From Coptis chinensis (lineage: Eukaryota > Streptophyta > Magnoliopsida > Ranunculales > Ranunculaceae), in the NCBI GenBank assembly GCA_015680905.1, contig CM027381.1, forward strand, positions 58,346,501 through 58,410,500: a stretch of DNA of 64,000 nucleotides. Reading direction: 5' to 3'. The position numbers and the translations under genes are program-made. The notes below the pieces were generated by a model, which was not told the origin of the DNA, ran no database searches, and saw only the letters and a program-made list of their open reading frames with translations. The first letter of the stretch is position 1. Each line of letters begins with the position of its first letter. Shown one piece after another: positions 1 through 64,000 of this stretch.

Positions 1-2700
1 GATTCTTGAAGCCTTGGAGTGTTTCCTGAGCTTTTAAATTTTTGGACCCTGGAGTTCACTTTGACCGTTGACTATTTCTTTGATTGTTGACTGTTGACTT
101 TTGACAGTTGGACTTTTTGGCAGTTTTTCCCAATTGTTCCATGAGGTCCCTTTTAGGGTCCTTTTGTCTCATTTTGGCTCTATAACACGTCTTTTGAGGT
201 ATTTGTTCCATAATAGGGTTGTATCTTGAAAAAGCGATAAGAACATGAGTTTTTTACAATCAATCAATCAATCAGGTGTTTTGCATTCATTATAATACAA
301 GCTCACACGTAGGTACATTCAACCAAATATTTTGCATTCTTTCTAACGCAAACTCGCTTTGTAGGTACGTTCATTCAATCAATCAAGTGTTTTGCATTCA
401 TTATATTCCAAGCTCATACGTAAGTGTATTCAGTCAAGTGTTTTGCATTCATTCTAATGCAAACTCACACGTTGATGCATTTTATCAAGTGTTTTGCATT
501 CTATTGGTGTAGATAGTGGGGTTATGGGGTTTGGAAGTTGTCCATCTTAGATCTAACTTATATGATCTTGGCTTGGGTTTTAGCATTTAGAGGCTTAATC
601 CTTGTCTTACAACGGGTTTAGTCTTTGATTCTTAAAGCCTTGGAGTGTTTCCTGAGCTTTTGAGTTTTTGGACACTTGAGTTCACTTTGAATGTTGACTA
701 TGGCTTTGATCATTGGCTGTTGACTTTTGACAGTTTGACTTTTTGACACTTTTTCCCAGTTGTTCCATGATGCCCCTTTTAGCGTCCTTTTGTCTCATTT
801 TGGCTCTATAACACGTCTTTTGAGGTATTAGTTCCAGAATAGTGTCGTATCTTGAAAAAGCGATAAGAACATGAGTTTTCATCAATCAATCAATCAATCA
901 GGTGTTTTGCATTCATTATAATGCAAGCTCACGCGTAGGTACATTTCATCAAGTGTTTTGCATTCTTTCTAACGCAAGCACGCTTGTAGGTAAATTTATT
1001 CAATCAATCAAGTGTTTTGCATTCATGATAATCCAAGCTCAAATGTAAGTGTATTCAGTCAAGTGTTTTATATTCATTCAATCAATCAAGTGTTTTGCAT
1101 TCATTTTAATGCAAACTCACATGTAGATTCATTCTATCAAGTGTTTTCCATTCTATTGGTGTAGATAGTGGGGTTATGGGGTTTGGAAGTTGTCCATCTT
1201 CGCTCAAACTTAAATGATCTTGGCTAGGGTTTAGCGTTTAGAAGCTTAGTCCTTGTCTTACAACGGGTTTAGTCATTGATTCTTGAAGCCTTGGAGTGTT
1301 TTCTGAGCCTTTGAGTTTTTGGACTCTTGAGTTCACTTTGAACGTTGACTATGGCTTTGATCATTGACTGTTGACTTTTGACAGTTTGACTTTTTTGCAC
1401 TTTTTCCAAATTGTTCCATGAGGCCCCTTTTAGGGTCCTTTTGTCTCATTTTGTCTCTATAACACGTCTTTTGAGGTATTAGTTCCAGAATAGTGCTGTA
1501 TCCTAAAATAGCGATAAGAACATGAGTTTTCTACAATCAATCAATCAATCAATCAAGTGTTTTGCATTCATTATAATTCAAGCTCATGTGAAGGTACATT
1601 CAATTAAGTGTTTTGCATTCTTTATAACGCAATCTCGCTTGTAGGTACGTTCATTCAATCAATCAAATGTTTTGCATTCATTATTATGCAAGCTCACACG
1701 TAAGTGTATTCAGTCAGGTGTTTTGCATTCATTCTAACACAATCTCAAACGAAGATGCATTTTATCAAGTGTTTTGAAATCTATTGGTGTAGATAGTAGG
1801 GTTTTTGGGTTTGGAAGTTGTTCATCTTAGGTATCTTATAACATCTTGGCTAGGGTTTAGGGTTTAGAGTCTTAGTCCTTGTCTTACAAAGGGTTTAGTC
1901 TTTGATTCTTCAGTGCACTTTGACCGTTGACTATGGCTTTAATCGTTGATCGTTGACTGTTGACTTTTGACAATTTGACTTTTTTGCACTTTTTCCCAGT
2001 TGATCCTTGAGGCCCATTTTAGGGTCCTTTTGTTTCATTTTGGTTCTATAACACGTCTTTCGAGGTATTAATTCCAGAATAGTGCTGTATTTTGAAAAAG
2101 CGATAAGAACATGAGTTTTTTACAATCAATCAATCAGTCAATCAGGTGTTTTGCATTCATTATAATGCAAGCTCATGCGAAGGTACATTCAATCAAGGGT
2201 TTTGCATTCTTTCTAATGCAAGCTCGCTTGTAGGTATGTTCATTCAATCCATCAAGTGTTTTGCATTCATTATAATGTCAGCTCACACTCGTACGTAAGT
2301 GTATTCAGTCAAGTGTTTTGCATTCATTCAATCAATCAAGTGTTTTACATTCATTCTAATGCAAACTCCACCGTAGATGCATTTAATTAAGTGTTTTGCA
2401 ATCTATTGGTGTAGATAGTGGGGTTTTGGTGTTTGGAAGTTGTTCATCTTAGCTCTAACGTATACGATCTAGGCTAGGGTTTAGGGTTTAGAGTCTTTAG
2501 TCCTTGTCTTACAAAGGGTTTAGTCATTGATTCTTGAAGCCTTGGAGTGTTTCGTTTGCTTTTGTGTTTTTGGACCCTTGAGTTCACTTTGACCGTTAAC
2601 TATGGCTTTGATCGTTGATCGTTGACTTTTGACAGTTTAACTTTTTAGCACTTTTTCCCTGTTGTTCCATGAGGCCCCTTTTAGGGTCCTTCTGTCTCAT
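1..2700. repeat. Satellite array, segment 1 (about 625-650 bp monomers)
   Basis: Tandem copies start with the anchor GATTCTTGAAGCC at about 1, 627, 1278, 1904 (shortened) and 2529, giving periods of about 625-651 bp. Each monomer has three parts: a block rich in TTGAC, a unique block with TATAACACGTCTTTTGAGG, and a ladder of 55-60 bp sub-repeats built on TCAAGTGTTTTGCATTC followed by AATGCAAGCTCAC. The ladder ends in a GTGTAGATAGTGGGG and TTTAGGGTTTAG block. Short open frames such as 276-512 are by-products of the sub-repeat and are not genes. The array is cut at 2700 by the poly-T end of LINE A. Confidence 0.95.
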
Positions 2701-2771
2701 TTTTTTTTTTGATCAGCAAGCAGGTTGTTATAGAGGTCCCCTACCCCTTTTCATAAAACTCAATAGCTTCA

Positions 2772-4260
2772 TTACAATCTAATATAGTCTTTCCCACTAG
2801 CATCCTCAAATACAATTTTTTTCATATCTTCTGAGAATGAGCTAGTGATGACCTCTATGATTACTTCACTAGGCACATTACTAGCTAGCGCATCTGCTAG
2901 TCTATTACATTCTCTATATACATGCCTAATATTAAAATACTCAAGCTGCTCAATCATTTTGCAAATGTCCTCCATCATGTACCTTGCTTGCCACGGGTGT
3001 TGATTTCTTTTTTTTTTCTGAAAAGAAACAACATTTGTAGAATCTGCTCGCGGCTTCCAATCTTCTCGATTCTTTTCTCTGCTTCGCTAGCTTCAAATCC
3101 TTGCCAAAGTCCTTATAGCTCAATTAGTGCTATGTCACCAGTATCTCGCCTTTCCTTTTGCTTGCCACAACCACTTGCCCCTCATTTGTTCTTATAACTC
3201 GATGCCCATCCCCCTTGATTTCCCTCAGTAGTGTACCATCGTAATTCAAGATACTTATTTCTGGTCCGGCCTTTTCCCACTTGCATTTAGTTATCTTGGG
3301 CCCAATTGGGTCCACATGAACATTCCACAGTCCATATACCTTTCTCTCTCTCGTGACCCGACCTCCATTTTCTTTTGTTATCGAAGTTTAGCTTCAGCTT
3401 TGTATCGCTGATAATCATGTCCACACCACGTTGCCATACCAAATTTTGTGCACATTTTGGAATATTCGCACATTTCTTTCCCCGCCATATGCTATAGAAG
3501 AACGATTCAGAACCATCTTGAGTGTATCTTGCTTCCATACGTTCTCTCGACAAGTTTCTAGTATCCAAATTAGAACCTCTTCCCCATGTTCTTGATCGTG
3601 ATCTTGTATATCCAAATTTCTTCTTAGTACTTCGCTTCCAAGTATATTGAGCGAATACACACTCAAAAAATATATGTCTTTTCAGTCATGCCAAAGACAT
3701 TACACACAAAGTCGAGTCCACTACTCTATGTTTCTTCACTTTTACAAGTGTTTTCAATCCATCTTTCAAAGAACATCCACGTTATAAATGAGTGTCTTGG
3801 TATTTTGTGTTTGTACCCGGCACTGTGTGGCTCCAATTTATCTTCGGTTCTTTCTCCCGATGCAATGATATGTTTCTTTTCAAGATGAAGTTTCCTTCTC
3901 AGAAGTGATCTACCAAATAACTTGATCTTCTCCTCCATGTATGCTAGCTGCCTCTTCCATTTCTTGAATGATCTCAGGCATGTGTGTTCTTAAGGCTTGT
4001 GGTACCTGCCATTCTCCACTCTCCATTATATTTGCCAGCTTTGCTTTAGGATTCGCAACTGAGTTATAGGCAAAAGTTTGTGAGTAATAAGCTTTGAGTA
4101 CCCCTGCTGGATGCCATGGGTCCATCCACAAGTTAATTTGCCTCCCATCTCCCACTTGATACCTTGCTATATATTCTGCATCCTTCCTTCCCTTCATTAT
4201 CTCTCTCCAGCTATAGGAACAATCATTAGGTGTTTTCATTTCCCAGAAGTTCTTGTTCTT
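2772..4260 (-). pseudogene. LINE A ORF2, C-terminal part (RNase H-like and zf-RVT)
   Basis: Reading on the minus strand, 2772-2978 encodes the end of the RVT_3 RNase H-like domain (HVYRECNRLADALASNV, then EDASGKDYIRL and a stop). Pieces at 3130-3666 cover the start of that domain and the linker. Pieces at 3726-4239 cover the zf-RVT region (WREIMKGRKDAEYIARYQVG). Several frame changes separate these pieces, so no protein longer than about 110 residues survives. In related LINEs this domain is thought to remove RNA from the RNA:DNA hybrid. LINE B entered at the 4260 boundary, in the codons of the KNKNFWEMK segment; the remainder of that segment resumes at 10910. Confidence 0.85.
4247..4260. repeat. 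Target-site duplication of LINE B, left copy
   Basis: AAGTTCTTGTTCTT occurs here and again at 10896-10909, exactly flanking LINE B. Removing LINE B and one copy joins the LINE A coding sequence without a gap. This is direct proof of insertion into LINE A. Confidence 0.95.
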
Positions 4261-4265
4261 CTTTT

Positions 4266-4319
<54 letters not shown>

Positions 4320-7300
4320 GTTGTTAAGCGGGGTTTTTTAATTAAGAGGTCCCCTACCCCTTCGTCATAGAGGATAAAAAAATTTAATTATTACAATCTT
4401 AGATATTGTTTACTACTAGCATCTTCAAAAATAATTTTCTTGACATCCTCGCTAAAAGAACTAGGAACTAATTCTATATAACTAAGATTAGGAATGTTCT
4501 CGCCAAAGACATCTGCTAGTCTATTAGTTTCCCTGTAGACATGTAGAATTTTGAAATGTTCGAATTCTTCCTTCATTACTTGAATCCTTCTGATCATCTT
4601 TTCCGCCATCCATGGATGCTTGCTGCCTCTGTTTAAGAAAGATATTACATTCGTCGAATCAGTTTGGACTTCAATCTTCTTTATCCCCATTCTCATTGCC
4701 ATCTGAATTCCATTCTTTACAGCCTGAAGTTCGATCAATGCAATTGTCTGATATCTTGCTTTGTCGCGGACTCGGCCACAAGCTACTTCTTTATTATTAT
4801 CAGTTCTTATCACTGCTGCCCATCCCCCCTCTTGTCCTTACAAAGTTCCATCTGTATTCAGATTATATATATCATTTCCAGCTCTAACCCATTTGCAGTA
4901 CTCTCGTTTCTCCACTTTAGCTTTGACATCTATGTTCCACAATTCCATGAATCGCTACGCCTCTTGCCCCTGCTCCATTTTGATTCTCATCCCCATAAGT
5001 TTAGTTCTTGCCTCGCTAATCGCCATTTCAGTGACTAGGTTTGCATCAGGATGCTTGTTCTGAAATATACAATCATTTCGTGCTTTCCAGACTCCATATA
5101 TGAACGCTTTCCATAACAGACGAAATCCATCTTGTATACATCCCTTTCCTCTCATCACTTTGTCAACCCATTGCACCTCTTCTTCCCAAGTCATCGCCAC
5201 ATTTCTGCTGAACCCCATTCTCTGTAGTATTCGAGTCCATGCTGTGTTCGCAAAGTTGCATCTGTGAAACAGATGATGCTCGCTTCAAGATTTTGCCGCC
5301 AGAGCACACATTCATCAGTTTGCACTTTCTTCCATTCTTTCAGTTTCTTCAGTGTCTTTAACCCCCCTCTTAAGGCCATCCAGCTTATAAACGAATGTCG
5401 AGGAATTATGTTCGAGAACCAAACCAGTTTCCCCCACAACACATTTTGGCGTATACTTCTCAAGCTCTCATACGTTTCTTTCAAACTATATTCTCCATGA
5501 TTTGCCGCTGTCCATACTATCTTGTTATCATTTCCCATAATTTCCACCTCATCAATTTCTCCTATAATATCAGTTAGATGTTCCTTTATGTGTTGCGGTA
5601 TGCTCCATTTCCCTGAAACTATAAAATCTGATACCTTATTTTGCACATGGCAGAAGCTGCTATATAGAAGGCCTTGTGGAAACTTTGCTCTCAGTATCCC
5701 ATTTGCATTCCAGGGGTCATTCCAGAAACTCGTGTCATTCCCATCACCAATTTGATGCATCACTATATCAGCTGCCTCTGTTCTTGCTTTGAGAATGTTC
5801 CGCCAGCTCCATGAACAGTCTTGCGGAGTCTTTAGTACCCAAAAACTTTTATCCTTAATCAAGTTTTTATACACCCACGTCACCCATAGATTATCTGACT
5901 TTGTTACTATCTTCCAGATATGTTTCATTGTCGCCGCTTGATTAACTTTTTCCAGATTTCTGATTCCCAACCCTCCCTCCTCATAAGGGTAGCAGACATC
6001 ATCCCAACCAATCAATGCATGTGATTGTGTACAATCTGGTCCCGTCCACAAGAAGTTCCTACATAATCAGTTGACGTCTTCTATTGTTTTCTGAGGAATA
6101 GTTAGCGATGCCAACCAATAGTCACTCAAGTTGTTCAACACAGCCTTGATCAACTGCAATCTTCCTGCATATGAGAGTAACTTCCCCTTCTAGCCCTGAA
6201 TTCTCTTAGTCACTTTAAGTATTAAGGGGCAACAATCAGTCGATCTTAACCTTGTAGTAATTAGGGGTAATCCCAGGTATTTCACTGGCAGCACTCCTCT
6301 TTGAAATTCCAAAACTTGCTCAATCTCATTGCTTGTAGCTTCATCCACACCTGCTAGGAAAATATTGCTCTTTTGTACATTAACCTCTAGCCCAATCCCC
6401 ATCCTGAATGATTCTAAGTTCTGCTTAAGAGCATTAGCACTTTGCACATCCCCTTGCAAAAAAGCCATGAGATCATCTGCAAAAGACAAGTGGGTGATCA
6501 CTGGGTCTATGCACTTCTGATGTAACTTATACATTCCGTTCCTCACACTCTGCAGCATAATATCCGAGAACAAATCCATAACCAATACAAAGAGATATGG
6601 TGATATTGGATCTCCTTGTCTTATCCCTCGTTTACCTCTGAAATACCCATAAGCAGATCCATTAATCATGATTGTGTATGATGCTGTTTCCACACAAGCT
6701 ATAACCCAAGTAATAAACCTTTATGGTATTCTCGCTCTTCTCATAGCAAATTCCACTGCTTCCCATCTTAATGTGTCATAAGCTTTTCTTAAATCCACTT
6801 TTACTGCACATTTTGCCAGGGTGTGATCTCGATGGTAATTATGCATTATTTCATGAGATAACAGAATGTTATCTTGTATACTTCTCCCGGTGATAAAAGC
6901 CGATTGGTTAGAATTAACCACTTTCGGCATCAGATATTTCATTCTTTTTGTCATAACCTTCGTAATACATTTATACATAACTCCACAGCATGCTATAGGT
7001 CTGTAATCTCCTAAAGAAGTAGGAATATGAATTTTGGGTATGAGGGTAACACATGTTGTATTTACCTCTTTTAGCATCTGATTAGAGTGGAAGAAATTCC
7101 TTACAGCTCTTATAAAATCCTCTCCAATAATTCTCCATGTGCATTTGTAAAAGAATGCGCTAAATCCATCACTTCCCGGAGCCTTATCATTACCAATATC
7201 AGCAAGGGCCTCTATAATTTCATCCCGTGTCACATCCTGCTGCAATTTCTCCCACTCTATCATATCAATCTGATGGCGTGGTTCCATTCCTTTAAAAACA

Positions 7301-7868
7301 CTGAGATCCACTGTAGGCATGTTAATAGGGCTGTATAGTGCTTCATAGAAGTTGACGCACTCATCTCCAATTGCTCTTGCATCCATTATCACATTTCCAG
7401 TATCATCTTTCAAACACGAAATCTTATTGACAATTCTTCTCGCTTGCATGGATTTAAAGAAATATTTCGTATTGTTATCCCCCAACACTATCTCCTGATC
7501 TCTTGATTTTTGCCTGACCATGTCCTCCTCTGTGTTTATTGCTTGTACATGTTTTGTTATAGCTTCTCTTTCTTTTCTGATTAGTATCCCATCCAAAGGC
7601 TGAGTTTGCAGTTCTGTTTGTATTTTATCCATAGTTTCTTTAGTTTCGGTTACTCTGCTCACCACATTTCCCACTCTCTTGCTGTTCCACTGTTTGAGTG
7701 CGGCCTTTGTCAGCTTTAACTTCTTCATGAATATAAACATCGGGTTTCCCACCACTGCATTGTTCCAAGCTTCCTCATCAGATTCATGAAACCCTCTCAT
7801 TATACCATTGATAAATTGAAGAACTTGAAAGCTTTGTACTTCTGATTTTTTTGGGCTGTTGTCGTAAC

Positions 7869-8289
7869 CATAGTACAAAATATCAGGATATGGGTATTTA
7901 TCGATATTCAATTTCTGGATATGTATCATGGATATATCCCCCTCTTTGGGGATATTTGACATTGTTTCACATGCAAATATCGTGGATATATCCAAAATAT
8001 CGAAAAATATCGTAGATATTGTGGATATTTGTTGATATATCATGATACATTATTTATATTTATTTGAAATATAATGGTAAATATTAAATAAAATTATTAT
8101 ATACACAAAATATCCCCAAATATCGCAAAATATCTCCAAATATCGCAAATATCACAAATATCGTTGAAATATCACCGATATTTGCAGTCGTATATATCTC
8201 TGAACATATCGTGATATTTATATATCTTTTTCTAGAATATGGATAAATGTCCCCAAATATCGGGATATATCGGGATATTTTGTACTATG
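7869..8289. mobile_element. hAT-type MITE, 421 bp, with perfect 16-bp inverted ends
   Basis: The left end CATAGTACAAAATATC is repeated exactly inverted at 8274-8289. An 8-bp TSD, GTCGTAAC, lies at 7861-7868 and 8290-8297. An 8-bp TSD with CA...TG ends fits the hAT superfamily. The inside has no coding capacity. It is packed with AATATCG/AATATCC-type motifs, including an exact AAAATATCT at 8127-8135. Open frames at 7900-8043 and 8232-8280 run into the MITE only by chance. It inserted within LINE B ORF2, just after the endonuclease domain, so it is younger than LINE B. Confidence 0.9.
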
Positions 8290-8983
8290 GTCGTAACTAC
8301 CATGGCTGAATGGTCTGACACAGCTCCAGGATTCATAAACTCAGCCTCGTGATCCCCATATGCTCCAATCCATTCTGCATTGACCATAACTCGATCCAGT
8401 TTGCAACTTATCCTACTATCTTGCCTATTACTCCATGTTAGATAGTTTCCTCTGCTCTTGATATCAACTAAGCCTGAGGCATTAACACACTCTAATAGGT
8501 CTGTAAAATGAAACAACCGTGTCTCTGCTCCTCCTGTCTTCTCTTGGGCTTATAGGATTGAATTATTGTCTCCTAAGATTACCCACGGCTTCTGGATAGT
8601 ACATGAGAAGTCTATAATGTTCCTCCACAGTTGTCTTTTCATACCTCTATCATTGCTGCCGTAGACTACTGTGATTATGAATTCTTCACCAGCTATTGTA
8701 TCCACTTCCATAGTGATATGCTGCTCAGTTTTCTGTAACAACTTAGCCTCGCATACTCTTGGGTTCTAGCATACCCATATATTACTCACATCATTCCCAT
8801 TCTCATTACCCTCCATTTTCCATTCTGAAAATGTTTTGTTAAAGATTCTATCTCGATTCTTATTCTTAACTCTGGTTTCGACAATGCCCATCAGTTCTAC
8901 TTCAAACTTTCTCACCATTTCTCTTACCTCTACTTGCTTGAAAGCTTTATTAAAACCCCTCACATTCCAACTTGCGAGGTTTA

Positions 8984-8987
8984 TCAT
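8984..8987 (-). other. ATGA overlap of ORF1 stop and ORF2 start in LINE B
   Basis: The ORF1 stop TGA lies inside ATGA, whose ATG begins ORF2. The same four-base overlap occurs in LINE E at 36878-36881. This suggests ORF2 is translated by stop-restart coupling (inference). Confidence 0.75.
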
Positions 8988-10797
8988 ATGAGTGTTGGCG
9001 ATAGGTTCAAAGGACTAGGATTAGCCCTTTCTTTGCTTTTGCTGCAGCTGGCCACTATTCCCCTTTGCTTCCTGAGTTCTGCGGTATCACTTTCTTCTTT
9101 AGTTTCCTCATTCTTCTCATCTAATAATTCCACAAGCTGCTTCAACCTATTGTCCCCTTGCTTCAACATATGAATCCTTCTTTTGACTTCTTGTTCTATG
9201 TTTGTATCATTTCTTTGATCCTCTCGATCACTGTACCCATTGTTACTCTCTGTCTCCATTACTTCATTGCTCTGCGAACTCTTCTTAATTGCACTTCTCT
9301 TCGCTTTACAACTGTGTTTTCTGGTTGGTACTTCCCAATCTTTCTGGTCTTTAATATCGAGGATCTCTTGTACTTCATGAGTTTCTAATTCAGTTTGTTT
9401 TCCTTCTATACTTGCTTCATTCTTTTGTTCATTCCCATCTCCCAATCCTATATGTACCTCATCTTTCTTTGTATTCTTCTTCAGCCATACAGTTTTCATA
9501 CTCACATCTGCTCTCGGCTTCTTTGGACAACTCAGTTCAGTGTGCCCAAAAACCTGGCATGTCATACAACATGGGGGCTTCCAATTGTATTCAAAATCAA
9601 TATTATAAGCTCTTCTTTGGTCTAACACCACTGGAATGCTTGTTGGATATTTACACTTTGCATTAATCTCTATGCACAATCTTGCGTAAGATGTTCTTGC
9701 CATGTTTTCAGTTAGGCGATCTGTAAACATAGGTACTCCTACTGCACTTCCCACTTGACTAAACCCATCCTTGTTCCACATTTCCATTGGTAACCCTTTT
9801 ACAACTACCCATATTGGTATTGTTCTCAATTCCCTTGTTTCAGCCTCCACAAAAAGTTTCCAAGGCCTAACTACAAACAGTTTACTGGCAATATGAAAAG
9901 ATCCTATGTCCAAAACTGCTTTCCGATCATCCTCTTTCTCAAACTGAAAGGTAAACATGGTGTCTGCATAAGGCTTCATAATAAAAATTTTAACCCTCCA
10001 TGTCCACCCAACCATCTCCTTGACATAGTTATAGTTCATTCTTTTGCCTACAAACGAACCAGCCACCAGATTTTCAAATTTTTTATTGAACGCGGTAAAC
10101 TGGGAACTCTGCACATGAATAACTTGTTTTCCATTAACAATAGCCGGAGGAATAAAGCTCAGTTCTTCTTTTCCAGCAGCACCCTTACCAATCACCTGTG
10201 CCCAAGTACTTTTGTTTTGTCCTGTTCCATTACCATGAGTTTGATCGCTCCCATCAGTTTTATCATGCTCAACAGCCCTCTCTGTTTCATTATCATTTGC
10301 AGATCCTATTTCCACGGTATTCTCAACATAGCTATTGCATTCAAACCTCGTTTTTTTGCTTCCTCTCGATAGTACTCAACATCTTGTTGAAGTTTCTGGA
10401 GCGTATCTTCACTTCCTAATGAGACACTTACCAGTTCCAAGTCTTTGGCTTTCTTTCCCATCACATTTTCTTTTTTTATCTCCACAGCTTGGACCTTGAA
10501 CAAATCCCTCGCTTCCTTTTCCTGTAGTTCCAGTGCTGCTTTAAGATTGGCTTCAAACTGCACGTGTACCTGTGGATCTACTTCAGGCAAAGGCCCTTTA
10601 TTATCTAGCCTTCGTCTGAGTCTTTCTAAAGAACCAACCCCGAATTTCTTTAAAAAAGCACTCTTAACAAGTTCTATATCCACTTCCTCATCAGATGATT
10701 CCAGTTCTTGATCAGGATCATCATTGTTGTCTCCTACCCTAGGTGGTGTGCTAGGGTTCGAAGCTGTTACAAACCTAAACTCATGCGTTTTTTTCAT
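8984..10797 (-). pseudogene. LINE B ORF1 (DUF4283 and CCHC zinc knuckle)
   Basis: Start chosen at ATG 10797 (MKKTHEFRFVTASNPSTPPR), because LINEs F and H share this N-terminus and the upstream frame is leader sequence. The first part (10797-10306) is acidic then helical (SLERLRRRLDNKGP). One frame change near 10310-10330 leads into the long frame 10315-8984. That frame holds the DUF4283 RNA-binding fold (SFVGKRMNYNYVKEMVG to VLDIGSFHIASKLFVVRPWK), then a zinc knuckle with C-x2-C-x4-H-x4-C spacing (CMTCQVFGHTELSC) and a charged tail. In the family this protein coats LINE RNA. Its stop overlaps the ORF2 start. Confidence 0.92.
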
Positions 10798-10895
10798 GTT
10801 TTCCTTAAAAATTGGGTAAAAGACGTAAATACCCCTAAAGTTTAAAATCTCCCTCAATTTGCCACCATTAACACTTAAGAACATGAGTTTTATAT

Positions 10896-10909
10896 AAGTT
10901 CTTGTTCTT
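10896..10909. repeat. Target-site duplication of LINE B, right copy
   Basis: Second copy of AAGTTCTTGTTCTT. LINE A coding sequence continues directly from 10910 (GATGAGATGCTTGCTTACC). Confidence 0.95.
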
Positions 10910-11861
10910 GATGAGATGCTTGCTTACCCATTGAACCCATAATGTCTCCTTCTTGCTTAGAATATTCCAAATGTGTTTTAGATTTGCTGCCTTGTTTATT
11001 GTTTCCATATCTCTTATAGCGAGTCCTCCTTCTGCATACGGATAACATAATGATCTCCATCCAATGAGAGCATGTGATGTCGTGCAATCTGGCCCTATCC
11101 ATAAGAAGTTTCTAAACAGCCTTTGAACCTCTTCTATTATGCTTTGTGGAAGCACAAAGGAAGAAATCCAATATATACTCAGATTATTCAATACAGCTTT
11201 GATAAGTCAGAGCCAGATCTGCATAAGATAAACTTTTTCCCCTCCAGCTTTGAATTCGTTTCTCCACCTTATCCACCAACGGCAAACAGTTTGCATAAGA
11301 GAGTCTTGTAGTAATCAGTGGTAGTCCCAAATATTTTACAGGTAATTCCCTTCTTGAGAATTGAATAATATCCCTGACTCTTGTGCATAGATCTTCCTCC
11401 ATTCCAGCAAAGAATATCTGGCTTTTCTGTATGTTCACTTCAAGCCCAGAACACTTCTTGAAACCCCTCAAGTTATCATTTAGGGTTTGAGCTGTCTTTA
11501 CATCTCTGTGCATAAAAGCCATGAGGTCATCTGCAAATGACAAGTGAGTGATAATAGGGTCATTATATTTATGGTGTAGTGTAAATTTGCCATCTCTTAC
11601 AAATTGTAGCATCAGGTCTGAGAATAACTCCATCACCGGACAAATAGATAAGGTGACATGGGGTCACCTTGTCTAATACCTCTCTTGGTTCTGAAATATC
11701 CAAATGGGGTACCATTCACCATGATAGCAAAAGTTGGCGTACTTATGCATTCTGTAATCCACCCCATGAACCTCTCTGGTACCCCTATTCTTCTCAGCGA
11801 ATATTCAACTGCCTCCCATCTAACTGAGTCATAATCCTTCTTCAGATTGATTTTCGCAGCA
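10910..11861 (-). pseudogene. LINE A ORF2, middle part (second half of reverse transcriptase)
   Basis: Frames at 10910-11191, 11184-11636 and 11633-11861 encode RT motif B (KRGIRQGDPMSPYLF), motif C (SFADDLMAFMHRD, both Asp present) and the thumb region (ELPVKYLGLPLITTRL, SWRGKSLSYADLA), followed by YWISSFVLPQS and FRNFLWIGPDC. Motif A reads KINLKKDYD where LINE B has KVDLRKAYD, so the first catalytic Asp is replaced by Asn. Two frame changes separate the three frames. The piece ends where the LTR fossil begins, inside the codons just before motif A. The upstream RT half lies at 19341-20154. Confidence 0.88.
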
Positions 11862-12340
11862 TGATAAGAGCCCAAAACTGTAGTTTTAACCCCTTAATAA
11901 TCATACTTTTAGACCAATTATGTGAGTAATAATTAAGAGTTAACACTGATTACGTGTTTTTATGCATTTCAGGCTTCAAAGTCCATTATGTGGAGAAATG
12001 TGCCACTTTAGCGAGATAAAGGAGCAAAGGTCGGTTACTAAGGAGTTCCGTGATTAAAGGCCAAGATTCAAGAAGATAAAGCCTTTCTAAAGCCCGGTCA
12101 AAAGCTGAAAAGTCGACGCAGGCAGAAACAGCACACAAGTCAGCAGAACTTCCGAAGGCTGTATCTTTGGACTCAGACCTTGGAATGTGACCTACCTTAT
12201 GTCAAAACGACCGGCTCGGAAAGAGCTTTCCAATGGTCTAAGCCTTGATCCAATCAGAATAGCAGAAGTGGACGAAAAGTCTGTTGAAGCCAACTGCAGC
12301 TGAAGATGCCTTTTTAGGGACTGAAAGAATTGGGTTTTGC
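11862..12340 (+). repeat. Left LTR of the gypsy fossil (aligns with the first third of the right LTR)
   Basis: About 480 bp match the start of the right LTR at 17881 onward. After about 12340 the two sequences no longer match. The solo LTR at 57126-58604 belongs to the same family in reverse orientation. Confidence 0.85.
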
Positions 12341-12461
12341 AGCAAGGACGCAATCAGGTATTCCTTTCTTCCACACCTCGCATCTCCAGTTAGAGGTTTC
12401 TACTAGTATATCAGATTTGTTTGGAGTGTTGCATGTTTAGTTAAGTTCGACTTAGTCTTGC

Positions 12462-13830
12462 ATGAGATTAAGGTCTGGTCGAAGAAAAACAACTAACGTA
12501 ATTACACAGCAACGTCAACAAACAAGTCTATCTAGTTTCCCACCCACTACACCTCTAGCTACTATTTCACACACACCACCTGATATTATGGCTGAAGAAA
12601 GAGAGACTCCTCTCTCTGACTTTTATAAAGCCTTGAGCGATAGCCCTAAATCTTCCATCGTTCTAGCAGACCCAGTGGGGGATTTCCGCATCCCCCCAAA
12701 TATATTTAATTTGTTACCCGTTTTCATGGTTTAGACCATGAAAACCTTATCAAACATACGCGTAGGATTGAACAAGTCCTTACAAACATTCCACCATCCT
12801 ACGGTTGGTGCGAACAAATTAAATTGAAGGTATTCCCTTTCATCTTAGTTTGATAAAGGCGCGTTGGTTAACTTGCCAAAAGCGCTTAATTCTGGGACTC
12901 GTGGGCCAAACTTGTTCACCATTGTTTATGGAACATTTTACCCACCCCTAAAGACGGATGAAATGCTTTCCAAGATTCACTTCTTCGGCGGCAGAATCCT
13001 CATGAATCATTTTCGTGAGGCTTGGAATCGTTTCACCGATCTCCTTATAGAGTGTCCACACCATCACCTAGCAAAAGACACGTTAGTTCGCGTGCCTTTT
13101 TCAAAGGACTTCTACACCACCATAAAGAAGTCCTAGACATAATGAATGGGGGTAGTTTCCTAAGTAAAGGAGCCTCGAGGCATATAAATTTTGGAAGATC
13201 GACTAAAGCGTAATAATAATCAGTGGGGTGTAGTGACGATTACTCCGGCTCCGCTAGTTCTTCTTCAACAGCTTAAAGGCTACCAAAGATGTTTGAGGTT
13301 AAATCAGATCATGAGCTTAAAACTCTAATTGAATCCCTCACAAAAGATAGAGGCCATTTCAGTACAATAAAAGCCTATCCCCGTCATGAATGTAAATTCA
13401 AATCCATGTAGTTTCTGTTGGAGTTCTGAGCATCCCGACTCCCACTGTCCTATAGCCTATGAACATTCTTGTTCTATTAATAGTGAACCTAACGCCCCTT
13501 GGAGACAAAATCCCAACTTCGGTTGGAGAAATAACCAACAAGTCACACCAACAGGGTACAATAATCAATATGTTAGGCCAACGCACAGTTATAACCAAGC
13601 TCCACCACAACAACGACAGGATCAGGGTAATTATAATAATTATAACAACCAAGTGCAACCTCGACAAAGTCAAGCACAAGGTCAATGTAATTATAATAAT
13701 TATAATGCTAATAGAGGTATCGTTTCGGTAAATAATAACTATCACAATCCGCCCATAAATAATCAACACGAGATAGTTCCAAATACACCACCCGCGACTA
13801 TCGCGACCCAAACAACCGGATCGTCTTGAC
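12462..13830 (+). pseudogene. gag-like region of the gypsy fossil
   Basis: Broken remains of a capsid/nucleocapsid gene. Recognisable parts are an N-terminus MRLRSGRRKT, a retrotransposon-gag-type stretch around FREAWNRFTDLLIECPHH (about 13010-13065), and a CCHC zinc knuckle (CSFCWSSEHPDSHC, about 13407-13450) followed by an Asn/Gln-rich tail. The order and motifs fit plant Athila/Tat gag proteins. The region is not functional. Confidence 0.75.
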
Positions 13831-14569
13831 ACCTTCATACAAGTAGCCAACAACTTTTCCAAACCATGGCTCAATCTAACCAACACATTCTATAATCCGT
13901 TAATAATTTAAACCAACAATTAGCCCAAGAGAAAGCCCAACCAAAAGGCGTGTTTCCGTGCCAAGCGATACCCAACCCTAGAACAAAGAAAACACAAACT
14001 TTGAGGTAAACGGTAATACTAGTACGAAACTACATCCGTGGGTGAGCTAAATGCCATCACCACTCTCCATTCGGAAGAGTGGTTGATAACAAAGTAACTA
14101 TGCCTATAGTTACCCCATCAAGATACTCCTATACCGGATATCGAACTAAATACCCGAAATAGAAACCGAAGAACCTACCACTATAGAGGGTACCAAGGTT
14201 AAACCACAACCTAAGAAACAGAAAGCCAAGGTTACACATCAAGTCGAGCCATACGCTAAATATAAAGCTTAAACCACCGCTCCCTCGAAATTAGCCATGG
14301 TAACCCGGGATACTAACTTTGAGGAGATTAGGAACGTTTTTTCAAAAATCTAATGATAAACCTTCATTTTCTCGGCTATAAAAAGCTACCTAACCACGCT
14401 TAAGTTTCTTAAGGAGTTGTGCACTACTAGGTGTAAGACCAACATACCTAAAGACGCTTTCTAACCTGAACAGGTTCCCAACTTTATCCGAAAATAATGG
14501 AATTGTTAAGTACAAGGACCCCCGTCGCCCTATCAGCATAATACACCTTAGGAAATTCTCACACGACGA

Positions 14570-14960
14570 CCGGCTTTACTAGACACGGGGGCTAGTGTTA
14601 ACTTACTCCCGCTTTTATTTGTATAAACAAATAGGTCTAGACGAGATGCAACCTACTAAAATGACATTGCAATTAGTCGATCGGTCTATTAAGTATCCTA
14701 AGGGTGTGGTTGAAAACGTCTTTGGTTAAAGTCCAAATTTTTACTACCCAAATTTACTTCGTTATCCTCGACACAAAAGTCACTAACGACTCTACCTATC
14801 ATTTTAGGGCGTCCCTTCTTGGCGACGCCAACGCCTCTCATAAACTGCCATGATGGTTCGATGTCCTTGTCCTTTGGCCATCTTTCTGTTGAGGTAAATG
14901 TTTTCAAAACGAGGACACAGTATCCCGATTCATCTACAAATGGCGAGGTTAGCATGATCG
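14570..14960 (+). pseudogene. Aspartic-protease-like region of the gypsy fossil
   Basis: The active-site type motif LDTGASVNLLP is readable near 14578-14611. It is followed by sequence typical of plant gypsy proteases (MTLQLVDRSIKYPKGVVENV) and by a later LINCHDG-SLSFGHL-type block near 14838-14880. The region is broken. It marks the start of a pol region whose RT and integrase parts were not found downstream. Confidence 0.7.
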
Positions 14961-17880
14961 AGAGCTTAGCTCAAGATTACTTCAAAACATGTTTCCGGAG
15001 AAACAGATTAACAAATTCCTTTCCTTCGGAAATTCCGACTTTAACAATGACTCCCTGGTAGTAGACGAAATCGAAGAAGAATTTCCCGCGACTCTTTTTT
15101 GCACGCTTCTTTACCACTTCAGCGAGTCCCCTTTGCCAACAACCATTCATCCCTTGATGCTATGACGGAAGATGAATTTTTCAATCTCTATCCCAAAGTG
15201 ATCCTTTTGACCCAAGTATTGAGGAATGTCTTGCACATATCAAGATTTCGATGATATGGACTTGAGAGCTCTAGTTGAGAATCATTCACCTTCCATCACC
15301 AATATTCCCCACCTCCACCTTTTCAAAGGAACCTCGAGTTTGCACTCGATCCTTTAGTTTCTCCCGTGGCTTTCATGATTTTTAAATCCACCTAGTAAAC
15401 AAATACTTCCCAAGGATAAACCACTTGACGCGCTTCATTTTTTCAGACTTGAGACAGGTCCCTAACTACACCATGAATGAAGTTTTATGCTAAACCCACA
15501 TCCTCATTTTTTCCATGCTTTCCTCTAAAACTTATCCCAATCCACCATATTTTCCACAACCATTCACTTTTCCACACTTATTCACTAGGACACCCTCTCG
15601 CTTCAAAGATGAAACATAAGGTGCATGCTTCGGTTATGTTATAGGTCTATCCGACTTCGCTTTCATTCCACTAGGTCACACAGAGGAAAATCTTGGTGCT
15701 TGATTGTGTTTAGATATGTTTTCTACGATATTTGTTTATGGAACGATCCACAACTATTTCGGTTGTTGATATATGATAAACCGTGATATTCATACATATG
15801 TTTAGATAAGTCTAGGGAATCGACTTTAAAAGACCCAAGTTTTCAGTACAATACCAACGTTAAGTCTAGGCCAAACAAAATTTTCAAACTTAAAAGAGTT
15901 TTCCAATTTTGTTTGGGGTGGCGATTTTGGTATTCATTTCAAATCATGTTGCCACCCTAAGCCCTGTAATGTTTACTCCAAGAGAGCTTGTGATAGTTAG
16001 TACGCGTACCGTTTAATTGTGCTTCATATTATCGTATCATCTTTACAATATTTCTATTTACGTGCGCGCAATTTTTGCCACGCTTTCTATGGTAAATTCT
16101 TTCCTTATCTCTACACTTTGAGGACAAAGCCGTTCGATTGTTTGGGGGTGGGATAGAAACATTTGCAAAAATTAGACACTTTTAGGATGTAAATTCGACT
16201 TTTATTTATAAAATGTTAAAAATTAGTTAGTTACATAATTTAATTGTGCTATTGAATTGTTTCATGAACCCCTTCTCCCAAATTGTTTGGGGTGGTATAG
16301 AAACACGATGTAAATGTTAAGCACATATTAGGTTGTATATTACGATTATTTGTCTTAAAAATAATAAAAATAAAAATATAAATATAAAGTTATGCTATAC
16401 ACTTAGGAATATTGGTATTGTTTTCTTTCTATGCTCTTAACAATCTAGAAGTCTCAATGAGCTTTTTTGCATTAGAATAATTTTAGAAACTTAGGTTAAT
16501 ATGTAGGTAATAATCTCTCAAGATCTATCTATAAATATATTACATGAGTATCTATGATTGTTAGCATAAGTTTCAAAATCTAGGCTAGAGTACTTATTCT
16601 CTACAAATCCTGTGAGAATATAGCCTAAAGCCTTATATGAGTGAAACATTTGAGAAATGACACAAGGAGAAGTATATTCGAAGAGAAATCACACGCCCAC
16701 TTGCTTGACCACTATACCATATCCTAAGAGAGAATTTAGGCCCTTTTTGGATCGATATAGCTAGAAATTCTGACCTAAGTATATTTTCCGCTAGTCACCC
16801 CACTGAGCCTTTCATTAGCCCTTTCATAAACCACAAATCCTTTACCCTGTTACAAAATAAAAAAATTCAACCTACCCAATTTAGATAAGTCTGAGAATAG
16901 AATAAGGAAGAAAGAAGAAGAGAAAAACCTGTGTAAACAAAAGTTAGTTAATTGCTTCAAAAAAAATAAAAATAAAAAAATAAAAAATAAAATAAAGAAA
17001 AGAAGTTTCCATCCAAAGAAAAGAAAAATAAAAATAGAAATAAAATAAAAACTCCAAAAAAATAGAATAAAAGGAGTCAAAGGCCAAAGAAAAAGAAAAA
17101 AAAAATATGGCTAAGGATGGAAACAAAGTGTAGAAGCAAAAGTAAATAACAAGGTTTTCTCTAGTTACATAATATGAAGACTCTATTATCTCAGACTTGT
17201 TCCTTTTGAATATCCATTTCCTTCCTTCTTAAACCATCTCCTAATCCCCGCAACACCTAATAAAGACCTCTAGCTCAATTAGGAATAGGTTAGTGGGATA
17301 GTAAGTGGCGATGTGTTTTGATCAACTTCGGCTTCCTTGTGTGTCATTGAGATTGTAAGGTAAAATATGCCCACCGCATTAATCGAGTAGCAAAACTTGG
17401 AGTGGAAAAAAAATCGAGTGATTTTTGTCTTGACTTTTATGTGAGAACCTACTTAAGGATGTTATTCCAAAGTTTCGAAACGGACTGCTATTCGTGATTT
17501 CATAGCATTACTCATTGATATATGTTTATTCATAGATGATTGATTATTATGCATATATTAGCTTAGGTTTCGACTTGATTACTCTATATGTATTGCTAGT
17601 GTGAGAGGTATAGTTAATTTAGAGCATGAATAAGGAAACAATAGTTTTATTTCTTAGTCGCCAGTAGTATAGATGAAGTTTGTTAGTACCTTCATCGAAA
17701 ACTCTCACGAGACTATAACTCGTCCACTAGGGAATTCCTAGTGGTTTAAAGCGCCTTGTTGCATATGGTCAATGCAATCGCGACTCAAATAAACGAGAGT
17801 AGATAGAACTCTATTTTTGTCACTTATTCAAATTTCTCATCTTTGCTTGAGGACAAGCAAAATGCTGTTTTGGGGTGGTT
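14961..17880 (+). other. AT-rich 3' interior of the gypsy fossil, no recognised gene
   Basis: About 2.9 kb with no recognisable RT, RNase H or integrase. G-rich tracts of the form TTTGGGGTGG recur near 15913, 16140, 16279 and 17868; the last one lies directly before the right LTR and is the likely polypurine tract. An imperfect tandem duplication of about 130 bp covers 16135-16400. An A-rich low-complexity stretch covers about 16850-17105. The phrase CTTGAGGACAAGCAAAATG at 17847-17865, just upstream of the tract, recalls other plant gypsy elements. Confidence 0.65.
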
Positions 17881-19335
17881 TGATAAGAGCCCAAAACTGT
17901 AGTTTTAACCCCTTAATAATCATACTTTTAGACCAATTATGTGAGTAATAATTAAGAGTTAACACCGATTCACGTGTTTTTATGCATTTCGGGCTTCAAA
18001 GTCCATTATGTGCAGAAATGTGCCACTTTAGCGAGATAAAGGAGCAAAGGTCGGTTACTAAGGAGTTCCGTGATTAAAAGCCAAGATTCAAGAAGATAAA
18101 GCCTTTCTAAAGCCCGGTCAAAAGCTGAAAAGTCAACGCGGGTAGAAACAGCACACAAGTTAGTAGAACTTCCGAAGGCCGTATCTTTGGACTCAGACCT
18201 CGGAATGGGGCCTACATTATGTCAAAACGACCGGCTCGGAAAGAGCTTTCCAATGGTCCAAGCCTTGACCCAATAAAAATAGCAGAAGTGGACGAAAAGT
18301 CTGTTGAAGCCAACTGCAGCTGAAGAAGCCTTTTTGGACTGAAAGAATTGGGTTTTGGCTCCAAGCCCATACACGATTTTTGGATCTGAATGTATAAAAA
18401 CCAAAGATTCACTCTTTGTTAAGGGTAGATAGTTAGACCTAGATTAGAAATTAGATTAGTAGCCTCCATTAATTAGTTTTAGATCTCAGTTTTAGAATTT
18501 CATTCCCTGTTTTAGATTAAAACTTTAAATCATTGTTCTTTATTGATTAGATAAATAAAATAGTTATTCTTGTCAATTTCGATTTTTGTCATTTACAATT
18601 TATTAGATCTAATTTCAATTCTTGTTATCATTCAATTCTTAGTTATTAATTAGATTTCGATTATTGTTTAGTTAAATTTCATAAAGTTAGAATCTTTGTA
18701 ATATGTTGTATTCAATTTCAATGGAAATGATGGTTTTGATGAATCAAGGCTAAAACCTCCATTAGAGGGTTGATGAAGCCTTGATGAAAACTTAGTTGTA
18801 TAGTGTAGAAGCGTTGTAGAGTCTATTTCATTCTAGAAGGTCGTGTTTTAGCCATGAGAATGGGTGGACGGCCTCACATGCTAGTTATATTTGGTAGAAA
18901 TGCCATGTTAATTAGGGATTAAGCGAGCAATTCTTACCGTAAGAACGTAAGAATTGGATTACAACAAATCTATTCTAGGTGATTAAGTTGGATTCGAGGT
19001 GGATTCAATTCCCCTATAATTCTTTTGTCTAGATTCAAGAACATTAGTATTTCCATATATTTCAGAAGTGACATTCAACATATTGCTTTTCATATTGCAT
19101 CGTAGTATAATTCCCCTTCGTAAAAGCTCTCATTAGACTTAAGACCGACAAATTAGACTAGAAAACATTCCATGCTAGAGCACTAGGAGTGGAACGAACT
19201 TCCTACTCCACTATATCTGTTCAATAGAAAGAGAGTAGAAACTTTGATAAATATAGACACGTAAAAGTTTTAATTTACTTGCGTTTTGAGTTCTTCGTTC
19301 ATTTCGTAGGTAACTATATCATTTTATGTTTATCA
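17881..19335 (+). repeat. Right LTR of the gypsy fossil, 1455 bp
   Basis: The LTR begins TGATAAGAGCCC right after the purine-rich tract and ends TTATCA. Its ends are short inverted repeats (TGATAA/TTATCA). The length agrees with the 1479-bp solo LTR at 57126-58604. Confidence 0.9.
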
Positions 19336-19340
19336 CAGCA

Positions 19341-20154
19341 CACCTCGGAGGTTTAGTATTTCTGTGGTAGTTGTGTACTAATTCATGAGACAATAGTATA
19401 TTGTCTTGAATACTTCTTCCCGGAATAAATGCAGATTGATTCTGAGCCACCACCTCCTTCATAAATCCTCTCATTCTCTGAGTCATGATCTTTGTAATGC
19501 ATTTGTATAATACATTACAGCATGATATGGGCCTGTAATCACCTAACGACAATGGAGATGGAATCTTAGGCACCAAGGTGATACAAGTAACATTTACCTC
19601 TCTTAGCATTCTGGACGATCTGAAGAAATTTTGCACTGCCTTCACAAATTCATTGCCTGTAATTCTCCATGTCGCTTTAAAGAACAGAGATGAGAAACCA
19701 TCATTACCTGGAGCCTTATCAACTTCAATATCTGCTAAAGCTTCTATGATTTCATCTCTTGTCACTTGTGCTTCAAGTCTCATCTTTGTTTCTTCACTCA
19801 GCGTTTGCCTAGGCCTTATGTTCTCAAATTGTGTAAAATTCAGTTCTTCTACATTCTCTGGTGCATATAAGTTTTTGTAGAAGTTCACACATTCATCCCC
19901 AATGCTATCCATATCCTCAACCATCTGCCCATGTTCATCCAGTATACATGTTATCTTGTTCCTTGCTCTTCTTGCCTTTACAGAATCGAAGAAGTATTTA
20001 GTGTTGTCATCCCCGGACATATAACTTGGTCCCTCGATTTACGCTTGTAGCATCCCTCCTCGCTTTTGCTGCCTTTACATATTCACATGCAACTCTCCTT
20101 TCACCGCTTCTCAATTCAGACTCATAGGGTCTTCTTGCATCTTAACTTGTATTT
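19341..20154 (-). pseudogene. LINE A ORF2, first half of reverse transcriptase
   Basis: The frame 20020-19319 reads SGDDNTKYFFDSVKARRARN, then the RT start (VTRDEIIEALADIEVDKAPG), CITLVPKIPSPLSLGDYRP, and SAFIPGRSIQDNILLSHELV up to HNYHRNTKPPRCA. The last codons of that frame run into the LTR fossil and are not LINE sequence. From 20020 to 20154 the linker continues with frame changes. LINE C entered at 20170, and the next LINE A piece is 31002-31146. Confidence 0.88.
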
Positions 20155-20170
20155 CCTCCATCTCTATCTT
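20155..20170. repeat. Target-site duplication of LINE C, left copy
   Basis: CCTCCATCTCTATCTT occurs here and at 30986-31001. Its last bases merge with the poly-T of LINE C, so the exact edge may shift by one or two bases. Confidence 0.9.
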
Positions 20171-20283
20171 TTTTTTTTTTTTTTTTTTTTTTTATCGTTT
20201 AGGTTTTAGAGAGGTCCCTACCCTTTTCATAAAATAAATAAATAGCTTGTTACATCCTTACATATTGCTTTCCACTCGCATCT

Positions 20284-21223
20284 TCAAAAATAATTTTCTT
20301 TACATCCTCCTAAAGGAACTGGGACTAGCTCTATGTATCTAATAAGGGAATGTTTTGTGCCAGTAGCGACGCCTAGTCCGTTGGTCTCCCTAAAAACATG
20401 AAAGATATTAAAATGTTCTAACTCTAGTTTCAAAGCTTGTATACTTGAATGAGTTTCTCTGCCATCCATGGATACTTGTTATTGCCGCTCAAGAAGGAGA
20501 TAACATTGGATGAATCCGTTTGTACCTCAATCTTTTGATGCCTTTCCCCGACGCCATCTTTAAACCTTGCTCTCTTCACCGCAACTTGATCGGTCTGCTT
20601 TTCAAGTGTGTGCTGCCATTACTCATTTGCTATTACTTCACCCCGTCGCTTTCTTATCAACTTCAAAATTTTAGTTCCTTTTTGTAGAGTCCCATCGGTG
20701 TTTAGATTGTATATCTCCACACCGCTCTTACCCACTTGCGGTTACTCTCGTGTTTCTTTCTTTCTCCCCACTTATCCATGAATATCCATGAATAGTTGAG
20801 CATCGGCCACTTGCGTCATTTTAATGTTCATTCCCATAAGTTTTGTTCTTGTATCGCTAATCATCAGATCCACCACTGGCTGTGCATCCGCGTTCTTATT
20901 TTGGAAGATACGGTCATTTCTTGACTTCCAAATCCAATACATGCAGGCATTCCAGACAAGTCGATAAGAATCTTGAATACATCCTTTACCATGTCAGAGC
21001 TGTTTCCACCCATTGAACCTCTTCTTCCCATGTCAGAGCTGCTACTCAAGTGAATCCCATTCTCTGAAGAAGAGACTCCAAACAATGTTTGCGAAGTTGC
21101 ATTTGTGAAACAGGTGGTGCTCTATTTCTATGCCTTGCCAACACAACACACAAGTATCAGTTTGCACTTTCTTCCACACTTTCAATTTCTGCAGCGTCTT
21201 GAGTCCATTACTTAGAGCCATCC
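20284..21223 (-). pseudogene. LINE C ORF2, C-terminal part (RNase H-like, zf-RVT)
   Basis: On the minus strand, the piece at 20284-20469 reads LELEHFNIFHVFRETNGL, the end of the RNase H-like domain. Degraded frames to 21223 cover the RNase H start, the linker and the Cys-rich zf-RVT segment near 21130-21180. No frame exceeds about 75 residues. The equivalent stretch in LINE G (61811-62464) is open and serves as the guide for this reading. Confidence 0.75.
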
Positions 21224-21744
21224 TTTTTTTTTTTCGCTAAAAGGTAATTGATTAAAATAATAAAATGAAAGTTACAAAGAAAAAGAATAAGTAGAGTAAA
21301 AGTTGCCTAGTGTGAGTATCATCATATGTGTACCCACCTATTACAGCCCAAAATTAATAAGAGAAACGAAAGTAGGTAGTGAACCGGTTCTCCCGGTTTC
21401 TCATGAAAGGGGGGCCTTGTGCCCCACCATTTACTTTCCCCCTTTGTAACGCTGCCCATGCCTCGAACAACCGTTTCGCCCCCTAAGTTAGTTTCGCCCA
21501 TGTTGCGGTGACATTAATCCATGTGGCTTTCTCCTTCACCGCCTCCATATAGCTCTAACTTTCCAATGTATCGCGGTCCACTTGAAAAGCTTTAACCAAT
21601 CGAGGAAGAATCGATTCAACCCAAATGTATTTCCAAATTCAATTCCAAGGCTCTCTCAATACCTTCAACAACCGCCACAATTTCTGCCACCAACCCCCAA
21701 TGCCCATTGCCCCCCCAAGAAATCTCCTTTGTAGTCCCTTAGAA

Positions 21745-24700
21745 CTATGCCCCATCCCGCCATACACGGATTTCCCCTTGAGCTCCCGCCTCTGCGTTCA
21801 CTTTTAGAATCCCCGGGGTTGGAGGAAGCCAATAGCATTCAATAATTTGGGAGGCTCTTCTCGCTTTTATGTGGAAGATTGAATCGTCAGAGCTTTCATG
21901 TCCGTCATCATGCAATTGTTCATAGTACTCGATGAACGATGGTAAGCTCGATGATGGCTCTCCCACGGTGAAAAAGCAAATATCTGAAAAACCTGGATTT
22001 CTTCTCTTCATAAATCACCTTGTTTCGATTTTTCCACAAACCGACCATGCAAGTCAGTGAGCATGCTTTCCACATGTCCAAGATCAATGCGCTATGATGC
22101 TTGCTTTGTTGCAAAATATCATTGAAGGATTCTATACTTGTTCGCATGCTGAAAATTTGCCTCATCCGATCCCAAACTTCGTTTTGCTAGAGGCGATGGT
22201 ACGGATGTGCTTTCGATGGTTTCTTCTTCGTTTACATATACAACATCTCGAAGCAAGTCATATCTTCCTCTTTTGCAGCTAATCATCAGTCCCTCGATGC
22301 CCCTCTTACTAGTTTCCATGCAATTCCTTGCGTTTTAGGTAGTATCTTGGCACTCCATATGAACTCAGATCCCCCGGTAGGCCCGCAGCTTTTTTCTCGA
22401 TGTCTTCATAATCTTCAAGCTACCGAAAATTTCCCTTTCCCATCGAAACCATACTCTTTCGTCGGCCTTGGAATCATCAGGATGTTGGAGAGAGAGAAGG
22501 TTGATACCGATTGCTTGAAGCACTTGTGCAAAGTTACCTGAGAAATCCCATCGCGACCACTGAATAAACTCCCCAGAGCCTTCCTTGGAATTTCTTGATA
22601 TCGGTGCTTTACTTCGGGAAGAAGTCACAAATGGGTTTCTTCTCCGGTTTTCTCGCCAGATATTAATAGAGGAGCCATTCCCCACTATCCACCCATGGAG
22701 TTCGGTCATCTCCTTAAGTGCCTATCTGATGCCCCCCCAAACTGTCGATGTCTTGTAATTGGTCCAGGCGCCAGATCAATTTGTGTACTTTCCTCGTATA
22801 AACTTCGACCAGTCATTCTCCTCTGTGAGCAGTCCCCACGCTTGTTTCATTAGCATGGATAAGTTGATATCTTTAAGTCTTCGAATGCCTAGACCACCTT
22901 CCTCTAAAGGTTTGCATGTTTTTTCCCAAGACACCGTAAAAGATTTTCTCTCAGCCGGGTTACCACTCCAAATGAAATTCCTGATGATTCACTCACATTC
23001 TTTGATCACTGACCGCGGCCATTTGTAGATCGCCATATTGTGGACTGGATACTATTTAGAACATGTCTCGCTAAAACAACCCTTCCTTGAAAAGAGAGCA
23101 TTTTCCCCACCCATCCTGCCGCCCTTTTCCTAATCTTGTCTACCAGCGGCGCCAATGCCGCCCTTGTTACCCTACCCCTGATCAAAGGTACTCCAAGATA
23201 ATTCTCCGGTAAGCTCCCTTCTTTGATTCCCATAGTTGCCTGTATCAAATTCTTCTTTCGGCTTTGCATCGGACTTAGAAAAATCTTGCATTTTTCTTTA
23301 TTTATGAGCTGCCCTGAGGTGTCTCGATACCTGTTAAGAATCTGCCCTACTTGCTTAAGACATCTCATATTTGCATTGCAGAAAAGAAAGATATCATCCG
23401 CAAACATCAAGTGGGAGGGACTGCAGTATTTGGAGTTTATCACCATCGGTTGTATCTTGTTCTCCAGGACCAATCTGCTTATGCTTCGGCTTAGGCAATC
23501 TTCCGCTATAGCAAAGAAAGAGAGGGGATAGAGGGTCTCCTTTGTTTAAGACCTCTTCCCGCAGAAAAATTCCCTTATGGTCCACCATTTATCATGATAG
23601 ACATTGTGTTGCTTTGGAAAAGCGCTTGAATCCAAATGATCCATCTTTCATTGAACCCCACTTGTGTGCAACCGCCCACGAAAGTCCCACCATCGTGGTC
23701 AAAGGCTTGAGAGATGTCAAGTTTTATCCCAATGCTTCCACCATGTCTAAGAGTCCGCAAATCATTCACCGTTTCGATGCTAGGCCAATGGCTTGTTGTG
23801 AGTTTCTGTTAGGGATGAAGCCATATTGTTCCTTCGATGATTCGCTTACGCTCTTCGGACGCGAAATTGTGGGCAGAATCTTTGTGATGATCTTGAAGAC
23901 GGTTCGAGATATATCGGCGAAATCGCCTAACGATTGGCATTTTTCTCCTTTGGGATTAGAACAATGAAGTTGGTATTGATACCAAATGGCGAGTCTAGAT
24001 TTTAAGAAGAAATAGCAGATGGCCTTTGTAAGATCATACTTTCGACTATATCCCAACATTGGTGGAAAAATATCCGGAGAACCCATCGGGACACGGGGGT
24101 CATGCGGGTTCGTGTGAAAAACCGCCACACTTCTTCCGGTGTTTGAATGGATGTGAGGAGATCATTATCCTCGACTTGCAAGTCATGAGTCATAGCATGT
24201 ATAAGATCCCAATCCATTGTATGCTCCACTCTCCCGAAATTTGGCGAGTAATGATTGACTATGTGCTGCCGATCTCCTCCTCGAAAGTGAAGGGTGACCC
24301 CTCCTCATTCCTCATTTATGTGATCGGGGACTTACTTTTATTTCGTTTTGCCATTGCATGAAAGTATTTTGTGTTTCGATCATTGTCCTTGTCCCATTTT
24401 GTTCTTGACTTCTATTTCCAAAATCTTGTTCTTCTTAGAGCGGCCAGTTCCACTTGATTTTCTTGGTCCACCATGTTCATCACAAAATCTTCCGTAACAG
24501 CCCCCACTCTCCTGAATCTGCATGCATCGATCCAACCTCTTGGTTTCTTCCTCTACCTTGAACCTGATGTTACCAAAAGTCTCTTTATTCCACTTCTTCA
24601 AAACAGCCTTAAGACGCTTCAGTTTCTGAGTGAGAATGTATAAAGAATGTCCTGATATTGGCTCCTGCCCAGATTCCATCACTACATCTTTGAACTTTGG

Positions 24701-25447
24701 ATGGGAGCACCACATATTGAAGAACTTGAAGGGCATGTTGTTGGGTCGCGGGATACTGATACTACCCCCCATTAAAGGTGAGTGGTCCGAGCAAATTCTG
24801 CTCACCACCTTGTATTTCCATCCTGGGAATGTGGAATTCCAGTTCACGTTACATACCATTCTATCGAGCTTGCCCAGAATTTTAAAATCTCCGACTTGCT
24901 TATTCCATTAAGTAAATTTCGACCCGAGTTGGGTACTTCCATCAGCTGGTTGTTATTCATGAAGTCTCTAAAGTCATTCATGGAGGCAGCCATAGGGTTA
25001 TTCCCCCCTCTCTTTTCCAAGACACTTAAGTAGGCATTGAAGTCTCCCATAATCAGCCATGGCAAATTTAGAGAGTTGATGGTTGATAGTTCTAACCAAA
25101 GGAGTCTTCTTTGCACGTAAAGCAGCAAAATGCACAATTGTGATTAAGACATTGTCAACCATAATTGTAATATGCTGATTCGAGAAGTGAATCAAATTGG
25201 GAGCTGAAATTGAATCCTTCCACATGAGCTAAAGGTTAGGAGTTCTTTTAAGATCCGAACTGGGATTGGAGTAGAAAGCACTACTCATTCCCAAAGATTG
25301 TAGAAAACTCCTGGGGAGATCAGTGGGATAAATCATCGGTTTTGCAATACCCACAATCTCCGGATCCCATTTATTAATAAGCTTGGACAGTCGATTCTGA
25401 GACTTGTCGTTTGCTATACCTCTAATATTCCAATATATGCACCTCAT
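21745..25447 (-). pseudogene. LINE D ORF2 (endonuclease, RT, RNase H-like)
   Basis: Begins MRCIYWNIRGIANDKSQNRL at 25447. The place of the usual catalytic Glu reads IVGIAKPMI, so it is Lys. The endonuclease continues with LPWLIMGDFNAYL (about 25050). RT pieces: QYGFIPNRNSQQAIGLAS (about 23770-23830), GIKLDISQAFD (motif A, about 23720), SHLMFADDIFLFC (motif C, about 23400), then LPENYLGVPLIRGRV. The RNase H-like start WLPPTPGILKVNAEAGAQG lies near 21780-21840. There are many frame changes, with at least eight separate frames. The RT is of the plant L1 type but a different lineage from LINEs A-C. Confidence 0.88.
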
Positions 25448-25553
25448 TGAGAATATTGGAAATTTATTCGGTTGGATGGTGAAAGTCGAGTTATTCTTCC
25501 CGACCCTTAGTCCTAGATCTTGATCTGGACCTGGTGGCTGGAGGAATGTGAGA

Positions 25554-27479
25554 TCAGAATGCCATTATTAATGGTTTGTATCTTTCTTTGTTGCTTTGGA
25601 GATGATCCTCCACATCCTCTTCAATCATATCACTCCAGTTCGATGATTGCGGAGAGGTAGGATCAGGAGGCTTAGACTCGAGTTCCCTCACCTGTTGCTT
25701 TTGCACCAGAAGGTGCAGCACTTTCTCCGCCTCAGAGTCTGCTATGTTTAGTCCCAATCGAAGTCTTATGGATAATGGAGATAGAGACTCGGATGTAGAT
25801 CCTCCTCTCTCTCAAGACGGGCCGTCCCATTGCAGACATGAGTAACTCCTCCTCTCTTATATGAGGTGGTGGAACTACTGTTGCTACTCTCTCCGCTTGA
25901 TATATCCTTGCTCCTCTCGAGATCGCCTCGAAACACAACCGTCTCGAAGTCGCCCTCGAAGTCACATTCCTTTCGAAGTCCGTCTAGAATCCTGACCTCG
26001 TTATTCTCCCATAATCCCAGCCCACATCTCCCGTGAGCCATAAGATCTGCTGCTGCTACACTCTCCGCTTTGATGGATCCCTTCCTCCTCTCGAAGTCTC
26101 CTCGAAGTCCTAGAGTCTCCGTCTTCGCGAGTCGCCTGGGGATACCACGGCACTCCACGAAGTCCATCTCTGGTGTCACAGCCACATCTCCCGATACCGT
26201 AAGTGTTTCCCCGACTTGTTCTCGTAGGAGTTATCTCATGTTCTCTGTCTTTTTGCTTGCTCCTTACCAGTTCTACTTGGTCAATCTGAGTATCTCGATT
26301 CTCGGATGTTGCTCATATTCGAATCTTCTTGCTCCCCCTGCGTTACCTCTAAGAACAGATCGGGTACTTGTATGAGGTTTTGCACCGGTCCGGGTGCGGG
26401 ACCAAAATCTCCCCGATCCCCAATAACATGAACCTACTCCACTTCACCTAACCCATCAAACCTGTTTTGAATATCAACCCTCTAACCGAGGGCTTTAGGT
26501 TTCCGATAGTCTCTCCTTGCTTGCTTTGCTCTCTCTGTTTTTCTTTTCCTCCCTTTTCGCTGCTGTGAAAGTTATCTCCACCCTCGTTCGAGTGGAGTGG
26601 CATCCACCACCACCTCTTTATCCTTATTTGCTTTATCCTTATCTTTGTTGTGGTGCATATCCCTTCTAAGCTTCCTCGACTCCGTGACCAAGTGCCCAAC
26701 AATTTTACAATCGTGCACATTTTTGGTAATTTCCCAACCTCATTGTTTGCGGGTTAAAATTCTTAGCTTTGACATAGATTTGATCCGTGATAGGCTCTGA
26801 CAGGTCCACATCCACTAAGATGTTAGCGTAGTACCCATACTCGCGATTGAGTGTTTTTTCATCTATTTGCATTGGATAACCCACTCCATGTGCAATTGTC
26901 ATGAGGGATTCGGGCTCCCAGTATTCCTGTCCCAAACCCGGCAAACGAATCCAGACCAAACCATGAGATTGTCTTTGGCTATCTGGATTGAAATTTGGGG
27001 ACCATTGGCTGATTCGCATAGGGTTCTTATCAAAGTCCCAAGAACCCTTTGCCCAAACTCTGTTCAGATCATCTGCATTCGAAAATCTTAAGAATAGGAA
27101 CCCCTTTCCGATAGGTGTAATAAGCCACTCGCCTGTTGGTTGCCAGATTTGGTTTGCTAAAATACGCACTCTGTCAAGTGAGACTTTTTGAAGGTCTATG
27201 CGTCCCACCAAGCAGTGTTTGCAGTATAGTAACCCTGCCTCATAAGCCTTATCCGGTATTGTGATAGCGGGGTATTCTCCCATTTTTTCTGGAGTGGTCA
27301 GCTCCTGGAATTCCACTGGCGCCCTTAGGTGTTGCTTTGTCACAGCCGCATATGAAATCCTCTGTGATTCTTTAGGAGCTGAATCTTCAGCTCGAGCCTT
27401 GTTGGTGATGTGTTGCGTTGGTGGTTGAAACTTTTCGTTGGTCACCTTATGGGGGTTCTCAAACTCATAGATGTCCATG
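25554..27479 (-). pseudogene. LINE D ORF1 (DUF4283 protein)
   Basis: Start taken at ATG 27479 (MDIYEFENPHKVTNEKFQPP); the frame is open further up, to 27643, but that stretch is leader. DUF4283 spans about residues 70-230 (GLLYCKHCLVGRIDLQK, then FLFLRFSNADDLNRVWAKGS and WVRI-type HGLVWIRLPGLGQEYWEPES). A frame change near 26705 precedes a degenerate zinc knuckle (CKIVGHLVTES). The C-terminal part (26185-25554) holds a repeated segment (GDFERRKGSIKAESV and GDLERSKDISSGESS). ORF1 and ORF2 are separated by about 105 bp, unlike the ATGA overlap of LINEs B and E. Confidence 0.85.
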
Positions 27480-27582
27480 TCTGTCCCTTCCTCTCCAAAA
27501 CTTATACTGTCAGCAGCAAAGGATTTTACCCGAATGAGGAAGTACACATGCTCTATTAGGTGAGAGGACCGATTCCTGAAGC

Positions 27583-27792
27583 TATTCAGAACACCCACTG
27601 TACCCCAGTGGTGGATTTTACCTGATAGCAAGGATGAACCCAAGGTGGCAACTTTCCTGTAGAGACCGGAACACTCACTGTTGATCAGTGAGGGATTTTA
27701 CCCGTCGACAAGAGTGAAAGAGAAGAGAGAAAGAGATCATACTTACTTGCCCTATCCAGAACAATCACTGTTAGGCAGTGTTGGATTTTACC
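27583..27792 (-). promoter_or_regulatory. Three hairpin repeats in the 5' leader of LINE D
   Basis: Three copies, about 40-45 bp each and 80-90 bp apart (27583-27627, 27664-27703, 27752-27792). On the sense strand each reads GGTAAAATCC, an inverted repeat CACTG...CAGTG with a 5-6 base loop, then GTGTTC or ATTGTTC. Bases next to the stem change partly in step (CCACTG with CAGTGG; CTCACTG with CAGTGAG). They lie upstream of ORF1 in the region expected to hold the internal promoter. Function is not known. Confidence 0.75.
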
Positions 27793-27973
27793 TAAATAGG
27801 AAAGGTAATAGGATTGAGAAGATGATAAAGCTTTGTCTAAAAAAATTTAACTAAAAGCGGCAAAGTTTTGGAGCACAGGATCAGAAAGGTTACTTAGGTT
27901 ATGTCACACCCACTCGCCCAACCCTTGGTCCCCATTAAACATTGAGTCTAGCTTCTTCCACTTAGAGCCATCC

Positions 27974-30900
27974 AACTGATGAAGGAATGGCGCGGGATTC
28001 TATTTGAATACCAGACCAGCTTACTCCATAACACTGTTGGCCTTATACTTCTCACACTCTCATATGTCTCTTTCATGCTATACTCACCATGACTTCACAA
28101 TGTCCAAACTACCTTGTCTTCTTGCCCCATTATTTCAATCTCCTAGATCTCCCCCAGAAACTCTCTGACATGCACGTATATATGCTGTGGAATACTCCAT
28201 TTCCCTTCCTCTATAAAATCAGCTACCTTGTTTTGGATATGGCATGTATACAATAGGGATTGTGGGAACTTTGACCACAGTATCCCAGTAGAGTACCAAG
28301 GGTCATTCCAAAAACTTGTGTCATTTCCATCTCCGATTTGGTGTATAACAATATCACCGCCCTCCTCCTTTCTTTCTTTGAGTATATTCCGCCACGATCC
28401 ATGAATGCAGTCTTGTGGTATTTTCATCAGCCGAAACTTCTATCTTTTACTAAGTTCTTATATATCCAAGTAACCCATAAGTTTTCTTTCTTTGTTACAA
28501 TCTTCTAGATTTGCCTCATTGTAGCAGCTTTTGATTAACCTTTCCCAAGTTTCGATTCCCATCCCCTCCCTCCTCATAAAGACAGACATCATCCCACCTA
28601 ATCGGTGCGTGTGCATGTGTACAAATCGGCCCTTTCCATAAGAAATTCGGCATAATCTGTTGATATCATCTATAGTTTTCGTGGAATGGTGAAGGATGCC
28701 GACCAATTATACACTCAAGTTATTTAACACTGCCTTTAATCAACTGTAATCTTCCCAAGCATATGAAAGTAACTTCCCTTCCAACTTTGAATTCTCTTGG
28801 TCACTTTAAGGATCAAAGGATTACAATCGGTCGATTTTAACCTTGTCGTCGGGGGTAATCCTGGGTATTTCACTAACGGCTCACCTCTTTGAAATTGTAA
28901 TACTTGCTCCATCTCATTGCTTGTGTTATCATCCACTCCTGCAAAGAAATATGCTTCTTTTGTAATGTTAACCTTTAGCCCTCGACACCTCCGAAAGTAT
29001 CCAGTTACGCTTAAGTGCTTTCTGACAAAGACTTTGTACATCCCATACAAAAAGCCATAAGATCATCTCGCAAAATGACAAATGGATGATAACGGATCTA
29101 TGCACTTATGATGTAGTCTCAGATATTCCACTCCTTACACTATGAAGCATAATGTAATGCGAGAACAAATCCATAACCAAAGCAAAGAGATATGGTGATA
29201 TGGGGTCACCCCTGCCTTATCCTTTGTTTCCTCCTCAAATACCCGTAGGAGGAGCCATTAATCATGATAGAATACGATCTTTGTTTTACACAAACTTTAA
29301 CCCATGTAATAAACCTATCCGCATTCCCACTCGTTTCATAGCAAATTCCACCGCTTCCCATCTAAACGAAGTCATAAGCCTTTCTTAAATCCACTTTTAC
29401 AAAGACATCTCGGCGGAGTTTGATCAATTATGATAGTTAAGCATGATTTCGGTGAGATAACGAGAATATTATCTTGTATACTCCTTCCGTGATAAAGGCT
29501 AATTGGTTATCGTTAACCACTTTCAAAGATAAAAATTTCATTCTTTTTGTCATGACCTTCGTGATACACTTATACATCACTCCACAGCAAGTTATAGGTC
29601 TATAATCTCCTAGAGAAGTAGGAATATGAATTTTGGAGATGAGAGTAATACACGTGGAATTTACCTCTTTTAGCATTTGATTTGAGTGAAAGAAGTTCCT
29701 TGCTGCTCTTATGAAGTCTTCTCCAATAACTCTCCTAGAACATTTGTAGAAGAACGAAGAGAAGCCATCGCTTCCCAGTGATTTATCATTGCCTATGTCC
29801 GCAAGAGCCTCTATGATTTCATCCCTTGTCACATCCTAGTGTAATTTTCCACTATCTATCATATCAAGCTGCTGCCTTGGTTCCATACCTTGGTATACAC
29901 TGAAATCCACTGCTTGCATGTTAGGAGAGGTCAGTAAAGTGCTTCATAAAAGTTCACACACTCATCTCCTATAGCTCTGAAGTCTTGTATTACATTTCCA
30001 AAATTCATCTTTCAAACACGAGATTTTATTAACAATTCTTCTTGCTTGCATGGACTTGAAGAAATACTTAGTATTATTGTCTCCCAATACTATCACCCGA
30101 TCTCTCGACTTTTGCCCCAACATGTTCTCCTCTCGAAGTTAATTGCTTGCACATGCGCTGTTATAGCTTCCCTTTCTTTTCTAATCGGATCCCCATCTAC
30201 CGGGGTCATTGCTTGTAGTTCGGTCTCAGATTCCGATCCATTGCTGCCTTAGTTTCCATGACTCTGTTGACCACATTCCCTATTCTTCTTTTCAATGTTC
30301 CAAAGATCGTCTGCCTTTTTCAGTTTTAACTTTTTCATGAAGATGAACATCGGATTGCCCACAACTGGACTCTTCCAGGCTTCCTCTACTGTGTTCATAA
30401 AACCTCTCTCAGTATACCAGAAGTTAAAGAATCGAAACGCTTTTTGCTTCTGATTTCGTTGCTTCTGAAACAGCTCCTGGATTCTTAAACTTTGCCTTAT
30501 GATCCCCATATGCTCCTATCCATTCGGCATTGGCCATAACTCGATCCAATTTGCAACTAATTCTGTTATCTTGCTTATTATTCCATGTTAGATAGTTTCC
30601 TTTACTTTTGATGTCCACCAGTCCTGCGACATCCACACATTCTAGAAGATCTGCAAAATGATACATTCTTGTCTCTGCTCCTCCTATCTTCTCTTGGGCA
30701 TTTAAAATTGAGTTGAAATCCCCCAATATAATCCACGGCCATTATAGTACAAGAGGTCTATGATGTTTCTCCAAAGGTTCCTTCTTGTTGTGCCCATGTC
30801 ATTGCTACCATACACTACAAGAAGCAATGAACTCCTCCCCGATATAGTTGCCACTTCCATCGTAACTGTTGCCCGGTTTTTACTTTTGACCCTAGCTTCA

Positions 30901-30985
30901 CATACCCTTGGGTTCCAGCATACCCATATGTTACTCACATTATTCCCATTATCATTTCCCTCCATTTGCCAATCTGTAAAAGTTC
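27974..30985 (-). pseudogene. LINE C ORF2, RT and endonuclease part
   Basis: Directly continues LINE C after the LINE D TSD. Frames at 28143-28427 (GSWRNILKERKEEGGDIVIH) and 28736-29050 (RGLKVNITKEAYFFAGVDD) give the end of RT. The frame at 29437-29832 (TRDEIIEALADIGNDK) gives the RT start, and 30249-30509 the linker. Frame 30424-30726 gives the endonuclease (GDFNSILNAQEKIGG, then ISCKLDRVMANAEW). The piece stops at 30985 inside the endonuclease (FTDWQMEGNDNGNNVSNIWV), marking 5' truncation. It is heavily interrupted. Confidence 0.88.
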
Positions 30986-31001
30986 CCTCCATCTCTATCT
31001 T

Positions 31002-31146
31002 AGCCTCTTGTACCATTGTTGTCACATTTCCAATCTTTCTATTCCACTCAATCAGTCCATGTTTCACCATTCTTAGTTTCTTTGTGAATATGAACATTGG
31101 GTTCCCTACCACTTTTGTATCCCATGCATCTTGTACTACATCCATG
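31002..31146 (-). pseudogene. LINE A, 5'-most surviving piece (endonuclease-RT linker)
   Basis: Encodes VVGNPMFIFTKKLRMVKHGL and IEWNRKIGNV, matching the linker of LINEs B and H. It lies between the right LINE C TSD and the satellite. An open frame, 31145-30702, runs from here across the TSD into LINE C endonuclease sequence; it is a chance joint of two insertions. Confidence 0.88.
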
Positions 31147-31426
31147 AATCAAGTGTTTTGCATTCTTTCTAATGCAAGCTCGCTTGTAGGTACGTTCATT
31201 CAATCGATCAAGTGTTTTGCATTCATTATAATGCAAGCTTACACTCGTATGTAAGTGTATTGAGTTAAGGGTGTTGCATTCCTTCAATCAGTCAAGTGGT
31301 TTGCATTCATTCTGATGCAAACTCAACCGTAGATGCATTTAATCAAGTGTTTTGCATTCTATTGGTGTAGATAGTGGGGTTTTGGGGTTTGGAAGTTGTT
31401 CATCTTCTATCTCACTTATATGATCT
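31147..31426. repeat. Satellite, segment 2
   Basis: Sub-repeat ladder and GTGTAGATAGTGGGG block of one monomer. It does not resume where segment 1 stopped; about 190 bp of the unit is missing across LINE A. The right side is cut by the CACTA element within TATGATCT|AGGCTAG. Confidence 0.93.
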
Positions 31427-31461
31427 CACTACATCAGATATTCGAAAAAAAGACAAGACTA
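31427..31461 (+). repeat. Left terminal inverted repeat of the CACTA element
   Basis: Begins CACTACATCAGATATTCG and continues AAAAAAAGACAAGACTA; 26 of 35 positions match the inverted right end. Confidence 0.85.
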
Positions 31462-32504
31462 CCGGCCGCTTTTAGTAGTACATTATGAGCACGCACCCGC
31501 GTGTGTCGTCCCTCCACGAGGCGGATCGGATCATAGACAAAAAGAAAAAAAATCACTTTTCACTCATTCGTTCTCTTCAAAAATAAGAAAACCCTCGGCT
31601 CTCAACTCTCTCTCGAATTGCAAATCACTCTCGAATCTCAAATCGCTCTCTTCTTAATCACATAATCATCTTTCTTGGGTAATTTCGATCACTTAAATTG
31701 ATCTTTTGATTTCGATCCCAAATAAATGATTTCAGTTTTAATTTCGATCACTTCTTAATCATTACAGATTGTTCACTTTCAAATTTTGTTTGATGATTGT
31801 TTTAATATCATCGAAAAATAAACAAACCTTGCTTTCATAGCCCTAAATTTTTTGTATAAATGTTAAATGTTTATTTTGGATATGTTTTTAGCTTATTATT
31901 GATTGGTATTGGTTTTTTGTGATGTGAAGATATGAAATAAAGCTTGAAATGACTTATAATGTGTTGTCTCTTTATTAGAAAACATTAATGTTATGGTGGA
32001 AATGACTAGTAATGGTTACAAAAGTATCGATTAGTTATAATTCAATTGCATTTTGAGATTCAATTGCGGTTAGTTACAATTTGTCAAAGGATCGTGTGTC
32101 GGTGTTCCCATGTCCTACATGGCGAAATACCAAAAATTTAGGTATATTACGCATGAATGTGTGTGAAATGTGGAGACAAATCCAACGCGGATTACTTTTA
32201 AAATATCTTTGTGTCTATGTAACATAGCTTTGGATCCATAGTTTCTTTTTTTTTTATTATCATTTTTTACATAAATTTCTGAGAGAGGGTGGGGTAGAAT
32301 TTGTTCTTGAAATATTGACTTAGATCTATTTGTCATGGATTAGGAATTTTAGAGGAGTTGGTAGTCTTATTTACGCCAATGCTAGTATAACTTGATACCT
32401 TTGAATTTGTAGTTGTTTTGTTATTATTATTGTTTTTGGTATCATCATAACTGGTTTCATTTCGTGGAGTGTGTTAATACCCCCACCTAATTTTCCTTTT
32501 GCAG
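31462..32504 (+). other. Captured gene leader and intron-like stretch in the CACTA element
   Basis: No open gene. About 31560-31676 is CT-rich and looks like a plant 5' leader (repeated CTCTCGAAT). It is followed by a donor-like GGGTAATTTC at about 31677. AT-rich intron-like sequence then runs to an acceptor TTTTGCAG at 32497-32504. Whether this is one host gene is an inference. A diverged copy of a short dispersed repeat lies at 32097-32228. Confidence 0.5.
32097..32228 (+). repeat. Short dispersed repeat, copy 1
   Basis: Matches 40455-40612 loosely: GGCGAAATA near the start, AGGTATAT in the middle, CGGATTA, TTTAAAATA and TGTAACATAG at the end. Family not identified; it may be a SINE or MITE remnant. 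Confidence 0.55.
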
Positions 32505-32647
32505 TTCTGCCGGTTGCTCTATCCTGGGGAAGATTCGCACCATTCAGTTAGAGACTTAGAGTACACATGCAAAAGAGAGTCTTCGCAAGCAGCTTCAAAA
32601 CACTTTTGCCTCAACACTTGGCTTCCAAGTCCAAAGGCAACAAATGG
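32505..32647 (+). pseudogene. Unrecognised host exon fragment in the CACTA element
   Basis: Follows an AG acceptor at 32503-32504. From the first base one frame is open for about 49 codons, beginning FCRLLYPGEDSHHSVRDLEY. A shorter ATG frame (MQKRVFASSFKTLLPQHL) overlaps it from 32567. Either could be an artefact. LINE E then interrupts the sequence, and it resumes at 38530-38590. I do not recognise the protein. The composition looks coding and the CACTA context suggests a captured gene piece, but no function can be assigned. Confidence 0.45.
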
Positions 32648-32656
32648 GTGATTGTT
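32648..32656. repeat. Target-site duplication of LINE E, left copy
   Basis: GTGATTGTT occurs here and at 38530-38538. Confidence 0.75.
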
Positions 32657-32741
32657 TGTTTTTTTTTTTTTGTTTGGTTGGCAAGCGGGGTTTTTAACGA
32701 GGTCCCCTACCCCTTTATTGATAATCAAACTATAACTCGAG

Positions 32742-35700
32742 TCACTTACATCTTGTGTACTTTTTCCCACTAGCATCCTCAATTACAATATTCCTAACCT
32801 CTAATGAGAATGAGCTAGGATCTAAGTTCAAAACACTTACTGCAGGTACATTTGATGCTAATACATCTGCCAGTCTATTAGATTCTCTAAAAACATGAAT
32901 TAACTCAAAATACTCTAATTCTTGAATCATCCATTTGATCTCATCCATAATCTGATTGGCTTGCCAAGGGTGGCTTCCTTTACTTTTGACAAAGGACACC
33001 ACATTCGATGAGTCCGTCTCATTGCTTGCAGCCTTTTTATGTTTTTCCCACTTGCTATTTTTAGCCCTTGATGCAGCCCCTGTAGTTCTATTAAAGCTAT
33101 AGAATGGTACTTTGATTTTCCATGGGCCGCAACAATTACCTCTCATGTATCATCTCGAACCACTTGCAGGCCCATCCTCCTCCTATCAAGCCTTGTAACG
33201 TTCCATCGAGGAGTTTAGAATGTATGCGTTACCACTTCCAGATCATTCTGTTCCATTTGCAGATTGTATCTCCTCCTTCCTTATTTCGGGTGCTTGCATT
33301 CCAAGTCTCCATGAATTTCTGCCTCTCCTGGGCCCTTCCTTCATCTTGTACCTTGTTCCTTGTATCTTGATTTTTACATCTCCAATGATTCCATGAATGA
33401 GCTCTTGTGATTGTCGGTGCTTGATTCTTAAAGATTCTATTGTTCCTTTCTTGCCATATCCAAAAGTAGAAGAACGCATTCACCATCAGCTTTAGTGAGT
33501 CTTGTTGCCCACCTTTCCCATTACTTGTTCGCAGCACCTCCACCGGAGCTCCTCCCCGCCATGTCGTGCGTTTGCCTTCTATAACCCGCGAGTATAAGAT
33601 ATTTTGCCATATATCACGAGGAGAAATTACAATAGAAGAATAAGTGTTGCTCTGTTTCATCCTCTTTCCAACGAGAGAACACATAATTTCGATCGAACCA
33701 CCTTGAACTCAAACAACTTGCTCAAGGTTTTCATAATTTGTTTCATGGCCATCCACCCAATGAAAGAATGTTTGGGTATACGGTTCGAACCAAATTAACT
33801 TATGCCGATCATTAGATTGTAGCTTCCTCCTCCTCGAGATTGGTGTCGTCTTTCAAATGATATTCTCCTTGTAAGGAATCGGTCTATACCACTCTATCGT
33901 TTCCTCTTCCCAGTGTTATCTCTTCTCTCATTTCTGTCACAATCTCTCTACATTCATTCTCCATATGTGGTGGAATGCTCCATTCGCCCTCATTTATAAA
34001 ATTTGCAACCGGTGCCTTCATATGGCATAAGGTGTTATAATATAATTTCCAAAATCCCTCTCATGCCATGGATCTTGCCAAAATAACGTATCTTGTCCAT
34101 TCCCAATCTGATGCACTGCTATTCCTTTCCCTTCCACTCTACTGTTAAGGATTGCTCTCCATCCCCAAGAACTGTTATGCGGTACCTTCATGCTCCAGAA
34201 ATTCTTGGTCTTGATCAAATTCTTCCAGACCCATGCTACCCATAAGCTATCCTTCCTTGATATCAAATGCCATAAATGTTTAAGGTTTGCTGCCTTATTC
34301 ACTATTCTCACATTCCTTATCCCTAATCCTCCTTCATCATATGGGTAGCATACTTCTTCCCATCCTACCAAAGCATGTGATTGAAGGCAATCTAGACCAG
34401 TCCATAGAAAATTCCTACAAATGCTCTCTATCATATCCAACACACTCATAGGTAGTATATAAGTCGATAACCAGTAGTTACTCAAATTATTTAGTACGAC
34501 CTTGAGTAGTTGTAGCCTTCCAAGATATGACAAAAGTTTCCCCCCTCAACCTTCTTTGTAAACTTATCAATGAGAGGCGACGGTTCTCATGAGTTAACAT
34601 TGTAGTGATCAATGGCATTCCCGGATACTTTCTCGGCAATTCTCCACTCGTAAATTGCATAACTTCTCGATATCATTACGTAATGGCTCCTCTATCCCCG
34701 AAAAAGAATAACCGACTCTTCCTTGAATGTTCACTTTAACCCATCATTCCTTGAATATCTGAAGATTGTTGTTTAAACATTGAGTCGTTTTCTCGTGTCT
34801 CCATACATAAATGCTAGCAAATCATCCAAAAAAGATAAGTGGGTGATTAGAGGTTCAGACATTTATAATGCGCTTTAAACTGCCTTTCTTCTCGACACTA
34901 TGATGCATAATCTCGTCAATAGTTCCATGACCATTACAAACAAATAAGGCGACATCGGATCTCCTTTGTCTTATCCCTCTTTCCCTTGAAATATCCATAC
35001 GGTGCTCCATTAATCATGATAGAGTAAAAGGAGTTTCAATACATACTTTAATCCATGCAATGAATTCCTCGGGCATGCCATATCTCCTTAGAGCAAAGAT
35101 CACCGCTTCCCATCTAACCAAGTCATATGCCTTCTTCAAGTCTATCTTTTTTGCACATCTAGGTGGTGAGTAATTCCTGTGATAGTTATGCAAAAGTTCA
35201 TGTGATAAAAGTATGTTATCTTGTATCCATCTACCGGGTACAAAGGTCGATTATTATTGATACAATCAAATTAATGAAGTCCTTCATTCTAGATGTTAGA
35301 ACCTTTCAATGCATTTATAGACCACATTGCGAGACGCAATTGGCCTATAATCCCCCGAGTCTCCGGGATTTGTACCTTTGGAATTAGAGTTATGCATGTT
35401 GAGTTCACTTCTCCTAACATTTTCCCCGACCTGAAAAACTCTGCGACCGCTCTCACCACATCATTTCCTACTATATTCCATGCCGATTTGAAGAATGATG
35501 GCGAGAACCCATCATTACCCGGTGCTTTGTCATTGTCAATCCTTGATAAAGCTTCTATGATCTCATCTCGTTCACGGTTTTCCTTAATTGTTCCTCGCAT
35601 CTCTTCAGTGATCCCGCACTTTGGTCAGATATTTTAAAGACATCAAAATTCACTTCCGGCAAGTTCTCTCGTTTTGTAAACTTTCTCATAATATCTAGCA

Positions 35701-36881
35701 CATTCTTCTCCAATCTGATTTACATCATCTATCAAATTCCCTTGTTCATTCAAGAGGCAGGTAATCTTATTTGTGTTTCTTCTTGCTTGAACTGTTTTGA
35801 AAAATAAGCCGGTGTTGCTATCCCCGAGACAATGGATGATCTCTAGATTTACCTATGGAACTCTTCCTCAAGAATGGCCGCCTTAACATGCATGTGAATG
35901 GCTGATTTCTCCTCTTTGATGAGCTAAACATTTAGTGGGTCTATCGTCAGTAGCTTTGTTTGTACATCTAAGAGCTCCTTCTTGGTTATTTCAGCCCTTG
36001 TAACCACATTCCCTATTCTCTGCCTATTCCATACAATCAAATCACCCTTCACTTGTTTCAATTTTCTCATTAGGATGTACATAGGGTTTCCTTTAAATTC
36101 AGTTCCCCAAGCCTTCCCCGATCACCTCCTTATAAGTTTCTTCTTTTAAAGAACACGACGTTCTTTTCTTTTTCTTTCCTCTGTGGCAGAAGTATACTAC
36201 CATGACAATGATCTCAAACTTCCCCGGTTTCAAACTTCGACCTCGTAGTCTTCAAACTCATCATACCACTCTGCGTTCACCATAACCCTATCTAGTTTCC
36301 TCCATGCTCTATCAATCCTCTTGTTACTCCATGTTAGCGTATTCCCCTTAAACTTTATATCTCTCGATCCCAGCGGTTACACATTGCAAAAAGTCTGCAA
36401 AATGGTGGTGTCTCGTTGGTAGCCCCCCTACCCTCTCATGTGAATGTAGAACTGAGTTAAAGTCTCCAATTACCATCCAAGGTTTTTGAAAGGTGAATGA
36501 AAAATTACTCAGCTCATCCCATAGTCGCTGCCTTATATAAAGGTCTGTGCTCGCATAGATAACTGAGAGCATAAAATTCTTCCCATTCTGTAGTGTCACT
36601 TCCATCGAGACACTTTGCAAACTCTTGATTACATTAGACACTATGCATACTTGTGTATCCCATACCACCCAAATTCTCCCTTTGTCACTAAACTCATAGT
36701 TATGTTCTGCTGCCCAACCTGGAAAGCATTTGGTAATCACCGCATCCATGTTTCCTTGCTTCACTTTTGTTTCCACCAATGCCATAATATTAATATTATC
36801 CTTCCTAACTAATTCCTTCACCTCATTATGCTTAAAGTTCTTTGAACCCTCGCGATATTCCAAAGACGCCACATTCATCAT
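32742..36881 (-). pseudogene. LINE E ORF2 (endonuclease, RT, RNase H-like)
   Basis: Starts at ATG 36881 with MMNVASLEYREGSKNF. The endonuclease keeps the catalytic Glu segment IMALVETKV and FQKPWMVIGDFNSVL, but the frame ends near 36348. The RT start is at 35289-35600 (ERDEIIEALSRIDNDKAPG). Much of RT motifs A-C (34540-35280) is scrambled by small insertions and deletions. The zf-RVT side is at 34018-34533 (LLKVVLNNLSNYWLSTYIL, FLWTGLDCLQSHALVGW). The RNase H end is at 32742-33146 (FELIHVFRESNRLADVLASN). It is not functional. Confidence 0.88.
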
Positions 36882-38452
36882 TTAAAGAGGTGAGTTTGTT
36901 TTAGAGAGCCATTATTGGCACCCTCTTTCCTCTTAGCACTACTGCTACTTCCTTTGTGTTGATTACCTCCCCGTGAAATGTTTTGTACTGTATGAGTTCT
37001 AGGCCTGCTGATTGTTATCTGCCCACTCTGTTTCAATTTCCCCTGGACTCTTCCGCTATTCTGCTCATTACTCTTTTCATTCTTATCTGATACTCTTGTC
37101 TTTTCATTTTCACTATCATTCCTTGCTCTGATTGTATGCTTCCTTTTTGGGGTCTCCCATTTCCCTTCCTCTTCAACTATCTGTCTTTCTTGGATATCGG
37201 TATTCTCCACTTCTTCCACTGTGTGTACTTCTTGTACCTCATGAGCTTTCCCTTTCTCAATTTCACCTTTTTCCTTACATACTGTGCTTGTATTCTCTCC
37301 CTCTTCCTCTTCTTTATTATCCTTCTTTAGCCATACCGCATCGGTATTTTTATTGCTAACTCTCCTCAGGCAATTATGCTCCAAATGGCCAAACACTTCG
37401 CAAACTGAACATCTAGGTGGCTTCCAGTTGTATTCAAAAGAGACTTTATAAGCCCTTCGTTGATCCAACACTACAGGAATGCTCTCTGGGTATGCACACT
37501 TGGTGTCCACCTCTACACAAATGCGCGCATAACTTGTTCTCGTCATGTTCTCTGTTAACTTGTCTGTAAACATTGGTATGCCCACAGCACTTGCAACTTG
37601 ACTGAACCCTTGCTTATTCCACATCTCCATTGGTAAACCCTTGACAATAACCCATATTGGTATTGTTTTAAGTTCTCTCGTTTCACCACGAACACTTTCC
37701 ATGGCCTTACCACAAAACGGTTTGGCTTGCAATGTGGAATGATCCGATATCTAACACTTCCCTTCTATCTTCTTCCTCCCGATCAAACTTGAATGTAAAC
37801 ATTGCATCCCCATATGGCTTCATTGAAAACCCTTTTCAAGCCCCATGTTACGGTAACAATCTCCTTCACATAATTAAAGTTAAGTTTTTTACCAACAAAA
37901 GATCCCACTATCGTTCTCGAATTTCTTGTTGTACTTTCGGTGAACCGTCTTTTGATATGAATCACTTGCTTCCCATTCTCTACCCCCATCTTTCCCCATC
38001 GTCTTCTTGCCCAAAACATCTGCCCATGAACTCTTTGTGGGTTCTTGATGCTTCGACTATCTATCGAGACTTTCCCAGTTCATTTGTACCCTCGGTTCAC
38101 ATGGTTCCCAGTCGACTATTGTATGACTCGATTCCACATCTCCATTCAACCTCTAGCCGCCTTTCTCTGTAAATCCATAGTCTCGCCGGTATTCATCCCG
38201 TCTGCGAACTTTTGGGTCTTCTCTTGCTTTTAAGAATTCCTCCTCATTTGTTACTTCATCCTCATCCTCTCTCTGGTTTAAAAGATCATCATGTATCTTC
38301 ATTATTCTTCGCTGTAGCATTTTTTCAAGTGATCCTTTACCATAAGTTCTCTCGAACTCAGTTTCCAGTTTCTCTGATTCCTCGTCATTGTTTGAATTCC
38401 TATTAGGTCTAGGAATCCCGCTCTCATTCTCTCTTGTTTTTTCTTTTTCCAT
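36878..38452 (-). pseudogene. LINE E ORF1 (DUF4283 and CCHC zinc knuckle)
   Basis: Start at ATG 38452 (MEKEKTRENESGIPRPNRNS), with a helical SLEKMLQRRIMKIHDDLLNQ near residue 40. Frames at 38153-38452, 37783-38019 and 36878-37732 follow one another with frame changes. DUF4283 is seen as SFVGKKLNFNYVKEIV and IPIWVIVKGLPMEMWNKQGF. The zinc knuckle has the family spacing (CSVCEVFGHLEHNC). A charged C-terminal tail follows. The stop TGA overlaps the ORF2 ATG as ATGA at 36878-36881. In the lineage this is the RNA-binding partner of the reverse transcriptase. Confidence 0.9.
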
Positions 38453-38529
38453 ATCTTTTTTTGCTAAAAGACAAATATACCCTTAATGAAAAAATCGCCC
38501 ACTAAAGGCCACCATTAATGAAAAAGGCT

Positions 38530-38675
38530 GTGATTGTTCGGCTACTGCTGGGGGAAATAAAGGAATGAAGAAGACTATGCTAGATGATTATTATTATTAT
38601 TATTATTCATGTTTATCATTTCAACAGTTGCCTATGCTAGATTTGTAATGATGAATGTGGTGTCATTTTTGCTAG
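38530..38675 (+). other. CACTA interior between LINE E and GET3B, with (ATT)n microsatellite
   Basis: The right TSD of LINE E (38530-38538) is followed by about 50 bp continuing the unrecognised exon, an ATT microsatellite near 38587-38608, and intron-like sequence ending in GCTAG at 38671-38675. Confidence 0.6.
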
Positions 38676-38738
38676 AATTTGACTGGAGGGATGCTAGTAT
38701 CAGTTGAAGGTCCAGATTCTCCGTTGTTTGCCCTTGAG
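38676..38738 (+). pseudogene. GET3B: Captured exon of GET3B (plastid ArsA/GET3-type ATPase), exon i
   Basis: A 63-bp exon between AG (38674-38675) and GT (38739-38740), phase 0 on both sides. It encodes NLTGGMLVSVEGPDSPLFAL plus Glu. This matches, from memory, the part of plant chloroplast GET3B just after the Walker-type nucleotide-binding region, where Arabidopsis reads DLTGGMLVPVEGPEAPLFAL. GET3 ATPases guide tail-anchored proteins to membranes; GET3B is the plastid form. Only this exon and the next are present, without the P-loop or the C-terminal half, so it is a gene fragment carried by the CACTA element. The intron to the next exon is kept, so capture was at the DNA level. Confidence 0.85.
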
Positions 38739-38846
38739 GTGTGTAGGTAGAGTTATATGTACGGGTATCTACAACATTATGTATGTGTATACTGCCTATT
38801 AAACACATATTTGCTATGGCATTTTATTGGAATCTTTCTCTCACAG

Positions 38847-38957
38847 ATAAATCCTAAAAAGGCAAGGGAAGAATTTAGATCAGCAAGTCAGTCAAATGGT
38901 GGGACTGGGGTCAGAGATTTTATGGATAGCATGGGCCTTGGGATGCTTGTTGACCAG
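38847..38957 (+). pseudogene. GET3B: Captured exon of GET3B, exon ii
   Basis: A 111-bp exon between CTCACAG (ends 38846) and GTAAAC (from 38958), phase 0, with no stop. It encodes INPKKAREEFRSASQSNGGT followed by GVRDFMDSMGLGMLVDQ, very close to the GET3B segment after PLFALE. The 108-bp intron 38739-38846 has normal GT and AG ends. Both exons keep their frame and splice sites, which points to a fairly recent capture or simply little time for decay. Nothing of the next GET3B exons was found before 39842. Confidence 0.88.
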
Positions 38958-39842
38958 GTAAACCTGGAAATTTGATAGTTCATACCAAGTGATAAAAAAT
39001 CCGAGTTTGTTAATCTTTCATATTGTGTTTTGTTTAGTCCACAAACAAGACTTAATAGACTGAAAAGAAAAACGAGTTCTCAGTCAGTTTAGCAATAATG
39101 GAAAAGCAAAAAACAGGAATGAATTTCTTAGATTAATTCTATTCTGTATTTCTAAGCATGAAGTCACTTGAGTGGTCTAAAGGCTTACTATTTTATTTTT
39201 TTTGTATTCTAAAAAACGTTTTGCCTTGTGATATTGGAGTTTGGAGAGGTCTGTATTTTATTTTTTTTGTATTCTAAAAAACCTGGACTCACATAATGGA
39301 GTGAAATCTCAGGTGAATCTTTTTTCTTTCATCAAATTGCAATATTTATACAAATAAAGAAAGTTGTCACATACCCACATGTGAATCAAACAACCATGTT
39401 ATAGGTGTGTGAGTGCATGTGAGCATACCATCAACGTGTAGATTCATCGGCGCACAAAATGTCTCTTTTTTAAGCAAAGGGGGTCACAGAATGTTGAGTG
39501 AGGGTACTGATTTCCCATTTCGATCTTTTAAAAGCAAAGGCACTGACAAAGTAGTAAAATGACGCACTGAAGAACCACGTTGGGTAACACACAGGACACT
39601 GTTAACCACATCTTGGTTCATTGTTATTCCCCTTGAGTAACTGGCTAAATGTTTAGAAAACATTAGCGATAAGTGGTTGCTTCCTAAGAGTGTGAAAATT
39701 TGTATTAGCATACACTCACTCTCTGAAACATCAAAGTGTCATAAATATATGATTCTCCAAAACTTTAAATGATGTAATATATGATATACATAAGGAAGAC
39801 AAAATAAATGATCTTTATACATAAATGAAACAAAATAAACAC
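38958..39842. other. CACTA interior, intron-like, with a local direct duplication
   Basis: Begins with the intron after the GET3B exon. The stretch TTTTTTTTGTATTCTAAAAA occurs twice, near 39195 and 39258, as a local direct repeat of about 30 bp at a spacing of about 63 bp. A minus-strand open frame at 39484-39711 (75 residues) is not recognised and may be chance. The right end holds the intron following DPE2 exon 1 (minus strand). Confidence 0.55.
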
Positions 39843-40184
39843 CTGCCAGAGGTCGCGGAGCTCCACCACTTGTCTGTCCTGAATTGTATCCGGCAATAAT
39901 ATTTTGCGTTTGTTACCAGCCTCAGATCTCATAACATTTTTATCTTTATCGACCAAACAATAACCATATTGGGCATGAAAACCAGTAGGGACTGAAATTT
40001 TTCCAGACCAGATGAGTTCCTCCCCTTGGAAAGAAGGAGTTAAAGCCAAACCTTTCTTCACATTCCATGAACCAAGCAAAGGTTCCGAACCACACACTAG
40101 AATACTCTGACTCCATTCAATATAATATGGTATTCTGAAGCTTAAATTGATCATCTTTAATGGTTTCAACCTCAGATTCTCCAT
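39843..40184 (-). pseudogene. DPE2: Captured first exon of DPE2 (cytosolic 4-alpha-glucanotransferase)
   Basis: Open from ATG 40184 to a normal donor (CTGGCAG|GTGTTT, intron from 39842). It encodes about 114 residues beginning MENLRLKPLKMINLSFRIPY. LVCGSEPLLGSWNVKKGLAL and GEELIWSGKISVPTGF, then VVELRDLWQ, are diagnostic of the first starch-binding CBM20 domain of plant DPE2. That enzyme moves glucose from maltose onto a cytosolic glucan at night. The second CBM20 and the GH77 catalytic domain are absent, so this is a fragment. It lies opposite in strand to the GET3B exons, so the pieces were not taken as one block. The frame is unbroken. Confidence 0.9.
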
Positions 40185-40763
40185 TTTCAATGGTTGGGTA
40201 GAAATAATAAAAAGTTTGTTTGAGACAAGGAGAGAAACAGAGCCGAGTGTTGGATCTCTTTTTTAGTCGACTCATATAACTATGTAAGTGAGTTTCTCTC
40301 TCACACTTGTACTTTTTTTACATCGTAATCAATAAATTTTACTTATAAAAAAAAACAACTAATGCAGGGCATTTATAAGTTTGGGTAACGTCTTTTATGG
40401 CCTTAAATAGAGTTACTTACCTAAAAACTATGTTAAATTGACATGGATAGGTAAGTCCGTATCTGATACGGAGTGTCTAACACGGCGAAATATCAAATAT
40501 TGAGGTATATCAAATACAATATGTTTTCGATATGTGTCCGTGGTGACACTTGGATACCTATCCGACACGGATTAAGTTTAAAATACAGTGTCCTTGTAAC
40601 ATAGTCTAAAAATTATACGAGAAAGGTTCTTTAAATGAGAGGAGGTTCTTGAAATGGTTATTTAGTTCTACTAGAAACAAAGTCAGAGATGGCATTAGTT
40701 TAGTTTTGTTGACAAAGCTTTCTAGTGGTGCATTTATGCAAATTATTGTGATTTTCTTAACAG
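40185..40763. other. CACTA interior: DPE2 leader and a dispersed repeat
   Basis: The first 100 bp or so are probably the DPE2 5' leader and promoter edge (minus strand). At 40455-40612 lies the second copy of the short dispersed repeat. The stretch 40613-40763 is intron-like and ends in the acceptor of the MO25-like exon. Confidence 0.55.
40455..40612 (+). repeat. Short dispersed repeat, copy 2
   Basis: Fuller copy of the repeat at 32097-32228: GTCCGTATCTGATACGGAG, GGCGAAATATCAAATATTGA, GACACGGATTAAG and CTTGTAACATAG. Family not identified. Confidence 0.55.
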
Positions 40764-40838
40764 CTATGATAACAAAGACGTTGCATTGAATTGTGGGAAC
40801 ATGTTGAGGGAATGCATCAAATTTCCGAGCCTTGCAAA
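40764..40838 (+). pseudogene. Captured exon of an MO25-like gene
   Basis: A 75-bp exon between CTTAACAG (ends 40763) and GTAAGA (from 40839). It encodes YDNKDVALNCGNMLRECIKF followed by PSLAK, the conserved helix of MO25/CAB39 scaffold proteins (animal form: ALNCGIMLRECIRHEPLAK). MO25 proteins stabilise STE20-type kinases; plant copies are linked to cell division and polarity. The flanking intron sequence is kept, so capture was from DNA. Only this one exon is present, and it cannot act as a gene by itself. Its strand agrees with the GET3B exons. Confidence 0.82.
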
Positions 40839-41734
40839 GTAAGACATGTTGTATTTTTGCTAACTAGTTCCCCGGTTTCGAGTTTGACATATCCATTTCC
40901 TTTTTTTATTATTGTTGTTAAGGTAAACAGTGCTTTTAACTTATATTCCTTTTTCTCGATTAGTAATAAGTATTATGCAAAATCTTCACGTTCCAGCTTA
41001 GGTTAAGGACTTTGACCGTTCGGTTTGAGTCCGTCATGCTTGTTTGACTAAGCTTTCCAAAGAGTGAATAACATTCAATTGTTTGTAAAAGTTTGGTGTC
41101 TGGGCGAGGAGTCATTAGTTATATATCCCTTACCTTTATATCTATGTGATTCTTGTGGAGCTAACCAATGTGGAATGTATTTTTCAGTCGTTCAGATGGG
41201 AGACTTGGAGTCGGTCGAAATATTGCGCACAAGTTTGCAAGCACTTTCAATTCGGTCGAACCCACAACTTGATTGTTAGGGTCTGCGATATAATGTCATA
41301 AGGATTGGGGTTTCAGTAACATCGGCATCTTTTATTCGCTTATCTCACTAAAAGATGTTGCTGAAAATTTTTCATCTTTCCCTTTTCTTTATTATTAGTT
41401 TACTTTATTACGTCATTAATTAATTTTGTTTATGTTTTGGGGATTGTTCATCTTTTTTGATCCTGTGTGTAGTAGTAGGTTGGGCTTCTAAAGGGATTTC
41501 GGTCTACTAGAGAAGAATGTATCCAATTAGCTTATACTGGGTGGGCTTCTTTGGGCCATGAAATAGATTTTGGGATAGGGACCTTTCTTTGGTCCCTGAT
41601 TCAAACTTTTTTAAAAAAAATTGTAAAAATAAAAAACGACACATGTCAAGTGTCGTAGAAAAAAAACGACTGCAAAAAAAATGGGTCACCACCCGACACT
41701 AAGAAAGTGTCATTTTTATGGAAAAACGAAAAGT
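40839..41734. other. CACTA right arm: intron-like sequence and subterminal repeats
   Basis: Begins with the intron after the MO25-like exon. An acceptor-like TTTTTCAG at about 41181-41188 precedes a short open stretch (VQMGDLESVEILRTSLQALS) that I do not recognise. From about 41630 to 41720 are ACGACAC, GTGTCGT and CCCGACACT motifs, typical of CACTA subterminal transposase-binding repeats. Confidence 0.6.
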
Positions 41735-41769
41735 TTGTCATGTCTTTTTTCAACAGATCTGGTGTTGTG
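41735..41769 (-). repeat. Right terminal inverted repeat of the CACTA element
   Basis: Inverse of the left end with nine mismatches in 35. The element ends ATCTGGTGTTGTG, followed by the drifted TSD TAT and satellite AGGCTAGAG. Confidence 0.85.
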
Positions 41770-44700
41770 TATAGGCTAGAGTTTAGGGTTTAGAGTCTTA
41801 CTCCTTGTCTTATAAAGGGTTTAGTCATTGATTCTTGGAGGCTTGGAGAGTTTCCTGAGCTTTTTAGTTTTAGGACCCTTGAGTTCACTTTGACCGTTGA
41901 CTATGGCTTTGATCGTTGACGGTCGACTTTTGATAGTTTGACTTTTTGGCACTTTTTCCCAGTTGTTCCATGAGGCCCCTTTTAGGGTTATTTTCTCTCA
42001 TTTTGGCTATATAACACGTCTTTTGAGGTATCAGTTCCAGAATAGTGCTGTATCTAGAAAAAACGATAAGAACATGAGTTTTGTACAATCAATCAATCCG
42101 GTGTTTTGCATTCATTATAATGCAAGCTCATGCGAAGGTACATTTAATCAAGTGTTTTGCATTCTTTCTAATGTAGGCTCGCTTGTAGGTGTGTTCATTT
42201 AATCAATAAAGTGTTTTGCATTCATTATAATGCAAGCTCACACTCGTACGTAAGTGTATTGAGCTAAGGGTTTTGCATTCATTCAATCAATTAAGTGTTT
42301 TGCATTCATTCTGATGCAAACTCAACCGTAGATGCATTTAACCAAGTGTTTTGCATTTTATTGGTGTAGATAGTGGGGGGTTTTGGGGTTTGGAAGTTGT
42401 TCATCTTAGATGTCACTTATATGATCTAGGCTAGAGTTTAGGGTTTAGAGTCTTAGTCCTTGTCTCACAAAGGGTTTAGTCATTGATTCTTGAAGCCTTG
42501 GAGAGTTTCCGAAGCTTTTTAGTTTTTGGACCCTTGAGTTCACTTTGACCGTTGACTATGGCTTTGATCGTTGACTGTTGACTTTTGACAGTTTGACTTT
42601 TTGGAACATTTTCCCAGTTGCTCCATGAGGTCCCTTTTAGGGTCCTTTTTATCTCATTTTGGCTTTATAATACGTATTTTGAGGTATTAGTTCCAGAAGA
42701 GAGCTGTATCCTGAGAAAGAGATAAGAACATGAATTTTCTACAATCAATCAATCAATCAGGTGTTTTGCATTCATAATAATACAAGCTCACGCATAGGAA
42801 CATTCCATCAGGTGTTTTTCATTCTTTCTAACGCAAGCTCGCTTGTAGGTACGTTCATTCAATCCATCAAGTGTTTTGCATTCATTATAATGCAAGCTCA
42901 CACTCGTACGTAAGTGTATTGAGTTAAGTGTTTTGCATTCATTCAATCAACCAAGTGTTTTACATTCATTCTGATGCAAACTCAATCGTAAATGCATTTA
43001 ATCAAGTGTTTTGCATTCTATTGGTGTAGATAGTGGAGTTTTGGGGTTTGGAAGTTGTTCATCTTAGATCTCACTTATATGATCAAGGCTAGAGTTTAGG
43101 GTTTAGAATCTTAGTCCTTGTGTTACAAAAGGTTTAGTCATTGATTCTTGAAGCCTTGGAGAGTTTCCTGAGCTTTTTAGATTTTGGACCCTTGAGTTCA
43201 CTTTGACCGTTGACTATGACTTTGCTCGTTGACTGTTGACTTTTGACAGTTTGACTTTTTGGAACTTTTTCCCAGTTGTTCCATGAGGTCCATTTTAGGG
43301 TCCTTTTTATCTCATTTTGGCTTTATAAAACGTATTTTGAGGTATTAGTTCCAGAATAGAATTGTATCCTGAGAAACCGATAAGAACATGAGTTTTCTAC
43401 AATCAATCAATCAATCAGGTGTTTTGCATTAATAATAATGCAAGCTCACGCATAGGAACATTCCATCAGGTGTTTTGCATTCTTTCGAACGGAAGCTCGC
43501 TTTTAGGTACGTTCATTCTATCCATCAAGTGTTTTGCATTCATTATAATGCAAGCTCACACTCGTATGTAAGTGTATTGAGTTAAGTGTTTTGCATTCAT
43601 TAAATCAATCAAGTGTTTTGCATTCATTCTGATGCAAACTCAACCGTAAATGCATTTAATCAAGTATTTTGCATTCTATTGGTGTAGATAGTGGGGTTTT
43701 GGGGTTTGGAAGTTGTTCATCTTAGATGTCACTTATATGATCTAGGCTAGAGTTTAGGGTTTAGAGTCTTAGTCCTTGTCTTACAAAGGGTTTAGTCATT
43801 GATTCTAGAAGCCTTGGAGAGTTTCCTGAGCTTTTTTGTTTTTGGACACTTGAGTTCACTTTGACCGCTGACTATGGCTTTGATCGTTGACTGCTGACTT
43901 TTGACAGTTTGACTTTTTGGCACTTTTTCCCAGTTGTTCCATGAGGCCCCTTTTAGGGTCCTTTTGTCTCATTTTGGCTATATTACACGTCTTTTGAGGT
44001 ATTTGTTCCAGAATAGTGCTGTATCCAGAAAAAGCGATAAGAACATGAGTTTTCAACAATCAATCAATCAATCAATCAGGTGTTTTGCATTCATTATAAT
44101 GCAAGCTCATGCGAAGGTACATTCAATCAAGTGTTTTGCATTCTTTCTAACACAAGCTCGCTTGTCGGTATGTTCATTCAATCAATCAAGTGTTTTGCAT
44201 TCATTATAATGCAAGCTCGCACGTAAGTGTATTCAGTCAAGTGTTTTGCATTCGTTCTAATGAAAACTCACACGTATATGCATTTTATAAAGAGTTTGGA
44301 TTTCAATTGGTGAAGATAGTGGTAGGGTTTGGAAGTTGTTCATCTTAGATCTCACTTATATGATCTAGGCTAGAGTTTAGTGTTTAGAGTCTTAGTCCTT
44401 GTCTTTCAAAAGGTTTAGTCATTGATTCTTGAAGCCTTGGAGAGTTTCCTAAGATTTTTAGTTTTTGGACCCTTGAGTTCACTTTGACCGTTGACTATGG
44501 CTTTGATCGTTGACGGTCGACTTTTGATAGTTTGATTTTTTGGCACATTTTCCCAGTTGTTCCATGAGGCCCCTTTTAGGGCCTTTTTGTCTCATTTAGG
44601 CTATATAACACGTATTTTGAGGTAATAGTTCCTATCCAGAAAAAGCAATAAGAACATAAGTTTTCTAGAATCAATCAATCAGGTGTTTTGCATTCATTAT

Positions 44701-47071
44701 AATGCAAGCTCATGCGAAGGTACATTCAATCAAGTGTTTTGCATTCTTTCTAACGTAGGCTCGCTTGTAGGTACGTTCATTCAATCAATAAAGTGTTTTG
44801 CATTCCTTATAATGCAAGCTCACACTCGTTCGTAAGTGTATTGAGTTAAGGGTTTTGCATTCATTCAATCAATCAAGTGTTTTGCATTCATTCTGATGCA
44901 AACTCAACCGTAGATGCATTTAATCAAGTGTTTTGCATTCTATTGGTGTAGCTAGTGGGGTTTTAGGGTTTGGAAGTTGTTCATCTTAGATCTCACTTAT
45001 ATGATCTAGGCTAGAGTTTAGGGTTTAGAATCTTAGTCCTTGTATTACAAAGGGTTTAGTCATTGATTCTTGAAGCCTTGGAGAATTTCCTGAGCTTTTT
45101 AGTTTTTGGACCCTTGAGTTCACTTTGACTGTTGACTATGGCTTTGATCGTTGACTATCGACTTTTGATAGTTTGACTTTTTTACACTTTTTCCCAGTTG
45201 TTCCATAAAGCCCCTTTTAGGGTCCTTTTGTCTCATTTTGAATATATAGCACGCCTTATGTGGTATTAGTTCCAGAATAGTGCTGTATCCAGAAAAAGCG
45301 ATAAGAACATGAGTTTTCTACAATCAATCAATCAATCAATCAAGTGTTTTGCATTCATTATAATGCAAGCTCATGCGAAGGTACATTCAATCAAGTGTTT
45401 TGCATTCTTTCTAACGCAAGCTCGCTTGTAGGTACGTTCATTCAATCCATCAAGTGTTTTGCATTCATTTTAATTCAAGCTCACACGTAAGTGTATTCAG
45501 TCAAGTGTTTTGCATTCAGTATAATGCAAACTCACACGTAGATGCATTTTATAAAGTGTTTTGCATTCTATTGGTGTATATAGTGGGGTTACGGGGTTCG
45601 GAAGTTGTTATCTTAGATCTCACTTATATGATCTAGGCTAGAGTTTAGGGTTTAGAGTCTTAGTCCTTGTCTTACAAAGGGTTTTGTCATTGATTCTTGA
45701 AGGCTTGGAATCCTAAGCTTTTTAGTTTTTGGACCCTTGAGTTCACTTTGACCATTGACTATGGCTTTGATCGTTGACGGTCGACTTTTGATAGTTTGGC
45801 TTTTTGGCACTTTTTCCCAGTTGTTCAATGAGGCCCCTTTTATGGTCCTTTTGTCTCATTCTGGCTATATAACACGTCTTTTGTGGTATTAGTTTCAGAA
45901 TAGTGCTGTATCTAGAAAAAACGATAAGAACATGAGTTTTCTACAATCAATCAATCAATCAATCAGGTGTTTTGCATTCAATATAATGCAAGCTCATGCG
46001 AAGGTACATTCAATCAAGTGTTTTGCATTCTATCTAACGCAAGCTCGCTTGTGGGTACTTTCATTCAATCCATCAAGTGTTTTGCATTCATTATAATGCA
46101 AGCTCACACTCGTATGTAAGTGTATTGAGTTACGTGTTTTGCATTCATTCAATCAATCAAGTGTTTTGCATTCATTCTGATGCAAACTCAACCGTAGATG
46201 CATTTAATCAAGTGTTTTGCATTCTATTGGTGTAGATAGTGGGGTTTTGGTGTTTGGAAGTTGTTCATCTTAGATGTCACTTATATGATCTAGGATAGAG
46301 TTTAGGGTTTAGAGTCTTAGTCCTTGTCTTACAAAGGGTTTAGTCATTGATTCTTGAAGCCTTGGAGAGTTTCCTGAGCTTTTTAGTTTTTGTACCCTTG
46401 AGTTCACTTTGATCGCTGACTATGGCTTTGATCGTTGATCGTTGACTTTTGATAGTTTGACTTTTTTGCACTTTTTCCTAGTTGTTCCATGAGGCCCCTT
46501 TTAGGGTCCTTTTGTCTTATTTTGGCTATATAACACATCTTTTGAGATATTATTTTCAGAATAGTGTTGTATCCAGAAAAAGCGATAAGAACATGCGTTT
46601 TCTACAATCAATCAATCAATCAATTAGGTGTTTTGCATTCATTATAATGCAAGCTCACACTCGTACATAAGTGTATTGAGTTAAGTGTTTTGCATTCATT
46701 CAACCAATCAAGTGTTTTGCATTCATTCTAATGCAAACTCAACCGTAGATGTATTTAATCATGTGTTTTGCATTCTATTGGTGTAGATAGTGGGGTTTTG
46801 GGGTGTGGAAGTGGTTCATCTTAGATCTTACTTATATGATCTAGGCTAGAGTTTAGGGTTTAGAGTCTTAGTCCTTGTTTTACAAAGGGTTTAGTCATTG
46901 ATTCTTGAAGCCTTGGAAAGTTTCCTGAGCTTTTTAGTTTCTGTACCCTTGAGTTCACTTTGACCGCTGACTATGGCTTTGATCGTTGACCGTTAACTTT
47001 TGACAGTTTGACTTTTTGGCACTTTTTCCCTGTTATTCCATGAGGCCCCTTTTAGGGTCCTTTTGTCTCAT
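41770..47071. repeat. Satellite array, segment 3 (about eight monomers)
   Basis: Anchors GATTCTTG or close variants at about 41830, 42485, 43143, 43801, 44424, 45065, 45692, 46349 and 46900, giving periods of 655, 658, 658, 623, 641, 627, 657 and 551 bp. The long monomers carry an extra CACTCGTACGTAAG sub-repeat; the 551-bp one has lost sub-repeats. Each monomer has the TTGAC block and the TTTAGGGTTTAG block. No gene. Confidence 0.96.
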
Positions 47072-47222
47072 CACTAAACATTGGTGCTTTATTGCTTTAT
47101 TATTCTCACATCACTAAACAACAGTCGAGACATCTGCTGAACATTCACTGCTTTGTTTTCAAAAATCCTATCATTCCTTGCTTTCCAAATCCAGTAATTG
47201 AACCCATTCCACATTAGCCTCA

Positions 47223-48053
47223 TCACATCATTCTCAATTCCTTTTCCTGCGACACCGCTTCAACCCATGACACCTCCTTTTGCCAAGTAGGTTCTATTCT
47301 TCCTGCTTTGTAACCCATTTTCTCGCGAGAGATATTTCCCATACGGGACTGTGGTATAAAGCAACCATGAATGAGATGCTCCTCCGTCTCGGTTTCTCTC
47401 GGTGAGAATATACAAGTATCCGAGTCTACGACCTTTTGTTGTTTCAGTTTTCCAAAGTTTTCAAACCGCGACTTAGCCATCCAAATTAATGAAGGAATGC
47501 ACGGGGATTTTGTTTGCATACCAAACCAGCTTATGCCATCGAACTTCTTGCCTTACTCCTCTCGGACTCTCATAAGTATCCTTCATGCTATACTTTCGCC
47601 TTTTCGTAGATCACGGACCATACGATGTTATCCTCGTCACCCATAATCTCCATTTCATTTTCTATTCTTTGCCGTAATCTCACCTATTTGATTCCTTACA
47701 TTACTCCCCGAACTCCCATTTACCATCTATTATGAAATTAAACATCTTTGTAGCACGCTTGTTGCAACTTCGAATCATATAACAAATCCTCGCGGAAACT
47801 TCTCTCTTAATATCCCAAATGGATGCCATGGTTCATTCCAGAAGCTCGTTCCTCTACCATTGCCTATCTGGTGGAATACTATAGCTGCCGCTTCCTTTCT
47901 ACCTTTGAGTATATTCCTCCAACTCAACGAACAATCATTTGGTGTTTTTAGCTACCAAAAATCTCTTCCTCTGACTAGGTTCTTTTGTATCCACTATACC
48001 CACAGGTTGTCTTCCTTGGTGATGAGCTTCCATAGTGGTTTCATGGTAGCAGC
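47223..48053 (-). pseudogene. LINE F ORF2 remnant (RT thumb and zf-RVT)
   Basis: Minus-strand frame 47519-47223 includes LKQQKVVDSDTCIFSPRETE and EEHLIHGCFIPQSRMGN, the zf-RVT Cys/His segment. LINE G has CIFCWREIETEEHLFHGC, so one Cys is lost here. The remaining part to 48053 covers the region after RT (poorly kept frames near 47640-48050). It still has CAG at the codon that is TAG in LINE G (61707-61709). Confidence 0.8.
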
Positions 48054-48968
48054 TTGCGATATGGAAGGATCCAATATCCAACGCTGCCTTGTGTTCTTCT
48101 TCCTTCTCAAACTGAAAAGTGAACATTGTATCTGCATAAGGCTTCATAATAAACTTCTTTGTCCTCCATGTTCTCCCTACTATCTTCTTAACATAGTTGT
48201 AATTCAAACGTTTTCCCACAAACGACCCAACCACCAAATTCTCGAATTTTTTATTGAACTCAGTGAACTGTGAGCTCTGCACATGGATAATCTTCTTTCC
48301 ATTGATAACAGTCGGTGGAATGTAACTCCTTCATCTTTTCCAGCAGCCCCTTTCCAAATTACCTCTGCCCAAGAGCTTTTGATTCTTGATGTTCCATTAA
48401 CATTAACATTAATCGGATTTCCACTCTGTTCAGCCACCGTACTCTTTCCAATCACCTCTGAAATATCATGGTTATCAGTCCTCTCTTTTTCCCTTTCTGT
48501 TTCAGATCCTATAATATCGGTGTTCTCAGCATTGGTGATACCTTCAACTCCTCGCGTTCTTGTTTCCTTACCATATCTCAGACGCCTTCTTGTAGTTTCT
48601 TCAGCGTTTCTTGGGTGCTTTCGAGGCGTACTTCCTACTACCAAGTCATGAGTTTACTTTCCTTCACATCAAGATGCGGCTCAAGACTACACAGTATATC
48701 ATCAAGGGCAAGATCCTTTAATACTTGTTTTTCTCGCTCGAGTTATGTCCCTCTAGCGACTTTAGCCTCGCGAAAAGTCTATTCTTTTCCTGAATCTTTC
48801 TAACGAACCTACTCCGTACTTCTTGATGAAAGCAGAGTTTACTAAATCCATATCACTCTCCTCACTCGATGGTGATATACTAAAAGAGTCATCTTCCTCA
48901 TCACTAACTCTAGCTGGTGTGCTAGGGTTTATTGCATTTGAAAAACCTAAACCATGCGTTTTTTTCAT
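48054..48968 (-). pseudogene. LINE F ORF1 fragment (N-terminus and first part of DUF4283)
   Basis: Start at ATG 48968 (MKKTHGLGFSNAINPSTPAR), then SDMDLVNSAFIKKYGVGSLE as in LINE B. Frames at 48762-48968, 48204-48644 and 47935-48282 follow with frame changes. DUF4283 begins (FTEFNKKFENLVVGSFVGK, KRLNYNYVKKIVGRTWR) and runs to LDIGSFHIAS, where it is cut and fused to ORF2 sequence at about 48054. The zinc knuckle is missing. Confidence 0.85.
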
Positions 48969-49058
48969 GTTTTTTGTGTTTATTTTGTTAAAAGACCTAA
49001 CTACCCCTAAGGTTTAAAATCACCCCTTAGAACTCCCCATTAACAACTAGACAAACTT

Positions 49059-50516
49059 CTTAATGCAAACTCACACGTAGATGCATTTAATCATGTGTTT
49101 CGCATTATGTTGGTGTAGAAAGTGGGGTTTTGGGATTTGGAAGTTGTTCATCTTAGATCTAACTTATTTGATCTAGGCTGGGGTTTAGGGTTTAGAGGCT
49201 TAGTCCTTGTCTTACAAAGTGTTTAGTCATTGATTCTTGAAGCCTTAGAGTGTTTCCTGAGTTTTTGAGTTTTTGGACCCTTGAGTTCACTTTGACAGTT
49301 GACTATGGCTTTGACCGTTGACTGTTGACTTTTGACTGTTTGACTTTTTGGAACTTTTTCCCAGTTGTTCCATGAGGTCCCTTTTAGGGTCTTTTTTTAT
49401 CTCATTTTGGCTTTATAACACGTATTTTGAGGTATTAGTTCCAGAATAGAGCTGTATCCTGAGAAAGCGATAAGAACATGAGTTTTCTACAATCAATCAA
49501 TCAATTAGGTGTTTTGCATTCATTATAATGCAAGCTCACACGTAAGTGTATTCAGTCAAGTGTTTTGCATTCATTCTAATGCAAACTCACACATAGATGC
49601 ATTTAATCATGTCTTTCGGACTCTGTTGGTGTAGAAAGTGGGGTTTTGGTGTTTGGAAGTTGACCGTTGACTTTTGACAGTTTGACTTTTTAGAACTCTT
49701 TCCCAGTTGTTCCAGGAGGTCCCTTTTAGGGTCCTTTTGTCTCATTTTGGCTCTATAACACGTCTTTTGAGGTATTAGTCCCAAAATAGGGCTGTTTTCT
49801 GAAAAATCCATAATAAGAACATGAGTTTTCTACAATCAATCAATCAATCAGGTGTTTTGCATTCATTATAATGCAAGCTCACGTGTAGGTACATTCAATC
49901 AAGTGTTTTGCATTCTTTCTAACGCAAGCTCGCTTGTAGGTATGTTCATTCAATCAGTCAAGTGTTTTGCATTCATTATAATGCAAGCTTACACGTAAGT
50001 GTATTCAGTCAAGTGTTTTGTATTCATTCAATCAATCAAGTGTTTTGCATTCATTCTAATGCAAACTCACACGTAGATGCATTTAATCATGTGTTTCGCA
50101 CTCTGTTGGTGTAGAAAGTAGGGTTTTGGGGTTTGGAAGTTGTTCATCTTAGATCTAACTTATATGACCTTGGCTAGGGTTTATGGTTTAGAGGATTAGT
50201 CCTTGTCTTACAAAGCGTTTAGTCATTGATTCTTGAAGCCTTGGAGTGTTTCCTGACTTTTTGAGTTTTTGGACCCTTGAGTTCACTATGACAGTTGACT
50301 ATGGCTTTGATCGTTGACCGTTGACTTTTCACAGTTTGACTTTATGGCACTCTTTCCCAGTTGTTCCAGGAGGTCCCTTTTAGCATCATTTTGTCTCATT
50401 TTGGCTCTATGACACGTCTTTTGAGGTATTAGTTCCAAAATTTGGTTGTTTCCTGAAAAATCTATAATAAGAACATGAGTTTTCTACAATCAATCAATCA
50501 ATTAGGTGTTTTGCAT
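49059..50516. repeat. Satellite array, segment 4
   Basis: Anchors at about 49232 and 50228. A short recombinant unit lies near 49600-49680, where GTTTGGAAGTTG jumps straight to ACCGTTGACTTTTGACAG. The block 49291-49347 holds six TTGACY motifs. The right side is interrupted by LINE H. Confidence 0.94.
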
Positions 50517-50601
50517 TTTTTTTTTTTTTTGGGTAAGCGGGGTTGTTTAATTAAGAGGTCCCCTACCCCTTCCTCATAGAGGATAAAAAAAATTTGAAAT
50601 A

Positions 50602-53600
50602 TTACAATCTTAAGTACTCTTTCCCACTAGCATCTTCATACACTATTTTCTTTATATCTTTAGAAAATGACTTAGGGGTGAGTTCAATGAAGGAAACAGA
50701 TGGAATATTAGCTGCCAAACTATCAGCAAGCTTATTACACTCTCTAAACACATGAACAATTGAAACAAACTCAAAATTACTAGTTCTATTATTGATGTCT
50801 TCTATCATCTTCTTCACCCTCCATGGTTGATTCTTCTTTTGCTTTAGAAAGCTAATCACATTGGTTGAGTCTGTTTCTGCTCTAATTCTCTTTATATTAT
50901 TCATTTGCGCCAATTCCAAACCTTTTTGTACCCCTTCGAGTTCGATGAAAGCTATAGCTTCATACTGTGATTTTCCTTGTGCTGCCGCCATTACCTTTCC
51001 TTGTTCATCTCTAATCACTGCTGCCCACCCTCTCTCCTGTCCTTGTAATGTACCATCGGTGTTTAAGTTCGCAATATCTGATCCAGCTCGTTCCCATATG
51101 CACTTCTTAGTCACTGCTTCCACTGGTTCGACAAATACATTCCATCTGTGCATGAAGTCATCCCTTTCCATCCCCATTGGCATCTTCATTCTCAGAGAAC
51201 TCAGTTTAGTTCTTACTTCTTGCTTGATCTGATTCACTATCTGTTCTAGGTATTTCGTCTCATGCTTGAAGATTCGAAAATTTCTTTCCCGCCAAATCCA
51301 AAAAAAGAATGCGTTCGCTGTTAGCTTCAGCGCATCTTTTTTACTTCCTTTCCCACTCGACTTTTGTACCAGCCATTACACTTCATTCTGCCAAGTCATT
51401 GTTCTCTGCCTTACATAACCTACCATCTCCATTATATCAATCCACACATTCAATGAATACGTACATTAAAAAAATAGATGAGCTGCTGTCTCTACTTCAC
51501 GCCAGCATAACACGCAAACATCAGAATTGATCACTTTCCATTGTTTTAGTTTGTCCCTCATTTTCAGTCCCTCAGTAAAGAACATCCACCCTATAAACGA
51601 ATGTCGGGGAATCCTATTTGCGAACCATATCAGCCCATTCCATGCCTTTGGTTGTCTGAAGCTTCGCATACTCTCGTATGTTTCTTTTAAGCTGAATTCC
51701 TCATTCTGTGATGCAGCCCAAATCACCTCATCTTCTTCACTTTCTATCTTCACTTCCTGTTCCATTTGGTGAGAAATCTCACTTATGTGATGTTTGATAT
51801 GTTGTGGAACTACCCACCTTCCATTCTCAATAAAACATGATACTGTAGCAGTTAAGTTACATGTTGAAGAGAAGCGAAGTGCTTGAGGAAACTTATCTGT
51901 TAGCAATCCCGCAGGGTGCCATGGCTGATGCCAGAATTTTGTTTTCGAACCATCTCCAATCTGGTACAAGACGAAGTTGGTTGCTTTAGTTCTAAGCTTG
52001 AGTATGTTCCTCCAACTAGCCGAGCAATCAGCTGGTATGTTCATATTCCAGAACTGCTTGCCTCTTATGAGATTCTTTTTCACCCAGTCAACCCACAGAG
52101 TTTTCTTGTCGCTGGCAATCTGCCATACATGTTTGATTGTTGCAGCCTTATTCACCGTTTTCAGATCTCGAATCCCCAATCCTCCCTCAGTATACGGGTA
52201 ACACATATCATCCCAGCTGATCAAAGCACGTGATGTTTGAAGGTCAGGTCCTTTCCATAGAAAGTTCTTACATAATTTGTTTATGTCTTCAAGTATCTTC
52301 ATTGGCAGCATAAAAGAAGCAGTCCAATAGATACTCAGATTATTCAGGATTGCTTTGATTAGTTGCAGTCTTCCTGCATATGATAGAGTTTTCCCCTTCT
52401 AGCTTTGAATTCTTTTCTCCACTCTCGCATATAATGGCAGACAGTCTATAGAACTCAGCCTTGTAGTGATCAACGGTAGTCTTAGGTATTTCACTGGCAA
52501 TTCACCTACTGGGAATTGTAATGCATCTTGAATTTCATTACATTGGACCTGATCCAACCCAGCAAAGAAAATTTGGCTTTTATTGACATTCACTTCCAAC
52601 CCTGAGCACTGCTTGAACTTTGTCAGATTCTTACTTAAGCAAACAGCTGTCTCCTTCTCTCCATGCATAAAGGCAAGAAGGTCATCTGCAAATGAGAGGT
52701 GAGTAATAACAGGATCATGACATTTAAAATACAGCTTATATCTTCCATCCTCTACACTTTGCATCATTATATCATTAAACAAATCCATGACAAGCACAAA
52801 CAGATATGGTGACATGGGATCCCCTTGTCTAATGCCTCTAGTACTCTTGAAGTGCCCATACGGAGAGCCATTCAGCATAATAGAGTAGCTTGCGGTCTTC
52901 ATACATTCCTTAATCCACTCAATGAATTTTCCTGGTACCCCAATCCTCTCTAGAGCAAACAGCATAGCTTCCCATCTTACACAGTTATATGCTTTCCTCA
53001 AATCTATTTTAGCCATGCATCTGGGCGGCCCAGTATCTCTATGGTAGTTATGAACCAATTCATGAGAAAGTAGAATATTATCTTGGATACTCCTTCCAGA
53101 GATGAAAGCAGACTGGTTATGGTGTATAACTCTTGGCATAAAAGATTTCATTCTACTAGTGATAATCTTAGTGACACACTTATACACTACAGAACAGCAT
53201 GCAATAGGTTTGTAATCACTTAGGGAAGTAGGACTATGCATTTTAGCTATTAGTGTGATGCATGTTGTGTTTACCTCTGAGAGCATTCTGCCAGACCTGA
53301 AGAAATTCTGAATTGCCTTAGTGAAGCCATCACCCACAATTCTCCAACATGCCTTGAAGAACAAAGAACTAAACCCATCTATGCCTGGTGCTTTGTCATT
53401 ATCTATGTCTGCCAATGCCTCAATTATCTCATCTCTTGTTACACTGCCTTGCATTTGGTCTTGCTCCTCCTATGTAAGTCTCTCTCTTGGTCTAGCATTT
53501 TCAAAATCAGCAAAGCTTACCTCTTGCAGGTTTTGAGGACTAAACAATCTCTTATAATACTGAACACACTCCTCCCCTATTTCATTCAAGTCTTCAATGA

Positions 53601-54750
53601 CTCTATCATTTCCATCTTTCAAACAAGTAATCCTGTTTGTGTTTCTTCTAGCCTTGATCGACTTAAAGAAATATTCAGTATTATTGTCCCCCAGAATTAT
53701 GTCTTGATCTCGTGACTTTTGCTTAAGCATAGATTCTTCAGAGATTGCAGCTCTAACATACTCTCCAATGGCTTTTCTTTCTTTCATTCCTACCTCTTGG
53801 TTTGTAGGATCCACTTGTAACTCAGTTTGAACCCTATCCATGACCTTCTTTGTCTCATCAGCTCGTGTTTGTACTTTGCCCACTCTCTCTTTATTCCATG
53901 CTATTAGTTCTGCCTTTACTTGTTTCAGCCTCCTCATGAATGTGTACATTGGATTCCCTACTGCCTCCATAGCCCAAGCTTTTGCCACTGTTTCCTTAAA
54001 CCCCTCCTCCTCCACCCAAAAATTGAAAAAGCGAAAGGTTTTCTTTTTCTGATTTCTCTGATTGCATGGTCTTACCACCGTTGGTGTATGATCAGACGTT
54101 GCTCCTGGGTTTAAAAATTCTGCCTCTGTGTCTTCAATCTCACTAATCCATTCTGCATTTACTAACACCCTATCCAGTTTCCTCCATATTCTCACTCTCT
54201 GTTTATTATTCCACGTGAACTGATGACCTTTAAACCTCAAATCCACCAAACCAGCCATTGTTACACATTCTAACAGATCTTCGAAGTGTACAACCCTTGT
54301 GACAGAACCCCCAACTCTTTCCTGTGCATTAAGGACTGAGTTAAAGTCTCCTAGTGCTATCCATGGTAATGTAGTAGCAGAAAGGTTGACTAGATTATTC
54401 CACAACAATCTTCTCTCATTCCTATCATTCGATGCATATACAACTGTAATTAAAACTTCTTACCATTATTCAAAGTTCCCTCCATCGTAATACTCTGTCT
54501 GTCCTTTATGATAACTTTCAATGTACATACCTGAGGATTCCAAACCACCCATATTCTGCCCAACTCATCATCCCTATAGTTGTGTTCCCTTTCCCATCCA
54601 CAACATACCTTATTAATAATCGCCTCCATTTTTTTCTTCTTTCACTCTTGTCTCCAGCAGTCCCATAATACCTAACTCATACTTTCTGATAAGTTCTTTT
54701 GCTTCATAATGTTTGAAACCCCTCATGTTCCAGCAGCCTAAACTAATCAT
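50602..54750 (-). pseudogene. LINE H ORF2 (endonuclease, RT, zf-RVT, RNase H-like)
   Basis: Starts at ATG 54750 (MISLGCWNMRGFKHYEAKEL) with catalytic Glu in MGLLETRV. The endonuclease continues in 54408-53470 (LPWIALGDFNSVLNAQERVG, then ATSDHTPTVV). RT lies in 53454-52399: DYKPIACCSVVYKCVTKI, KIDLRKAYNCVRWEAM (motif A), RGIRQGDPMSPYLF (B) and HLSFADDLLAFMHG (C). zf-RVT is in 52311-51466 (CVLCWREVETAAHLFF). RNase H is in 51237-50602 (LNTDGTLQGQERGWAAVIRD, AETDSTNVISFL, ending KEYLRL). From 54408 to 51466 a single frame is kept, broken by stops at 53470-53472, 52399-52401 and 51466-51468. Frame changes near 54630 and 54430 disrupt the endonuclease, and one near 51300 precedes RNase H. Confidence 0.93.
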
Positions 54751-56736
54751 TAAAAGTTAGGTTCAGTGAGCAAGGAAATAAAACGATTTCCCTCTTTTGT
54801 TGTTCCTATTGTACTCATTTCTCTCTATGGACTCTGTTCCTCTTGTATCGCAGCAGCTTTCCCTTTTTTTCTACGAGCTATTGCTTCATCTGATGCTTCT
54901 GGTGTTATTTTTGTTGCATCTTTATGGTTTCACCATATTCCTTTGTCCCATTACCTTCTTCTCCACTACTATCCCTCTCACTTCGTTCTTCTTTTGACTC
55001 AGCCTCATATTCAGCTCTGTTGTTTCTTCCTTTTTACATCTGTTATTTTTGCTTGGGATTTGCCATTTTTGTTCCTCTTCCATATTGTGGACTTCCTAGA
55101 CTTCCGGTACACCGACCTTCTTTCCTTCTGTAACTTCACTTTGTTTATCTTTCTCAATCCCGTCTACTCTCTCTTTTTTAATCCAAACCTCAGTTTTCAC
55201 TTGCGTCTTTCCCCTCTTTTGAGCAGCCTTTGCACAATTACTCAAAGTATGGCCAAAAATCTTGCACTGGGTGCAGTAGGGAGGCTTCCAATTATATTCG
55301 AACTCAATTTTTATCACTCTTCTTCTATCTACCACCACCGGTAAGCACTTTGGATAGTCACAATCAGTATTTATTTCTACACAAACTCGTGCATAAGTGG
55401 TTCTTTTCCTGTCTTTAGTCAGCTTGTCCGTAAATAATGGTTTCCCAATTACACTTCCCACTTGACTGAAACCTTCCTCATCCCATAGTTCCATTGGGTA
55501 TTTCTTCATCACTACCCAAATTGGTATTGTCTGCAGCGCTGCATCGTCATCCTCCATATATAATTTCCATGGCCTGATGATCACGAGCTGACTTGCAATG
55601 TGAAAGGACCCAATATCCAACACCTTTCTCCTATCTTCTTCATTTTCGAACTTAAAAGTGTACATTGTTTCCCCATATGGCAACATTGTAAACCCACTCT
55701 TCACCCTCCATGTTCGATTCACGATCTCCTTTACATAGCTAAAGTTCGGTCTTTTCCCCACAAAGCTTCCCACAACTAGCATCTCAAACTTCTTGTGTAA
55801 GTGTGCAAAGTTCTTTAACTCTACATGAAGAATTGGTTTCCCATTAACAATGGTTGGTGGTACGTACTTCAGAGTCTTTTTCCCCACATTCGAACGTCCT
55901 AATACATCAGCCCATGATCCCTTTGTTGCTGTTTTTTCCTTCTCTAAACTCTTTTCATCCTCTTTAGTTATTTCTACTTCAGCATCCTTCACCTGCTTCT
56001 GCTCCTCAGCCTTTAATTTCATATTCAACTCCTCTTGCGTCTGATTCTCTGCTTGCATTTTTGAGTTATTGGTCTGTTCCTGATCCTCAACTCTTCCTCT
56101 GCTCTCAACAGTATGTGAATTTTCATCCTCCTTGATAATTCTAGCCCCATTAGCTTGTGCTCTATCTTGTTTCTCTCTAACACTCTGTGTGTTTGACTCT
56201 GAACCATTGCCTTCCGTGTGTTCATCTTCTTCTACAGAGCATTTCGTGACCTTGATTTCTAGATCCACTTTTTCCAGTTCCTCTATATTTGCTACCTCAG
56301 CACTCGTACCTCTAGAGATTTGTTTGAATATAAACTCTCCATCATCTCCAACTCCAGCCATACGTGCTGATCCTCGATACTCTCCTTTCTTGAGAGTTTT
56401 GGTTTGTACCAACTCTCTTTTTTCTCCTTCCTCTTCAACTTCTTTTACTGCCTCCCATAATCTATGAGCTTCTTTCAGTAGTTCATCTTTTGTTACAGCA
56501 GTAGGCCTCTGTTCATCTTCTCTAGATACCACCGCTCCCTCATCCAGCCTTTTCCTTAGTTTTTCTAACGACCCTTGGCCATATTTCCTCAGTAGCGCAC
56601 TCCTGACTACTTATATTTCTTCATCTTCATCACTCGAGTCCATCTCTCGGTCAGAATCATCACTTTTATCTCCAACCCTAGCTGGTGTGCTAGGGTTTAC
56701 TGCAGCTACAACCCTAAAATCTTTTGTTTTTTGCAT
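54750..56736 (-). pseudogene. LINE H ORF1 (DUF4283 and CCHC zinc knuckle)
   Basis: Start at ATG 56736 (MQKTKDFRVVAAVNPSTPAR), aligned with LINEs B and F. One stop at 56611-56613 is followed in the same frame by a long open stretch to 55096. It shows SLEKLRKRLDEGAVVSREDE, a long charged coiled-coil-like region (EEQKQVKDAEVEITKEDEKS), and DUF4283 (SFVGKRPNFSYVKEIVNRTW, LDIGSFHIASQLVIIRPWK). The zinc knuckle has C-x2-C-x4-H-x4-C spacing (CTQCKIFGHTLSNC). The last 350 bp before ORF2 are in another frame. The stop region is TAATGA at the ORF2 start, so the overlap type is uncertain here. Confidence 0.92.
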
Positions 56737-56821
56737 GTTTTTCATAATTTTTAGTAAAAAGACCTAAATACCCCTACACATAAAAAATCACCCTATTTTT
56801 GCCACAATTAAATCACACTGC

Positions 56822-57125
56822 ATCAATCAGGTTTTTTTTTTCATTATTAAATGCAAGCTCACGCTTAAGTATTCAATCAAGTGTTTTGCATTCTTTCTAA
56901 CGCAAGCTCGCTAGTAGGTATGTTCATTCAATCAGTCAAGTGTTTTGCATTCATTATAATGCAAGCTTACACGTAAGTGTATTCAGTCAAGTGTTTTGCA
57001 TTCATTCAATCAATCAAGTGTTTTGGATTCATTCTAATACAAACTCACATGTAGATGCATTTAATCATGTGTTTCGCACTCTGTTGGTGTAGAAAGTGTG
57101 GTTTTGGGGTTTGGAAGTGGTTCAT
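56822..57125. repeat. Satellite, segment 5
   Basis: Sub-repeat ladder of one monomer ending in GGTTTGGAAGTGGTTCAT, where the solo LTR cuts in. TTCAT at 57121-57125 is the left TSD of that LTR. Confidence 0.94.
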
Positions 57126-58604
57126 TGATAAATGATAAAATTGAATAGTTTACCTACGAAATGAACGATAAAACTCAAAACGTAAGTAAACTAAAACTAT
57201 TTATGTGTCTAATTTATCAAAGTTTCTGTACTCTCAATCCTATGAGATATAGTGGAGTAGGAAGTTCGTTCCACTCCTAGTTCTCTAGCATGAGATGTTT
57301 TCTAATCTAATTAGTCGGTCTTAAGTCTAATGAGAGCTTTACGAAGGGGAATTATACTACGATGCAATATGAAAAGCAATATGTTGAATGTCACTATGAA
57401 ATATATGGAAATACTAATGTTCTTGAATCTAGATAAAGAATTAGAGGGGAATTGAATCCACCTCGAATCCAACTTAATCACATAGAATAGACTGTTGTAA
57501 TCCAATTCTTACGTTCTTACGGTAAGAATTGCTCGTTCTAATCCCAAATTAACATGGCATTTCTACCAATTATAACTAGCATGTGAGGTCGTCCACCCAT
57601 TCTCATGGCGAAACACGACCTTCTAGAATGGAATAGACTCTACAACGCTTCTACACTATACAACTAAGTTTTCATCAAGGCTTCATCAACCCCTCTAATG
57701 GAGGTTTTAGCCTTGATTCATCAAACCATCATTTCCCATTGAAATTGAATACAACATATTACAAAGATTCTAACTTTATGAAATTTAACTAAACAATAAT
57801 CGAAATATAATTAATAACTAAGAATTGAATGATAACAAGAATTGAAATTAGATCTAACAAATTGTAAATGACAAAAATCGAAATTGACAAGCATAACTAT
57901 TTTATTTATCTAATCAATAAAGAACAATGATTTAAAGTTTTAATCTAAAACAGGGAATGAAATTCTAAAACTGAGATCTAAAACTAATTAATGGAGGCTA
58001 CTAATCTAATTTCTAATCTAGGTCTAACTATCTACCATTAACAAAGAGTGAAGCTTTGGTTTTTATACTCTCAGATCCAAAATCGTGCATGGGCTTGGAG
58101 CCATGTTTTGGGCGAGAATCAGGCCCAAAACGTAATTCTTTCAGTCCAAAAAGGCCTCTTCAGCTGCAGTTCGCTTCAACAGACTTTTCGTCCACTTCTG
58201 CTCCTCTGATTGGGTCAAAGCTTGGACCATTGGAAAGCTCTTTCCGACCCGGTCGTTTTGACATAAGGTAGGCCCAATTCGAGATCTGAGTCCAAAATAT
58301 GGTCTTCGAAGTTCTGTTGACTTTGTCTTTTGTTTACTTTTGCGTGGACTTTGACTTTTCAGCTTTGACCGGGCTTTAGAAAGGCTTTGTCTTCTTGAAT
58401 CTTGGCCTTTAATCACGGAACTCCTTAGTAACCGACCTTTTCTCCTTTATCTCACTAAAGTGGCACATTTCTGCACATAATGGACTTTGAAGCCTGAAAT
58501 GCATAAAAACACGTAATCAGTGTCAACTCTTAATTATTACTCACATAATTGGTCTAAAAGTATGACTGTTACAGGGTTAAAACTACAGTTTTGGGCTCTT
58601 ATCA
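57126..58604 (-). mobile_element. Solo LTR of the gypsy family, reverse orientation
   Basis: A 1479-bp LTR, ends TGATAA and TTATCA, flanked by the perfect 5-bp TSD TTCAT (57121-57125 and 58605-58609). It is the reverse complement of the right LTR at 17881-19335. No internal region is present, so it was left by recombination between two LTRs of an inserted element. It lies in the satellite, whose unit continues on both sides. Confidence 0.95.
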
Positions 58605-61312
58605 TTCATTTTAGATCTAACTTATATGATCTAGTTTAGGGTTTAGAGGCTTAGTCCTTGTCTTACAAAGGGTTTAGTCATTGATTCTTGAAGCCTTGAC
58701 GTGTTTCTTGAGTTTTTGAGTTTTTGGACCCTGGAGTTCACAATGAACGTTGACTATGGCTTTGATCATTGACCGTTGACTTTTGACATTTTGACTTTTT
58801 TGCATTTTTTTACAGATGTTCCATGAGGTCCCTTTGTCTCATTGTGACTCTATAACTAGTCTTTTGAGGTATTAGTTCCAGAATAGGGTTGTATCCTGAA
58901 AAGGCGATAAGAACATGAGTTTTCCACAATCAATCAATCAATCAGGTGTTTTGCATTTATTATAATGCAAGCTCAAGAGTAGGTACATTCAATCAAGTGT
59001 TTTGCATTTTTTCTAATGCAAGCTCACTTGTAGGTACGTTCATTCAATCAGTAAAATGTTTTGCATTCATTATAATGCAAGCTCACAAGAAAGTGTATTC
59101 AGTCAAGTGTTTTGGATTCATTCAATCAATCAAGTGTTTTGCATTCATTCTAAGGAAAACTCACACGTAGATGCATTTAATCATGTGTTTCGCACTCTGT
59201 TGGTGCAGAAAGTGGGGTTTTGGGGTTTGGAAGTTGTTCATCTTAGATCTAACTTATATGATCTTGGCTAGGGTTTATGGTTTAGAGGCTTAGTCCTTGT
59301 CTTACAAAGGGTTTAGTCATTGATTCTTGAAGCCTTGGCGTGTTTCCTGAGTTTTTGAGTTTTTGGACCCTGGAGTTCACAATGAACGTTGACTATGGCT
59401 TTGATCATTGACCATTGACTTTTGACAGTTTGACTTTTTTGCACTTTTTTACAGATGTTCCATGAGGTCCCTTTGTCTCATTGTGACTCTATAACTCGTC
59501 TTTTGAGGTATTAGTTCCAGAATAGGGTTGTATCCTGAAAAGGCGATAAGAACATGAGTTTTCCACAATCAATCAATCAATCAGGTGTTTTGCATTCATT
59601 ATAATGCAAGCTCAAGAGTAGGTACATTCAATCAAGTGTTTTGCATTCTTTCTAATGCAAGCTCACTTGTAGGTACGTTCATTTAATCAGTAAAGTGTTT
59701 TGCATTCATTATAATGCAAGCTCACAAAAAAGTATATTCAGTCAAGTGTTTTGGATTCATTCAATCAATCAAGTGTTTTGCATTCATTCTAATGCAAACT
59801 CACATGTAGATGCATTTAATCATGTGTTTCGCACTCGGTTGGTGCAGAAAGTGGGGTTTTGGGGTTTGGAAGTTGTTCATCTTAGATCTAACTTATATGA
59901 TCTTGGCTAGGGTTTATGGTTTAGAGGCTTAGTCCTTGTTTACAAAGGGTTTAGTCATTGATTCTTGAAGCCTTGGAGTGTTTCCTGAGTTTTTGAGTTT
60001 TAGACCCTTCAGTTCACTGTGACCGTTGACTATGGCTTTGATCGTTGACCGTTGACTTTTCACTGCTTTGACTTTATGGCACTTTTTCCCAGTTGTTCCA
60101 GGAGGTCCATTTTAGGCTTCTTTGTCTCATTTTGGCTCTATAAGATGACTTTTGAGGTATTAGTTCCAAAATAGGGTTGTTTCCTGAAAAATCAATAATA
60201 AGAACATGAATTTTCTACAATCAATCAATCAATTAGGTGTTTTGCATTCATTATAATGCAAGCTCACGCATAGGTACATTCAATCAAGTGTTTTGCATTC
60301 TTTCTAACGCAAGCTCGCTTGTAGGTACGTTCATTCAATCCGTCAAGTGTTTTGCATTCATTATAATGCAAGCTCGCACGTAAGTGTATTCAATCAAGTG
60401 TTTTGCATTCATTCAATCAATCAAGAGTTTTACATTCATTCTATTGTAAACTCGCACGTACATGCATTTAATTAAATGTTTTGCATTCTATTGGTGTAGA
60501 TAGTGGGGTTCTGGGGTTTGGAAGTTGTTCATCTTTGATCCAATTTATATGATCTAGGCTAAGGTTTAACGTTTAGTGGCTTAGTCCTTGTCTTACAAAG
60601 GGTTAAGTCATTGATTCTTGAAGCCTTGGAGTGTTTCCTGAGGTTTTGAGTTTTTGGACCCTTGAGTTCACTATGACCGTTGACTATGACTTTGATCATT
60701 GGCCTTTGACTTTTGACTGGTTGAGTTTTTTGCACTTTTATCCAGATGTTCCATGAGGTCCCTTTTTCTCTCTTTGGCTCTAAAACACGTTATTTGAGGT
60801 ATTACTTCCAGAATAGGGCTGTATCCTGAAAAAGCGATATGAACTTGAGTTTTCTACAATCAATCAATCAATCATGTGTTTTGCATCCATTATAACGCAA
60901 CCTCACATGTAGGTGCATTCAATCAAGTGTTTTGCATTCTTTCTAACACAAGCTTGCTTGCAGGTACGTTCATTCAATCAATCAAGTGTTTTGCATTCAT
61001 TATAATGCAAGCTCGCACGTAAGCGTATTCAATCAAGTGTTTTGCATTAATTCAATCAATTAAGTGTTTTGTTTTCATTCTAATGCAAACTCCCACGTAG
61101 AAGCATTTAATCAAGTGTTTTGCATTCTATTGGTGTAGATAGTGGGGTTTTGGAAGTAGTTCATCTTAGATCTAACTTATAAGTTCTAGGCTAAGGTTTA
61201 GAGTTTAGAGGCTTAGTCCTTGTCTTACAAAGGGTTTAGTCATTGATTCTTGTAGCCTTGGAGTGTTTCCTGTGCTTTTGAGTTTTTGGACCCTTGAGTT
61301 CACTATGACCGT
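58605..61312. repeat. Satellite array, segment 6 (about four monomers)
   Basis: Anchors at about 58682, 59322, 59963, 60613 and 61246, giving periods of about 633-651 bp. The monomers from 58682 and 59322 are nearly identical and share private variants (TTTTTTACAGATGTTCCATG, CATTGTGACTCTATAAC), a recent tandem duplication. The monomer at 60613 carries another variant (CTCTCTTTGGCTCTAAAACA) also found at about 63920-63943. The segment ends in ATGACCGT, the left TSD of LINE G. Confidence 0.95.
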
Positions 61313-62464
61313 GGAGATTATTGGTGATGAGGATAACATAGTATGGTCTGCATCTACGAATGGCGAGTATAACATGAAGGATACTTAGGAGAGTCTAAGA
61401 AGAGTAAGGCAAGAAGTTCAATGGCATAAGTTGGTTTGGTATGCAAACAAAATCCCCAGGCATTCCTTCATCAGCTGGATGGCGTTAAGTGCGGGTTTGA
61501 AAATGCTGGAAAAACTGAAACAACAAAAGGTCGTAGACTCAGATACTTGTATATTCTGCTGGAGAGAAATTGAGACGGAGGAGCATCTCTTTCATGGTTG
61601 CTTTATACCACAGGCCTTATGGGAAATATCTCTACAAAAAATGGGTTACAGGAAAAGAATAGAACCTACTTGGCAAATGGAGGTGTCATGGGTTGAAGCG
61701 GTGTCGTAGGGGAAAGAATTGAGAATGATGTGATGAGGCTAATGTGGAATGGGTTCAATTCATTGGATTTGGAAAGCAAGGAATGATAAGATTTTTGAAA
61801 AAACAAAGCGGTGAATGTTCGCCAGATGTCTCGATTGTTGTTTAGTGATGTGAGAGCAAAGTCAAGGCGAAGAGACATAAAAATGGAGTATGGGCCAGAG
61901 ATTGAGATGTTCATTGATAAGTGGAATGTGGAGGTAGCAATAAAGCAAAGGAAGCACCAATTTGTGCGATGGCAGAAATCAGGAGTGGGTAGTCATTTTC
62001 TCAACACAGATGGAACACTCAAAGGTCAGTTAGGGGGTTGGGCAGCAGTGATTAGAGATCATGAAGGGAATGTTTTAGCGGCTAGCCATGGTAGAGCAAG
62101 CAAGCCACCAATCGACCTTATCGAATTGGAAGCAGTAGAGCAGGGAATGAAAATGGCGTTAAGCAAAGGAACAAGACGACTTCAAGTACAGACCGACTCA
62201 ATGACCGTAAAAGCCTTCTTAAATGAAAGGGGCCAACACCTATGGCAGGCCAAAAAGATGATACGGGCTATTATGCGAATGAAGGCCCAATTTGAACAGA
62301 TTACCATTGTTCACGTTTTCAGAGAATCTTATAAGCTAGCTGATGCTATTGCAGCTAAAATTCCATCATGTAATTTTTTAGAGTTAGTACCGACATTGCT
62401 TATAGAAGATGTAAAAAGTATTATATATGATGATGCGAGGGGTAAGCAATACCTGAGAGAGTGA
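61313..62464 (+). pseudogene. LINE G ORF2, C-terminal part (zf-RVT and RNase H-like)
   Basis: Starts mid-frame after truncation with EIIGDEDNIVWSASTNGEYN. zf-RVT follows: HSFISWMALSAGLKMLEKLK, then CIFCWREIETEEHLFHGCF. A stop near 61388 and a TAG at 61707-61709 (CAG in LINE F) interrupt it, followed by a frame change. The RNase H-like domain is open from 61811 to 62464: FLNTDGTLKGQLGGWAAVIR, DLIELEAVEQGMKMALS, VQTDSMTVKAFL and VHVFRESYKLADAIAAKI, ending GKQYLRE then TGA. Expected acidic residues are seen in the LNTDG, ELEA and QTDS segments. Confidence 0.9.
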
Positions 62465-62555
62465 AATGTAACAAGTTTTTTTATTACAACTTTTATTTCA
62501 AATAAAAGGGGTAGGGGACCTCTCTAAAAACCTCGCTTACCAACCAAAAAAAAAA
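61313..62555 (+). mobile_element. LINE G: 5'-truncated LINE, plus strand
   Basis: The only LINE in the window on the plus strand. 1243 bp: zf-RVT, linker, RNase H, then the tail GGGGTAGGGGACCTCT, CCTCGCTTACCAACC and poly-A to about 62555. The 8-bp TSD ATGACCGT is at 61305-61312 and 62556-62563. The first satellite bases after the tail are ATGACCGTTGACTATGG, so the insertion point is the TTGAC block. It is well preserved and probably young. Confidence 0.95.
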
Positions 62556-64000
62556 ATGACCGTTGACTATGGCTTATATCTTTGACCGTTGACTTTTCAT
62601 AGTTTGACTTTATGGCACTCTTTCCCAGTTGTTCTAGGAGGTCCCTTTTAGGGTCCTTTTGTCTCATTTTGGCTCTATAACACGTCTTTTGAGCAATTAG
62701 TCCCAAAATGCGGCTATTTCCTGAAAAGGCTATAATTAGAACATGAGTTTTCTACAATCAATCAATCAATCAGGTGTTTTGCATTCATTAAAATGCAAGC
62801 TCATGAGTAGGTACATTCAATCAAGTGTTTTGCATTCCTTCTAACGCAAGCTCGCTTGTAGGTATGTTCATTCAATCAGTCAACTATTTTGAAATCATTA
62901 TAATGCATGCTCACAAGTAAGTGTATTCAGTCAAGTGTTTTGCATTCATTCAATCAACCAAGTGTTTTGCATTCGTTCTAATGCAAACTCACACGTAGAT
63001 GTATTTAATTATGTCTTTCACATTCTGCTGGTGTAGAAAGTATGGTTTTCGGGTTTGGAAGTTGTTCATCTAAGATCTAACTTATATGATCTAGGATCGG
63101 GTTTAGTGTTTAGAGGCTTAGTCCTTGTCTTACAAAGGGTTTAGTCACTGATTTTTGAAGCCTTGGAGTTTTTCCTGAGGTTTTGAGTTTTTGGGCCCTT
63201 CACTATGACCGTTGACTATGGCTTTGATCGTTGACCGTTGACTTTTCACAGTTTGACTTTGTACCACTCTTTCCCAGTTGTTCCAGGAGGTCTCTTTTAG
63301 GGTTCTTTTGTCTCATATTGGCTCTATAACACGTCTTTTGAGGTATTAGTCCCAAAATAGGGCTGTTTCCTGAAAAGGCTATAATAAGAACATGAGTTTT
63401 CTACAATCAATCAATCAACCAGGTGTTTTGCATTCATTATAATGCAAGCTCACGCGTAGGTACATTTAATCAAGTATTTTGCATTCTTTCTAACGCAAGC
63501 TCGCTTGTAGGTACTTTCATTCAATCAGTCAAGTGTTTTGCAATCATTATAATGCATGCTCGCACGTAAGTGTATTCAATCAAGTGTTTTGCATTCATTC
63601 TATTGTAAACTCGCACGAAGATGCATTTAATTAAGTGGTTTGCATTCTATTGGTGTAGATAGTGGGGTTCTGTGGTTTGGAAGTTGTTCATCTGAGATCT
63701 AACTTATATGATCTAGGCTAAGGTTTAACGTTTAGTGGATTAGTCCTTGTCTTACAAAGGGTTTACTCATTGATTCTTGAAGCCTTGGAGTGTTTCCTGA
63801 GGTTTTGAGTTTTTGGACCCTTGAGTTCACTATGACCGTTGACTATGGCTTTGATCATTGGCCATTGACTGTTGACAGGTTGAGTTTTTTTGTTTTTTTA
63901 AGATGTTCCATGAGGTCCCTTTTTCTCTCTTTGGCTCTAAAACACGTTATTTGAGGTATTACCTCCAGAATAGGGCTGTATCCTAAAAAACCGATATGAA
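62556..64000. repeat. Satellite array, segment 7
   Basis: Resumes exactly at the LINE G TSD. Anchors at about 63150 and 63772. It runs off the right edge of the window, so the array continues. No gene. Confidence 0.95.

Follow-up and report, generated by a model that had tools for sequence, protein, structure and literature searches.

The window analysed here is a stretch of 64,000 nucleotides from Coptis chinensis. At 31427–41769, within a satellite array, it carries a CACTA element that holds pieces of four host genes and a LINE (Table 1). An initial annotation, made from the sequence alone, had described a CACTA element with exons of GET3B, DPE2 and an MO25-like gene in this array, and our analysis bears this out: the two GET3B exons with their intron, DPE2 exon 1 on the opposite strand and the MO25 exon are all present, and such splice sites as they retain are intact. 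The three-gene cargo stands but was incomplete, as it missed both the LINE and the proteasome gene RPN3/PSMD3, a fourth donor represented by three colinear pieces. The MO25-like fragment includes a 57-bp piece (40998–41054) whose source lies approximately 1.3 kb further along the donor. Outside the LINE there are 22 stop-to-stop frames of at least 50 codons (the longest has 165), and the 10 that were scanned gave CBM_20 as the only Pfam match; no transposase was seen in them. In the window copy, the two RPN3 coding pieces reach just 85% and 88% identity to the donor, and there are odd private changes in clusters.

Table 1. Features of the element and its target site (positions in the window).
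Feature	Position	Strand	Remark
Target site duplication, left (TCT)	31424..31426	.	empty satellite monomers
Pack-CACTA, window copy (C1)	31427..41769	+	non-autonomous CACTA; 4474 bp without LINE
Left inverted end	31427..31461	+	26/35 bases match right end
Family left end	31427..32055	+	common to elements whose homology stops near 32055
RPN3/PSMD3, intron end and exon (from 32505)	32447..32656	+	resumes at 38526–38558 past LINE
LINE (non-LTR retrotransposon), later insertion	32657..38525	-	repeat around GTGATTGTT on flanks
RPN3 exon, remainder	38526..38558	+	
GET3B, intron end, exon 38676–38738, intron, exon 38847–38957, intron start	38601..39139	+	95.7% to C7:41.489M
RPN3 intron piece	39133..39251	+	96.7% to C2:102.908M
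Second copy of ~30 bp of RPN3 intron at DPE2 join	39254..39282	+	templated insertion
DPE2, 5' part, exon 1, part of next intron	39283..40283	-	donor C7:1.741M
DPE2 exon-1 coding	40184–39843	-	CBM_20 domain
Filler	40284..40377	.	~76 bp match a dispersed repeat
MO25-like fragment, including exon 40764–40838	40378..41054	+	closest paralog C2:74.567M
RPN3 intron end and next exon (from 41188)	41074..41370	+	broken off within exon
Element right end	41371..41769	+	
Right inverted end	41735..41769	-	
Target site duplication, right (TAT)	41770..41772	.	1 mismatch; empty satellite monomers

Two further copies with the same cargo were found, copy 2 at C5:58707795–58711788 and copy 3 at C5:66604760–66609206. 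Copies 2 and 3 are 98.11% identical to each other and 96.56% and 95.95% identical, respectively, to the window copy. All three have their joins in common, apart from the region of copy 2 in which a 489-bp deletion removed the last RPN3 piece; copy 3 has lost its outermost 14 bp at the left end. Both lack the LINE, which is the last step in the history of the window copy. The LINE measures approximately 5.9 kb, more than half of the 10.3-kb window copy, and its frames carry Exo_endo_phos and DUF4283. Part of it (37016–38529) has relatives elsewhere (L016–L018). Duplication of the satellite was considered as the source of copy 2, which lies 330 kb away, and was rejected: copy 2 is flanked by its own perfect target site duplication, TTA/TTA, and the flanks that we retrieved are unlike those of the window copy.

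The window copy starts with CACTACATC and ends with GGTGTTGTG. CACT(A/G) inverted starts are present at both ends, the right one, CACAACACC, being one base off in the window copy; copy 2 has CACTACACC at its right end. The inverted ends initially annotated as 35 bp do exist, with just 26 of the 35 bases matching (25 of the first 33). Of 200,000 inverted 33-mer pairs taken at random from the window, one scored 25. In copy 2 the ends match at 27 of 33 positions and are perfect over the first 13. At the target site, insert-free satellite monomers in the window gave 20 alignments across the insertion point, 10 of which read GATCT|AGGC, so the element adds its own length plus exactly 3 bp. The claimed 3-bp duplication, a CACTA feature that copy 2 shares, is thus correct in length, with one mismatch in the window copy (TCT/TAT). 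When the left 501 bp were compared with the genome, 28 of 39 match rows, the window included, started at or before base 15 and extended to base 462 or beyond; for the right 520 bp, 40 of 181 candidates were scored. The same ends recur genome-wide, including around other interiors. It could be argued from the imperfect duplication and the odd clustered changes that the ends reflect chance or an assembly artefact and that the gene pieces are no more than a cluster of pseudogenes. Given the empty monomers, the perfect duplication of copy 2 and the recurrence of the ends, this reading can practically be dismissed.

The donors are GET3B at C7:41.49M, DPE2 at C7:1.74M, MO25 at C2:74.57M and RPN3 at C2:102.91M. 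Those on C7 lie 39.7 Mb apart and those on C2 28 Mb apart, in agreement with the earlier assumption that the source genes are not neighbours. Host gene fragments thus lie within the ends while all four donors are located elsewhere in the genome, as in a Pack-CACTA. Introns are kept, so the cargo was captured as DNA, as had been proposed. The GET3B segment has 13 genome matches (six elements, the gene, five short LINE ends and one short RPN3 match), and no chimera is therefore seen outside elements. The DPE2 segment has four matches, its own gene and the three elements. Another possibility is that one normal locus held the four fragments side by side beforehand and was translocated or engulfed as a unit. 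We found nothing in its favor; the donors are unlinked, and no match outside elements in this assembly joins the fragments, which makes it highly improbable. The initial annotation had itself suggested searching for the donors and for other copies of the ends, and had named adjacent exons in a normal locus or ends without other copies as findings that would speak against it. Neither is the case.

The cargo is nested. The RPN3 pieces keep the order that they have in a 1-kb stretch of the gene and bracket all other cargo, with GET3B embedded in RPN3 and with DPE2 and MO25 in an RPN3 intron. The joins carry scars in the form of TTAA microhomology, short fillers and the 30-bp templated repeat. While the DPE2 and MO25 cargo occurs in three copies, the RPN3–GET3B core occurs in six elements, the other three being relatives at C2:19.36M, C3:12.46M and C1:75.35M with other patches downstream. 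Joins were compared base by base for the C2 relative. This sister lineage has five patches within approximately 1.9 kb, measuring 0.13–0.75 kb and derived from several loci. It lacks everything to the right of the RPN3 intron piece and therefore does not provide a clean intermediate. We suspected an end swap between the lineages, since the left ends align at 82% and the RPN3–GET3B stretch at 88–93%. We gave this idea up because sliding identity to the sister lineage has no step in either copy 2 or copy 3, and because both lineages are recovered as groups in a left-end tree (support 0.848), where the long branch is that of the window copy alone. The possible growth of cargo from inside that is discussed below would be best exemplified by the sister lineage.

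At least two of the sister-lineage patches come from the interior of a CACTA relative that bears TNP2, and their order is reversed with respect to it. This 17.3-kb relative (C7:22.943–22.960M) was reached through the patches in common and not through the Pfam search; its TNP2 match (Transposase_21, PF02992; E = 7.7e-43) is partial, covering profile positions 2–99 of 213. Its right end is 94% identical to the sister lineage over 281 bp and 79% identical to the window copy, and 108 bp of its left end are common with the window copy at 76%. No intact autonomous element with the window copy's own ends was found. In the Pfam transposase search (150 of 2715 candidates scored), none lay, by eye, between listed left and right ends; the nearest one seen among those scored, at C5:1914312, is approximately 8.3 kb outside a left end. 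A peptide from the frames of other family members (L044–L046) matched no Pfam family and no PDB entry.

The window element is a non-autonomous Pack-CACTA of which three copies are known. Its ends, copies, donors, nesting and common joins are observed, and a history of five steps is the likely account of them. In the first, an element with these ends would have taken in approximately 1 kb of RPN3. In the second, approximately 0.54 kb of GET3B would have entered the RPN3 piece by copying, at the expense of about 74 bp of RPN3; the nesting places this after the first. In the third, one lineage would have acquired approximately 1.8 kb of antisense DPE2 and MO25 pieces in place of 193 bp of RPN3 intron, and the sister lineage would have acquired its other patches at a nearby point. 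That the second step preceded the third is suggested by parsimony; the pattern could also arise if the sister lineage had lost DPE2 and MO25. The finished element would then have moved to three or more sites on C5, and the LINE finally entered the window copy. The window element and its copies would be moved by transposase supplied from elsewhere. The sense-strand exons may give rise to chimeric transcripts; we claim no protein function.

In the published Pack-CACTA model, two close elements are mobilized as one and take the intervening DNA along. It was proposed for Arabidopsis Pack-CACTA and has also been argued to apply to families of maize and rice (PMC8903248, PMC13317346). Such a fusion could account for the first step, with RPN3 caught between two ends. 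However, it predicts neither a GET3B piece flanked on both sides by colinear RPN3, of which about 74 bp are missing, nor the 30-bp templated repeat, nor sister-lineage patches of 0.13–0.75 kb from several loci. A 13-base end motif, allowing up to three mismatches, had no inner match in copy 2, copy 3 or the C2 relative, although more degraded ends would escape such a search; the window copy has five inner matches at three mismatches, of which four fall in the LINE, compared with 2.15 in shuffled sequence. We consider fusion unlikely here. From the scars we infer a different route, in which the element would have broken internally and, during repair, the broken end would have copied templates unrelated to it (SDSA or abortive gap repair). 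Nesting, filler, microhomology and the 30-bp repeat together fit this internal-break copying better than fusion. Extended to the family, the idea is a tentative one, with a chance that we put slightly below even: the family may grow from inside, breaks in earlier cargo being repaired by short template-switching copies of unrelated loci, which would yield nested, reordered and lineage-specific cargo. If true, this contrasts with the published fusing of neighboring insertions.

CACTA elements are known to shuffle exons, and the route by which cargo enters has been argued from few cases. Here, a single assembly holds surviving donors, three compound copies, three part-cargo relatives and one transposase-bearing relative. 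The likely order of captures can therefore be placed and the scars read at each join, so that fusion of neighbors and internal-break copying can be compared directly.

The initial annotation regarded the element as its strongest candidate for something not described before. This does not hold, as multi-gene Pack-CACTAs with introns are already published: Tgm-Express1, a soybean CACTA element in the wp allele, carries exon and intron pieces of five genes (PMC1947982). Like the window element, it combines pieces of several unrelated host genes, and its size is similar (5.7 kb versus 4.5 kb without the LINE), but its donor genes are others. Tgm-Express1 was shown to give chimeric spliced transcripts, which the window element may also do; relatives order the captures in the window family, and we met no such ordering for Tgm-Express1 in the accessible text (PMC1947982). 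Arabidopsis Pack-CACTA and maize and rice Pack-TYPE elements form families with stepwise inserts, as here (PMC8903248; Catoni 2019, via citing papers). Their capture is put down to neighbor fusion, whereas in the window family later cargo is nested in earlier cargo and the joins show repair scars (PMC8903248). In the titles and abstract openings that we searched, a scope that leaves out most subscription papers and carries no claim of absence from print, we met no ordered nested captures within a CACTA family; a search on template switching in Pack-MULEs gave no useful result. Helitrons are not known to have inverted ends or a target duplication. Those of maize, another transposon class than CACTA, resemble the window family in having gained several gene fragments in sequence, ordered through relatives (PMC3288121). 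Filler DNA at rice excision sites likewise consists of foreign patches from break repair, for which SDSA was named; those fillers measure 1 to 123 bp and lie at excision sites, whereas the patches of the window family lie inside the element and reach approximately 1 kb (PMC4423477).

The window is C5:58346501-58410500, in an assembly whose gene content suggests a flowering plant. The element extends from 31427 to 41769 within a satellite whose monomers, spaced mostly at about 630–660 bp in the element's flanks, carry 51-bp subrepeats and are interrupted by other sequence. The initial annotation gave it 35-bp inverted ends and a 3-bp target duplication. The inverted ends are present, with 26 of 35 bases paired rather than a full match. 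Over the first 33 bases 25 pair, and at least 25 was reached by 1 in 200,000 random inverted 33-mer pairs drawn from the window. The insertion point is crossed insert-free by 20 alignments of window monomers, half of which (10/20) read GATCT/AGGC. Relative to this empty form, the occupied site gains the element plus 3 bp (TCT left, TAT right). A target duplication is thus present, albeit with one mismatch.

The interior was assigned by tiling against compared loci and the genome (935,630,033 bases, 116 contigs); this tiling found no donor for the stretch at 32056–32446. The LINE assignment rests on minus-strand frames matching Exo_endo_phos (E 8.9e-06) and DUF4283 (E 9.6e-17) in Pfam, a terminal T run and a flanking repeat, and the name is in part our assumption. 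Two further frames, taken for reverse-transcriptase and C-terminal pieces, had no Pfam match. The stretch 37016–38529 has relatives (loci L016–L018) that match it at 87–95% over about 1.5 kb. The LINE is missing from both other copies of the element, so over half of the annotated span is not cargo; 4474 bp remain without it.

Features of the element, its satellite surroundings and the lineage B patches
Feature	Window position or source	Length (bp)	Identity (%)	Remark
Satellite	1-2703, 31140-31426, 41772-47071, 49063-50517, 56822-57125, 58605-61315, 62557-64000
Family left end	31427-32055
Common to sister lineage	32056-32446
RPN3	32447-32656, 38526-38558
LINE	32657-38525			minus-strand frames
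Join	between RPN3 (to 38558) and GET3B (from 38601)			filler, ATT repeat
GET3B	38601-39139
RPN3 intron	39133-39251
Duplicate from RPN3 intron	39254-39282	about 30
DPE2	39283-40283			antisense
Filler	40284-40377			includes dispersed repeat
MO25-like	40378-40986, 40998-41054			about 1.3 kb of donor skipped between pieces
RPN3 intron and exon	41074-41370
Right end	up to 41769
Lineage B patch	C5:8.405M	402	97.8
Lineage B patch	C7:22.958M	277	97.5
Lineage B patch	C4:62.561M	224	96.0
Lineage B patch	C7:22.959M	133	97.7
Lineage B patch	C5:9.898M	745	96.3

As annotated, the GET3B exons, DPE2 exon 1 and the MO25 exon retain intact splice sites. The open frame of DPE2 exon 1 spans 114 codons and differs from its donor at five amino acids. 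The RPN3 exons are truncated and carry changes. Frames of at least 50 codons number 22 outside the LINE (longest 165). Ten of these were scanned with Pfam and no transposase was found among them, the sole match being CBM_20 in the DPE2 frame (E 2.1e-18).

The GET3B segment has 13 genome matches: the window, five other elements, the gene at C7:41.489M, five short LINE ends and one short RPN3 match. The DPE2 segment has four matches, one in each of three elements and one at the gene itself (C7:1.741M). MO25 paralogs lie at C2:74.567M (closest, 94%), C8:28.840M, C2:34.380M and C2:74.496M. The RPN3 donor at C2:102.908M matches the sister lineage at 97.5% over 276 bp and 93.9% over 66 bp; remaining RPN3-like loci are less similar or match over shorter lengths. 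Partial RPN3 matches cluster at C9:5510316-5511935 (about 700 bp apart) and C3:10498770-10527835. The donors carry the Pfam domains TPR_PSMD3_N, PCI and Rpn3_C (RPN3), ArsA_ATPase (GET3B, the B being our presumption) and CBM_20 (the donor exon of what we take to be DPE2), and the MO25 donor matches MO25/CAB39 chains in the PDB. No two donors are adjacent, in keeping with the annotation's view of non-neighbouring genes. A search for further copies of the ends did not refute the annotation either: the left 501 bp is nearly fully covered in 28 of 39 match rows. At the right end, 40 of 181 candidates were scored.

DPE2 and MO25 cargo is carried by three elements (lineage A, to which the window copy belongs). 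Copy 2 (C5:58707795-58711788) has a perfect TTA/TTA duplication, fetched flanks that do not match those of the window, and a 489-bp deletion that includes the last RPN3 piece. Copy 3 (C5:66604760-66609206) lacks the outer 14 bp at the left. In lineage A, GET3B and DPE2 cargo differs by 1–2% between copies versus 4–9% from the donors, which indicates amplification after capture. Private substitutions number 103 in the window copy, compared with 29 and 43 in the others (43 includes copy 3's lost end). Of the 103, 32 fall within 31427–31799 and 25 within the bin of 32400–32656; the last RPN3 piece of the window copy is likewise only 92% like that of copy 3. Private multi-base changes cluster at 31427–31799, 32529–32656 and 41188–41312 (left end and RPN3 exon sequence), and 38526–40900 is nearly free of private changes. 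These clusters, which run against our reading, may be real mutation clusters or assembly error within the repeat.

An RPN3-GET3B core is common to six elements, three of lineage A and three of lineage B (C2:19.36M, C3:12.46M and C1:75.35M; 99% alike in compared stretches). Lineage B was read through in one copy, C2:19361321-19365614 (loci L012 with L043), where the patches from CACTA relatives are reversed in order with orientation unchanged. Five patches, about 1.9 kb in total, follow RPN3 in place of DPE2 and MO25. The 277- and 133-bp patches stand in the reverse order within a TNP2-bearing C7 relative, and the C4 locus of the 224-bp patch also has part of the 133-bp patch, again in opposite order. 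Support for the left-end grouping of both lineages is only 0.848.

The GET3B-to-RPN3 join is identical in copies 2 and 3 and C2:19.36M, with a 7-base overlap of donor alignments that contains a TTAA microhomology. RPN3 pieces in gene order flank the later cargo on both sides; GET3B displaces about 74 bp of RPN3 (measured in lineage B) and the DPE2-MO25 block 193 bp of its intron. Capture of GET3B before DPE2 and MO25 is the simpler order, if not a proven one. Because lineage B lacks all of the lineage A sequence to the right of its RPN3 intron piece, it may instead once have had DPE2 and MO25 and then lost both.

The nested arrangement, the fillers, the microhomology and the 30-bp templated repeat are consistent with cargo having been copied into an internal break of the element. 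At rice excision sites, filler is copied by SDSA according to PMC4423477, and a paper on a Chenopodium CACTA element refers to Rubin and Levy on capture (PMC8978399). In the published Pack-CACTA model (PMC8903248), two neighbouring insertions fuse; this may account for the first capture, but nested captures are not among its predictions. Scanning for the 13-base end motif with at most 3 mismatches gave no inner copy in copy 2, copy 3 or C2:19.36M. In the window copy it gave five inner hits at 3 mismatches, four within the LINE, against 2.15 in shuffles. We regard the overall account of the element as quite probable, and internal copying as a distinct finding as tentative, its chances slightly short of even.

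The TNP2-bearing relative (C7:22943114-22960433, minus strand, 17.3 kb) matches PF02992 with E 7.7e-43 over profile positions 2–99 of 213. Its right end is 94% identical over 281 bp to lineage B and 79% to the window element, but only 108 bp of left end is shared, at 76%. It reveals what type of transposase is concerned but not which element acts as helper. The relative (C7:22943000-22962500; loci L056, L057, L054 and L058) also contains an exon of a cyclic nucleotide-gated channel, which matches ion channel 1 in the PDB (E 1.2e-37), and a Myb/SANT-like frame. An accompanying frame, presumably resembling a PIF/Harbinger transposase, had no Pfam match.

The element is thus real and has good support. 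In kind it is an ordinary multi-gene Pack-CACTA, of value mainly because it records so clearly how cargo became nested, probably step by step. The initial suggestion that it had not been described before does not hold for the kind: multi-gene Pack-CACTAs of this sort have been known since Tgm-Express1 (PMC1947982).
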